Part shown: piece after piece, positions 1 through 64,000 of the stretch
How the letters are laid out: each line of letters starts with the position of its first letter
Position numbering within the stretch: the stretch's first letter is position 1
Source: Protonemura montana
Taxonomy: Eukaryota > Arthropoda > Insecta > Plecoptera > Nemouridae
NCBI GenBank assembly: GCA_947568835.1
Contig: OX387606.1
Coordinates: 558,001 to 622,000 of the forward strand
Reading direction: 5' to 3'
Length of the DNA: 64,000 nucleotides
Position numbers and translations under genes: made by a program
Notes under the pieces: model-generated
Databases searched by the model: none
What the model was told of the DNA's origin: nothing
What the model saw: the letters and a program-made list of their open reading frames with translations, nothing else

Positions 1-2495
1 AACTTGTGAAATACCTTTTAGAATCTGGGCTTACCAATCTTGCTAGCCAAGACACCAACAATATATCAGTTTTGTCATTTATTTCCCTTCAGTTTTAGAG
101 ATATTGAAAAGAATTTGACATTGACGTTGACATTGACATTGACGTTTGAATATCCTGAATGCACTGCCGAAAAGATAAGTTTAAGAATTCGTTCACCCTG
201 CAGTGGTCAAAAAACCAAACAAATGAATGCATCTGTCAAACTTTTTGCAAAATTATTTCTATTTCACTTAAAACGAACGTAAATAACAGCGTTTGGGCTC
301 AATTTCTTCAATAACTTTCATAGGCATGCATAAACAGTATTACCAAACTGCTGCAGGTCATTTAAAGGCAAGTTTTGAATGAAATAAAAATCGAACTGTG
401 AGACATGGCTCCAATTTTCCTAGGCAGGAAATTTCAATTATAATTATCAATATTTCACCAAAAAAACGCTTTCAAATCACCCTCAGAGTGTCACAATAGG
501 ATAGAGATTTTAATTTTGAACAATTATAACCCAATTGCACACGTTTTTAACCAAATTTCGCAATTTAAATCAACATGTACAGAAAAATGTTACCCCAGCC
601 AGATACAAACTAAAAAGTTGAACATCGCCAAATTAAAGCTTTTATATAAGGTTAACTAGCAGAACCCGATGCCTAACGGCACCTTAAGATTTTGAGGGAT
701 TGTGCATTTTGGTTTTAATGTAAAGCCTCTAATGGGACCACAACCAAAAGTACCCCCATTTATTTTATTTGAAATTTGCCGCTTATTTCACTTGGGGTCA
801 CTGCATTGTGGAAACTCTGTGAATTCCAAAGTGACCACGATGACAATTTCGAAAACAAACGAAGTTGGCTGTCAAAAGATTTCCGTGTATGATTTATTGA
901 AATATTTTTTAGAGAGTGAAACTTGTGAAATACCTTTTAGAATCTGGGCTTACCAATCTTGCTAGCCAAGACACCAACAATATTTCAGTTCTGTCATTTA
1001 TTTCCCTTCAGTTTTAGAGATATTGAAAAGAATTTGACATTGACGTTGACATTGACATTGACGTTTGAATATCCTGAATGCACTGCCACAAAGATAAGTT
1101 TAAGAATTCGTTCACCCTGCAGTGGTCAAAAAACCAAACAAATGAATGCATCTGTCACTCTTTTTGCAAAATCATTTCTATTTCACGTAAAACGAACTTA
1201 ATTAACAGCGTTTTGGCTAAATTTCTTCAATAACTTTCATAGGCATGCATGAAGAGTATTACCGAGCTGCTGCGGGTGAGTAATAGGCAAGTTTTGAATC
1301 AAATAAAAATCGAACTGTGAGACATGGCTCCAATTTTCCTAGGCTGGAAATTTCAAACATAATTATCAATATTTCACCAAAAAAAACGCTTTCAAATCAC
1401 CCTCAAAGTGTCACAGTAGGATAGAGATTTTAATTTTGAACAATTATAACCCAATTGCACACGTTTTTAACCAAATTTCGCAATTTAAATCAACATGTAC
1501 AGAAAAATGTTACCCCAGCCAGAGACAAACTAAAAAGTTGAACATCGCAGATTTAAGGCTTTTATATAAGGTTAACTAGCAGAACCCGATGCCTAACGGC
1601 ACCTTAAGATTTTGAGGGATTGTGCATTTTGGTTTTAATGTAAAGCCTCTAATGGGACCACAACCAAAAGTACCCCCATTTATTTTATTTGAAATTTGCC
1701 GCTTATTTCACTCGGGGTCACTGCATTGTGGAAACTCTGTGAATTCCAAAGTGACCACGATGACAATTTCGAAAACAAACGAAGTTGGCTGTCAAAAGAT
1801 TTCCGTGTATGATTTCTTGAAATATTTTTTAGAGAGTGAAACTTGTGAAATACCTTTTAGAATCTGGGCTTACCAATCTTGCTAGCCAAGACACCAACAA
1901 TATATCAGTTTTGTCATTTATTTCCCTTCAGTTTTAGAGATATTGAAAAGAATTTGACATTGACGTTGACATTGACATTGACGTTTGAATATCCTGAATG
2001 CACTGCCGAAAAGATAAGTTTAAGAATTCGTTCACCCTGCAGTGGTCAAAAAACCAAACAAATGAATGCATCTGTCAAACTTTTTGCAAAATTATTTCTA
2101 TTTCACTTAAAACGAACGTAAATAACAGCGTTTGGGCTCAATTTCTTCAATAACTTTCATAGGCATGCATAAACAGTATTACCAAACTGCTGCAGGTCAT
2201 TTAAAGGCAAGTTTTGAATGAAATAAAAATCGAACTGTGAGACATGGCTCCAATTTTCCTAGGCAGGAAATTTCAATTATAATTATCAATATTTCACCAA
2301 AAAAACGCTTTCAAATCACCCTCAGAGTGTCACAATAGGATAGAGATTTTAATTTTGAACAATTATAACCCAATTGCACACGTTTTTAACCAAATTTCGC
2401 AATTTAAATCAACATGTACAGAAAAATGTTACCCCAGCTGGTCAGATACAAACTAAAAAGTTGAACATCGCAGATTTAAGGCTTTTATATAAGGT
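1..2495 (+). repeat. ~920-bp satellite, about 2.7 head-to-tail copies
   Basis: The same sequence recurs at a spacing of 919-920 bp (equivalent points near 40, 959 and 1879), with few differences between copies. Each unit holds a short run of TTGACG/TTGACA hexamers and a TATATAAGG stretch, followed by the block ACTAGCAGAACCCGATGCC. The left end is cut by the window edge and the last copy stops near 2495. Short open frames inside (for example the Thr-Leu run) come from the hexamer repeat and are not credible proteins. Diverged relatives lie at 57.9-64 kb. Confidence 0.9.
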
Positions 2496-3770
2496 TAATG
2501 CCATGCAACTGCTCCTCCATGCTATTTTATATACGTTCGTAAAACTGTATTGGAAACTGGTCTACCCAGCAAGTTGTCTACCATGCAATATAGTATATCT
2601 TACTGGCAAGTTCTCCACAGCCAAGTGATTATTTTCACGTTACCAACACCGTCGCGAGAACTTTTAACTTATTGAAAGTCAGCATCGATTTGGAGGATGC
2701 CGCCGAGAGTTCCAGTCCCCCGTACTATCTTCCGACTAGTCAAAGTACGGCGGTGAGTCCTACATTGTGTTGATAGCTGTATAAACAGTCTTTAATCAAA
2801 AGATACGTTGATCAGCACTGATTAGGAGGACGCCGCCGAGAGTACAAGGTGGAGCACTTGAAGCTTTCCCATTTAATATATATTGTATGTAGGTATAATA
2901 TAAAGGGACACTAATTGACTACAAAAAAATACTACCTATCCAATTTTCTTAAGATTTGACTCATAAAAGTGCAGATAAAAGCCATGCATTTTTGTACACA
3001 ATTATAAAGTTAATCACATGGTTTTGTTTGATACACCCTTATAAGAGTTTTGATTTGGAATATTATAAACTCCACTAAAATTTAATCCGCCAAAACTATG
3101 AGCGTATTCTTCTTACCCTAAGCATCAAATAATGCTACTGCAAGCATTTTGGTCATGAGTTTGCATTCTGAGAGTTATTTATAATACTAACATGAATACA
3201 GCTAACCTTGGAAGCTGGCTTTTTCAATTGTTGATGATAATGCCGAAATCGTCGCTATGCGACTTGACTTTTTGACGCATTTGATTGATGCTTGAGTGTG
3301 TTCTACCAAACCCATCTGCATTACATTGTCGGCAACTAGAGTAAAGTGCCAGTTGTGAATCAGTGTCCGGTTTCGGATCATTTTTCAAATGAACTGCAAA
3401 TTAGTACCAAATGTTAAGTAAGGAGAGTGCCACTGACTGAAGTGATTGCCACATCCTTGACGAGTGTTGTGCTCTAGGATGCCATTAGACAGCGCCCATG
3501 GATTCGTCTAAAAAAAATATTTAGTGTCATCCCTGATGAAGGTGATATTTCCAAACTACACCTGGTGTACACTGAAGTGGATTTATATCGATATCTAAAG
3601 TAATATGTCAACTACAATATTGATTTTTCTTGAGAGTATTCCTGAAACACTGAAGATTTGATTGTATTTTTTTCATAGACTTTTGAAAGCTTACTGACCG
3701 TTTGCAGAAAGAAAGAAAATCGTAGGTTATACGGGTACCATTTAGATGAATATGTGAGTGTAATGATGTT
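2496..3770. other. Non-coding stretch, no gene recognised
   Basis: AT-rich sequence without a supported exon. The only structure noted is a short imperfect direct repeat around GGAGGAYGCCGCCGAGAGT near 2692 and 2825. Confidence 0.5.
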
Positions 3771-3774
3771 AAGA

Positions 3775-3905
3775 TTTTTTTATTATTATTATTATTATTA
3801 TATTATTATGTATTATTATTTTTTTGTATTATTTTTGTATTTATTCATTTATTTTTATATTTATATAATAATAATTATTTATTTTATTTTATTTATATTT
3901 ATTTA
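3775..3905. repeat. TAT/TTA low-complexity tract
   Basis: A run of ATT/TTA trinucleotides degenerating into a mixed A/T tract. It produces a spurious Tyr/Ile-rich frame. Confidence 0.85.
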
Positions 3906-3924
3906 TTCTGCGGCTGGAGATCTT

Positions 3925-4080
3925 GCGACGCCCTGTGGCGAGTGTAACAAAACATTTGACACGGACTGTAATGGAGAGAATTGGTTTTGATGTGTGAAAT
4001 GTAAAGTGTGGTACCACCTGACATGCCAAGGGCTCCCAAATATTTCAGAGGAGGAAGCAGACATTCTGTTTGCAGTGTAA
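3925..4080 (+). pseudogene. PHD-finger fragment with in-frame stop
   Basis: Translating from about 3925 gives C-x2-C, an acidic spacer and a Trp, then C-x2-C-x2-WYH-x3-C, which is the ordered ligand pattern of a PHD zinc finger. A TGA at 3988-3990 interrupts the frame between the first Trp and the second CxxC; the frame then continues to a TAA at 4078-4080. PHD fingers occur in host chromatin proteins and in ORF1 of some CR1/Jockey-type LINEs. In this repeat-rich setting a LINE ORF1 relic is the likelier origin. No neighbouring exon was recognised. Confidence 0.55.
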
Positions 4081-4494
4081 ATAAGCCTAATTTTATTATT
4101 TGATCCAAAACTGGCACTAAACTACCATATACTTAAATATTAATAACTTCTGCGTTTTTTTTTATATCTTTATGCACCTTGCACATATACAAATACATGG
4201 GAATTAAATATAATAATTCTGATTGAAAATTAGTTTTGATCCAAAACTGGCACCAGTGCCCAGTTATGGATAATAACAGGGTTTTTTCAATATTTTTTTA
4301 AGTACTGAAAAGTTCTAAAAAATCACAAATCTTTTTATTCTGTTGCTTTGTCTATATTGTCAAATGATGACTTTTTTTTTTTGGAATTTAATAACGATAT
4401 CTACTGAGTTAAATGAATTAAATTTCCAACCCTATCCAAAACTGGCACTTTGTAAAGATAAGAAGGTAATTTTCAAGGGCGATGTTTGGGAAAA

Positions 4495-5290
4495 TCTCGC
4501 GAATTATTCAACCCCAGCCTTGACAGGATTCCACTACCAATCTCAAACGAATGTTATTTCTGACTTTTATGCAAATCACCTGTGGGTTAACTTTCCATTG
4601 CTAGCAACCTAAGCATAGATACGGATATTTTAACAACCGAACGATACTAAAAACGATTTTCAGAGATTATTCCGACTAATCTTGATTTTGAGTGACAGAT
4701 TGCAAAAACAGGTGACAATTCTTTTGCATCGACGTAAGCAGCCGTGAATTTTTTTTTTATTTTTAAGCATGCCGTGAATTAGCAACAGGTTTTCAAACGC
4801 TAAGTGTTAAGAAAAAAAAATGTAAATTTAATTTTGTGTTATATTTAATACGCAATTAGGTTTTTAATTTAAAATATTAGTATACATTTCAACATAATGC
4901 GTAGCTGGTGACAATATCAAGGTACCTTTCAGATGTTTTGAATGCGAAAAACGATGAATTAATCATTTTTTTGACACTTTTCAAGACTGTCCTGAAAATT
5001 CGGCGCCCTACCTGCGACTATTGGCATTTTACTTATGGTTTATTCTGAAACGAAATCAAACTTGGAACCGAATCGTGTAAATAAGAACTGAATCTGATTA
5101 AAGTGGTTCATAATTTAGCGGTGCATTAGAACTAAGTTAGATATTTTTCCGCGTCATCAGTATCACTTCGGTCATTCTTATCTCTTTATACGCTAATCAC
5201 ACTCTTATATGGACATAGATTCTTCACCTTAAAGCAAGCAAAGGGGGTCCAAATTAAGCAGTATGGGAGTTGGATTTGAATTTGGTTGAG
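4495..5290. repeat. Dispersed repeat, paralogous to 26125-26890
   Basis: From the 'attattcaaccccagcc' block onward this segment matches the block starting near 26125 almost continuously in the same orientation, with scattered substitutions and small indels. It ends where the THAP/Harbinger pseudogene region begins. No coding potential was seen. Confidence 0.75.
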
Positions 5291-5370
5291 ATGACACATT
5301 TGATGTCATCTGCACACGATACCAAATTCCAAGGTAACGGACCCTTTAAAATTGTTAAAATATTTATCCT

Positions 5371-7302
5371 CTAGATCGATCGTTCGACATGAACGCGGGC
5401 CTGTGCAAAATTGGCAGTTAACAACCCATTAGCAACAGAAAATTGCTTGTTTTTTCCCAAGAAAGGAGGTCGAATTAATTTGATCTTATTAGCAGTTAAT
5501 TCATGCTCAACCAAAAATCCCTTGTCAGACATGACAGCATCTTTATAAGAAATTAGCTTGCTTATTAGATCGGACTGCAAGAAAATTGCTTTATCTGACG
5601 CTATGCCCCCGTAAGCGTCACTACAAAATGTGATGAGGCCCTCTGGGGCAACCCCAATTAAAAACTTAATTGTATTTGTTCCCTTGTAGTGAGAATACGT
5701 TGATAGTCTGCAATTCAAACAATTCGGCTTCTCCACGGGAGTTTCAGTACAATCTAATACAACCCTCGTATCCTTATAATTCTTGAAGCACGTGGGCATG
5801 TTCCTCAAAATGTCCTCTTTCTCAGGCCAAACAATGGCTTTACTGAGAACGTCGCTCAAAAGAATCAATATATCGTGAAAGTACCGAATACAAGTAGTGA
5901 CTGATACACCAAACATCACGGAAACGCAGTTAAAACTTGGGTTCAATTTTATTTTAACCATTGTAAACACTATTTTCTCAGTCAAATTTAGCTGGGTATT
6001 CTTGGGTCCTGACACTGCTGCTTCCAACGTTTCAACGGCGTCAGAGATTGCGTTTACAAGCTGCATGGAATTAAGACCCGTAAATGCATTTAGATCTGCA
6101 TCGGTTTTAATCATGTTAATCACCTTATGTCAAGGATCAATAAACCATGTTTGATTTGCAGCATCACAGCGAAGCGAAAACTGTGTAGCGAGACATTCTT
6201 TCTCGCCCATTGCTGACCTCAGTTCTAGCAGTGCTTCTGCCGCTAAATTTTTATTTTCTTCCTCTTGAACAGTGTCATTGACTTGAACACTTACAGAAGG
6301 CTCAGCAGTACATACTTCTTGGCACACACTGAAAAAAAACTATCGTTATTTTGTAATTGTCTTTATTTGTCCGTTATCACAAGGTTTACATTCAGAGTGT
6401 AATAGGATGTGGACTCGTCCAAAAACAGAAACAAAGCGTATTTTAAAACACTAAAAACACAGGTGAGATAAATAAAATCAAATAACAACAGTCACACCTT
6501 TGTCCAATCCTTTGAGTCTAATTTATAAAATTCGTCAATACTATAAAAACCTTTGCATAATAACAATTCCTTTATAGTGCGTCTAAACTTAAAAGAATCC
6601 GCTATTGAGGCAATATTTTCAGGTAGATATGTTCCTACGCTAGCCTTCACAGAATATCGATTTCAAGTCAGTATATGATACAATACTGTGAATTGAGGTC
6701 TATCTAATGTAAAATTTTAATGTTAGCTTATTATATTGTATGTAAATTTTAACTTGACTCATCGATAGCTGATCACTGGTCTTCTTCTGCCTCTCTTCAG
6801 CTCGAAACTTTCGATTTTTGTCAGATAGTGATTGGCTTTTCGAGGGAACTCTGTCGTGCGATCTCGTCGGCAATTTCTCGGATGGGATTGCAGTTTGCTT
6901 CAACCGCCGTTTAAGTGCGGATGGACCTAGAAATTAAAGAGATCAAGGCTAGATTGTGATGTTTCCCTACGCTCTACCAAGATACCTACTAGTAGTATAG
7001 CTAGTAGCAAAGATAATGTAATATGTTTGCCAGTAGTAGCTACGTAGTAGTACTGTTATTGTTTTTATAGGTTGACATATGTCACCTATGATCGATATTT
7101 ATCTAATTGTGTAATATTATTATAGATTACTATGACTGGAAACTAACCTTGGTGATAGTTTTCTTCTTTGAAGTGCTCACCGCAAACAATCATACCTTTC
7201 GTGGCATGTTTACCAATTTTCAAAGCAATCAATCACTGTGATAAAATCACTGGTCTCGTGAGTCGGAACTGGTGGAAAGATATACCAGCATCTGAATGAT
7301 TG
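5371..7302 (-). pseudogene. THAP-domain PIF/Harbinger-type (ISL2EU/IS4EU-like) transposase, decayed
   Basis: Minus-strand exons can be read at 7302-7148, 6926 to ~6750 and 6328-5371, with GT/AG borders at 7302, 7148, 6926 and 6328. The first two give the middle and end of a THAP domain (ISFHQF, then CGEHF, then LKQTAIPS after the splice). The long exon gives a DDE_Tnp_4-like domain: counting from the Met at 6123, LDCTE is at D124, SDKGF at D200 and HVERS at E247, so all three acidic residues are present. Decay is visible: a TGA in the THAP exon at an expected Trp, a TGA at 6130-6132, and a TAG immediately after the catalytic Glu that removes the C-terminus. The first THAP exon with the opening cysteines was not found. 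It would have cut and pasted its own element; this copy is inactive. Confidence 0.75.
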
Positions 7303-8593
7303 CTGCACAGAGAAACTGAGCAATATGTGTTGCTCGATCTTTTGTTAATGTCAATTTTACCTTCATTATCTGCTTAACTATGTTCACCTTTTGATTCCAT
7401 CGGTAAGCAAGAGTTTTACACGATTATACAAGGCTGACTAACAGAGTTTATCCTGCTCTCAAAGTTGCCAGCTTTCGCCGCCAGGCACCACCCACTTCGC
7501 TGTTAAACGCGAAATGAGAGCGTACCCAACTGTTTCATCACAAATCAACCACTGGGTCCAAGTCGATCGCAGTGTAATAATATATCATTGAACACGAGCA
7601 ACATCGAAATGTTTGCTAAAAACTGTCAAATGAAATGTCGATCAAAGAAAGCTGTTGTATGTGAGTATAGTTCACAGTTCCACACGAGCTCCAAGCAAGT
7701 GAAGCCTGATTTCTGTGTTTGGAACTGAAATTCAGCCAATAATCTAGTGAAGCAACCGCCACATGTCGTGGATTTCTAACTTGGATCTAAAGAATGCAAT
7801 TTAATTTAGCACATTTGTTTCAATTTCTATATTTTTGTTATTTTCACTAATGTGTGAACAATTGAAGTCGATCGAGTAAAAAATGAAGACAGAAACCAGT
7901 GTCTTTATTTAAACTGATCGAGTAATGTGTAACTGGCACAACCTGGTGTCACGTAGGTGAACTAAAAACTATTTACAAAGTTAATTTAAATGCAGTTTAA
8001 AACAAGTGCGATGTCCCTAATCGTGGGTCCACTCGGTGTCCTCGGCTTCCACGACAGACGAGACAGCATCCCGCCATCCTCTTCGATCACACGCGGGCAA
8101 CACTCAACGCCGGAAACATGCAATCCGTCGAGAAATATAATTTATTTCCGGTGCTCGGTGGCCTCGACCTGCCTCGCCTCGCCGCTCGATTAATCAGCTC
8201 GTTAATGAGCTTGACAATCAGATTAACACGCTCTGTTAACAGCTTCTCAGAGGGTAGCTAGAGCGTGACCTCTGCCCCTTGGCCCCGAAACTCGAACCAT
8301 GCCATACCGGGCCGTGGAACGAAACGCACACACGCATAGAAAGCTACATGCGTAGTGGGAAAGCGCGTTACGGCACTGACACAATCACTGCAATTAGATT
8401 GGTTTTAGTATTAAGTATTTAATTGATTGGCAATCTGGAAGTCACTGTTCTGGTTCCGCTTCACTCCAGCCGTGATAATAAAGGACGATTAGTGGGACGC
8501 GAAGGAAGGATGAAACTTTGTATCGTTAACACCGTGGTCTGACACACAGTTGCCATGACAACCAACTTAGTCTTCCTTCCTTCCATCTTGCAG
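7303..8593. other. Non-coding stretch upstream of first recognised ROR exon
   Basis: No exon could be supported. A GC-richer patch at 7990-8200 has an open frame but no recognisable domain or codon pattern. Upstream ROR exons (signal peptide) must lie outside or be unrecognisable here. Confidence 0.4.
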
Positions 8594-8767
8594 ACCGAAA
8601 CGAGGCGTCTTACCACGACGCCGACCACGACGCCGACGCCGACGCCGAGGGGGAGAACAGCGAGCCGGCGTCCAACATCGACGACTTCGGGACGTACGAC
8701 GAGTACGACGACCGGGGCAACGTCACCGAGGAGGAGAGGACGACGGAGATACCGTTGGAGCTCGTCG
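8594..8767 (+). CDS. ROR: ROR exon: acidic linker
   Basis: The acceptor is TTGCAG before 8594 and the donor is GGTAAG after 8767. The reading frame starts one base into a codon and ends with one base of a Gly codon completed by the next exon. The product is a run of Asp/Ala/Glu followed by IDDFGTYDEYDD and a possible N-glycosylation site (NVT). The coding strand is strongly GC-rich. Confidence 0.7.
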
Positions 8768-11396
8768 GTAAGATGAACGTAACATTGCACCTTTCTCTGC
8801 ACCTTTGACCTTTGTAACAGGGCTGTTAAAAGTTACCTCGGTTGATTTGAAGAACAGAAATCTGTCTCTAGATGGAAATATATTATTTTATCCATGTTTT
8901 TGTTTTTATAAGTGTTTCACTGAATTATTGTATAAACTCGATTCAGCCAAGAGAAGAAAGAACCATTTCATTGAGTCTCTACCATAATTATATCACAGAG
9001 AAATACAGTGCACTTTTCCTTGCTACATTTTTAAAATAATGTAACCTCATTCCATATCCTATGACATGTCGGTGAACGCCGCTAGTATCGACCCGCTTTG
9101 TCATCAACTGTGCTTCATCTCCTCGTGACTTCTCCCCCAACCCCCCTTCCCCCCAGGCGGCTGGCGCTGGGTGAAGAGTCTCTCCAACGTGACCAAGGAG
9201 GCCGGCGACTCCATCAAGTTGCGCTGTGAAGTCGGGGGTGAACCGCCGCCCACCAAGGTACGATGGTTCAAGAACGAGGCGCCGGTTGTCGAGGAACGTG
9301 GGCGACTGGTGATCCGGCGACTGGTAGCCTGGCTGGTGGCGCTGACAAGGTCAGTGTTAACACAGGACAAGCCAAGACATGTCTTCTGTTTCTCGACCTT
9401 GCCCTGATAGAGCAAGGTCTGGACCACTCATATCAAGATGCTAGGCTCACTTCCTAATGCCAGGCTCACAAATAATAATAATGTTTTTGAGTTATTGACC
9501 CTGATTATTTTATTTAGATGAATATACTTCTCCACGATGACAGACTCACTACTAGAATCACAAAACCCAGTCGCGACTAGTGAGAGTGTAGGACCACGTA
9601 GTACCATTGATCGGCATAACACGAGAGCTGTAAATAAAACTATCTTCCTGGGTCCAGTCTCTACGGCGGAATTTTTTAAGCTGGTGGAAAAAGTATGCCG
9701 TAAAAAATCGGCAGGGATCGATCAGATACCCGGACACGTAATTAAATATGCAGGGATTTATATTATGGAACCACTGAAACATATAATGAATGAATCGTTC
9801 GTTCAGGGGACTTTTCCGGATGCGCTAAAAATTAGTAAAGTGGTGCCGATCTTCAAGAAGGGCGATAGGGCCAAAAAGGAAAACTATAGGCCGATTGCCC
9901 TAGCATCGGTCTTTGCTAAGCTATTCGAATTAGCCTTCTGTAATAGATTGCTATCCTTCGCAAATAAACATAAGATCATTAACAACAAACAACACGGTTT
10001 CTTAAAAGGTAAATCCACCACGTCGGCACTTGTGGACCTCGTAACAAATGTACTGCATGCACTGGATAAGAAGGAGGACGTAATATGTCTACTATATGAC
10101 TATAGCATGGCCTTTAATACCGTGAACCACAAGATCCTCCTAAATTGCCTCCATGAGGCGGGGATCGCAGGAAACGCCAACAATTGGGTACTATCCTTTC
10201 TAGAAGGTCGTAAGCAAGTTGTGGCCCTGTCTGGACCGCAGGGTCCCGTAATCTCAGATGTTAGGATGGTGCACACAGGGGTTCCTCAAGGAAGCTCCCT
10301 GTCGCCGCTGCTGTTCATTTTATACACCAATAACTTACCTAATTGCCTCGATATCGGGAATCTAACAATGTACGCTGATGACACCTCGCACGTGATAAGC
10401 GGGGACAGTAAAGAGGTGGTCGCACTTGCCAACACCGCGGTGGACAAAATGCAACACTTCAGTGCGTCCCACGAACTGATACTAAATGCCAAAAAGACGG
10501 TCTTTATGAAATTTGTAAATAAAAAAAAGGCTATATCCAGCAGTCCACTAATCCGTCTGGAGAGTAGAAGTCTGCATGAAGTTGAGAACGCTCAAGTCCT
10601 GGGTATCCAGATAACCAGCACTCTGGACTGGGCGAGACATGTGTCACATGTGGCGGCAAAAGTAGCCAGCGGTTGTTTCCTTGTGAAGAAAATGATGAAA
10701 ATAGTAAACATAAAAGCCGCAAAACTGGTGTACTATACACATGTACAGTCGCATCTACAATACGGGGTAATTTTATGGGGTGACTCGCGGTACGCCGGTA
10801 GACCATTTAAGCTCCAAAAACGAGCAATCCGCACGCTGGCAGGAGCAAGCTGGGATCCCTGTGCCACAGTGTACTATAAGGACTCGTGTCGACCATTTTT
10901 TAAACAATTTAACGTTCTACCTCTGCCTTGCCTGTACATCTTCTGACTTCTACTGTATAATGTTCGTCGTACAAAATGATTGCAGATCACAAGCAAGTCA
11001 GAAGAGTAGAAGTACCCGGCACACAAATGTATTAACCTTGCCGAGGTATAGACTAAAAAAGGTGACAGAAGGGCCGTTATATGCAGGCGCTAAACTTCTA
11101 AACGCCCTGCCTGAACGCATTAAAGTAATACAGGATCGGTCCTTCAGGACGAGACTCAGAGAGTTTTTAATGGACAACTGCTTCTACAGCGTAAAGGAAT
11201 TCTATAATTTCTAGACTTGTTATTTTAGATGTATTGTAGATGTACTTACTTATTTATTAGTATTTATTATTATTTTTTTTTTCTTTTGTATTTTCTTTCT
11301 ATTTGTAAATGTTTATCTTTGTAAATCTTTGTAAATGTAACACACCATGAACATCATGACTGTCTATATATCCCTAGGGACAAAAACCGACAATAA

Positions 11397-11428
<32 letters not shown>

Positions 11429-12064
11429 GGATGCTTGAACTTGGTAATTGTTATAATTTTTTCTAGTGCTTTTTTTATCGGAAAATTATCAGGACTGCTC
11501 TAACCCTTGATAAAGTAACAGGTACAAATTACGAAACGTCGGGAAATTTAGTAGCCCTTTACTTAGCATTCAAAACCCAGTTGAAATAGTTTTTGTTAAA
11601 ACTAGTGCTAAGTTTACATCAAGCAGACATGAGTCTAAAAATCATCAGAAAATAACAATGTAGTTTATTGTCCAGGATGATCAAGAAATAATGATCTGCA
11701 GACAGTCAACAAATGTTTAAGGTTTTTTTAAAAACTTTTGCATTTCACAATGAGTTCGTTTATATGATAAAATAATTTTTCTTATAAAAAGTCTTTTAAC
11801 TTCGTTTTGAAACCAGATTCCATCCCGGCTTTAAACTGCGATGGCAAAGCTTGGTACAGTTTTCAGCCGGCATGTTTTGATGTAAGTGTTAAAGTGTGTT
11901 TTGGCAATTTTAAAATACCCCTTATTACTGGTGCAAGGTCGCTCCAAGTTCCCTGAGTTTATGAGTTACTGATTGTTAATAATCATGATACAGTTCAAGA
12001 TAAACACATATGTGGAAAAGGTATTATTTTGAATTTTTTAAAGAAGGGACGACCAGAAGTCCCC

Positions 12065-12104
<40 letters not shown>

Positions 12105-12678
12105 TATATTTTATTCTAGGAACAATACATTACAGAGTAAGTAAGGTTTATTATAGAACACGTCAGAATACATAGAATGAGAGTATCAGAAATAGAAAAG
12201 AAGTAGAAGTAGAATAGAATAGAATAGAATAGAATAGGAAATACAGAGTCTGTCTTCTACATGTGAATGATAATCATGTAATGAATATGGGCAAATCTTG
12301 CAGAGAAATATTTTGAGTTCAGTCTTGAAGCGGTTCGTTCCTTGAAGTGCTTTCAATGATTGTGGGAGTTCATTAAAAAGTACTTTTCCCTGATAAAGTG
12401 GACTTTTGCCATAGATTTGTATATTACAGTTGGGCCGAGCGTAGTGCGTTGCGTTTCGGGTGATGGTGCGTTGGGTGCATTGTGTTGAGGACAGCGTATT
12501 GTGGGTTGTTACGTATAGGATGGTTTTGTATATAAAGATGCCATGGAGAGTTAAAAGTGTTCGTTTCACGAAAATTGGTTAGAGGTTAGGTTAGGATTAG
12601 GTGAGGAGAGATAAAAAATCTCACTGCATGGTCGAGGCTTGCTCTCACCATTTCCGCACCGCTTCACACTGGAGTAGA

Positions 12679-12714
<36 letters not shown>

Positions 12715-15700
12715 TTTTATTTTGACCAGATCGATTACATTATGTAATATTGGGCGAGTCTTAAACATGAATTACATGGATATACATGATTGTCCAAACA
12801 CTAAGATTATATATAAACAGATACATGAAAACATATTCATAAAAACATACATAAAAAAACATACATAAAATATATCACAGAATTGTCTTACAGTGTGGAT
12901 ATATTGTAGAATTCCTTTAGGGAATAAAAGGAATGTTCCAACAAGAATTGTGTAAGTTTTACTGAGAAGTCTTGTTTGTTTAATCTGGTTTTTATGATGT
13001 TGGGTAGTTTATTAAAGATAACTATCCCAGCAGAGACAGGACTTTTAATGTCATTAGTTGATGCTGTTAGATTTACTTCTGCGTTACCTCTTAACAGGTA
13101 GTTATGGTTTCCCAAATATTTTTTGACATCGTTATTATTGATTATATACATTACAATATAGTAGATGTAAAGGCAAGGAAGTGGCATTATTTTAAATTTA
13201 TGAAAAAACGGCCTACTAGACCCCTGGTACATACCAGGGGTCGTAGGGTCAAAGCTGGCATTGGCAAGGAATCTGATGGCTCTTTTTTGCAACCTGAATA
13301 ATTTTTCGGCTAGTGGTGAATGCCCCCACAGTACAATGCCGTATTGTAACTTGGACTGTACATACGCAAATTAAACAGCTTTAGCTGAATGGAAGTCGCA
13401 AGTTTTCATGGTCCTGCTCACCAGGTAGCAACCAGAGGCAACCGATAGTGCGGTTTTATTAATATGGGCTTCCCATTTTAGCCTATGATCAATGATCAGA
13501 CCGAGGAACCTCGTTTCATTGAGTACCTGAATACTTTTTCCCTCTAGGTATAATAGAGGGGAGACGCTAGACTCCATGGTCTTGTGTTTTTGTTTAAAGT
13601 TAATTAGCACAGTTTTACTGTTATTGAGCTTGAGCCCATTAGCTGAACTCCAGGTGACCATTTGGGCTATGGCCTCTGTACAGGCCGAGTGAATGAGCGG
13701 AGTGTTCTCTGAGACGAGATGAGTGGTGTCGTCCGCATAAGTGGTCAGATTCCCACGATTGATTGACTTTGTTAAGTCGTTGGTAAAAAGGATGAACAAG
13801 ATAGGGGAGAGAGTAGCGCCCTGTGGGACTCCCATTGTTAGGGTAGCTTCCTCCGAGAAATGCGTGCCTGTTTTATTAGTAATTTTGACTGTTTGTTTAC
13901 GTTTATATAGAAATGAACTTATCCAATCATTAGGAGTTCCGCGTATCCCATAACTTTTTAGTTTTCCTATGAGTAAGGTGTGCTCGATTTTTTCGAATGC
14001 CTTGCTATAGTCATAAAAAATGCCATAGGCAGAATTACTCTCTTTTAAGGAAAGGAGTAGCTCATTGACAAAATTTGACACAGCCGTTATAGTTGACCTC
14101 TGTTTTCTGAAGCCGTGTTGACAGTTGTCTAGTATATTGAATTTGTTGAGGTGACTAAGCAAGCGATTACAGAAAGCATTCTCGAACAGTTTGGAGAAAA
14201 CAGAGAGATTGGAGATCGGTCTGTAGTTGTTAAGATTTTGTTTGTCGCCCTTTTTAAAAACGGGGGTTACTATCGCTCGCTTCAGTTGTTCAGGAAAGAT
14301 ACCGGTCTCAAAAGACATGTTTACAAGGAAAAGTAAGGGCATCATCAAATGTACTGAAGCATGTTTAAGAACAAAAGCCGGGACTTCATCATAGCCAGCT
14401 GATTTTTTTCTTGTGATTTTCATGAGTATTTCATAATATTCTTTACCATTTAAGGGGCTTAGAAAGATGTTATGATAATTACTGCTATTGTTATTGTTGG
14501 CGAACGGCTCGCTCTGTCTGATGTTTGGAACTGTCATAGCTGTGTCATTAAAGTGGTTGTTAAATATGTCAGCCACTTCTCTACCTGAGGTTATTAGGGA
14601 TCCATTATGTTTTAGGTTACTGGGGGACGTGTCAGCTTCTTTTATAAATTTGTTGATAATTTTCCAGGCTGTTTTTCCTTTATTGGTGGATTTTCTAATG
14701 TTATTTATGTTGGCACGCTTTATTTCATTAGCTATCTCGAGGTGATATGCCTTTTTCATTTTTTTGCATATGATATTGTCTTGTTCTTTCTTTGTAGATT
14801 TATAATTTAGATACATTTCCTTAACTTCCAGTGACAAAGAGATAAGATTAGGACTAAACTTCCGTTTTTTATTTGATTTATGATGACTAAGTTTGTGTTT
14901 ATTTTGTCTTTTTGGGAAGGCTCTATCGAAGGACTTCATAAAAATTGAATGAAAGACGTTGAAAGCTTCATTCATATCAGTTTCTGCATATAGGGAGTCC
15001 CAATTAATCTCGCTTAATAGAAAGGCGAAATAATCTATTTGATTTTGTTTAAATGTGCGTTTGATGAGGCTAATGTTATCTTCCGCTGCATGGTTGTTGT
15101 AGCCGGTGATTGGAGGATTGGGGGTATCAATATATACCAATTGAGCCTTGTGGTCTGACAGCCCTAATTCCACGTTTGCTATTAGATTAACAGACTTGTT
15201 ATTCGTAATGACGTTGTCAATTGAGGAAGACGTAGTTTTCTGTTGCGTTATTGCTACTCTTGTGGGTTCTTTATTGAGGAGCCTGCAGTTTCCTAACAGT
15301 ACCGTTTCTGAAAACATGTAGGATAGTTTTTGATCGTTTATATCTATATTAAAATCTCCACAGATCAAGAGATTTTGTTGCCCTATGTGGTTCAACAGGT
15401 TTAGCAGACGTGACATAAAAGTCAGTATACAGGCTTTTGGGGGCTTGTAGCAGGTAACGATTATAATATTACAAGGAGACTTCAACTCAATTGCGCATAT
15501 TTCGAATTCAGATTCGATTGCCCTTAGATTGATGTCATTTCTGGGAGTGCAAACCAACTTCGAGACATTATTTACATAGATAGCGGTACCTCCGCCCTTT
15601 TTAGTATTTCTACTGAAACATGATACTAGTTTGTAACTATCGAAAGATGCTACTCTGGGAATGTCTCCCGAGAGCCAGTGCTCGGACAGACAAAGGAGGT

Positions 15701-18700
15701 CTATGTTATCATTTAACATTGATAGTTCAAGCTCAAGTGCGTCGAACTTGTTTATTATACTTCTAATATTTACATGTAAGAGTTTGACCTTATTTGTGGA
15801 TCCCGTCACAGTTCCAGTTGCGTTGACCGCTGAATGTTTTTGGACATTTCCGCGCCATAAGATTTGTTTTTCTTTCTTCTCTTCTGCTCTAGTTTCTTGT
15901 TTTCTCCACGTCTTGTCATTTATGGTTCGATTATTATTTACACACATGAAATCAGCTGCTGTTTCAGAGATGGATTTCTTCTGTTTGTTCATTTGTTCAG
16001 TCTTCTTGACATTAGTCGTTTCTTCTGTAACCTTTCTGGTTTCCGTCTTGTGTTCTATATATGAGTGCGATGTATACATGGAGTCTTCTATTTTCCTGCA
16101 TTCCTGTCCTTTATCAGTACCCACTTGTCTAAAAAAGTTTTATTTTTATTTTTTTCATTAGCTGTACTAGATATATGGTGATTCTTATCGACCTTGGCTC
16201 GAATGTTATTCTGCCCGAGCCACCTCTCTAGGCCGGTCATTACACTCGCAGGTTTGGTAAGTCTCGTGATGGGAAGGAAACGCACTATCGAGTCACACAA
16301 TGCTTCTTTACCCTGTGCGTTGAGGTGTATACCATCATAACTAAGGTGCTTATCAAAGATTTTTTTGTCAAGAAAGTTTATTCTGATGTTGGAGCAGCAT
16401 TTGTCCTTCACCAAATTTATTGTATTGTGAATTAGAAGATTGATTTGCTTGATGTGTGAATGATCATCAATCTGTGAGACTTGGAACTTACGCCGAATTA
16501 CGTTGTTGACGATAAGCTTGCATTTCCTGCTGATTGGAACAAGTTTGGTGATGGTTGCTTGTATTTCAGATAACGGCGTCATCAAATCGTTGGAACCTCC
16601 CAGTACAATTAGCCAATCCTTACCGCTAAGCGTCTTTGCTTCATTGCACGCTCTTTCCACTATCACTTTCAAGTTCACACCTGTCTTGAAGTACACATTT
16701 ACTTGGTAGTTACTCCCTAATTTTTGCTTCAGAATTTCTTCCAAATCACGACCATGACTATCCGTGACGACCACTACCCGAACAGGTTTTTTGACATTAG
16801 AGTCAATGTTCTGTGACGTCACTGAATGCATCACTGTTTCGTCTCCATCCTTTCTGCTCTTCTCTGATGTTTCACTCCTTTTGATTTCTTTGGTTCTGTG
16901 ATCTTTGGTATCATTCATTGGGGGGGCTATTTGGTGCAGTTCTTTGGTTGAATTTACAGCTTGACTGTAATTTAGGCCTTGCCCTTGTCGTTGTGAGCTT
17001 GACGGGGATTCAAATTGGTGTATAATGCTAGATAATACTGCAAGATAATCTCGATGCTTTAGTTGAGTGTCCCCAAACAGATACGCCACATCGAAGGCGT
17101 GAAGAGTGGATGTATGCAAAACTCACCAACTTTACCGCCCTGAAGCTTGAAATGTCCAGAAGACGTCGATGAAGATAACAAGTTGATGCAATTTTAGCTG
17201 CTATGTACTTCATATGATTGTCCTGATCCAGGTTAGGTTAGTAGAGATTCACGCCGAGTAACTTTAATTCTGTCATTTCCTCGAGGGATTTGCTATTTGG
17301 CCAAGCATCACGGTAAACTCTATTTGATATTTATTATCGTTGTCAACACTTAGTTCCAAGTATATTTGCAAGATAAGCCGACGAGTTTAGTTCGGTGGTG
17401 AGAAGCAGAGAAGCTGAGGAACAAAGACAAGAACCATACCAACTCAGATGGCCTTCACCTTCCAAACAGCGTTGTTGAAGCTTGAAGGGCAAATTTATTC
17501 CAGTTATTCCAGTACCAACCTCACAAATGCCCGGTCTGGTCAGTACCAACCTAACAAATGCTCGGTCTGGTCAGTACCAACCTCACAAATGCACGGTCTA
17601 GTCGTGCACGTAAGATTCGCCAGCTGTACTTGGCTTACCGAGCGCCTTTGTGCGCGTTTTTTTTTGGCAATCGAGAGTGCGTCGTTGCACGAGAAGCGGC
17701 GAGCGACCGACAAAATAAACGCGTGTCAAAATGTTGCCGCCGAAAGTTTCAGTCTGATTGTTACGTTAGGTAGTAGCAAGAGATCCGACCGGCTTTGAAA
17801 CCTCACGCTTCCTAGATCCCAACATCACTAAAATTAGCGACCACCAGCAAGAAGATCTTACATAGCGATCTTCGAGCGATGCTCGTGTGTTTTCTTGGCA
17901 GTTACCATGCTTTAATTGTGGCGGGCAATCGGAAAAGATTCCTCCAAGTCTGTTATTACTAGACGTGGAGGACAATCTTGGCCGTTGCTTTGATCCGCTT
18001 CATCCGAGGAGATTAAAACAAGACGAGAGTTTGGCGCGTTTAGGTCAAAACAACTGTTTCTGTTGGTAACACTGGTTCTCATAGATCAACGAAGTTAAGC
18101 AACACTGCGCTGAGTCAGGTATTGGATGGGTGACCATCATACACATGACCAGTTCTGTTCGGGAGAGAGGTTCGAGGGATGAAAGTTAAGCAACACTGCG
18201 CTGGGTCAGGTATTGGATTAGTGACCATCATACACATGACTAGTTCTGTTCGGGAGAGAGGTTGGAGGGATGAAAGTTAAGCATTACTGCGCTGGGTCAG
18301 TTATTGGATGGGTGACCATCATTCACATGACCAGTTCTGTTTGGGAGAGAGGTTGGAGGGATAAAAGTTAAGCAAAATTGTGCTGGGTCAGGTATTGGAT
18401 GGGTGACCATCATACACATGACCAGTTCTGTTCGGGAGAGAGGTTGGAGGGATAAAAGTTAAGCAACACTGTGCTGGGTCAGGTATTGGATGGGTGACCA
18501 TCATACACATGACCAGTTCTGTTCGGGAGAGAGGTTGGAGGGATGAAAGTAAGTACAGCAACTTCACTCGCCTTGCTTATCAACCTCTCGACAGAATGGA
18601 TTTGTGGAGGAATCCTGTTGTTCGCGATGTACTGTCCTTCGGAAGGGACGTTAAGCCGGTGGTCCCCTTGGCCTTCGACAGGAGTAGGCTATGTGCCGGC

Positions 18701-19360
18701 ACTGGGTTTCCCCTCCTCCCTTCTAGACTAGGTTAGGTTTATCATAATCATCTGCTCATTCACCGACGTCATTAGACCAGTGCCGCTGTAGCCAAGGGAC
18801 TCGGAGGTGACGGCGGAGATAGGAGTTGAGGTTGAAGCAAGACGAAAACCGATGTGTAGAAATCCTCGTTTACTTATAACATCTTCCCAAGTGACAAGCT
18901 GGCTGGGAGGAACGCTCGGTTGGCGTCCTTCTCGTCTGGTGTCTGGCGTCTGAGAGAGGATGAGCCTGGCTCTCGCACTCCAGATATATCCATCAAAACG
19001 CTAGGGTTGCACTTTACTAGCTAGGCGCTCTCTGGCATTACTAGCGCTCTCTATAATGGTACTATGATACTCGGTGATGGTACTGTATCAACTGTAGTTG
19101 GTACACCGCATGGCCAGATGTCAAAACAGTTCATATTTAAACACCACAAATCAATCAATCGAGCAAACCGTCCTTGTAAGGTCCATGTAATTCGATCAGG
19201 AAATAATGTTAGGTAGTCTTTGTGATGCAGGTCCTGGGTTCGAGGCTACGAATCAGCCAGCTGGATACACACGGCACTGGATTCTACAAATGTGAAGCTG
19301 GCACCGGCCTCCACCGAGTCCACCCGACCTCCATTTTGAAAGTGCACATGAACAGATGGG
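8594..19360 (+). CDS. ROR: ROR-family receptor tyrosine kinase, partial (acidic linker + Ig domain; 3 exons seen)
   Basis: Three exons join in frame: 8594-8767, 9157-9323 and 19231-19360. Together they encode an Asp/Glu-rich linker and a full Ig-like C2 domain. Typical ROR features are the N-terminal Asn-Val-Thr, the first Cys in LRCEVGG, PPPTKVRWFKNEAPVVEE, then GSRLRISQLD, and the D-x-x-G-x-Y/F-x-C segment (GTGFYKC). The spacing from the RWFKN block to GSRLRI equals human ROR1 only if the second exon ends at CTG 9323, which supports that donor. In ROR proteins this Ig domain precedes Frizzled-type CRD, kringle, transmembrane and kinase domains, and the receptor binds Wnt ligands at the cell surface. 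None of those later exons was recognised downstream to 64 kb, so the gene is partial or continues outside. The exons are GC-rich against AT-rich introns. Confidence 0.82.
9157..9323 (+). CDS. ROR: ROR exon: first half of Ig domain
   Basis: A long C/T tract ends in CCCCAG at 9156. The exon reads GGWRWVKSLSN, then the B-strand Cys (LRCEVGGEPPP) and the C-strand Trp (VRWFKNEAPVV). A phase-0 donor, GTAGCC, follows 9323. The open frame runs on into the intron for ~28 more codons, but that extension has no Ig similarity. Confidence 0.85.
9537..11214 (+). pseudogene. LINE reverse transcriptase, truncated and frameshifted
   Basis: The main frame, 9537-10946 (469 codons), holds the RT domain: IFKKGD near residue 105, HGFLKGKST near 153, YDYSMAF near 188, GVPQGSSLSP near 248 and the catalytic YADD near 279, followed by the thumb region ending at LPLPCLYI. 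A frameshift near 10940 moves the conserved C-terminal tail (ending in NCFYSVKEFYNF) into another frame that closes at 11214. The upstream endonuclease is absent, so the copy cannot retrotranspose alone. Tail similarity to the antisense LINE at 12.7-17 kb indicates the same broad clade. Confidence 0.85.
11399..11427 (+). repeat. (TTA)n 3' tail of LINE
   Basis: Ten TTA units directly follow the LINE 3' UTR and mark its 3' end. Confidence 0.9.
11428..11650 (+). repeat. Short interspersed repeat with hammerhead-like core, copy 1 (degenerate)
   Basis: Closely related to 22255-22492 and 35615-35805. This copy is split from its left part (9490-9520) by the LINE insertion. In the putative ribozyme, 11486-11540, the first core strand has decayed (TTGATAA in place of CTGAAGA), while the GTAA/TTAC stem and GAAAC remain. 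Confidence 0.65.
12060..12590 (-). mobile_element. LINE 3'-end fragment
   Basis: Minus-strand translation over 12186-12569 gives a CR1/Jockey-type C-terminal tail (for example GKVLFNELPQSLKAL and a terminal CPYSLHDY block). It is followed by an AT-rich 3' part and a (TTA)n tail, seen as (TAA)n at 12067-12101. Only the last ~500 bp survive. Confidence 0.7.
12677..17030 (-). mobile_element. Near full-length CR1/Jockey-type LINE
   Basis: An antisense element in the ROR intron with ORF1, ORF2, a 3' UTR and a (TTA)n tail, seen as (TAA)n at 12677-12711. Its 5' end abuts an older LINE fragment near 17030. One frameshift near 13371 separates the bulk of ORF2 from its last ~135 codons; otherwise the element looks well preserved, pointing to fairly recent insertion. 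Confidence 0.85.
12888..16124 (-). pseudogene. LINE ORF2: endonuclease-reverse transcriptase (one frameshift)
   Basis: The main frame is 16124-13371 (917 codons), with the tail in another frame at 13292-12888. After a basic/charged N-terminus, an APE-type endonuclease begins near residue 113 (NIRS at 119, SEHWLS near 147, then CGDFNID and LSDHKA). Reverse transcriptase follows (VFKKGD, HGFRKQRST, YDYSKAF, MGVPQGATLSP, YADD near 796). The tail ends in HSFYSLKEFYN like the sense LINE. The enzyme would nick the target and prime reverse transcription. A frameshift after SAKAV, in the thumb region, probably inactivates this copy. Its ATG lies inside the end of ORF1. Confidence 0.87.
16088..17119 (-). 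CDS. LINE ORF1 with SGNH/GDSL esterase-like domain
   Basis: The open frame covers 343 codons on the minus strand. The catalytic blocks of an SGNH hydrolase are visible in order: VVVTDSHGRD (Ser nucleophile), LIVLGGSNDLM (Asn block) and SYDGIHLNAQG (Asp-x-x-His block). Esterase domains of this type are known in ORF1 of CR1-like LINEs, where the protein accompanies the RNA. The frame overlaps the start of ORF2 by 37 nt in a different frame. The first ~30 codons are probably not native: they lie over sequence that reads, in another frame, as the RT tail of an older LINE. The true start is therefore uncertain and may lie near QFESPSSS. Confidence 0.8.
   Translation of the reverse strand: MHTSTLHAFDVAYLFGDTQLKHRDYLAVLSSIIHQFESPSSSQRQGQGLNYSQAVNSTKELHQIAPPMNDTKDHRTKEIKRSETSEKSRKDGDETVMHSVTSQNIDSNVKKPVRVVVVTDSHGRDLEEILKQKLGSNYQVNVYFKTGVNLKVIVERACNEAKTLSGKDWLIVLGGSNDLMTPLSEIQATITKLVPISRKCKLIVNNVIRRKFQVSQIDDHSHIKQINLLIHNTINLVKDKCCSNIRINFLDKKIFDKHLSYDGIHLNAQGKEALCDSIVRFLPITRLTKPASVMTGLERWLGQNNIRAKVDKNHHISSTANEKNKNKTFLDKWVLIKDRNAGK
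17028..17213 (-). mobile_element. Older LINE fragment (RT thumb region)
   Basis: In the frame starting at 17213 the product reads as a LINE post-catalytic segment (AAKIAST, SFRAVKLVSFAYIHSS, GVSVWGHSTK), the same region as HVAAKVASG and GVILWGDS in the sense LINE. It breaks off where the 5' end of the younger antisense LINE begins, so it is the insertion target. Confidence 0.65.
17508..17602 (+). repeat. 31-bp tandem repeat x3
   Basis: AGTACCAACCTCACAAATGC followed by a GGTCTGGTC block recurs at about 17510, 17541 and 17572 with one or two changes per copy. Confidence 0.8.
18063..19165 (+). mobile_element. 5S-rRNA-derived SINE with 91-bp tandem units, copy A
   Basis: The head reads GGTTCTCATAGATCA then AGTTAAGCAACACTG, and GGTATTGGATGGGTGACC follows. 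This corresponds to the 5S rRNA internal promoter region (box A to box C). The segment repeats about five times at exactly 91 bp (GTTAAGC near 18185, 18276, 18367, 18458). A unique tail follows from 18549, containing CCTTCGGAAGGGACGTTAAG. The tail is interrupted by a 319-bp insertion at 18787-19105 and ends after a short ATCA-type repeat near 19160. Confidence 0.75.
18787..19105. mobile_element. Probable solo LTR (319 bp) inside SINE copy A
   Basis: Compared with SINE copy B (uninterrupted GTGCCGCATGGCC), copy A carries an extra block that begins TGTAGCC and ends GGTACA, flanked on both sides by CCGC. TG...CA ends with a 4-bp target duplication fit an LTR retrotransposon LTR left by recombination. 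No internal coding sequence is present. Confidence 0.6.
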
Positions 19361-20526
19361 GTGAGTTAATCAATCACGTGTATATATATTTTGCCATCAA
19401 CTTGAGATCAACAGACAAAAGCTAAAACCACTTTTTATTTTATCCCAAAGATGTCAACAATTTCCTGACAGGTACAAACAAAAGCTCGACAGGATTCAAA
19501 CGTAAAACCGTTGCTCGCCGTTGCTATAGGCAACCAAGTCAACAGCTCGGGTTGATTCAGGCCATATGCGGCCCAATAAAAATTTTCCCAATAAACGAAT
19601 TCACAGAAGCGGAAAACTCGAGAGGGAAATCATGATAACATCGAGCGTTTTGTCAAGCCTCGAGTTCGAAGTTTGTCGGGAGAGTTCGGGCTACGAACGA
19701 GAGACCACCGGCAATACTAAGACGCCCCCCTCCCCCACTGTTTCTCCTCTAAAATCTTTAATATAAACCTTCAGCCTCTTGGAGCCATCATTTAAATTCA
19801 ATCTTGTCTTGGCAGGGATGCTAAATGGATGCTGCGTTCAGGAAGATCGGAATGGTGGTTTATTGAGTTACTCGGTAAAAGAAAGCCAATTTGTTGAAAT
19901 TCGAATTAGGGTGAAGGGTGTTTCGGTGGGGGGTGGGGCTTTGACATGAAAATGGGGGTTGATTTTCGGGTGGTTTAAGGGTTGGTGCTACGACCTATCT
20001 GGCGAACAATGCGTACATTTGTCTCTGAGCCTAGAGAATCGAGTATATCAGCGCGTGGACTGCAATTTTCGCTGATTTTCGCTTTCGAACAAGAAGCAAT
20101 TTTAATTCAAACAGACTGGCTGGTTTTTTTCGAGCATCGTACGTTTTTATTCATGAAAATCTAATCAAAATTAACTGAAATGGCATCTTGCAGTCTAGAC
20201 AGACAGACCACTCTAATAATTAATTATGTTGCTCGGCTTCGATCGCGACTCGTTCAGCGCGTGCGTCCCGAGATTTCTCTTTTATTTATTTGTCTCTCAT
20301 GGTTTATTCAGGGCTTGTCTGTTTTTTCAGTGAGTTTTGTGGAACGAAATACCAACTGCCAGGCAATAAAACTCAGTGAACATCAATATCTCGGCTGGCT
20401 TTGATTATGAATGCTGTTGATGTAAAGAACGGGGACAGTCCTGTTCAAGGTTGGGCAATATATTAGACCGTGATATCAGACAACGCAATGTTCCCCGGAA
20501 GTAGCTTCCTTGACGCCTTGCCTCGT
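19361..20526. other. Non-coding stretch after the third ROR exon
   Basis: The donor GTGAGT follows 19360. Nothing beyond it resembles the expected Frizzled-type CRD exon. Mixed-composition sequence without recognised repeats. Confidence 0.45.
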
Positions 20527-21395
20527 TCTTTAGTTCTCATGAGATCACCGAAGTTAAGCAACACTGCGCTGAGTCAGGTATTGGATGGGTGACCATCATA
20601 CACATGACCAGTTCTGTTCGGGAGAGAGGTTGGAGGGATGAAAGTTAAGCAACACTGTGCTGGGTCAGGTATTGGATGGGTGACCATCATACACATGACC
20701 AGTTCTGTTTGGGAGAGAGGTTGGAGGGATGAAAGTTAAGCAACACTGTGCTGGGTCAGGTATTGGATGGGTGACCATCATACACATGACCAGTTCTGTT
20801 TGGGAGAGAGATTGGAGGGATGAAAGTTAAGCAACACTGCGCTGAGTCAGGTATTGGATGGGTGACCATCATTCACATGACCAGTTCTGTTCGGGAGAGA
20901 GGTTGGAGGGATAAAAGTTAAGCAAAATTGTGCTGGGTCAGGTATTGGATGGGTGACCATCATTCACATGGCCAGTTCTGTTCGGGAGAGAGGTTGGAGG
21001 GATAAAAGTTAAGCAACACTGTGCTGAGTCAGGTATTGAATGGGTGACCATCATGCACTGACCAGCTCTGTTCGGGAGAGAGGTTGGAGTGATGAAAGTT
21101 AGTACAGCAACTTCACTTTCCTTGCATATCAACTTCTCGACAGCATGGATTTGTGGAGGAATCCTGCTGTTCGCGTTGTACCGTCCTTCGGAAGGGACGT
21201 TAAGCCGGTGGTCCCCTTGGTGCTCTTCGACAGGAGTAGGCTATGTGCCGGCACCGAGTTTCTCCTCCTCCCTTCTAGACTAGGTTAGGTTCATAATCAT
21301 CCACTCATTCACCGACGCCATGAGACCAGTGCCGCATGGCCAGATGTCAAAACAGTGCGTCGTTAAACATTACAAATCAATCAATCGGTATTTAG
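20527..21395 (+). mobile_element. 5S-rRNA-derived SINE with 91-bp tandem units, copy B
   Basis: The head GTTCTCATGAGATCACCGAA leads into the 5S-like segment, which repeats about six times (GTTAAGC near 20553, 20644, 20735, 20826, 20917 and 21008). The tail shared with copies A and C starts near 21099 and ends at CAATCAATCGG near 21390. This copy has no interruption and serves as the reference for locating the insertion in copy A. Confidence 0.78.
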
Positions 21396-21738
21396 TAGAA
21401 ATGTAAGAGTACTGAGATCTTTTAAAATGTTGTTTTGTTTTGTTTCATTACCTAGAAAATGATGACATTTTTGTCGTAGATCGAGTGCTTTGGAAAGTGC
21501 ACCTGCGTCGCACGAGAGAAACATCAGAAACTATATTTTGATCGATCATCCGAGTTTTAGAGCTCAAAGGAAATACAAAGCAATGAAGTTTAATCTGAAA
21601 CCGCCGCCCTCAAGCCTCAGAGTTTGACTTTTAAACAACTTTTCTAAAATTCCATGCCTCGAGGTCACGCACAATTTTCAAACTACCAACACGACAAACA
21701 CAAAGATTTGATTCTAAGACCCTAATAATCCCCTCCAA

Positions 21739-21990
21739 GCCCCCCCCCCCCCCCCCCCCCCCCAACCAATAAACAGCCACCCTTCGTTTCACTTCAAAAC
21801 GCCAAATTGATTTCTTGTTACATTTATAAAACCAATTCTTTTTACCCCGGTCGCTGGGATCAAACCGGATGCAGACTCGCGTCGTGTTTTCTGCGTCATG
21901 AGGGTGGTGTGGGATTGGGGGGTGGGGTGGGTGATGGGGGGTGGGTAAGTGGGTGGGTGGTGGGGGGGGGGGGGGGGGGGGGGGGGGAGC
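21739..21990. repeat. Poly(C) tract and poly(G)-rich tract
   Basis: A run of C at about 21740-21763 and a G-rich GGTGGG region ending in a long G run at about 21960-21988. Both are homopolymers prone to length error in assembly; the G run could form G-quadruplex. Confidence 0.85.
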
Positions 21991-22254
21991 GGGGGGCGCG
22001 TACGAGCTCTTTACCGGAAAAGTGCGACAAATTTAACTAACTAATTATGTGTATGGAAACAACGCCAATTTTTCGAGGTTGTCCTAACGTTATGTGATAC
22101 AATCAAAATTTCCTTGTTCATTACGTTTAGTTCTTAATCTACCTATCCAAATATTTTCTTCTGGATTCTTTATTAGGTAAAAAACGCCAATGTGTTCGAG
22201 TTCTTATTTCAGAAAATACATAATGCATTAGTTTTTAAGTTATTGACTCTGATT

Positions 22255-22492
22255 ATTTTGTTTAGATGCATTTAGGAAGCTTGAACTTGGTAATTGTTAT
22301 AATTTTATGTGGTTCTTTTGTTATCGGAAAATTGTCAGGACTGCTCAAACCTCTGAAGAAGTAACTAGTATATGTTGTGAAACGTCGGAAAATTTAGTAG
22401 CCCTTTACTTAGCATTCAAAACCCAGTTGAAATAGTTTTTCTAAAAACTTGTGCTAAGGATAAATCAAGTAGACATGAGTCTAAAAACCATC
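22255..22492 (+). repeat. Short interspersed repeat with hammerhead-like core, copy 2
   Basis: An uninterrupted copy of the repeat also present at 11428 and 35615. It runs from TTATTGACTCTGATTATTTT to AAACCATCAT. It contains the putative ribozyme at 22331-22386. Confidence 0.75.
22331..22386 (+). ncRNA. Hammerhead-ribozyme-like motif (type I layout)
   Basis: In order: GTC (cleavage triplet), AGG...CCT (stem I), CTGAAGA (core strand 1), GTAAC...GTTGT (stem II, two wobbles), GAAAC (core strand 2). Stem III would be very short (A-U and C-G next to GTC plus a G-U). An extra A precedes stem II, which is a departure from the consensus. Confidence 0.4.
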
Positions 22493-22539
22493 ATAATTGA
22501 ATTACAATTCCAACCCACCCCCCATCGCCTCCCAATTTC

Positions 22540-22950
22540 ATGGTATTCTAGAATTAAGCAAAATATTCAGAAAGAAAAAAAGTTTAAGAAGAATTATGGG
22601 CAAAATTAGAAAAAGAGGAACGTGCAGGAAGGCTTTTAAAAAGTTTCACATTTTTACCTTACCATGTGCTTTTTATTTGAGAGGTTATTTTATTTGTGTA
22701 TGATTACCTAATGCTGTTCAAAGTAACGAAGATATACACTCTAGAAATACAAAACGGAAAGGAGACCTCAGCAGCACCAAAGGTAATCTTTATAAAGTAG
22801 AAGAAATGTTTTATATTCAGGCGCTTTATATTATAATAGACTGCCACTCAGGCTCAAAAACCCAAAATTAAGCAGAACGAGTTTTAAAAACAAACAAAAG
22901 CATTATTTAATAACTTATTGCTTTTATAGTAGGTATTGATAAATTCTTAG
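22540..22950 (+). mobile_element. LINE C-terminal fragment, decayed
   Basis: Plus-strand frames read like the C-terminal tail of a CR1/Jockey-type RT (KKFHIFTLPCAFYL corresponds to FKQFNVLPLPCLYI). Further pieces of the tail (NRLPLRLKNP) follow in another frame. Confidence 0.5.
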
Positions 22951-24700
22951 AAAAGAAGGAATGCACCTGTGGTATAAGCGATAGAATTTTGTGAATTTTA
23001 ATTTTAATTTTTATTTAATTTTAGTTTTTAGCATCATGACAATTTTCAACGCTTGTAAAAATAACTACTGTTTTTGTTTTTACGAAGTTATTAAGGGTTG
23101 AAATTTAAGGGTGGATTTTGTATACCCCTAAACTTGATAAGTAAGAAATGTATGTATTTTTTCTTGTTAATTAAAGCATGATTATCATTTTAGAATTAAT
23201 CCCATCCTTTTAAGTTTTTTTGTTCAAACGCTAGAGTGAATATAGTGAATGGCCATGCGGGGCAAAAAGTAAAATATTTGATTTTTCCATCTCCTGCCAC
23301 GGGCAAACCGCTAGGCGTATGGAAAAAACATTGAGAATGGGGGTTTTTATTTCCGATGTTTTAGACTTCCTGAAAATTTCGTCAAATTCTGAGATAGTGA
23401 AGGTTTTGAGTGTGGGCACTTGATATGGAAGGACCCAAATATAAATAAAAAAAATAAAGGTATAATATGGAATATGCATTGATTGCCAGCAGTTTGAGCT
23501 AATTGCTAATCGGTTTTTGCTAGTGAAGCATTGAAGTACCTTTTCTACCACCTGTAGTCGTTCACTTATGAGTACGATGAAACTGGCATTTGCAGGCATA
23601 CCTTATAGGCTGATCTAGCCAAGTCAGTTTTTTGAGATCTTTCGACTCGTTCGGTCAAAAGCGCAGCATTTTGTGAAGCTGAAGAGGTTGTGAATGGTTC
23701 GTAATGGTTGCACATTTTTGTACCGTCATAATCAGATTGGAAACGAACAAATCAAGTTCGAAGATCAACGAACGAAGATCAAATCAGAACGAACGTGATA
23801 TCACAGACTCTGCAAAACAATAACAAACTAGGAATAATGAGCCAAGATGAAGCAAAGTCTCATGTCAGGTGAATTTCATATGAAATACAGCAAAAAAAAG
23901 TAATAAAACATAACCGCATTTCATGACAGCCATAAAGCACTGCGTCTTTTCCAGTATATTACCGCACCACATTTCATATTGAAGTCCAAACACAAGTTTT
24001 TCACAAGATCAACCAACCCCATGAGCTCTTATTTATCTTTTTGCTGCGCCAAATATCGGCGTCTAAATGGAAGGCATGACGCCTCGCATGGTGAAGTCGA
24101 CGCCGTCCAACCACCTGAGGCTCACCCCACGAGTCTGCGCGTCACCACGCTCTATTTATGTTGTTCAGCGTGGGACGCCGAACGCAAGTAGAAGTCTTAG
24201 CGACGCTTCGGACACTCGACGTCGCGACGTCGCTGCCTCGACGCTATCACACAATGGGTGACGCGGCGTGGCTGAGTCCAATATCAAATTGTTGTCGTGA
24301 TGAAATGTTTTTAAATTATTCGCACTTCGGTTTTAAAGATAATCCAAACACGCAGAGTGAGTCTTTAATTAGTTTCACTTCAGTTTAATTACTAAAGTAC
24401 GCACATGGTGATTCTACAGTCGTGTTGTTCTTGGCGTTCCGTGCGGAAAGGAAGCATCGCAAGCGGCTACTACTCCATGGTAAGCTAACGAACTATTTAA
24501 TATGAAGCCGGAATTGTTTTCTGAAAATTGTGTTTGCTTGGAAGTGCTCTACTTCCTATTACGGTCGAGTTAGTAAAACTTGCGGCCGTAAAAACTTTGG
24601 CAGGTTTGTTTTTCGCTGTTCGCTTGTTGACTTTTGGCTCAACTATAGTGGAGCATCTTTCTTCATGACGTTTTGAACGTCTTGGCGTGTTCGTCCTGTT
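22951..24700. other. Non-coding stretch, GC-rich patch at 24060-24290
   Basis: Mostly AT-rich with no supported exon. The patch around 24060-24290 is conspicuously rich in CG dinucleotides and short palindromes such as GACGTCGCGACGTC near 24218. Its short open frames have no recognisable domain. Confidence 0.4.
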
Positions 24701-24704
24701 TTGA

Positions 24705-26900
24705 ATCTTGTTAACCTTATATAAAAGCCTTCAATTTGCGATGTTCAACTTTTTAGTTTGTAAGTAGGTATCTGGGATGTTTCATTGCCAGTGTATATCT
24801 TTATGGAAATTGCGAAATTTGGTTAAAAACGTGTGCAATTGGGTTATATTGGTTCATAATTCAGGTTTTCATCCTGTTGTGACACTTTCAGGGTGATTTA
24901 AAAGCGATTTATTGGTAAAATATTGATAATTATGTTTGCATCGTGGCTGGAGAGACTAATTTGGGCCATTTCTTACTGCTCGATTTTTATTTGATTCAAA
25001 CCTTGCCTTTAAATGACCTGCAGCATCTCGGTTATACTGTTCATGCATGCCTATGGAATTTATTGAAGAAATTAAGCGGAAACTCTGTTATTTACGTTCG
25101 TTTTACGTGAAATAGAATTATTTTTGCAAATAGAGTGACAGGTGCATTTATTTGTTTGGTTTTATGGCCACTGCAAGGTGAAAGAATTTTTAAATTCTTG
25201 TGAATGGCAGTGAATGGAGGCTATTAACACGTCAAAAAGGATCGGAAAGTTAAACAATCTACTAACACTTATATTGGAATTTATTGTAAATAGATTGAAA
25301 AGGATTAATTGTAAATAGTATACAAAAGGCGAAAAATTTCTTAAAATATGACGATTTTACTCCATCCACAGCCTAGACAAGATCACAAAATTGATTCCAA
25401 GCGATCGATGATATTTGTGGCATTTCTGCAAATCATCAATAACTTTAACTGACTTTGCAAGCTTTTAAGACATAAAATAGGAGTTTTTCTACAACTAATA
25501 CACACTTGATTAGTTTCTTATTGATAATTTTTCCAAAACCAGACTTAGAGTGACAGATCAAAGATAAACATTTGACAGCTATCTTTCATCGACTCAGGAC
25601 GCCGGGGATATTTATTTTATTTTCGAGAATGCCGTGATCATTCAACAGGTATTTAAATTCAAAACGTCATTAATTACAGAGTGCAGTTTTAACAAATCTG
25701 ATCCAAATACGTAATCCAAGCGCAATGCCACACTTTTAAGGAAAATATTTTAAATACTTAAGTCTCTACCGCGTGTAAGCCCGTGGCAATCTCAACCTTC
25801 AACAATATACTGTTTTTTAGCACTTAAGCTGAGGTTGGCGGGTAGTTTGACTGCTTTGAAGTGGTTGATTTTTACTCAAAATAAGTCATAAAATAATAGC
25901 AGCTGACATGTTAAAATCCAATGTAACAGCTTTTTGCGAGTAACAACGGCAAGAATTCTTGAAAAAAACACAAAAAAATCTGTTTTTAAACAATTTTTTT
26001 GCTCTTTCTACCAAAAAATGTACTTTAAATGGCATCATAATGAGCGAGTCGTTGCTACGGTCATAAAGGTATAAACGTCTTGCCGATTAAATGCCTAATT
26101 TCCAAGACACTGTTCAAATACGACACGTATTATTCAACCCCAGCCTAGACAAGATTCCACTACCAATTTCAAACGAAAAATATATTTCTGACTTTTATGC
26201 AAATCATCTGTGGGTTAACTTTCTATTGCCAGCAACCTAAGCATGGAATACGGATTATTTAACAACCAAACGATACTAAATATGTTTTTTAGAGATTATT
26301 CCGACTTATCTTGATTTTGAGTGACAGATTGCAAAAACAGGTGACAATTCTTTTTCATCGACGTAAGAAGCGGTGAAAAAAGTTATAATTTTCAAGCATG
26401 CTGTGAATTTGCAACAGGTTTTAAAACGCAAAGTGTTCAGTGAGAAAATTTTAATTTCAATTTGTGTTATGTTTAATACGCAATAAGGTGCAACAGAATG
26501 AGTAGCTGTTGACAATATCAAGGTACCTGTCAGGTGTTTTCAATGCGAAAAACGACGTATTAATTATTTCTTTGGCACTTTGCAAGGCTGTCCTGAACAT
26601 TTGGCGTCTTACCTGCGACTATTGTCATTTTCCTTATAGTTTCTTCTTATAAAAAATCGAACGTGCATCAAAGTGTGTAAATAAGGACTGAATTTGATTA
26701 AAGTGGATCAAAATTGAGAAGTGTATAAAACCTCAATTAGATCGTTTTGCGCAGGATCAGTATCACAACGGTGATTCTTATCTCTCAATACACTAATCAC
26801 ACTTATATAGACATAGATTCTTCGCCTTAAAGCAATCAAAAAGGGTCAAAATAAAACAGTATAGGAGTTGGATTTGGAGTTGGGTGAGATTGAACCTGAA
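24705..26900 (-). repeat. Inverted, diverged member of the long satellite/dispersed repeat family
   Basis: Read on the minus strand, this block contains the marks of the family: CTTTTATATAAGG plus AGTTGAACATCGC at its end (24708-24760), the TTTAACTTTCCRATCC block (near 25250) and the CATTCTCGAAAATAAAATAAATA block (near 25630), matching 61540-62760. The part 26125-26890 matches 4495-5290. No coding potential. Confidence 0.7.
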
Positions 26901-27089
26901 CATTGAGTCTAAGTATTAAAACTAAGAAAGAGGGTTAACCTTTTTCTACAATCCCACTCCCACTCTATCCCATTCTCCTTTTTCCTTTGATAAGATATTT
27001 TTCTTTGGTACTAAAATTGCTGAAATCAACTCAAATTAATCACATCACTCTTATCTCTCACCGCACACACGGCAGCTGCGTGCGCAGCG

Positions 27090-27830
27090 GGTTGCATTAG
27101 AGGCTTTGGAAAGGACATCTGACAAAACTCGGGAAACTTTTTAGAATACATTTTTTTTGGAAATTAACCAAAATGTTAAGTCTTGCCCACTTCCACAACA
27201 ACAACAGCGCTGTTAGCCAGCGGGCTCTGCTATATGTTATAAAGCAGCTTCAATAAGGTCTAGGTTCGATCCCAAGTCTTAGGACCTAGGTTATGGCCTA
27301 GGGCCATATTTGAGTCCTAATAAAGCCATCGGGTCTGTCCTCAGGGCATAGAGTCAAAAGGCTTAATTAAATCTTAGGGGCATCACACTTTGTTTTCTGA
27401 GAATTTTCTTAGTACCTACTCTTGGTTGTGATTCCATTAGAGGCTTTGGAAAGGGCATCTGACAAAACTCTCTCAACATCAACAGCGGCCATCAGGCAGC
27501 GGGTACTGATATATATTATAAAGCGGCTCCTTTAAAGTCCAGGTTCAGTCCCGGGTCTTAGGACGTAGGTTTTGGTCTAGAGCCATATTTGAGTTATAAC
27601 CTGGCCATCAAGAATGCCCTCAGGGCATAGGGGCAAAATACTTGATCAAGTCCTAAGGGCTTCACACTTTATTTTCTAAGCCTTTTCTTGGTACCTACTC
27701 TTTTTTGTGATTCCATTAGAGGCTTTGGAAAGGGCATCTGACAAAACTCGAGAAACGTTTAAACCAAAATGCCCACTCCCTTAAGCAGCCGTCATGCAGC
27801 GAGTTCTGATAGCCGCTGTTGCACTTCTCT
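27090..27830 (+). repeat. ~300-bp direct repeat x3 with tRNA-like promoter boxes
   Basis: TAGAGGCTTTGGAAAGG followed by CATCTGACAAAACTC recurs near 27098, 27436 and 27717. The units also share a block with a box-A-like TAGCCAGCGGG and a box-B-like GGTTCGATCCC (clearest near 27213 and 27272), suggesting a tandem array of a tRNA-derived short element. Confidence 0.6.
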
Positions 27831-28215
27831 GATCAAATAAAGAAATTCACATAACAATATTAGAGAGCGCCACCATAAATATAGAATTTCGTCTTTGCTC
27901 CTTGACTTCTTAGTGGAGAAACGAAGACAGAATAAAAAAAATATCTAATCAATTTGATTTGATTTATTAGGGGTCGGAAACATGGCATGTTTCTTAAGAT
28001 GAGCAAGAAAGCTAATTTGCAAGGACGCATGTATTTCATTCTGTGCTATCCGAGATTGAAAAGACGTTGAAAACTAAAAACGACGGGGAAAATTAAATTA
28101 ACTTCACCGTCGCAAATTGATCTCGACGTGTTTTGAAATCAATTTTTGCAGATGCTTTTTTGCCACGCCGTTAAAGTAAAAAAAAATTCGATTATGTTGT
28201 AAAAAGGGGCAGGGG

Positions 28216-29329
28216 AGGAGGGGTCTAAAAGTCTCAGGGGTAAGTTGACTCAGTGTTCAAATCTCGACTCCAAATGGTACCAGATGCAAAATACTGATCC
28301 GGGCTGCTTCGACGTCTAAATATCTTACTATTCTGAAAATGAAATTTGTTTTGGTGCATAATTCACACTCCTGGAAGAGATTGTTTGTTTTGACAGGTGG
28401 TTAGTAACTTTTCTGCTGCTAAGTCATTTCGTATTTTACGTAAAAATAATTAATACACATTTGGTTATAATGTAATTTTTTAAAGATTTATTAGACCACA
28501 TGAGCCATATTCACTATGAATAAGTGAATACTATGAATTACTATGTCTCTAAGTTTACGTGTAAATGTTTAAGACTTTAAACCCCACGTGTGGGTCAAGT
28601 TGTCTCAGACACTGAGGCTAGTTGTCTCAGTGAGATATTTCGTCTTGTGATCATATAATTAATTTAATTAAAATCTGCATCAGTTACTTTATGACAATAC
28701 CGAGTCAATGTTCGATTATTTATGTTAAAATCTTTTGCCATTTTTTCCTACAACACAAATTGAGCAGCGCGTAACATAACATCGGGTGCAACCAGCCCCC
28801 GATGAGTTTTTTTTTATAAACTCGTTATAACTCGTAATTGGTACATTTTTGTAAATTGCCTCTGTAAAAAGTAGAAAAAAACCAATCAATTACTTACAAA
28901 ACAAACAAAATGAACTTATACTGAAAGCTATTTCTGGGGTTATTTCATTCTGTGGTAACTAGACCCATCATAGACTTTCAGCTTTACATTTAAAATTAAT
29001 ATACTTCTCGTGCATAAATTCATCACATAAGAAAATATATAAACAGACAATATGTTTGCTTAAAAGAATATAAATATGCACATTCAATTAAAAGGATATT
29101 TTTACGTAAAATATGAAATAACTTAGCAGCAGAAAAGTTACTAACCACCTGTCAAAACAAACAATCTCTTCCAGGAGTGTGAATTATGCACCGAAACGAA
29201 TGAAATTTCAGAATAGTAAGATATTTTAGACGTCGAAGCAGCCAGGATCAGTATTTAGCTTCTGGTACCATTGGGAGTCGAGATTTGAACACTGAGACAA
29301 CTTGCCTCTGAGACTTTTAGACCCCTCCT
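28216..29329. mobile_element. Non-autonomous element with ~234-bp terminal inverted repeats
   Basis: The left arm 28216-28449 is nearly the exact reverse complement of the right arm 29097-29329; both start AGGAGGGGTCTAAAAGTCTC. The ~650-bp interior is AT-rich and non-coding. No clean target duplication is obvious, partly because the left flank is G-rich. The layout suits a MITE/foldback DNA transposon mobilised in trans. Confidence 0.82.
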
Positions 29330-30097
29330 TCCCTACTATGGGTTATTTCTCATGGACGGCCGTGGATATATGAGTTTTTTTTATAGTCAAAATGCCATTA
29401 TTAAATCATCCAAATCTATGGTAAAAATTAATTTTGAAGGGTAAATGCCTCCTTAACGCACAACTTCGCAACTAGCAAATTGAACTGCTCCGAACAATAT
29501 CGTCTCAGTAAGACTTTCTTTGAAAACGTAAGAGCACTACAACGACAGTGACAACAAAAGTTCAAACCAGAAGTGTCTTTCAGAAGGCGCAGCTCGTTAA
29601 CCAATGCAATGTGCCAGGTATTGTGCAAATTCCTAAGTTATTTCAATATCAATAGAGGTGCCGGTCCCTTCGGATCTTTTCTTCGGATGAAACCTTATAA
29701 CTATTTTTAGAATTGCCGGTGCCTGGTACACACGTTTTCGGGAGTCAAAACTTTCTTTCTGCATTAAATTCAACAAAAATGATGTAATTTTGAGTGCCTG
29801 TTTTGCAATGTTTCGCTAAAAACTAACAGATTGTTAATTTTTAACCAATTTTCCATTCATTTTTCTTTAAATAAACACAATTATTTCTATGCAGTTCTTG
29901 GAAACGGCTCCTTGGAAATTTGTCTAGAAGCTGCCAGAGACCATTAATTAAGGACGATACAAACTCGCTTAGTAAATCGCACTCTTCAAAGCTATTGGCA
30001 CTCATCATTTCCACAGATGCAAGTTTGAAGAAATTTAACAGATGCAATCATTTGTTTGGATTTTTAACCGCAGCTAGGTGAACGAATTCTTCAACTT
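29330..30097. other. Non-coding stretch
   Basis: AT-rich sequence with no supported exon and no repeat recognised within the window. Confidence 0.45.
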
Positions 30098-30640
30098 CAA
30101 GCGTTTGCAATTTAAATAAGAGTTCATCCTAATACAGCAACGAATCCAACGTCAATTTGGAGTTCTTCGAGTTTGACAGGTTGTGACGTGATATAGCGTC
30201 ACTAGAATCAGAGTGACTGTGAGTATTCACAGCCTCATGGTTCTACTCCTTGGAGAACTGTCATTCTCATCAAATACACTAAAATCGTCTCAAAAAGCCA
30301 GTGTCTGGATAGCTCAATGGTTCAGAGCAACACCCGCGAAAGGTGGAGATCGGGGTTCGAGTCTGCGTTTGGGCATCAATTTTAGAGACGGTTATAGTGT
30401 TGTTGATAATAAAATACCCCGCGCATTGCAAGCGTTTGCAATTTAAATAAGAGTTCATCCTAATGCCTGACAGAGCTTCTCAATTCTGCTATCTTATGTT
30501 ACCACGGGTATATCATGACCTAGCATAGGTGGTTCAATAAAAGATTCAACGTTGGGTAGCCATAGAGATGCTGAGATCGCCTGACAAAGCTTCTTAATTA
30601 TGCTATCTTATGTTACAACGGGTACATTTTGGAAGGGATG
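30098..30640 (+). mobile_element. tRNA-derived SINE-like element between 36-bp direct repeats
   Basis: A box-A-like TAGCTCAATGGTTCAGAGC at about 30311 and a box-B-like GGGTTCGAGTC at about 30352 are correctly ordered and spaced for a tRNA-type pol III promoter. The block lies between two identical 36-bp sequences (30098-30133 and 30429-30464). Part of it (30379-30450) recurs reversed at about 42775-42860. Immediately after, CCTGACARAGCTTCT repeats at about 30469 and 30581. Confidence 0.55.
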
Positions 30641-31036
30641 AGAAATGGGTAGAAGTGATGCTGAGTCCTGGTTTTACGGAAAAAAACAACATGCACGGCC
30701 ACCAAGCGCGCTCCACGTCAATCTTACAGGTGGGCAGGGACGATCGACTAAGCCGAGACGGCGCTGCCTGGGCGGGGACACGTTCTGGAGGAGTTTTACT
30801 TTGAAATCGCCCTTCTATTGGTCTCACATCGCCAGTCAATAAGTTGCCGACATAATAACCCTGTTTCATTTTATTTCGACGTATCACGGCGACTCTCGGA
30901 GGTGTTGACGAGCATCAGGACGCATGCGCTGTTCCAGAAGTCAAAACGTTTATAACTGCATCCTGACACATCGCCTGTCATACTTGTGGTAACCACGCGG
31001 TGTAACAACAGAGCGGTTCGTTTGCTGACCAATAAG

Positions 31037-32541
31037 GTGAGTTCAGGGCTTGGAAATAGGGCTTTGCTCCATGGACGCAGGACTGGGTGAGTTCAGGGCT
31101 TGGAAAGAGGGCTTTGCTCCATGGACGCAGGACTGGGTGAGTTCAGGGCTTGGAAATAGGGCTTTGCTCCATGGACGCAGGACTGGGTGAGTTCAGGGCT
31201 TGGAAATAGGGCTTTGCTCCATGGACGCAGGACTGGGTAAGTTCAGGGCTTGGAAAGAGGGCTTTGCTCCATGGACGCAGGACTGGGTGAGTTCAGGGCT
31301 TGGAAATAGGGCTTTGCTCCATGGACGCAGGACTGGGTGAGTTCAGGGCTTGGAAATAGGGCTTTGCTCCATGGACGCAGGACTGGGTGAGTTCAGGGCT
31401 TGGAAAGAGGGCTTTGCTCCATGGACGCAGGACTGGGTGAGTTCAGGGCTTGGAAATAGGGCTTTGCTCCATGGACGCAGGACTGGGTGAGTTCAGGGCT
31501 TGGAAAGAGGGCTTTGCTCCATGGACGCAGGACTGGGTGAGTTCAGGGCTTGGAAATAGGGCTTTGCTCCATGGACGCAGGACTGGGTGAGTTCAGGGCT
31601 TGGAAATAGGGCTTTGCTCCATGGACGCAGGACTGGGTGAGTTCAGGGCTTGGAAATATGGCTTTGCTCCATGGACGCAGGACTGGGTGAGTTCAGGGCT
31701 TGGAAATAGGGCTTTGCTCCATGGACGCAGGACTGGATGAGTTCAGGGCTTGGAAATAGGGCTTTGCTCCATGGACGCAGGACTGGATGAGTTCAGGGCT
31801 TGGAAATAGGGCTTTGCTCCATGGACGCAGGACTGGATGAGTTCAGGGCTTGGAAATAGGGCTTTGCTCCATGGACGCAGGACTGGGTGAGTTCAGGGCT
31901 TGGAAAGAGGGCTTTGCTCCATGGACGCAGGACTGGGTGAGTTCAGGGCTTGGAAATAGGGCTTTGCTCCATGGACGCAGGACTGGGTGAGTTCAGGGCT
32001 TGGAAATAGGGCTTTGCTCCATGGACGCAGGACTGGGTGAGTTCAGGGCTTGGAAATAGGGCTTTGCTCCATGGACGCAGGACTGGGTGAGTTCAGGGCT
32101 TGGAAATAGGGCTTTGCTCCATGGACGCAGGACTGGGTGAGTTCAGGGCTTGGAAATAGGGCTTTGCTCCATGGACGCAGGACTGGGTGAGTTCAGGGCT
32201 TGGAAAGAGGGCTTTGCTCCATGGACGCAGGACTGGGTGAGTTCAGGGCTTGGAAAGAGGGCTTTGCTCCATGGACGCAGGACTGGGTGAGTTCAGGGCT
32301 TGGAAATAGGGCTTTGCTCCATGGACGCAGGACTGGGTGAGTTCAGGGCTTGGAAAGAGGGCTTTGCTCCATGGACGCAGGACTGGGTGAGTTCAGGGCT
32401 TGGAAATAGGGCTTTGCTCCATGGACGCAGGACTGGGTGAGTTCAGGGCTTGGAAATAGGGCTTTGCTCCATGGACGCAGGACTGGGTGAGTTCAGGGCT
32501 TGGAAATAGGGCTTTGCTCCATGGACGCAGGACTGGGTGAG
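31037..32541 (+). repeat. 50-bp minisatellite, 30 copies
   Basis: The unit GTGAGTTCAGGGCTTGGAAA followed by TAGGGCTTTGCTCCATGG and ACGCAGGACTGG repeats 30 times without indels. Variation is nearly confined to one site (AAATAGG or AAAGAGG), plus GTAAGT at 31237 and ACTGGATGAG in three consecutive units from 31736. Each unit junction forms a consensus-like 5' splice site (CTGG|GTGAGT). Confidence 0.95.
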
Positions 32542-33675
32542 TGTTTGTCCTTAATTGTGTCCGCAAGAAGATAATTTTCAAAGGCTATGTTTGGGAAAAT
32601 CTCTTCATGCTTTTTACATGAGCAATTTTGTTTAAACTTTTCCTTACGTGTTGTTTCTAAAAAAAGGTACTAGCATCAAGATATTTTATATTTGAAATTC
32701 CTTTTTTGAATTTACTTTTAAGTGTGGCCTTCTTTTAAATGCTCATCCCTTTAATATTTTTAATCTGTTCAGTACTCTTCACAATCGCTTTAAAGCACTC
32801 TTTTAACGTTTCTTTTTTTTACTTGTGTCTCCTTTATCTTAATTTAAAGCACTAGTTTTGACAAAAACTTTTTAAACTGGGGTTTGAATGGTAATATTTG
32901 TTATTTCATGTAACGATCTTCATGCCGCATTAAGCACCCAGCTCATAAACAGAGCTATACTTGCATTTTTTTTTTGGTTTGTTTTGGGCCGATTTTACCA
33001 ACGCCGTTTAAATCTTGCTTAGTCGGCGTTTAAGGGAGGTTTAAAACCAAAAGTAACTTACTCCGTTCAGCATACATTATGAGAGATTTGAAATAGGATG
33101 CATAGATAAATGCACAAAAAAAAATGTAATTTAAAATTTGATGATGATGATGATTCAGGAAGGCTTTGTCCTGTCACATCAAAGCAATTTTATTTAGCAG
33201 CCGTCACTATTTTCTGTCCAACCTAATCGCCGCTTCATATTTGAACGGTGACGAATGGGAGTTAAGATATTAAACTATTGGTACCATTGGTATTTTGTTT
33301 GTACTTCCAAGCCACCAAATATTCCGTTTCTGTACGTATCACAAACGCAAATTATGACAGCACACACTATTTGTGTGTGGCTTTATTTTTACTGTAATCC
33401 AGAGCCAACCGAATTTGCTTATTTCAGTGCCTGCTATGTCAATTCCTCGTCGAAGGTTGTTGTTTCATTTTTATCATTATTATTATTATTTCAAAAATGT
33501 CAATAGCTTTCAAAAAATTTATTTGTTAAAAAAAAAACACTTTTTCATCGAACTGTCAAGTTAAAACGACCAAAAATAGCCCGTTAAGTACTTTTTTTTT
33601 AACTCTCCATGAAATCGCGAAGGGCACCCCGATTCGATATCATTTGTTGATTTAATTGCTTAGTGTGGTGATTAG
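32542..33675. other. Non-coding stretch
   Basis: AT-rich with poly-T tracts, no supported exon. A short (GAT)n run occurs near 33140. Confidence 0.45.
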
Positions 33676-35075
33676 TGGGATGATGATGATGATGAGGCTA
33701 ATGATGAATCTAGCCTTGCTTAGAAGAGAGGAAGAGAAACCCGGTGTCGGCACGTAGCCTACTACTGTCGAAGAGCACCAAGCGGACCACCGGCTTAGCG
33801 TCCCTTCCGAAGGACGGTACAACTCGAACAACAGGATTCCTCCACAAATCCATGCTGTCGAGAGGTTAATAAGCAAGGCGAGTGAAGTTGCTGTACTAAA
33901 TTTCGTCCTTCCAACCTCTCTCCCGAACAGAACTGGTCATGTGTATGATGGTCACCCATTCAATACCTGACTCAGCGATGTTTTGCTTAACTTTCATCCC
34001 TCCAACCTCTCTCCCGAACAGAACTGGACATGTATATGATGGTCACCCATCCAATACCTGACCCAGCGCAGTGTTGCTTAACTTTCATCCCTCCAACCTC
34101 TCTCCCGAACAGAACTGGTCATGTGTATGACGGTCACCCATTCATTACCTGACCCAGCGCAGTGTTGCTTAACTTTTATCCCTCCAACCTCTCTGCCGAA
34201 CAGAACTGGTCATGTGTATGACGGTTACTCATTTAATACCTGACCCAGCGCAGTGTTGCTTAACTTTCATCCCTCCAACCTCTCTCCCGAACAGAACTGG
34301 GCATGTGTATGACGGTCACTCATTCAATACCTGACCCAGCGCAGTGTTGCTTAACTTTTATCCCTCCAACCTCTCTCCCGAACAGAACTGGTCATGTGTT
34401 TGACGGTCACCCATTCAATACCTGACCCAGCGCAGTGTTGCTTAACTTTCATCCCTCCAACCTCTCTCCCGAACAGAACTGGTCATGTGTATGATGGTCA
34501 CCCATCCAATACCTGACCCAGCGCAGTGTTGCTTAACTTTCATCCCTCTAACCTCTCTCCCAAACAGAACTGGTCGTGTGTATGACGGTCACCCATCCAA
34601 TACCTGACCCAGTTCAGTGTTGCTTTACTTTCATCCCTCCAACCTCTCTCCCGAACAGAACTGGTCATGTGTATGACGGTCACCCATTCATTACCTGACC
34701 CAGCGCAGTGTTGCTTAACTTTTATCCCTCCAACCTCTCTCCCGAACAGAACTGGTCATGTGTATGATGGTCACCCATCCAATACCTGACTCAGCACAGT
34801 GTTGCTTAACTTTCATCACTCCAACCTCTCTCCCGAACAGAACTGGTCATGTGTATAATGGTCACCCATCCAATACCTGACCCAGCGCAGTGTTGCTTAA
34901 CTTTCATCCCTCCAACCTCTCTCCCGAACAGAACTGGTCATGTGTATAATGGTCACCCATCCAATACCTGACCCAGCGCAGTGTTGCTTAACTTTCATCC
35001 CTCCAACCTCTCTCCCGAACAGAACTGGTCATGTGTATGATGGTCACCCATCCAATACCTGACTCAGCGCACCGC
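33676..35075 (-). mobile_element. 5S-rRNA-derived SINE with 91-bp tandem units, copy C
   Basis: Minus-strand copy with about 13 units of the 91-bp 5S-like segment (33899-35072) and the same unique tail (33722-33898), ending in a (GAT)n run on the plus strand at 33679. Several units carry changes such as ATGACGGTCAC in place of ATGATGGTCAC. It is the longest of the three arrays. Confidence 0.8.
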
Positions 35076-35084
35076 ACGGTTTTG

Positions 35085-35165
35085 CGTGTTGGAAACACCG
35101 GTTCTCATGAGATCACTGAAGTTAAGCAAAGCTGGGACGGCATGTCTGCACGCGACACTTTTTAG
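35085..35165 (+). mobile_element. Plus-strand 5S-like SINE head abutting the minus-strand array
   Basis: GGTTCTCATGAGATCACTGA then AGTTAAGCAAAGCTGG is a 5S-like head in the orientation opposite to copy C, only ~20 bp from it, giving a head-to-head arrangement. It diverges after the box-A region. Confidence 0.65.
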
Positions 35166-35539
35166 TGGCTTCGGGATAAACTATGAATGGGCAGTCATAT
35201 TATAATAAGCATAGGCAATAAAGCGACGATCGATTTAACTAGAAGTTAAGAAAAATATGCACCTTGCCAGTTTGAATTTTGTCGTCTGCAGATTTCGTGC
35301 CGCGGCTGTTTCCGGTAAAACTAAACCTCTTTGTGAGTCTGGCATGACAAGCAATTAAGAAGCTTGTGTGATAATTTGTAATAATTTACTCTAAAGCACT
35401 CTCGATCAGACAAAAAGTGTCAATGAAACCGAAGTCCGCGTCCGTCGGCGAGCGGCGCTCTATTACGTACAGCGAGTCCGGGCGAGTCACTCAGACGCGC
35501 TGTCGATAGATCCTCATAGCAACGGAGTAGGGGACAGGT

Positions 35540-35605
35540 ATTGGATGGGTGACCATTTTACACATTTCCAACTTAGTTTGGAGAAAAAGTTGGAGAAAAT
35601 ATATT
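35540..35605 (+). repeat. Isolated 5S-like fragment
   Basis: GACAGGTATTGGATGGGTGACC and a degenerate continuation match part of one 91-bp SINE unit. It runs directly into the interspersed repeat carrying the hammerhead-like motif. Confidence 0.55.
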
Positions 35606-35614
35606 CTGTTGGAG

Positions 35615-35805
35615 ATATTCTTTTGTTATCGGAAAATTGTCAGGACTGCTCAAACCTCTGAAGAAGTAACTAGTATATGTTACGAAACGTCGGGAAATTT
35701 AGTAGCCCTTTACTTAGCAGTCAAAACCCAGTTCAAATAGTTTTTCTAAAAACTTGTGCTAAGGATAAATTAAGTAGACATGAGTCTAAAAACCATCATT
35801 AACAG
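35615..35805 (+). repeat. Short interspersed repeat with hammerhead-like core, copy 3
   Basis: The best-preserved copy of the repeat also found at 11428 and 22255, ending in AAACCATCAT. It is followed by a fragment (35803-35865) resembling the interior of the inverted-repeat element near 29041. Confidence 0.75.
35636..35691 (+). ncRNA. Hammerhead-ribozyme-like motif (type I layout), best copy
   Basis: GTC at 35639-35641, AGG/CCT stem I with loop, CTGAAGA at 35658-35664, a perfect GTAAC/GTTAC stem II, and GAAAC followed by GTC. Penelope-like retroelements are known to carry type I hammerheads with very short stem III, which is the layout here. One unpaired A between CTGAAGA and stem II is atypical. 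Confidence 0.45.
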
Positions 35806-35892
35806 ACAATATTTTTGCTTAAAAAAATATAAATTTGCACATTCAACTAGATGGATATTTTAAATTAATCAATAAAAAAAATAAAACATAAG

Positions 35893-36192
35893 AACTGTGC
35901 GGGCTCCTGCGACGACCGTCCTTGCCCTGAACGCCGTCATCTTTTTGGTTATCCTCGCACGTCTGTACGGCTTCTGTGGCTGGGGCGAGACAGAGAACCT
36001 GCAGAGACCTGCGTGCGGTCTTCTTTACCTTCTGTCTCTTCGGCATCACCTGGATCTTCCACCTGATGGCCGAGTACGGTGCCTTCCAGACCAAGTATCT
36101 CTACGATTACTTGTTCTTGATGACGGCGTCAGTGAATGTGTTTTCATTGAGCCTCATCTTTGTGTTCCTTGACTCGGAGGCTCGTGCAGAGT
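35893..36192 (+). pseudogene. Adhesion-type GPCR fragment (TM5-TM7), frameshifted
   Basis: A GC-rich block reads as class B2 receptor helices. TM5 is LALNAVIFLVILARL, in the frame starting at 35897. TM6 is DLRAVFFTFCLFGITWIF and TM7 is YLYDYLFLMTASVNVFSLSL, followed by DSEARAEW, in the frame starting at 35976. The DLR...GITW-F block and the acidic-Arg-Trp end match ADGRG/GPR126-like receptors. TM5 and TM6 lie in different frames, so a frameshift or a sequencing error sits near 35990-36010. The left border with A-rich sequence at 35893 is abrupt, without a convincing splice acceptor. The TM7 frame continues directly into the 33-bp array. TM1-TM4 are not seen in this window. Confidence 0.65.
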
Positions 36193-39100
36193 GGGCCCAG
36201 GTTCTTGCCCCGGTGTGGGACAGATGGGTCCAGGTTCTTGCCCCGGTGCGGGACAGATGGGCACAGGTTCTTGCCCCGGTGCGGGACAGATGGGCCCAGG
36301 TTCTTGCCCCGGTGCGGGACAGATGGGCCCAGGTTCTTGCCCCGGTGCGGGACAGATGGGTCCAGGTTCTTGCCCCGGTGCGGGACAGATGGGTCCAGGT
36401 TCTTGCCCCGGTGCGGGACAGATGGGTCCAGGTTCTTGCCCCGGTGCGGGACAGATGGGCCCAGGTTCTTGCCCCGGTGCGGGACAGATGGGTCCAGGTT
36501 CTTGCCCCGGTGCGGGACAGATGGGCCCAGGTTCTTGCCCCGGTGCGGGACAGATGGGCCCAGGTTCTTGCCCCGGTGCGGGACAGATGGGTCCAGGTTC
36601 TTGCCCCGGTGCGGGACAGATGGGTCCAGGTTCTTGCCCCGGTGCGGGACAGATGGGTCCAGGTTCTTGCCCCGGTGCGGGACAGATGGGCCCAGGTTCT
36701 TGCCCCGGTGCGGGACAGATGGGTCCAGGTTCTTGCCCCGGTGCGGGACAGATGGGCCCAGGTTCTTGCCCCGGTGCGGGACAGATGGGCCCAGGTTCTT
36801 GCCCCGGTGCGGGACAGATGGGTCCAGGTTCTTGCCCCGGTGCGGGACAGATGGGTCCAGGTTCTTGCCCCGGTGCGGGACAGATGGGTCCAGGTTCTTG
36901 CCCCGGTGCGGGACAGATGGGCCCAGGTTCTTGCCCCGGTGCGGGACAGATGGGCCCAGGTTCTTGCCGCGGTGCGGGACAGATGGGTCCAGGTTCTTGC
37001 CCCGGTGTGGGACTGATGGGCCCAGGTTCTTGCCCCGGTGTGGGACAGATGGGTCCAGGTTCTTGCCCCGGTGCGGGACAGATGGGTCCAGGTTCTTGCC
37101 CCGGTGCGGGACAGATGGGTCCAGGTTCTTGCCCCGGTGCGGGACAGATGGGTCCAGGTTCTTGCCCCGGTGCGGGACAGATGGGCCCAGGTTCTTGCCC
37201 CGGTGCGGGACAGATGGGTCCAGGTTCTTGCCCCGGTGCGGGACAGATGGGCCCAGGTTCTTGCCCCGGTGCGGGACAGATGGGCCCAGGTTCTTGCCCC
37301 GGTGCGGGACAGATGGGCCCAGGTTCTTGCCCCGGTGTGGGACTGATGGGCCCAGGTTCTTGCCCCGGTGCGGGACAGATGGGCCCAGGTTCTTGCCCCG
37401 GTGCGGGACAGATGGGCCCAGGTTCTTGCCCCGGTGCGGGACAGATGGGTCCAGGTTCTTGCCCCGGTGCGGGACAGATGGGTCCAGGTTCTTGCCCCGG
37501 TGCGGGACAGATGGGCCCAGGTTCTTGCCCCGGTGCGGGACAGATGGGTCCAGGTTCTTGCCCCGGTGCGGGACAGATGGGCCCAGGTTCTTGCCCCGGT
37601 GCGGGACAGATGGGTCCAGGTTCTTGCCCCGGTGCGGGACAGATGGGTCCAGGTTCTTGCCCCGGTGCGGGACAGATGGGCCCAGGTTCTTGCCGCGGTG
37701 CGGGACAGATGGGTCCAGGTTCTTGCCCCGGTGCGGGACAGATGGGCCCAGGTTCTTGCCCCGGTGCGGGACAGATGGGTCCAGGTTCTTGCCCCGGTGC
37801 GGGACAGATGGGCCCAGGTTCTTGCCCCGGTGCGGGACAGATGGGCCCAGGTTCTTGCCCCGGTGCGGGACAGATGGGTCCAGGTTCTTGCCCCGGTGTG
37901 GGACAGATGGGTCCAGGTTCTTGCCCCGGTGTGGGACAGATGGGCCCAGGTTCTTGCCCCGGTGTGGGACAGATGGGTCCAGGTTCTTGCCCCGGTGCGG
38001 GACAGATGGGCCCAGGTTCTTGCCCCGGTGCGGGACAGATGGGCCCAGGTTCTTGCCCCGGTGCGGGACAGATGGGCCCAGGTTCTTGCCCCGGTGCGGG
38101 ACAGATGGGCCCAGGTTCTTGCCCCGGTGCGGGACAGATGGGTCCAGGTTCTTGCCCCGGTGCGGGACAGATGGGTCCAGGTTCTTGCCCCGGTGCGGGA
38201 CAGATGGGCCCAGGTTCTTGCCCCGGTGCGGGACAGATGGGTCCAGGTTCTTGCCCCGGTGCGGGACAGATGGGTCCAGGTTCTTGCCCCGGTGCGGGAC
38301 AGATGGGTCCAGGTTCTTGCCCCGGTGCGGGACAGATGGGCCCAGGTTCTTGCCCCGGTGCGGGACAGATGGGTCCAGGTTCTTGCCCCGGTGCGGGACA
38401 GATGGGCCCAGGTTCTTGCCCCGGTGCGGGACAGATGGGCCCAGGTTCTTGCCCCGGTGCGGGACAGATGGGCCCAGGTTCTTGCCCCGGTGCGGGACAG
38501 ATGGGTCCAGGTTCTTGCCCCGGTGCGGGACAGATGGGTCCAGGTTCTTGCCCCGGTGCGGGACAGATGGGTCCAGGTTCTTGCCCCGGTGCGGGACTGA
38601 TGGGTCCAGGTTCTTGCCCCGGTGCGGGACAGATGGGTCCAGGTTCTTGCCCCGGTGTGGGACAGATGGGCCCAGGTTCTTGCCCCGGTGCGGGACAGAT
38701 GGGTCCAGGTTCTTGCCCCGGTGCGGGACAGATGGGCCCAGGTTCTTGCCCCGGTGCGGGACAGATGGGTCCAGGTTCTTGCCCCGGTGCGGGACAGATG
38801 GGTCCAGGTTCTTGCCCCGGTGCGGGACAGATGGGTCCAGGTTCTTGCCCCGGTGCGGGACAGATGGGTCCAGGTTCTTGCCCCGGTGCGGGACAGATGG
38901 GCCCAGGTTCTTGCCCCGGTGCGGGACAGATGGGTCCAGGTTCTTGCCCCGGTGCGGGACAGATGGGTCCAGGTTCTTGCCCCGGTGCGGGACAGATGGG
39001 TCCAGGTTCTTGCCCCGGTGCGGGACAGATGGGTCCAGGTTCTTGCCCCGGTGCGGGACAGATGGGTCCAGGTTCTTGCCCCGGTGTGGGACAGATGGGT

Positions 39101-39492
39101 CCAGGTTCTTGCCCCGGTGCGGGACAGATGGGTCCAGGTTCTTGCCCCGGTGTGGGACAGATGGGTCCAGGTTCTTGCCCCGGTGCGGGACAGATGGGTC
39201 CAGGTTCTTGCCTCGGTGCGGGACAGATGGGTCCAGGTTCTTGCCCCGGTGCGGGACAGATGGGTCCAGGTTCTTGCCCCGGTGCGGGACAGATGGGTCC
39301 AGGTTCTTGCCCCGGTGCGGGACAGATGGGCCCAGGTTCTTGCCCCGGTGCGGGACAGATGGGTCCAGGTTCTTGCCCCGGTGCGGGACAGATGGGCCCA
39401 GGTTCTTGCCCCGGTGCGGGACAGATGGGTCCAGGTTCTTGCCCCGGTGCGGGACAGATGGGCCCAGGTTCTTGCCCCGGTGCGGGACTGAT
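36193..39492 (+). repeat. 33-bp minisatellite, 100 copies, fused to GPCR C-tail
   Basis: The unit GGGYCCAGGTTCTTGCCCCG plus GTGCGGGACAGAT fills 3300 bp exactly (100 units) with no indels. Because 33 is a multiple of 3, every frame gives an 11-residue repeat: WVQVLAPVRDR in the GPCR frame, MGPGSCPGAGQ and RFLPRCGTDGS in the other plus frames, and TGARTWTHLSR or PAPGQEPGPIC on the minus strand. Variation is mostly a C/T choice at one site. The rarer changes are GTGTGGG, TGCCGCGG, TGCCTCGG, one GGCACAGG, and GACTGATGG, which puts TGA in the GPCR frame at 37014, 37347, 38601 and near 39488. The long open frames are a by-product of the repeat, not evidence of five proteins. Confidence 0.95.
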
Positions 39493-40150
39493 GGGGAACT
39501 TGGTTCGCACGCTGACGAACAGGCTTTATATTTTTATGTCTTCGGTTTTGTTCTATTTTTTTATTTACTTTGGCAAAAATTCTACTAAATTTTGTAAAAT
39601 AAAGTATAGCGCCCTCTTCTTGAAGCAGGGGCCGATGATTGTACGCCACTCCGTCAGTAGGTACTGAACTGCGTATTGTCCATCTCACAAGAAACATGAC
39701 AGGACCACAGAATCAATCTCTTGCGAGGAGATGAACGTGTTGACAAGATGGCGTCATGTTTGGTATGCAATCTGTGGAGAGAGAACTTTCTATGAAAGTG
39801 GAGAGAAGATGGAAAGTCTGAGATCGAGATGAGTCTTTCTTCAAGCCGCGCGTTGCGTGCAAGTTGTACAGATGTTTATTGGGAATTTTTTTAAATGTTT
39901 GTGATTGGGTAGATGTGTCAAGCAGCACATGCATATGGAGTTGAATATGTTTTTATTTATTATTTATTTAATTTCCACTCAAACACATTGTGTGATAAGG
40001 AATTGTCATTTTACATTTGTATGGGCGATTTAAATCTCGTCAATGGTGTAAAAACAAAGTTAAATTAGTTAATTCTTCAATCTTTGTTTAAAATCACATC
40101 CATTCCTATCTTTCAGTTCCAGTGTTAGTACATTAGTTAGATGTATGATC
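39493..40150. other. Non-coding stretch after the 33-bp array
   Basis: Composition drops abruptly to AT-rich sequence. No exon or repeat recognised. Confidence 0.45.
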
Positions 40151-40159
40151 TTGATGATC

Positions 40160-40545
40160 TATTAGTTCAATGATGAAAGCGAGTCGTGATCCCTGCGCTG
40201 AAGTATTTTAGAAGGACTCGTGTAAACGGCATTTTATTGATCTTAATATTCGAACACTACCCTGTCTTTACATTCATGGTACAATTATATTTTTAATACA
40301 ACACGGCAAATATTTGCTAGCGACAGAAAACATTCATTACCATGATGTGAGGAATAAATCAAATATTCCAACTGACTTATGTAAAGTAAACAAATGATCG
40401 CATGGCCCATTGTCTATGGGCATACAATTTTATAACAGATTACCTCAACATATTACATGAAAAACTGGCCTCACCTTCAAAAACATAGTCAAACTGTACC
40501 TAATTGAGAAATTTTTCATTTCATTGACCTGTTTTTTAATATTTA
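40160..40545 (+). mobile_element. LINE C-terminal fragment, decayed
   Basis: A frame through 40250-40540 reads NIRTLPCLYIHG, then HYHDVRNKSNI, MGIQFYNRLPQHI and a terminal hydrophobic block. This is the usual CR1/Jockey-type RT tail, interrupted by two stops. Confidence 0.6.
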
Positions 40546-41247
40546 GCATTATATATATGTATCTGTATATGTATATTAAATTGGACAAGAAAATTGACTG
40601 TCTGAATACCAGGATGTAATCCTCGTGATTACACTCATTACACCTCCATGTCATCATAGATTGCATTCTTGCTGAGCCTGTACACCAACCACATTCCTGA
40701 ACAAAATTGCAAGCTACCCTTAGCTTTATTAGCATCTATAGCACCAAATCACAATTATAACAAATATCAACTGCACTTATCTGTCCAAGCTCTGAGCAGA
40801 AGTCCATTCCATGGGTGAGTTATTTTTATAATATTGAGTTCTTGTAAAAATCTCAGTTCTGAATTCTGTGACTGAACGTTACTACTTATCAGAAAACTTC
40901 TTTTCATTTATTTACTAAACTTATCACTTGTTCCAAGTTTTCATCAACTCTGTTTCTAAATAAATTTCATTTACAATTTCAACGTAACGTTAGTAGTTCA
41001 GTTTAAAATCAGGATACCGCCCGTCACATTTCCCTCGTATTGCTTTCCTCCAAACTTTCGGTTTTCATTGAAATATCAAGAAAAAACCACTTGATATTAA
41101 TATCATGTAACGTATCATTCTTTTCTCTTTAAGCAATAAAAATAATTATTATTATTATTAATTATTATAATTATTATATTATATTATTATTTTGATCATT
41201 ATTAAAAAAGGTTGATGATTTCATTTAAATGTCAAATATTTCATAAT
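40546..41247. other. Non-coding stretch downstream of EEF1AKMT1
   Basis: AT-rich 3' flank with an ATT/TTA-rich tract near 41140-41200. A canonical AATAAA is not obvious just past the stop on the minus strand. Confidence 0.4.
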
Positions 41248-41785
41248 TTATTCAAGTATTAAATGCCTGTCCATGTCGTTATTAGAATAGCAACATAACT
41301 GGTTGGCTAAGTTGTTTTTATGATAAGGTTTAAACTCTGTCCTCCCAAGATTCAGCAGTTTCTTTGCCAAGTCCTGCATGACGTCACCAGTACACAAGAC
41401 AATCTTGTCTCTCACTAAAAGCTTCACGGTTTCCAAAGTCTTCGTCAGGCATTCTTCAGAGAGAGACGGTGGGTCGGCGATGACAATGTCAAAGCTATTA
41501 GCAAGCTCAGGAGGAACGTCAAGTGGTAAGTTGTAGTCGTATCTTATGAAGTCGGAACCGTACGATGCAAAGCTGTCGTCAAACTCAAATAATGTGACTG
41601 GAAAACAAAGATAGAACGATAAAGACACGTTATTTAATGTTAACTTTTAGGCCAACAACTTTGCTAACAACTACGTAGATAACTAGATATGTAAAGAGAG
41701 ATTTTTTTGTTTTTGCTGTCTTTGATTTTTCTTTGAGAAAAATGAGCACTTGCAGAGCATCATTAGCTAATTTCACATTTATTTC

Positions 41786-41835
<50 letters not shown>

Positions 41836-44116
41836 TTTTATTTATTCTCGATTGACCAATAGCTTTGGTATGAGACATGTCATTACAATATATTCGTGTT
41901 TTACACTCAGTCATATTATATTATATTTACATATTCACTTAGTTAATTCTATTACATACTAATTACACAGTCTTAAAGGCTAAAAAACTATTTACAGAAT
42001 AAAATGCGTTATCTGCCAAAAACTTTTTAACATTCATTTTAAACACCTCGTCATCTCTGTTAGTTTTTTTGATGCTAAAAATGGATAATATTTTGTTATA
42101 AATTAATATTCCAAGCATAAAAGGATTGTTCTTGTCGTATTTTGAATTTGTTTTCTCATTTTTTTAAATATGTGAGTTACGTGTGCTATTGTTCCGTGAG
42201 CTGCTACCCAGATTTAGATGATTTATATTATCAATCATATAACATATGGCACAATAAATGTATTTGCACGGTAAGGTCATTATTTTGTATTTTTTAAAAT
42301 AAGGTCTGCATGAGTCTTTGTAGTACATTCCTGGCGTACAGGGATTTCTACTTGCTGATAACAGGAGTCGGATTGCTTGCTTTTGTAGTATGAAAAGGCG
42401 ATTTATATGCCGAGATTGCCCCCACAATAAAATTCCATACATTAGTCGAGAGTGTATAAACGAGTAGTAAACTAATTTGGCTGTTTCAAAATCGGTGATT
42501 TGCATCATTCGTTTAATCAAGAAACACCCTGATGCAATTTTTTTCCTATTAGATTAATGTGATCATTCCAACTAAGTTTGTTGTCAATTAAGATTCCTAA
42601 AAATTTTAGCTTTAGTTAGTATACAGAAGTTAAATATAGTTTAAAGTTTTTTAGAGAAAAAATCTCCTGAAGATGACGAGCCGTGTCTCATTGAAACTTC
42701 AAGACTTCCTCCACACAGAGCAACGCTGTAAAACCTGTCACATCACGATGTCAAAACAGACCGTATAATGATGAAATATTATTTAAATTGCAATCGTTTG
42801 CAAGGCGCGGGGTTATTTATTATTATGAACACTAAAACCGTCTTAAAAATTGATGCATTGACATTACCTTGTATTTTGATACAAAGTGCATTATGCCTAA
42901 TTATATATAATAAACAATTGACAAGTGACTGTAATTCTACGCATAGATATTTGACAAGAAATAGTCATGTATTAAAATTAAGAAAAAGCGCATCAAAATT
43001 TGACAAAAAAAATCCTATAACAGTTAGTATAAAGCTTTACAACAAAGCACTGGCTATTTGCAACATTAAGACAACAGAATCAAATGACTATAAATTAAAA
43101 AATGTCTTAAAAAACTTTCTTATTGTAAATGCTTTTTACTCAATTGACCAATTTTTATCTGTTGATACGAATGTACCATGTATCTCATAATCTGTGTATA
43201 AATTGTTAAGTCGCATACCTTATGGTCAATTGTGACAATATAGAAATTAATATTATTATTATTATTCTTATTATTATTATTATTATTATGTAAGAAATTC
43301 ATTATGTTTTTGTCAGAGATAAACTACTTAACTGACACAACTTTACAACTGGCTTGTAAAACTTATTTTGAAATGAACTAACCTTAATAGGCCTCACTGT
43401 CTTTTATTTGCCAATTCCTTAGTTTCAAATAAAACTCATGCACAAGAATGTATCGGTCATTATTGCCTACGAACTTTATGTTAACAATGTTTAGCAGTAA
43501 GAGCAAATCTCTACTATCATCTGTCCGTTACAAACCTTGAATATTGCAAGACTCTTCCTTGATTCACCGATATAGAGTTGGGCAGGAGATGAGAGCAGCT
43601 TTACCGTTTCCACCGCGAGTTCTGACAGCTTCCTTGGCCAGTACTTTTGCAGTTCGATTGTCGTACCAAAACTGGCTAAGATCCTAAAGAAAAACAAAAG
43701 AAATTATGACAAATTGATTGCATAAACAAGAAATCAACTCAGCTTTTATGGGTTGGCATGAAGGGTGGGCAGAGTTATGTGAGTTATATGTCGAAGCAGT
43801 ATGTTAGGTAAGGTAAGTATGATTAACCGAACGTTCACTCCCTCAGTCTTTGATGTTTGTCATCATGTTTGTCATTGTAATTTAACATTATTTCTTAAAC
43901 TCTTAGATAGTTCAAGCCTACAACTTAAAGGAATAGAATAGAGTTGCTAGACAAACTAACCCAGTATTCCTGAAACTCCTGATGTGTGGGTATTATTTCG
44001 CTTTTGTAGAGAACTTCATCGGGCTTCTCGATCTGTTGCGAGTAGAATTCTTTGGGAGCCGTGAAAGCTTCTTGTGATAATTGGGGAATATCTTCATCAC
44101 TGTCAAAATTCGACAT
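41248..44116 (-). CDS. EEF1AKMT1: EEF1A lysine methyltransferase 1 (N6AMT2), 3 exons, with in-frame TGA
   Basis: Exon 1 (44116-43961, 52 codons) starts MSNFDSDEDIPQLS and ends EFQEYW. Exon 2 (43683-43536) reads DLSQFWYDNRTAKVLAKEAV and CPTLYR. Exon 3 (41597-41248) reads TLFEFDDSFASYG, YDYNLPLD, SFDIVIADPP, SLSEECL, ILCTGDVM and NLANQL. Order, spacing and intron phases (0 and 1) fit the human enzyme, a cytosolic class I SAM-dependent methyltransferase that trimethylates eEF1A Lys79. Two anomalies stand out. TGA at 43566-43564 replaces a codon after Tyr-Arg in exon 2, and the family DPPY/F motif is DPPS. An alternative donor just before the TGA (CG|GTGAAT) would break the frame into exon 3, so it does not rescue the gene. 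Intron 2 holds LINE debris. This is either a young pseudogene, a null allele or a base error; identity is near certain, function is not. Confidence 0.85.
41789..42600 (-). mobile_element. LINE 3' fragment in EEF1AKMT1 intron 2
   Basis: The (TTA)n tail is seen as (TAA)n at 41790-41833. Upstream of it on the minus strand, 42520-42164 encodes a CR1/Jockey-type tail (ETAKLVYYSFIHSRLMYGI, LQKQAIRLL, YYKDSCRPYFKKYKIMTLPC), still open for 118 codons. It has the same orientation as the host gene. Confidence 0.75.
42775..43290 (+). mobile_element. Short-element fragment and LINE 3' fragment in EEF1AKMT1 intron 2
   Basis: 42775-42860 matches, in reverse, the element at 30379-30450. It leads into a plus-strand LINE tail (ALTLPCILIQSAL, HRYLTRNSHVLKL, FYSIDQFL, up to 43190) and a (TTA)n run at 43245-43288. 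The LINE piece is antisense to the host gene and opposite to its neighbour at 41.8-42.6 kb. Confidence 0.65.
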
Positions 44117-44333
44117 GATACAAGTCGTGCACCTACGTCTAAGTAAATTTCTGTCAGATTGGTGGGTTTAGGTTATGTTGAGAATTGGTGCAGGAACTGG
44201 TAAGAGAGATGACAGATTTTGGATAAATGGGATGTGGATTTTTTGTGTTTATATTTAGGGAGTTAATATATATTTTCTTCAAAATTGGAGATATACTTGA
44301 AACAGTTAGCAGTTTGCTTCAGTAGCAGCCAAA

Positions 44334-44583
44334 ATGTCAAGCAAGAAGCAAGTGGATTTGCTTACATTATGAGGCAAAGCAAAACCTCCCCCAAAAAAAG
44401 GGCAAACCACCCGAGGAAAGCTTGATTGCAGCTACCCCAACACCAAGTAGTAGTTTCAGTGTTGATAGGAATACCAACGAGGGGCGAAGTATTAGTGATA
44501 AGAGCGGAGATTCCAGTGATGACGATGGTGTTAGTGAAGAGGAAGGCAGTGAAGATGATGGCGGTGACGCGAATCCTACATAG
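44334..44583 (+). pseudogene. Unrecognised small broken ORF with basic start and acidic Ser/Asp tail
   Basis: ATG at 44334 opens SSKKQVDLLTL, hits TGA at 44370, and continues through a Lys/Pro block. A frameshift in the A-run near 44392 then leads to a long coherent frame with a Ser/Asp/Glu-rich stretch, ending in TAG at 44581. The pattern (short basic start, then acidic linker) is like the N-terminus of some DNA-transposon or zinc-finger proteins, but no domain is recognised. It starts ~215 bp upstream of EEF1AKMT1, divergently. Confidence 0.3.
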
Positions 44584-45425
44584 TTTTTTTATTTTAGCTA
44601 TTGTCTCGCACAAGTGGGAAACAAAAATGAATCTTTCGCAGGAATCAACAGAAGTAACAAATTTTGCAAACAATGAAACTATGCATGTGAGGCATTAGAA
44701 TGGAATACTGAGACTAAACGGTTAAAAATTATGTACCCCCCCCCCCCCCCCCCCCCACCACAACCACGCCCGACAAGTACCTAACCTAGTGATGACCACG
44801 GCATTTGGAGCTCACAGCCTGATAACCCAGCCCAGCATATAACCAAGAAAAAAGTAGGACTGCACCACTGTAGGTGGCCCAACACTAGTCAGCCAAAACA
44901 CACTTCTGCTCTTGCATTTCTTTGTAAAAGCATTATGCTGAGCACTTCAAATTCCACTTCTAATTATTTTACCACGTGTGCCTCACTCAGATAAGAAATA
45001 AATTGTGTATCGATGGTTGCAATGTGAAATATCAGATTCCTGATTGCTTCAGGTAATTGGCTAATTATACCGTTGAGTGTAGGATTATACGTAAAATAGA
45101 GCATGGTTTGAAGATTTGATATCCTCGAATGGCGTCTGCGTACCATGGTGACATCTGTGAATAAGTAATGTAAAGCTACAATAATATGTAGCACCAATAA
45201 GTCAATCGCTACTATTGCAGAACCCGAATGAAATACATGTCTAACTGCTCGGCCCGCTCCTTCGCAAAATAATAGCAAAATAAAACTGAGGAATTCTGGT
45301 AGGCATATCATACTTGTTACACATTCTGATATCGCGCGCTATGTTTATAAAATCCGTAATTCAAAAATATTCACTTTCATTACTAAATATCGCCTAAAAC
45401 ACAAAAACATACGAAAAAAAATGAG
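44584..45425. other. Non-coding stretch with a poly(C) run
   Basis: A homopolymer C tract lies at about 44739-44756. An open frame of 115 codons on the minus strand at 45311-44964 has no recognisable domain and is not annotated as a gene. Confidence 0.45.
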
Positions 45426-45432
45426 AAACCAG

Positions 45433-45693
45433 CACGCAATGTTCGTGTCCGCCAACCCCTCGAACACAAAAACATGCCAAATATATGAAATATAGGCCGC
45501 ACGCAATGTTCTTGTCCGCCAACCCCTCGAACACAAAAACATGCCAAATATATGAAATATAGGCCGCACGCAATGTTCTTGTCCGCCAACCCCTCGAACA
45601 CAAAAACATGCCAAATATATGAAATATAGGCCGCACGCAATGTTCTTGTCCGCCAACCCCTCGAACACAAAAACATGCCAAATATATGAAATA
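45433..45693. repeat. 67-bp tandem repeat, ~3.9 copies
   Basis: CGCAATGTTCTTGTCCGCCA marks units at 45435, 45502, 45569 and 45636, exactly 67 bp apart and nearly identical. All three minus frames stay open through it, which is a property of the repeat. Confidence 0.92.
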
Positions 45694-45770
45694 CTAGCAG
45701 TACCCGATGCCTAACGGCACCTGTTGATGTTGAGGGAGTGGGCATTTTGGTTGAAAATTTTCTCGATCTA
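45694..45770 (+). repeat. Fragment of the ACTAGCAG satellite family
   Basis: ACTAGCAGTACCCGATGCC followed by TAACGGCACCT and GAGGGAGTGGGCATTTTGG matches the junction block of the 920-bp satellite. It directly abuts the 67-bp array. Confidence 0.75.
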
Positions 45771-46950
45771 AATTATGTTTACAAATTTTTCCGAGTTTTG
45801 CCAGATGCTCTTTGAAAGCCAATTATAGGCCCACAACCAAGAGTACTATGAAAATGCTAAGAAAATCATATTTTATTCCCTAAAGACTCGTTGAAGAAGC
45901 CTTTTGCCTCTACGCCAGTACCTTAAACGTTGATGAGTTGCATGGCTAAGGGACACAATATTTTATGTGCTTTTTGGACAGAAATCACTCATTACAAATA
46001 ATTATATTCATTATTTTGTTTACATTGACGGTGCGTTTTATTTGAGATAACATAAACATGTTTCAAAATGTACAGAAATGTAATTTGTAATTGCGAACAT
46101 CATGATCTTTTTGACAAATATGATAATTATTCAAAAGTTTAGTTTGCGTTTTAAACTTTGACCTTTCGACAGCAACAATCAATGCAGAGCCATGTTGCAG
46201 CGAACAGCGCCACTGGAGTCTGGGCCTGAAGGAAAGAAGAAGTTGTGATTTTTTAAAGTGCACGGTTAGATAAAAAAAACCTTTTATAAGATTTAGAAAT
46301 TATCGTCTGCATAAAAAACAGCCTCTAAAAGGTTTTTGATCAGTCAAATTTTCTTACAACCCTAAATCCCAATGAAAGGCGGGCCCCTTCTAAGGAAAAT
46401 TTCTACTTAAAAGGCCACAATAACATTTTAGTTGACTGCAATGGAGTTTGTTAATCAAGGATTGGTAGGTGAACTACAAACTATTCACAATACTTTTACT
46501 ATTACTCGTTACTATTACTACTACTGCTCCACTATTACTCGTTGAAAAACTTAATGCTCACCATTAAACCGAAGGGTTCGTTCTCATTTGTAATTGAAAG
46601 TAATCGCCGCATCAGTGCAATGCAGAAGTTCCTTCTCAGGAACTTGACAGGGGCTAAAACAAAAACAAAAAAGACAGCAACAGAGAGGCACCATTCTTCG
46701 GGAAATGAAAAGTGTCCAGATGAATTCAACAGGATCTTCTAACCGTTGCCATCATAAAAGTGGTATCTCGTTGGAACTAAAAAAAAGTCGTTGATCAAGT
46801 GATAAAAATAGAATAATGAATAAAGAAAAAAAATCTCAAACAAATCCCAATTTTTTATAATTTTTTTATAATTTTTTTATAATTTTTTTTATTTTTTAAA
46901 TTTGTATTGAATTTTTATTGAACTTTTATTTAAATGTAATTATTGAATTT
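45771..46950. other. Non-coding stretch, AT-rich
   Basis: No exon recognised. A (TTTTTTATAAT)n low-complexity tract lies at 46850-46900. Confidence 0.45.
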
Positions 46951-46954
46951 ATTA

Positions 46955-47756
46955 TGGCTGTCAACGTTTAACCAAAGTACCAAAGCACTCCGGCTGTCAA
47001 CATTTAACCAAAGGACCAAAGCACTCCGGCTGTCAACATTTAACCAAAGGACCAAAGCGCTCTGGCTGTCAACATTTAACCAAAGGACCAAAGCAATCTG
47101 GCTGTCAACTTTTAACCAAAGGACCAAAGCACTCTGGCTGTCAACTTTTAACCAAAGGACCAAAGCACCCTGGCTGTCAACGTTTAACCAAAGGACCAAA
47201 GCACTCTGGCTGTCAACTTTTAACCAAAGGACCAAAGCACTCTGGCTGTCAACTTTTAACCAAAGGACCAAAGCACTCTGGCTGTCAACTTTTAACCAAA
47301 GGACCAAAGCACCCTGGCTGTCAACGTTTAACCAAAGGACCAAAGCACTCTGGCTGTCAACTTTTAACCAAAGGACCAAAGCACTCTGGCTGTCAACTTT
47401 TAACCAAAGGACCAAAGCACTCTGGTTGTCAACTTTTAACCAAAGGACCAAAGCACCCTGGCTGTCAACGTTTAACCAAAGGACCAAAGCACTCTGGCTG
47501 TCAACTTTTAACCAAAGGACCAAAGCACCCTGGCTGTCAACGTTTAACCAAAGGACCAAAGCACTCTGGCTGTCAACTTTTAACCAAAGGACCAAAGCAC
47601 TCTGGCTGTCAATATTTAACCAAAGGCACAAAGCACTCTGGCTGTCAACTTTTAACCAAAGGACCAAAGCACTCTGGCTGTCAACTTTTAACCAAAGGAC
47701 CAAAGCACTCTGGCTGTCAACTTTTAACCAAAGGACCAAAGCACTCTGGCTGTCAA
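46955..47756. repeat. 36-bp minisatellite, about 22 copies
   Basis: The unit CTGGCTGTCAACTTTTAACC plus AAAGGACCAAAGCACT repeats in strict 36-bp register. The main variable sites are AACTTT/AACGTT/AACATT and GCACTC/GCACCC. Being a multiple of 3, it opens long frames on both strands (12-residue repeats such as WLSTFNQRTKAL). Confidence 0.95.
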
Positions 47757-48053
47757 AAGATACATTTTATCTTATTGTGCAAAACTGTGAGCACCGCCCC
47801 GCTCACAGCTATGACAGCCATCCAAAAATATTGCCGCCTCTATGCAAATAGAACCATATGATAAAATATGATATAAGCTCAATTACCAAAACACGATTAG
47901 AATTGTATTATCAATTGTGATATATCCAGCTCTGTTTGGCGATCTTTCGTCCGTTAATAATCTCTTTGATAAGCCATATATGTACAACAGTATTCTGTTG
48001 GGCATCGTGTTCGTCGATGAAGAGGCACTCAAACAACCTAGTGTTGTTTGAGT

Positions 48054-49015
48054 GACCAAAGCACTCTGGCTGTCGACGTTTAACCAAAGGACCAAAGCAC
48101 TCTGGTGGTCAATGTTTAACCAAAGGACCAAAGCACTCTGGCTGTCGACGTTTAACCAAAGGACCAAAGCACTCTGGTGGTCAACTTTAACCGAAGGACC
48201 AGTATAGTACAGCAGTAGTCTGTCGCTCGCACGCACGAACTCACTTGGTTAAGCCAAGTGGACAGGAGTACTCTGTTGGGAATCGCGTACGTCCATGAGG
48301 AGGCACCCAAGCAACCAAGTGTCCAGTACAGCAGTAGTCTGTCGCTCGCCCGTGCGAACTCACTCGGATAATCCAAGTGGACAGTAGTACTCTGGTGGGA
48401 ATCGCGTACGTCCATGATGTTGTTGATCGTTCTTCTGTAGATAATCACTCTGATAAGTTATATGTACAACAGTATTCTGTTGGTAATTGTGTCCGACCAT
48501 GAGGAGGCACTCAAACAACCAAGTGTCCAGTACAGCAGTAGTCTGTCGCTCGCACGCACGAACTCACTTGGTTAAGCCAAGTGGACAGGAGTACTCTGTT
48601 GGGAATCGCGTACGTCCATGAGGAGGCACCCAAGCAACCAAGTGTCCAGTACAGCAGTAGTCTGTCGCTCGCCCGTGCGAACTCACTCGGATAATCCAAG
48701 TGGACAGTAGTACTCTGGTGGGAATCGCGTACATCCATAGGTCAATTAAATAAGCATAGTCACCAGCTTCGCAGTATGATGTTGTTGATCGTTCTTTGAT
48801 GTGATGTCGTTTTTTTTTTTTTTTTTTTTTGTTACTATGTATGTTGATCGACCAAAGCACTCTGGCTGTCAACGTTTAACCAAAGGACCAAAGCACTCTG
48901 GCTGTTGACGCACTCCAGCTGTCGACGTTTAACCAAAGGACCAAAGCACTTTGGCTGTTGACGTTTAACCAAAGGACCAAAGCACTCTGGCGGTCAAATT
49001 TTAACCAAAGGACCA
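48054..49015. repeat. Scattered 36-bp units interleaved with ~121-bp repeats
   Basis: Short runs of the 36-bp unit occur at 48054-48200 and 48850-49015. Between them lie units built on CAGTAGTCTGTCGCTCGC, starting near 48208, 48330, 48536, 48657 and 49027. Two are spaced 121-122 bp and the pair is duplicated at ~327 bp. These units contain an ACTTGG/CCAAGT hairpin. A poly(T) run sits at 48812-48831. Confidence 0.8.
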
Positions 49016-49757
49016 GTAATAGTACAGCAGTAGTCTGTCGCTCGCCCGTGCGAACTCACTCGAATAATCCAAGTGGACAGAGTACTCTGTTAGGAATCGC
49101 GTACACCCATAGGTCAATTAAATAAGCATAGTCACCAGCTCAGCATTACTCTGTAATTGAATGTCTGTCCATTGTATATCTCTCTGATAAGACATGTTCA
49201 ATTTATTCTCCGGTAATGCAAGCGGATTATGTTAGGAATATATCATCGGCTGCATTAACAATGTCAGTGGAATATCTTTCAATACAATCTCCGAGTTTGG
49301 AATATCATTGGAAATTTAACATTTCCAAGTAACTTTCAGCTTAGGTAATATTTATCATATTTATGGTTTTTTAAAGCATTTGCACAGTCATTTTTTAGTT
49401 AGGTGACATTGTTGGTCAACCTTAGTGATGACACATTATTTTCGACCGTTTTATTAACAGAGACCTTAATGTCCTTGATATATTATCTGAGAAAATATTT
49501 CTCAAGAAATGTGTAGCTCTCATATTTGGTAAGTTTTCACGCAGTGAATAAATCACTTGGATTAAGAAGACCATTAATGACCAGAAGGTAATTAATTCTT
49601 TAACTGCTGGAAATCTTTCGAATACGCGTTGCTAGCACAGTAGCTAACTATTGGGTTTTGCGTTCGTCCGAGAGAAATCATTTGGCCAAGCCAAGTTTCC
49701 AGTGCGGCAGTATTATCCGGGGTGTAATTGTTCAGTGACTTCATGAGCGAGTGTCAG
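49016..49757. other. 3' flank of the Helitron ORF
   Basis: No gene. Near 49663-49710 the text TTTGGCCAAGCCAAGTTTCC followed by CAGTGCGGCAGTATT resembles the hairpin and CAGTACAGCAGTAGT core of the ~121-bp units further left, linking those arrays to this element's flank. Confidence 0.5.
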
Positions 49758-52700
49758 TTAAGAACGTGCAATCGGCAATTTCTCGATTGTGAATGGCTTA
49801 GGGCTGAGTGCCTGCGCAGAGAGAACGTTGGCGCAGAACAGTTCACCAAGCGCTCTCAAGTCCGGGTGAATTGTCAGACACGCTGTGCCATCAGGACTCG
49901 AGAATCCGTGCTGGTCTCTGGAATGGGAATCAAACATCCAATAGGTCCCGTCGTCTGCTCGGCCCAATGCTACCGACACGTCCGCAGATGTTAAAATCCC
50001 ACAGGCCGAGCTGGCGAGAAACTCGGTCAGTCCTGTCAGGAGGTCGGGCCAGGCGTCTTGGCTAGGTTGGACAGGGATGTTTTGTGGCCGGATCAAACCG
50101 TGCTTAGCATTTTCCACGACAGGATCAGAAGCAATGCAAAATTTCAATCCCATAACGGAGAAGCTATCGTGCAAATCATTCACAGCGAGAAATTCCTCGC
50201 CGAACGGCAGATTGTGTGCACTGAGAGTGTACAGTGAATCGCCGGCTTCGAGGATGCTGTCCAGAGTGTCAGTGTGCCAGGTGGAAGGGCATCGGCTATG
50301 TGCCATGGCGACTGCGCAAGCAGCCACTGCCGTGCATTGCCTCCCTGCATTGACAGATCGAGCGTCTCCCTGGTGAAACGAAGCACGCACAATGCAAGTG
50401 TGCGGCGCGCCACAGTCGCTTGTGTCCATCGGTTCGATTAGCTCACCAGCATCCGAGACCACGAGTTGACTGAGCGACTGCTCAACGGCCTCCTGGTCAG
50501 CCTTGTGATCGTCACTGCGACGGACACTGTGCGAGGGAGGATCCGCTGCCAGCTGTTCCGGCGTATGGATCTCGAGCACCTCCTTGTACACGATGTTCTT
50601 GGTGAAAGTGGTCTTGCTCGAAGCAATCAACATGCCCTGCGCCTCGTTGCCGGTGACTGCCAGGAAGACCGAGTCCAGAGATCGAGCTCGAGACAGCGCC
50701 ACGTAGAGCTGGCCGTGTCCAAACACTGGTTTTTCGAGATGCACACCCACTCGCCTCAAAGACTGTCCCTGTGCTTTGTTGATTGTCATGGCGAATGCCA
50801 GACGAATCGGGAACTGGCGCCTTGTCATGGTGAATGGCAAACCAATGTCTGAGGGCGTGAGGTTCACTCGGCAGAGAAAAGTTCGATCTCCTGTGTAGCG
50901 TCCTCCTATAATCCTGCAGTCGATCACGTGCTCGTGGAGTGCAACTACGCTGAGCCGAGTTCCATTGCACAGGCCGGCTCTCACGTTCACGTTCCTCATG
51001 AGCATCACGATTGCATGCACTTTCAGGCGCAGCTTGTGCGGTGGCATCCCGGATGGCGTCAACGAATTGAGATACTCAACAGGATAGTCGGTAGCCAAAG
51101 CGTCGCCATCTTCGCCTTCACTTACGTCTACTGAGTCTGCGCTGCAGTATTCGTGTGCGTCGCCTTCGAGGCGCTCCAGAACTGTGTCATTGATGTTCAA
51201 AGATTCCACGTTCTTCGGACACAGAATGGCATGGTCCTGCATCTCGGCCATCTCGGCAGCACTAATGCTCTTGCCGAAGACGGCGTCGATTACGCAGTCC
51301 ACGACACACTGATCGGGCAGGGCAATGGTGTCGTCCGGGAGGTGGCGGTCGTTCAAAAGCTCGCCGTTTCCCACGCGCAGCAGCCACTCGACGAACTCTA
51401 CTTCGCCTGCGTTCGCGCGCATGTTTGCGCGCAGCTCGAGGGTCCGGAACAACGACCAAAGCGCGCCTCGCTTAATGCACTGCTCGACAATGGTCGTTCG
51501 GTTGCCATTTCGAACGACTGGTAGGCACTGCCTAAAATCTCCGCCGATAACGATCACCTTTCCGCCGAACGGACGCTCATCGTTGGTCACGTCTCTTAGC
51601 GTCCGCTCGATCACGTTTAGGGCCAGCAGAGGCGCCATGGGTCCTTCATCCAAGATGATGACCTTGGCCGCCCTCAGCGAAGCGCCCTCGGCGGAGTTGG
51701 GCTTCACGCCAGACGTGCTGTTCTCCACAATGGGAACGGGCAATCGGAACCGTGAGTGGCAGGTCCTCCCTCCCTTCAGCAGCGTCGCCGCAATGCCCGT
51801 CCACGCGACGGCCACGGCTCGCTCGCCTCGGGCTCGCAGCGCGCTGATCAAGGTGTTGTAGAGGAAGGTTTTTCCGCTGCCGCCCGGACCGTCTAGGTAG
51901 AAGCACCTCTGCTCGGCGTTCGGATCATCGATTGCTGTCATCACCGCTTCGAATGCCACGCGCTGTCTGTCGTTGAGCTTCACCAAGTTCTCCTCGGCCT
52001 CTTCCCTTTCGGCGGCCTGATCGAACTGCTCGTCGACAGCAACGATGACTGGCACTCGGGGCGCCGGCAAACCGAGTTCGGCGTTGGTCAGTCGGTGCAG
52101 GGCAAGCACGGACTGGATTGCGTTCAGCGCCAACTGTTCCGCCTCGATGGGGTCGTGGTCTCGGGCGAAATCTTCGCAGAAATCGTCCTTGAATCGCTGA
52201 CACAGAGTCAGTGGGTCAACCGGCTGGCAGAAAGCGCAAATCACGGCAAACAGCTGACGAAGTTCGTTCGGCATCTGGATCGCAACCGCCTCCTCGAGGC
52301 ACTTTTGCCACTCGTCGTCGTCCATGAGCAGGTTGCGTGCCATGGCAGCTTCCTTGAAGCTAGCGTACACCGTGCCCTGGTGCGTGCGCACGTCCTCGTA
52401 GGAGGTGGCGCCGGCCACGTGTAGCAGAAGAAGACGCAGATGGTATCGCTCGATCTGCCGGGGCGTTACGGAGTACATGCGGCTAATGATGCTGCCGGCA
52501 CCTCGCTTACGTGGCTTCCACGCTTTTCCTTCGAATCGGTAGTGGTACGGTATGTCGACGTACTTGAACTGTCGTGCCGCCGAGTTGGTCTGGTTCAATG
52601 CAAACCATGCTGTGAGCGTGGTCAGCGCAGTGCTGCCGCGTTCTGCTGCGGCTTCCTCGTCTCCGGGCCGGAACGTGACTGTGTGCTCACCCTCGAGGTG

Positions 52701-55700
52701 GATCGCCAGACGAATGATGGTATGCGATTTATCGTGCATTTCAAATCCGAAAATGCGCCACCCCGCCTCTTGGGGACTCACGTAGCGAGAGTCAATGTAG
52801 TGTGAGACCTCGTCCCATACCAACTCGTGCTGAGCACCGCGCGCCGGACGCTGCTCGTGTTCGCCCTCCGCGGGGACAGAGACGCGAAGCTGCACCCTGG
52901 CACAGTCGTGACCTTTGTACACGTACTTGCACAGGTACTTGACCGTCTTCGCGGATCCACAGTGCTTGATGTTCAGGTGGCAGTCGAACTTCGAGCTCAA
53001 GTACTTGTTGTAGGGCACTACGTCTCGGTTGTCCACCACTCTCCCTGAGATGGTATGCGTCGGTCCGCTTTCTCTACGGCGATAGACGGTGAAGCCCCCT
53101 TCGTTGACCACAGTCTGCGCTGTGAACGACTTTGGGAACTTCTTCTTGCACTTGCCGTCCTCCATGCACACAGAGCGCATGTTCCGAGCGCCGCACGGGC
53201 CGTGAATCATTGACGACACGATCACCTTGTGCAGTCTCTCCTCGGTCACCGGATCGGGCAACTCGGCACAGATGAGTGCGTCTACCTCCTCGGGAGTGCG
53301 GATCTTGTCCTCGTCGCGGAGGATGACCAAAATGTGGGCGTGCGGGAGTCCTCGTTTTTGGAACTCGATCACGTGGAAGTGAGCCATGGGTACGCCCAGC
53401 ACGTGTCTTTTTGTCAGGTCGGCCATCAGTTCCTTGAGTTTCAGTTGAAACACTCGGGCGGTGAGGTCGGGTCGGTCCTCGGCCCTTTCAAACGCCGCAA
53501 GGCTCTCCTGAATTTCGGGCCACTTCGGGTTGCACGTCATCGTCAGGAAAAGATCGGGCTTCCCAAACTTGGTGACGATGCTCATCGCGTCTTGATAGAG
53601 TTGCTGACAATGCCTGGGGCTGCCGATGAAACTTGACGGCAGGATCACCATTTTGCCGACATTGCAGCCCTGCTGCTCGGCACGGTGCTCTATGTGGTCC
53701 ATCAGACCGCGATAAAGCTCGGCGCGCAGAGTTTTCTGGTTCCGGATCACGAACTCAAGACGATTCCCCTCCACCTTGATGTACGCGTCCACCATGAACT
53801 GCTGCGTCAGCTTGCCGGCGTGCAGCACGGGGTGGAAGGAACCAGCACGCTCGTGGAGTCGATGGCTGTAGAACTCCATCAGTGTGACGACACTGTGCGC
53901 TGATTGCCTCGTGTGTGGCATGTCTCTTTGCCAGCCGGGCTCTCCTCGCGGGAACAACAGGACGTAGCTCAACGGATCCGTGTTGGGCGACAGGACAGAC
54001 AGCTGCTCAAAGAAGCCGCTGTGGGTATGGATGCGAATGTCGCGGCCAAGCGGAGGCATTCCACCGTCCACGCTCTGATACACCACGGCCACCTCGTGCG
54101 CCGTCGGATTCTCGTAAAGACGTCGCCGGTCATCTACAAAGCGCAACTCGGCCCGCACTTCGGGGCGCCCCCCGGCCGCGGCACGGACGCGGTCCTCTGC
54201 CTCCACCTGCCCCAGCGTCTTGAGCCCTTGGGCGAAAGGATTAATGTCGCGAACCAGCGAGTCCAGCTCGTTCAGCAGGTCGGGCATCAGATCAGCATTC
54301 TCACGCCTGTCCATTCGATGCGTCTTCGCCTGCTCCGCGTCGAGAAAGTACAGGTGGGAATAGAGTGGCTTCTGCACCGCCTGCCCCATGTGTCCGATCC
54401 TGTGCTGAATGTTTCCATGGACACGGAAACAATACGTGCCACGACCCTGCGGGATATCCGTCTTTGCTCCGACCGACGCGAAGGAGAGCGAACTGTTGTA
54501 AGACCGGATGTTCTTACGGAAGTTCTTTGATCCGCAATGGTCGCCGGTAAGCAACGCAAGCATCAAGTCCGGATACGGGAGGAGCGGCTCTAGCATGACA
54601 TTACCCGCGTGACAACAGAGCTTGTATATCTTGTCTGAAGGCCTCTCTCCTTTGAAATGTAGAGCCCTGCAAATCCTGCATTCTTGGTCCAGGTTGCCAC
54701 AGTGAAACAATGCGACGTCAGTCACGTCTTGCCGGGCAGCCTCCATGTGCAAAGGATGTAGGTTAACCGGTGCAAGATCGGGCTCGATCGGTTCCTCTAC
54801 CACATCAATGGCCTCGACCTCGACTCGCTGGCTTTGCTCTTGTTCAGCCTCCTGAGCGCGTTGGGTAGCCTCCTCCTCGGCGCGCTGACAGACTTCCACT
54901 TCGGCCGCTGCGAACCGGTCCCTTGTTTTGGCTCTGCGACGCTGCTGCGATCGCTCCCTTGCGGCGACCAATCGACTGACATGCTCTGCTGTAGTCTCGT
55001 GTTCCCTCTGAGCTCGCATATGGTCTGTCTTTTGGGCCAGTCGCTGGAGACGCTGCTGTTCTGTAGCGTCACTCAAGCGGCGACGCTCTGCCTCTGTCTT
55101 CTGGGCCAGTCGCTGGAGTCGCTGTTCGTCAGTATTTTTCGCCGAACGGAGTCGCTCAGACTCGGCCTTTTCAGCCAGAAGCTGTATGCGCCGTTCCTCG
55201 GTCGCTTCGTTCAAGCGGCGACGCTTTGACTCGGCCACCTGGGCCAGACGCTCTGTACGCTGGCCCTCTATCTCGGCCTCTCTGCGCTGGCGAGCATTTT
55301 CTGCCATTTTCGTGAGGCGGGCACCCCGCTCTTCTGCAGTCTCATGCTCTCTGTGCAAACGCGCCTGCTCCGAAATAATAGCACGACGCTGTGGGCGTTG
55401 GCAGTCGGCTTGGTGCTGGCCAACTTCATTTCCCAGAATCTGGTCTACGTTAGCTTGCTCGCTTACATCAAGGGAAGGGAGTCCTACTGGCACATCCTCG
55501 AGAAAAGAAAGGAGCTGGCAGCTTGACATGCGCTTGCGCTGGTGACCGACAGCGACAACGGCAGCGGGGTTGGCCTGCTCGGGCAGCGCATCATGTGAAA
55601 CGACACTCACCGGGTTATCACCGAGAACTGCCACCGCGACATAGCCATCGGGAAGAACAGGAGGCTGCTCGTCGAGCGTCGGCGTCGGCGGGGCAGCAGT

Positions 55701-55847
55701 CGGCTCCTGGTCAGCTCGCTCAGCCGCTCGCTTCAGTCGTGCTCTTTCGGCTGCCGTCCTTTCCTTTGCTGCAATACTCTCAGCACTTGTCTTCGCATTT
55801 TTAGTAATTTTTCGACGCGTCAGGTTTGCACGCTTTTTAGCTGGCAT
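49758..55847 (-). CDS. Helitron Rep/helicase with N-terminal 23-residue repeats and C-terminal putative cysteine protease
   Basis: A single uninterrupted frame of 2029 codons. Residues ~160-305 form about five 23-residue basic/charged repeats (RLAQKTEAERRRLSDATEQQ type) resembling STPR DNA-binding repeats. C-x2-C at 390-393 may be part of a zinc site. Helitron_like_N spans ~640-990, with TMTCNPKWPEI near 770, the HUH-type His pair in GLPHAHIL (833-840) and the two-Tyr motif YLCKYVYKG (971-979). A PIF1-family SF1B helicase spans ~1290-1750: GPGGSGKT at 1320, ILDEGP at 1398, GGDFRQCLP at 1435 and YVALSRAR at 1715. Residues ~1815-2029 form an extra domain with NAGRQCT (Cys1838) and FDSHSRD (Asp1973, His1975). 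Helitrons move by rolling-circle replication, with Rep nicking and the helicase unwinding. All key motifs are intact, so activity is plausible. The gene is GC-rich in an AT-rich neighbourhood. The element's TC and CTRR termini were not located. Confidence 0.92.
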   Translation of the reverse strand: MPAKKRANLTRRKITKNAKTSAESIAAKERTAAERARLKRAAERADQEPTAAPPTPTLDEQPPVLPDGYVAVAVLGDNPVSVVSHDALPEQANPAAVVAVGHQRKRMSSCQLLSFLEDVPVGLPSLDVSEQANVDQILGNEVGQHQADCQRPQRRAIISEQARLHREHETAEERGARLTKMAENARQRREAEIEGQRTERLAQVAESKRRRLNEATEERRIQLLAEKAESERLRSAKNTDEQRLQRLAQKTEAERRRLSDATEQQRLQRLAQKTDHMRAQREHETTAEHVSRLVAARERSQQRRRAKTRDRFAAAEVEVCQRAEEEATQRAQEAEQEQSQRVEVEAIDVVEEPIEPDLAPVNLHPLHMEAARQDVTDVALFHCGNLDQECRICRALHFKGERPSDKIYKLCCHAGNVMLEPLLPYPDLMLALLTGDHCGSKNFRKNIRSYNSSLSFASVGAKTDIPQGRGTYCFRVHGNIQHRIGHMGQAVQKPLYSHLYFLDAEQAKTHRMDRRENADLMPDLLNELDSLVRDINPFAQGLKTLGQVEAEDRVRAAAGGRPEVRAELRFVDDRRRLYENPTAHEVAVVYQSVDGGMPPLGRDIRIHTHSGFFEQLSVLSPNTDPLSYVLLFPRGEPGWQRDMPHTRQSAHSVVTLMEFYSHRLHERAGSFHPVLHAGKLTQQFMVDAYIKVEGNRLEFVIRNQKTLRAELYRGLMDHIEHRAEQQGCNVGKMVILPSSFIGSPRHCQQLYQDAMSIVTKFGKPDLFLTMTCNPKWPEIQESLAAFERAEDRPDLTARVFQLKLKELMADLTKRHVLGVPMAHFHVIEFQKRGLPHAHILVILRDEDKIRTPEEVDALICAELPDPVTEERLHKVIVSSMIHGPCGARNMRSVCMEDGKCKKKFPKSFTAQTVVNEGGFTVYRRRESGPTHTISGRVVDNRDVVPYNKYLSSKFDCHLNIKHCGSAKTVKYLCKYVYKGHDCARVQLRVSVPAEGEHEQRPARGAQHELVWDEVSHYIDSRYVSPQEAGWRIFGFEMHDKSHTIIRLAIHLEGEHTVTFRPGDEEAAAERGSTALTTLTAWFALNQTNSAARQFKYVDIPYHYRFEGKAWKPRKRGAGSIISRMYSVTPRQIERYHLRLLLLHVAGATSYEDVRTHQGTVYASFKEAAMARNLLMDDDEWQKCLEEAVAIQMPNELRQLFAVICAFCQPVDPLTLCQRFKDDFCEDFARDHDPIEAEQLALNAIQSVLALHRLTNAELGLPAPRVPVIVAVDEQFDQAAEREEAEENLVKLNDRQRVAFEAVMTAIDDPNAEQRCFYLDGPGGSGKTFLYNTLISALRARGERAVAVAWTGIAATLLKGGRTCHSRFRLPVPIVENSTSGVKPNSAEGASLRAAKVIILDEGPMAPLLALNVIERTLRDVTNDERPFGGKVIVIGGDFRQCLPVVRNGNRTTIVEQCIKRGALWSLFRTLELRANMRANAGEVEFVEWLLRVGNGELLNDRHLPDDTIALPDQCVVDCVIDAVFGKSISAAEMAEMQDHAILCPKNVESLNINDTVLERLEGDAHEYCSADSVDVSEGEDGDALATDYPVEYLNSLTPSGMPPHKLRLKVHAIVMLMRNVNVRAGLCNGTRLSVVALHEHVIDCRIIGGRYTGDRTFLCRVNLTPSDIGLPFTMTRRQFPIRLAFAMTINKAQGQSLRRVGVHLEKPVFGHGQLYVALSRARSLDSVFLAVTGNEAQGMLIASSKTTFTKNIVYKEVLEIHTPEQLAADPPSHSVRRSDDHKADQEAVEQSLSQLVVSDAGELIEPMDTSDCGAPHTCIVRASFHQGDARSVNAGRQCTAVAACAVAMAHSRCPSTWHTDTLDSILEAGDSLYTLSAHNLPFGEEFLAVNDLHDSFSVMGLKFCIASDPVVENAKHGLIRPQNIPVQPSQDAWPDLLTGLTEFLASSACGILTSADVSVALGRADDGTYWMFDSHSRDQHGFSSPDGTACLTIHPDLRALGELFCANVLSAQALSPKPFTIEKLPIARS

Positions 55848-56771
55848 CTGTGGGAAGAAAGCGAGGGTTAAATACTACCTTGCTCACCATTGAAAACACC
55901 ATTTATCGATATCAGATAACCTTTGTTATTTATCTACTGGGTATCCGTTTGACCTGTACCTGTAGGTATCTTAATTCCTCTGATGACGATAAGAGGGGTT
56001 GAATATTACTGCGTGAACAACAATTTGCGAATTCCATTTGAAATTAGAAGTCATGGCACAGCGTCCATTATCGACAAAACAAAATCAATTATGGTTTTGT
56101 AAAGGCACCAGTCAAGCACTTCTTGACTGGAATAGTGCTTGACGTGGGTAAACTAAGCTATCATGCTATTCAATTCCATTAAACAATGTATATTTATAAT
56201 AATAATAATAATAATAATATCACTATGTAGGTATAGTAGATTCGGTACTTACAGGATTGCCGTATTGACCGGTCCACGGCCAGGGTCTTGAAAAGATTAA
56301 CTTCACACTTGATTTATCGGTTGATTTGCGACTCGCAATCAATGAAAATTGCACCAAATCACAATATTAGATATAATGATCCAATTTAAGACCAATTCAA
56401 ACCAACGTGACAGTAATAACACTATGAAATGGTAATTATCAACTGGAGATACGAAAAAGTAAACCGGCTTCTTTAACGTCTGTCTAGCTAGTGAGAAAAG
56501 AGAAGAACAAACATGGCTGCCATCGCAAACAGTTCGACGACAATGAGGCAGTGACTAATCGAATGGGACCAACAACAATCGCTCTACAAATCGAATGTTG
56601 AGATTGGCCTGCAAATGCGATTTGCATAAATATCCATGTAACAATCACCTCATATATCGAATGTTCAGTATGTTCAGTATGATCGATATCTGGTTGGATC
56701 ACATTGTTAGAACATATGACACGGGTAATCGCCTAACCGAGCATTCAGCAGGAATCAAGAAAATAAACACG
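55848..56771. other. Divergent intergenic region between Helitron ORF and small two-exon gene
   Basis: About 920 bp between divergent start codons. AT-rich, with an (ATA)n run near 56199-56218. It would hold the promoters of both genes if both are expressed. No specific elements recognised. Confidence 0.4.
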
Positions 56772-57776
56772 ATGGGTGCAATTTTCAGTTCACAAGAAAC
56801 GGAATATGGTGAGTAAAATTGTCTTTCTTACTTTTCTTAGCCGTGGTTATCAAAATACTATACATTATTATATAAGATAAGACATGTTTAGGCAATATAC
56901 CCTGATATTAAATGGATATGTTTTGAGTTATATAGTAGTGCAATTTTTGATATGTTCATCTCACTGGATACGTTCTAACCTACGTATAACTTATTTTTCG
57001 ATGTTTGTGATCGTTCTTATATTATCAATGAAACTTAAGGAAGCCAATATTTTATGGTTCTTTACACTGCTCGATATTGGGTATCTTAAGTCCATTTCAC
57101 GTCAATAAGGCGAGTATTTTAAAACTTTCATCAAGGCTCCACTGAAGCTAGGCATGAACATATAATAGTTTGTAAACTGCCCATGAAGCATTTTGTCAGA
57201 CTCAAGGAATTGCTTGTTATTTTGAAAAACTCTTAGCTCGTGTCAAAAATCAGAAAGTCCCTGAGGAATATGGAAATCCACTCTCAATCTTAACATGAAA
57301 CGCAGTCAAGACAGGATATTCCGGATATTGTTATTAAATATGATTTAAATCATCAAACATTCTCTGAGCAGTGTAATTTTTAATTTCCATTAGAGAGCGA
57401 GACGGAGGCGGAGGCGGAGGCTGCGGCTCCTGCCACAGAAGAGGACGCCCGTGAAGAGGCCCGGGCCATCGTTAAAGAAGCCCGCGTCGCTGCTGCAGCT
57501 ATTGTCGCTGCAGCCGAGCAGCTGGCGCGGGAGCGGCTGGCTAGGGCCGAGGCCCAGGTGACATTGATAGTCGCGGGGGCTACAGCCGTGGCAGGTCGCC
57601 CCCGCGAACAACAGCCTGGGCCATCACGGGAGCAACGTCGCGGCCAGCGCTTCGGGGGGAGAGGGGGCTGCAGCCCCGACAACACCAGCTGCTGCAGCCA
57701 CCGTCGCCCGGAGCGCCGCGACAGAAGCCGCAGCCCGAGCTGCCGTCCGAGCCACTGCGGCCGCAGTTGTTATTAG
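56772..57776 (+). CDS. Putative two-exon small protein, Ala/Glu/Arg-rich, MGxxxS N-terminus
   Basis: Exon 1 (56772-56808) reads MGAIFSSQETEY and ends at a strong donor, G|GTGAGTAA. Exon 2 starts at 57394 after a pyrimidine-rich CATTAG acceptor and joins in frame to give ESETEAEAEAAAPATEEDAR, a charged/Ala-rich helical segment and a basic Arg/Ser/Cys tail, 139 residues in all. Gly2 with Ser6 fits the N-myristoylation consensus. The exon is far more GC-rich than its surroundings, like the Helitron ORF ~0.9 kb away on the opposite strand. Composition suggests a frameshift: from about 57620 the +1 frame (AAAPTTPAAAATVARSAATE, stop at 57778) continues the Ala-rich style better than the annotated frame. 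No family recognised. It could be Helitron cargo, an accessory Helitron gene or a host gene. Confidence 0.45.
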
Positions 57777-57835
57777 TTAATATTTATTAGTTATTAGTTA
57801 TTAGTTATTAGTTATTAGTTAATAGTTATACATAT
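57776..57835 (+). repeat. TTAGTTA-type heptamer repeat
   Basis: Five or more TTATTAG units directly after the small gene's stop codons, followed by ATAATA-rich sequence. Confidence 0.8.
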
Positions 57836-57899
57836 AATAATATATAATAAACAATATTGTAATAACTGAATATAAATAAAAAAATTAAACAAAATATAT

Positions 57900-59830
57900 A
57901 TATTGAAAATGTTTTTAATGCTTCGTATTTCCAGTTCATTCCTCAATCATGTCTATCAGATTCAAGTTTTGAATCAAGCAAAAAATTAAAGATTCAAGCA
58001 AATGATTGACGCTAGCTGTCATAATAATGTGGTCAAAAATTGTAATAATCTATCTTTGAGAGATAAGATTAAATACGGGTTGAATATTTACTGAATATTA
58101 CTTAAAAAACATTAAAAACACGCATTGAAACTTAACATAACAAAAAAGAAGATTTATTTCCATAAAGTTGTGTGATCCCATCTGTAAAGAATCAACAATT
58201 TTGTATAATGTGCAAAATTAAACCACTTTCAGCCGTCTATTACGCTGCACATTTTCATAGCAATGTCCTTTTCATGTTTTGAAACGCTTTCTTTGTATTT
58301 GAAATTTGCCGCTTATGTCACTCGGGGTCACTGCATTGTGGAAACTCTGTGAATTCCAAAGTGATCACGATGACAATTTCGAAAACAAACGATGCTGGCT
58401 GTCAAAAGATTTCCGTCCATGATTTCTTGAAATCTTTCTTAGAGAGTAAAACTTATTAAACACGTGTTACATCTCCACCAAATCTTACGAAAAACATGTT
58501 TAAAAGACGGATAGCAACTTAAAATTGATAAAATAAGTTTCTTCGAAAATGTAGTTGTTGTGCATTGTTTGATAACTGTCAAAATCTTTCCTTGCCAGCC
58601 AGTTTTAAAAAAAATGTCTCATGAAAATCTCATAAAATCCTCGTAGAAATATCGCTTTGGGTCGCGATCAGAATTTATGTTCAAATTCCAGCCGTTTTTG
58701 ACCGATTTTCGATATTCCAATTCCAATAGAGGTGTAAATAGATCGTTTAACTTTCCAATCCTTTTTGAAATGAAAAGATAACTTTAAGAATTCTTTCGCC
58801 TTGCAGTGGTCAAAAAACCAAACAAATGTTTGCATAAATTATTTCTATTTTAAGTAAACCGATCGCGAATAAAAGCGTTTTCACTCAATTTCTTCAATAA
58901 CTGAAACAGGCATGCATGCAAAGTATTATCGAATTGCTGCAGGTCAGTAAGAGGCAAGTTTTGCATCAATCAAAAATCGAGATAAATCAAGTGACTCTTA
59001 TTCATCTTGCTAGCCAAGACATCAACAATATTTTTGATACTTTACTATACTAAAACACTTTTAAATCATCGTGAAAAAGACGTAGCGGGATGTAAAACTG
59101 TATTTGAACAAATTAAGCCAATTTCACACGTTTTCCGTTCAGTTCTGGAGATTTTGAAAAGAATTTGACATTGACGTTTATTTTGACGTTGACTTTGACG
59201 TTTAAATTTGACGTTTGAATTTCCTGAATGCACTGCTGAGAAGATACATTCACGATTTCGTACACCTTGCTGTGGTGACAAAAAAGCAAACAATTGATCA
59301 AAGCTGTCAGTTTATTAGCAAAATTAATTCTTTTTCACGTAAAACGATCGCAATTGAATGTGTTTTCGCTCAATTACATCAACAACTTTAATACGAATGC
59401 ATGAAAAATCACCGTGGAGCTCTAGGCAAGAAAAACTCGAGTATTAAAAGAGTTATAAAATCGAGCTGCATCGCCTGGCTCTGAGATATCTTGCCGTCAT
59501 ATTTAGCAACTTTTCACCATGAAAACGCTCTCAAATCGCCGTCAAAATGTCACCCAGCAATGGAGAGCAGAATTACGAACAAATATAACCCAATTGCACA
59601 CGTTTTTGACCAAATTTCGCAATTTCTATCAACATTTCAGCTAACGTCACATACATCCCAGCCAGATACAAACTAAAAAGTTGAACATCGCTTAATTAAG
59701 GCTTTTATATAAGGTTAACTAGCAGTACCCGCTGCCTAACGGCACCTTACGATTTTGAGGGAGTGGGCATTTTGGTTTAAACGTGTCTCGAGTTTTCTTT
59801 GATGCCCTATTCAAAGCCTCTTTAAGGGCA
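57900..59830 (+). repeat. Diverged members of the ~920-bp satellite family
   Basis: Blocks matching the left-edge satellite occur in the same order: GAAATTTGCCGCTTATGTCA (58307), the TTGACGTTTA/TTTTGACGTT run (59165), AAGTTGAACATCGC, TTTTATATAAGG and ACTAGCAGTACCCG (59660-59735). Extra sequence between them makes the unit longer than 920 bp. Confidence 0.75.
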
Positions 59831-59837
59831 CCAAGGC

Positions 59838-61503
59838 CATGCAATACCATACAATACCATAAAATGCCATAGAATACCAAAATAACCCATATAATACCAA
59901 ACAAACCCATAAAATACAAAACAATATCATACAATACCAAAGAGTACCTAGAATACCATACAATATTAAACAATACCATACAATACCATACAATACCATA
60001 CAATACCATAGAATACCTAAAAATGCCAAACTAAATCATCGAATACCATTCAATTCCTAACAACACCATAAAAAAACCTTATAAGACCATAGAAATCCAT
60101 TGAAACTCATAAAATACCAGAGGATACCAAACAATACCATAAAATAATAAAGAAACCCATAGGAACATAAAAGAATACCAAAAAATACTATCGAATACCT
60201 CCAAATCCCATAGAGTACCATCTTATAGCAAAGAAATCCATACAATTTTATAGAATACCATCCAAAAACATTTAATACCATACACTTCCAAACAAAACCA
60301 AACAATTCCATACAATATCATAAAATACAAAAGAATACCATAGAATACCATAAAATACCATAGAATACCATAGCACTCCATAGAATACCATAGCATACCA
60401 TAGAATACCATAGCATACCATAGAATACCAAAGCATACCATAGAATACCATAGAATACCATAGAATACCAAAGCACTCCATAGAATACCATAGCATACCA
60501 TAGAATACCAAAGAATACCATAGCACTCCATAGAATACCATAAAATACCATAACATACCATAGAATACCAAAGCATACCATAGAATACCATAGAATACCA
60601 TAGCACTCCATAGAATACCATAGCATACCAAAGAATACCATAGCACTCCATATAATACCATAGAATACCATAGAATACCAAAGAATATCATAGAAAACCA
60701 TATAATACCATATAATACCATAAAATATCATAGAATACCATAGAATACCATTGAATACCATAGAATACCATAGAATACCATTAAACTCCATGGAATACCA
60801 TAGAATACCAAAGAATACCCTTCAATACCATAGAACACCATAAAATACCATAGAAGACTATAGCATACCAAAGAATACCATAGAACACCATAAAATACCA
60901 TAGAAGACTATAGCATACCAAAGAATACCATAGAACTCCATACAATACCATAGAATACCATACAATACCATAGAATATCATAGAATACCATAGCACTCCA
61001 TAGAATACCATAGAATACCATAGAATACCATAGAATACCATAGAATACCATAGAATACCGTAAAATACCATAGAACACCATATAATACTATAGAATACCA
61101 TATAACTCCATAGAATACCATAGAATACCATAGAATACCAAACAATATCATAGAATACCATATAATACCAAAGAATACCATAGAAATCCTTAGAATACCA
61201 TAGAATACCATTAAAAACCATACAATATCATAGATACCATAGAACTTAATAGAATACCATAGAATACCATAGAATACTATAGAATACCATCGAATACCAT
61301 CGAATACCATAGAATATCATAGAATACCATAGAACTCCATACAATACCATAGAATACCATACAATACTTAACAATATCATAGAATACCAAACAATATCAT
61401 AAAATACCATAGAACTCCATAGAATACCATATAATACCATAGACTACCATATAACACCATAAAGTACTATACAATATTATACAATTCCATAGTAAACCAT
61501 ATT
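59838..61503. repeat. 10-bp phased satellite, ~165 units
   Basis: The unit ATAGAATACC repeats with frequent substitutions but almost no indels. The register is unchanged from ~60181 to ~61230 and slips by one base once, at 61231. A 60-bp segment is duplicated near 60828 and 60888. On the minus strand all three frames are open because the 10-mer cycles through them without a stop, giving Tyr/Trp/Gly/Ile-rich pseudo-proteins. Confidence 0.93.
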
Positions 61504-62765
61504 AAACTTAGATTGGGTATTTGGATTAGATTTGATAAAACTGCACTCTGTCATTAATGACGTTTTGAATTTAAATACCTGTTGAATAATCACGGCATTC
61601 TCGAAAATAAAATAAATATCCACGGCGTCCTGATTCGATGAAAGATATCTGTCAAATGTTTATCTCTGATCTGTCAATGTCACTCTAAATCTAGTTTTGG
61701 CAAAATTATCATTAAAAAACTAATCAAGTGCGTTTTGTTTGATTAAAAACCCTATTTAAAGTCTTAAAGACCTGCAAAGAAAGTTAGGATTGTTATTGAT
61801 TTACTTAATTGTCACAAATATCATTGATGGCTTGGAATCAACTGTGTGATCTTGTCTAGGCTGGGGATGGAGAAAAATCGTCGTATTTTAAGAAATTTCT
61901 TGTCTTTCGTATACTATTTACAATAAATATCTTTAAATATGTTTACAAAAGATTCCAATAGTTTTGTTAATAGATTGTTTAACTTTCCAAACCTTTTTGA
62001 CGTGTAAATAACCTTCACAAGAATGCCACGGGCTTGTCAAGTGGCTATTTTTCATCTTGCTAGCCAAGACACCAACAATATTTTTGATACTTTACTATAA
62101 TAATAATAATAATAATACACTTTAAATTACCGTGAAAAAGACTTAGCGGGATGTAAAACTGTATCTGAACAATATAAGCCAATTTCACACGTTTTTCCTT
62201 CAGTTCTGGAGATTTCGAAAATAATTTGACATTGACGTTGACTTTGACGTTGACTTTGACGTTTGAATAGCCTAGATTTACTGCCGAAAAGATACTTTCA
62301 CGATTTCGTACACCTTGCCGTGGTGTCAAAAAAGCAAACAATTGATGAAAGCTGTCAGTTTATTAGCAAAATTAATTCTTTTTCACGTAAAACGATCGCA
62401 ATTGAATGTGTTTTCGCTCAATTGCATCAACAACTTTAATACGAATGCATGAAAAATCACCGGGGAGCTCGAGGCTAGAAAAAGTTGAGTATTAAAAGAG
62501 TTTTAAAAATCGAGCTGTATCGCCTGGCTCTGAGATATCTTGCCGTCATATTTAGCAACTTTTCACCATGAAAACGCTCTCAAATCGCCGTCAAAATGTC
62601 ATCCAGCAATGGAGAGCAGAATTACGAACAAATATAACCCAATTGCACACGTTTTTGACCAAATTTCGCAATTTCTATCAACATTTGAGCTAATGTCACA
62701 TACATCCCAGCCAGATACAAACTAAAAAGTTGAACATCGCTAAAATAAGGCTTTTATATAAGGTT
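61504..62765 (+). repeat. Long satellite-family copy
   Basis: Reverse-complement counterpart of 24705-25690. It contains the GAATTTAAATACCTGTTGAA block, the TTGACGTTGACTTTGACG run at 62228 and the terminal TTTTATATAAGG (62751). The 59490-59740 segment recurs at 62540-62790 with only a few differences. Confidence 0.75.
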
Positions 62766-64000
62766 AACTAGCAGAACCCGATGCCTAACGGCACCTTATT
62801 ATTTTGAGGGAGTGGGCATTTTGGTTTAAATGTAAAGGCTCTAATGGGACCTTAACCAAAAGTACCCCCATTTATTTTATTTGAAATTTGCCGCTTATTT
62901 CACTCGGGGTCACTGCATTGTGGAAACTCTGTGAATTCCAAAGTGACCACGATGACAATTTCGAAAACAAACGACGTTGGCTGTCAAAAGATTTCCGTGA
63001 AATATTTCTTAGAGAGTGAAACTTGTGAAATACCTTTTACATCTCCACCAGATATGGCTAAAAACCTGTTAAATGAACTGATAAGCACTTAAAATTGACA
63101 AAATGTAAGTTTTTTCGGTAATTAAGTTGTTTGACATTGTTTGAGAACTGTCAAAACCTTCCCTTGCCAGCCAGTTTTAAATAAAATTCATAACGAAAAT
63201 CCCATCAAAACACCGTAGAAATGTCGCGTTGGGTTGTGCTCTGAATTCATGTAATATTTATAATTATTCCCAGCAATGTTTGACCGGTTTCTTAAAAGTA
63301 TTTGACGTTCTAATCCCGTTTGACGTTTCAATGTCCTGAATGCACTGCCGCAAAGATAAGTTTAAGAATTCGTTCACCCTGCAGTGGTCAAAAAACCAAA
63401 CAAATGAATGCATCTGTCAAACTTTTTGCAAAATTATTTCTATTTCACTTAAAACGAACGTAAATAACAGCGTTTGTGCTCAATTTCTTCAATAACTTTC
63501 ATAGGCATGCATAAACAGTATTACCAAACTGGTGCAGGTCATTTAAAGGCAAGTTTTGAATCAAATAAAAATCGAACTGTGAGACATGGCTCCAATTTTC
63601 CTAGGCAGGAAATTTCAAACATAATTATCAATATTTCACCAAAAAACGCTTTCAAATCACCCTCAAAGTGTCACAATAGGATAGAGATTTTAATTTTGTA
63701 CAATTATAACCCAATTGCACACGTTTTTAACCAAATTTCGCAATTTAAAACGACATGTACAGAAAAATGTTACCCCAGCTGGTCAGCTGGTCGGTCGCCA
63801 GATACAAACTAAAAAGTTGAACATCGCCAAATTAAAGCTTTTATATAAGGTTAATAGCAGAACCCGATGCCTAACGGCACCTTAAGATTTTGAGGGATTG
63901 TGCATTTTGGTTTTAATGTAAAGCCTCTAATGGGACCACAACCAAAAGTACCCCCATTTATTTTATTTGAAATTTGCCGCTTATTTCACTCGGGGTCACT
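62766..64000 (+). repeat. Satellite-family copies closest to the left-edge array
   Basis: The block GAAATTTGCCGCTTATTTCA and everything from ~63340 on is nearly identical to the 920-bp units at 1-2495. This includes the CAGCTGGTCAG insertion variant seen in the unit ending at 2495, expanded here to CAGCTGGTCAGCTGGTCGGT. The copy runs off the window edge. Confidence 0.85.

Follow-up and report, generated by a model that had tools for sequence, protein, structure and literature searches.

A probable canonical-type Helitron of Protonemura montana whose Rep/helicase protein joins an STPR array to a predicted viral tegument-like deubiquitinase domain

Helitron-borne VTD (viral tegument-like deubiquitinase) domains with measured activity have been described by Erven et al. 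(2022; PMC9741609), and in the available text of that study the Helitrons that carry them are classed as Helentrons and have an AP endonuclease at the C-terminus. Canonical Helitrons, as characterised in the available part of PMC4067079, have CTRR at the 3' end, from which a palindrome is separated by about 11 bp, begin with TC at the 5' end and insert between A and T. Helentrons are described there as having GSP before the HUH motif and inserting in T-rich sequence, and some bear an OTU cysteine protease. The STPR domain of FMBP-1 is reported to bind DNA (available text of PMC4821344). No paper linking STPR repeats with Helitrons was found in the open-access literature. A 64,000-nucleotide stretch of the P. 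montana genome (the window; contig OX387606.1) was analysed, and it very probably contains an autonomous canonical-type Helitron, a rolling-circle transposon, encoding one protein with STPR, Rep, PIF1 helicase and VTD parts whose roles are predicted. All features given below lie on the (-) strand.

The initial annotation had recognised a single open frame of 2029 codons with HUH, two-Tyr and PIF1 helicase motifs, and this description was borne out. The Rep/helicase ORF (P0001) occupies 49758..55847 as one frame of 2029 aa, with the motif residues at the positions stated or expected: HAH at 836-838, KYLCKYVYKG at 970-979 (52911..52940), GPGGSGKT at 1320, ILDEGP at 1398 and GQLYVALSRA at 1712, which we take to be the HUH, two-Tyr and helicase motifs. 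Pfam matches were obtained for the Helitron_like_N Rep domain (residues 659-841; 53325..53873; E 1.2e-61), the PIF1 helicase domain (residues 1290-1497; 51357..51980; E 8e-57) and the Pif1_2B domain (residues 1591-1637; 50937..51077; E 7.4e-18). An HUH two-Tyr Rep and a PIF1 helicase are therefore present on one protein, as in canonical Helitrons. The residues leading into the HUH motif read RGLPHAH, which is the GLP signature and not GSP, and a Pfam scan of the 2029-aa protein gave no AP endonuclease match at E up to 10. Helentron identity was rejected on the missing endonuclease match in this protein and the GLP signature.

The span first reported, 49758-55847, proved to be that of the ORF, and the whole element is larger. 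From matched copy ends and flanks, the Helitron was placed at 45694..59718 (14,025 bp, 5' TTAACC...CTAG 3'). Its 3' end is common to all ten VTD-bearing loci, which were 97-100% identical over the last 208 bases queried (45693-45900), and its 5' end at 59718 was reached by 39 of the best 40 of 1167 candidates obtained with a 419-base 5' query; the remaining copy begins 6 bases in. The 3' terminus (45694..45721) consists of a hairpin with a 6-bp stem (GGTGCC-GTTA-GGCATC, 45706-45721) followed by 12 nt to CTAG, and both the CTAG, which fits CTRR, and the distance of the hairpin from the end follow the canonical 3' rule. The related 3' end of the upstream neighbour has a shorter, 3-bp stem at the hairpin position. 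All 21 of the 5' ends read start with TTAACC, so that the element begins with TT and not with the canonical TC. An A precedes all four of these 21 ends that are not directly preceded by CTAG, and a T follows two of the six 3' ends read, the only two that do not run into another element; the base after the 3' end in the window is T (45693). On these four free 5' ends and two free 3' ends, insertion is A|T, as in canonical Helitrons. The non-coding 3' part contains tandem arrays of 36-bp units (46955-47756, with 22.3 copies; 48054-48201; 48910-49015) and of 119-bp units (48471-48738). A possible 5'-leader intron was read by eye at 55848..56252, where a putative GTAAGT donor stands at 56252 and a CCCACAG acceptor abuts the ATG. 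Judged by its sequence, this Helitron transposon is intact and has multiplied recently.

Sequence searches identified residues 1815-2029 (49761..50405) as a VTD domain with a predicted triad of Cys1838 (50334-50336), Asp1973 (49929-49931) and His1975 (49923-49925). A C-terminal cysteine protease or deubiquitinase using these same residues had been proposed initially, and the family was supported by sequence. A phmmer search of the PDB matched 8ADD, a zebrafish Helitron VTD, at E 1.3e-4 with coinciding RQCT and FDSHSR columns, and a seven-row profile matched 8ADD at E 7.7e-13 and 8ADB at E 1.1e-4 with the Cys and Asp-x-His columns aligned; with a four-row profile lacking the N-terminal half, the E values were only 0.12 (8ADD) and 0.16. 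The best Pfam match of the domain was Herpes_teg_N (E 0.004), which at 17.3 bits is below the 25-bit cut-off, and there was no match to it in five further VTD pieces from the same genome. Herpesvirus structures were absent among the PDB sequence matches at E up to 10 with both phmmer and the seven-row profile, and a PHROGs search with the VTD gave no match. The herpesvirus large tegument protein deubiquitinases (Herpes_teg_N) presumably correspond to peptidase C76, and the earlier suggestion of a C76-like candidate was right in that the domain falls, by sequence, in the VTD family. An OTU cysteine protease was rejected, since Pfam scans of the protein and of the domain gave no OTU profile match at E up to 10, in agreement with the initial view that the domain is not a typical OTU.

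The structure prediction that had been proposed as a check gave models of low confidence. AlphaFold models reached a mean pLDDT of 30.9 with four rows and 38.2 with seven, and for the latter, low-confidence fold the VTD chains 8ADD, 8ADC_B and 8ADC_A ranked 1-3 of 350,542 PDB chains in Foldseek, whose scoring includes sequence. This modelled match lends weak support to a VTD fold, and the sequence matches support the assignment of the C-terminal domain as a VTD and predicted deubiquitinase.

Related proteins were also sought elsewhere. In viral contigs, none of the two candidates from the full-length protein query and none of the 42 from the VTD alignment was confirmed, and the HUH pattern had no matches. 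In genome contigs the HUH pattern detected four stretches in bacterial MAGs, which are presumably eukaryotic contaminants. The Pfam scan of these stretches covered L070, plus L071 as a fragment, with L072 and L073 outside it; L070, the only one whose frame (1636 aa) is as long as that of a complete Helitron, had no STPR or Herpes_teg_N match at E up to 1.

The 258-Mb assembly contains at least 150 Rep copies, with near-identical ones often head to tail, which are spread over 11 contigs with long same-strand runs. A near-identical VTD was present at only ten loci (33 candidates, all scored, of which 31 matched); the other 21 matches were mostly broken and 34-83% identical. The long single frame was intact at six of the ten VTD-bearing loci, namely the copy in the window and five others, and three of these six, including L004, are without approximately 97 N-terminal residues. 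The VTD is thus a module present at ten loci and not found at the remaining ones. This result disposes of the possibility, raised initially, that the C-terminal part is absent elsewhere; a genome search had been suggested to test whether the architecture is shared, and the domain was present at those ten loci, a minority among the Rep copies.

Comparison of VTD-bearing and VTD-less copies revealed exchange between them. L008 matched the VTD-bearing L002 at 100% identity through the initial 2.1 kb of the aligned frame, and from column 4800 to the end L008 was 99.4-100% identical to the VTD-less L029 and terminated without a VTD; by alignment, L008 is a mosaic, a natural recombinant, of sequence with and without the VTD. 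Two loci bear on how old the fusion is: in the relic L035 the Rep part was approximately 61% and the VTD approximately 69% identical, and in L041 the helicase end continues into the VTD start. At 182 sites where types A and B differ, L035 resembled A at 78 and B at 35; it may therefore represent the sister lineage of A and not an outgroup, and the VTD may have been gained by A or lost by B. Between L001 (A) and L029 (B), dN/dS was 0.08 for Rep, 0.086 for the helicase and 0.48 for residues 1-150. Over its ten copies the VTD had five synonymous and one non-synonymous variable sites, a small count from copies that are not independent, and all three triad residues were unchanged in every copy.

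The STPR array (54912..55394) comprises seven 23-residue units at residues 152-312. The initial annotation had described about five such repeats; the array is real and seven units were counted, and five was a fair reading because the outer units are weak. PF21107 (STPRs) matched best at 151-220 (E 1.3e-6, 29.1 bits against a 27-bit cut-off), and the repeats are not due to chance, since the lag-23 identity of 52/138 positions was attained in none of 20,000 shuffles (maximum 32). In VTD-less copies the region changed length by whole 69-bp units in all 100 measured copies with long frames, and whole-unit steps were found in 117 of 123 measured copies overall, with or without long frames; the count drew on all 150 + 150 listed matches. 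STPR dN/dS was 0.27 between L001 and L029. Constraint is modest, because values were higher among VTD-bearing copies, at 0.49-0.51 for L002, L004 and L006 and 0.32 for L007, each against L001.

In the favoured explanation, Rep would nick the element and peel off a single strand, which would close into a circle and integrate at A|T, in many cases where another Helitron ends. Additional DNA binding would come from the STPR array, which would tether the protein or direct it, and the VTD would strip (K48-type) ubiquitin from its own protein or from partners, such that the transposition machinery escapes degradation. We infer the deubiquitinase activity, the STPR DNA binding and the transposition itself from sequence. 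The VTD would be dispensable for spread, because VTD-less copies are more numerous. The arrays and copy number might instead reflect segmental duplication or an assembly artefact and not transposition, as the round sizes of C7 and C8 (925,000 and 890,000), both with long same-strand copy runs, would suggest, together with the VTD-less L029-L034, whose 2-kb flanks, which include the element's own ends, are all or nearly all held in common. We consider this unlikely, given the unrelated 5' flanks of the L056, L058 and L060 insertions, the spread over 11 contigs and the exact CTAG|TTAACC joints, which are expected from insertion at an element end or from a joined-end circle. It is possible, though doubtful, that the VTD is a passenger, catalytically competent or otherwise, kept by chance without benefit and being lost through recombination with VTD-less relatives. 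Its restriction to ten near-identical loci and the replacement of the VTD end of L008 would fit; the intact triad and the variation at one non-synonymous and five synonymous sites count against it, and the 21 other, mostly broken matches, two of which (L035 and L041) adjoin Helitron coding sequence, point to long retention. Very improbable is self-processing, in which the VTD cleaves the Rep/helicase protein and not ubiquitin. A cysteine-protease domain does lie at the extreme C-terminus of a large single-frame protein, and the VTD family is thought, in the available text of PMC9741609, to derive from non-deubiquitinase proteases, but according to that text every characterised VTD cleaves ubiquitin, and VTD-less copies retain the rest of the protein, so a VTD cut is unnecessary.

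For the STPR length steps, the chances are about even that they represent neutral slippage or unequal exchange and are uninformative on function. Unequal exchange is favoured by the 91-97% DNA likeness of three neighbouring units of L029, and the same-strand runs supply ample exchange partners; on the other hand, the A versus B dN/dS indicates some constraint, and the 117 whole-unit copies have at most one unit less, and at most five units extra, relative to L029. A more ambitious reading, which we regard as distinctly unlikely as a whole, joins a fast-changing modular STPR DNA-reading head to a recombinable VTD cassette that protects some of the copies against degradation. Unequal exchange within head-to-tail arrays would then gain or lose whole repeats, and sister copies would diverge in how tightly they bind DNA or in the targets they choose, by analogy with host zinc-finger arrays.

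If the favoured explanation of an autonomous Helitron is correct, a herpesvirus-type deubiquitinase domain resides on a canonical-type Helitron, whereas the published cases are endonuclease-bearing Helentrons. One genome holds VTD-bearing copies beside close VTD-less relatives and a natural recombinant, and such matched pairs make a role of the deubiquitinase for the transposon testable. In the STPR array, the unit-step variation could provide naturally graded doses of a DNA-binding domain within a Rep protein.

Compared with the herpesvirus large tegument protein deubiquitinases, the domain has a weak profile match and the Asp-x-His layout, and differs in its sub-threshold Pfam score and lack of herpesvirus structure matches. 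The zebrafish Helitron VTDs DrT1/DrT2 (8ADD; PMC9741609) likewise combine a Rep/helicase transposon protein with a VTD and have the RQCT and FDSHSR stretches, but in the available text their carriers are Helentrons with an AP endonuclease, whereas the element here has no such match, bears the GLP signature and has its VTD after the helicase; the residue number His453 in that text suggests that the zebrafish VTD lies in the N-terminal part of its protein. Helentrons, so far as PMC4067079 was available, are also rolling-circle Rep/helicase elements, some with an OTU cysteine protease, which belongs to a different class from the VTD, and differ from the element in the AP endonuclease and OTU matches (none here at E up to 10), in GSP rather than GLP and in T-rich rather than A|T insertion. 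With the canonical Helitrons of the same source the element has in common a single Rep/helicase ORF, a hairpin near the 3' end, CTAG (CTRR) and A|T insertion, and it departs from them in its 5' TT, its STPR array and, in a subset of copies, its VTD. As in STPR proteins such as FMBP-1 (PMC4821344, available text), the 23-residue repeats are in tandem, with PF21107 above the cut-off; FMBP-1 has four units, whereas the array here has seven, varies between copies and forms part of a transposon protein.

Frame calling and translation confirmed that the Rep/helicase of the Helitron is encoded by a single long frame (49758-55847, minus strand; 2029 residues). As the initial annotation had held, the protein carried extra domains at both ends, in the order STPR array (23-residue repeats, residues 152-312), Helitron Rep, PIF1 helicase with 2B, and a C-terminal cysteine-protease domain (residues 1815-2029). 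The 23-residue periodicity noted in the N-terminal part was far above chance, with 52 of 138 identities at a lag of 23, a value matched by none of 20,000 shuffles. On the strand opposite to the Helitron ORF, ARAGORN called a tRNA-His (window 52578-52649); this call was probably false, since the same tRNA was absent from the Rfam scan.

The proposal that the C-terminal domain is protease-related was upheld by phmmer, which matched it to 8ADD, the solved viral tegument-like deubiquitinase (VTD) domain of a zebrafish Helitron (E = 1.3e-4), and to 8ADB (0.035). A four-row profile covering chiefly the C-terminal half gave 0.12 and 0.16 for these structures, respectively, and a seven-row profile that included the N-terminal half gave 7.7e-13 and 1.1e-4. 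The Pfam family Herpes_teg_N scored 0.004 on the domain, under the cut-off, and had no match in five VTD pieces from elsewhere in the genome. Foldseek, supplied with a low-confidence AlphaFold model (mean pLDDT 38.2), ranked 8ADD, 8ADC_B and 8ADC_A first. Erven et al. report that ubiquitin substrates react with Helitron VTDs and are cleaved by them, and that the catalytic Asp-x-His does not vary among VTDs (PMC9741609).

A second VTD, 32-38% identical, was observed in another element, L039 (G000:C11:3274000-3283990; 3538-4302 and 8312-8800). This VTD had 8ADD as its top match (0.005), retained QQCT and FDSHARD stretches, was interrupted by an apparent retrotransposon insertion (by eye) and was preceded by a segment resembling a PHD finger (E = 0.00039 for PHD, below the cut-off). 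The upstream frames looked transposase-like by eye; a Pfam scan of three of them gave no meaningful match. The VTD may be present in a non-Helitron element too.

Other copies were sought in the 258-Mb assembly (34 contigs; the window is G000:C4:558001-622000). At least 150 Rep copies were found with PF14214 (207 candidates; all 150 scored matched), and those listed were spread over 11 contigs, of which C7 carried 45 and C8 33, in same-strand runs. These two contigs are exactly 925,000 and 890,000 bases long, and their same-strand Rep runs flip orientation blockwise. The genome search for other copies that the initial annotation had suggested was also run with the VTD and gave 31 matches (33 candidates, all scored), ten of them full-length with 100% identity (rounded) and the remaining 21 with 34-83% identity, mostly short or broken. 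In six of the ten loci a single long frame was open, and three of these six lacked about 97 residues near the N-terminus; the others were a C14 locus with an internal TAG, two C7 loci with shorter frames and a C11 locus comprising the 3' part only. Nine of the ten were among the 150 listed PF14214 matches. Absence of the VTD from the remaining copies was taken from the VTD search, and the frame end was read in six of them (L029-L034).

In all six, the frame closed in PMDASSS or PMDASSSS, a point beyond which the VTD type reads on as PMDTSDCGAPHTCIVRASFH. The C11 copy L008 is a mosaic of both types: its first 2.1 kb were 100% identical to the VTD-bearing copy L002, the middle was mixed, and from column 4800 on it was 99.4-100% identical to the VTD-less L029 and terminated like it. 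In two relics (L035 and L041) the VTD also adjoined Helitron coding sequence. The variable sites of ten near-identical VTD sequences, five synonymous and one non-synonymous, suggest that the domain is under constraint, though the sites are few and the copies related.

The STPR array varied by whole units. Among the Rep copies listed, 141 were VTD-less or recombinant, and 110 of these had frames of at least 1800 codons; in 90 of the 110, frame length fell on a series in steps of 23 through 1831 (1808, 1831, 1854, 1877, 1900, 1923 or 1946), 14 lay one residue above this series and six fitted neither. The steps were placed by pairing N-terminal matches (150 scored of 194 candidates) with the 150 listed Rep matches, which gave 123 pairs and left 27 unpaired on either side. 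The N-terminal-to-Rep distance was 2025 + 69k nt in 117 of the 123 pairs, with k = -1 (2 copies), 0 (32), 1 (11), 2 (37), 3 (14), 4 (18) or 5 (3), and in all 100 copies with frames of at least 1800 codons. The six off-series pairs all had short frames (797-1758 codons), and four were off by 1-3 bases. Three adjacent units of L029 were 91-97% alike at the DNA level. In the VTD type, L007 equalled L001 plus exactly one unit, located within the array; whole units were not the sole changes there, since outside the array L002 also showed differences of 3 and 8 residues from L001, and L004 had a long N-terminal gap. Between L001 (type A) and L029 (type B), dN/dS was 0.27 for the array versus 0.08 for Rep and 0.086 for the helicase, by which estimate the array evolves faster than either; among VTD-bearing copies the array value was 0.32-0.51. 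Of the STPR matches listed across the genome (150 scored of 715 candidates), most had frame lengths like those of these Helitrons.

The element limits (59718 to 45694, minus strand) were placed where the matches of many copies stop. The 3' stretch (45693-45900) was 97-100% identical in all ten VTD-bearing loci, with a common end point (40 scored of 1323 candidates), and the first 419 bases of the 5' end were matched in 40 copies, in full in 39 (40 scored of 1167 candidates). The 3' terminus comprised a hairpin with a 6-bp stem and then 12 nt closing in CTAG. The sequence before the 5' end was read in 21 copies, 20 of them fetched and one in the window: 17 directly followed CTAG, one (L062) followed a Helitron-like end without the G and three followed unrelated sequence; the base preceding these last four was always A. 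Among six 3' ends (five fetched plus the window), four were joined directly to TTAACC, and two were followed by T and then by other sequence. These joints and free ends indicated that insertion occurs between A and T and that copies often lie head to tail.

Directly upstream, window 59719-62500 held the 3' part of another Helitron-like repeat, which closes in CTAG and extends at least to 62500; its copies on C3, C4, C5 and C11 were 97-98% alike over about 2.8 kb. Its related 3' end differed by one base in the hairpin stem, where only 3 bp fold. Within the 5' part of the element, a GC-rich 130-codon frame on the opposite strand (57384-57776) is possibly captured sequence. Elsewhere in the window, a frame with an N6-adenineMlase domain (41248-41646; 1.1e-33) is likely a host exon, and units of about 33 bp (by eye) formed a tandem array at 36107-39712, with several frames open on the two strands. 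A frame at the edge of this array (35931-36200) looked membrane-protein-like by eye; a Pfam scan of it gave no match.

Circular intermediates and tandem insertions are on record for Helitrons (PMC5148889). The STPR of FMBP-1 binds DNA (PMC4821344), and the array may tether or aim the Rep protein. The VTD would shield the Rep protein or its partners from ubiquitin-driven degradation, the same protective role that Erven et al. propose for Helitron VTDs (PMC9741609). No paper joining STPR and Helitrons was found in the open-licence PMC literature, and a search there for the 'score and three' repeat with transposons gave nothing relevant by title and abstract start. The VTD on Helitrons is already known; according to Erven et al., the Helitrons that carry it are Helentrons with an AP endonuclease at the C-terminus (PMC9741609). 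As far as searched, what is new here is a VTD on a canonical-type Helitron without an AP endonuclease match, its placement after the helicase, an STPR array in a Helitron together with its unit-step variation, and the recombination of VTD-bearing and VTD-less copies within one genome.
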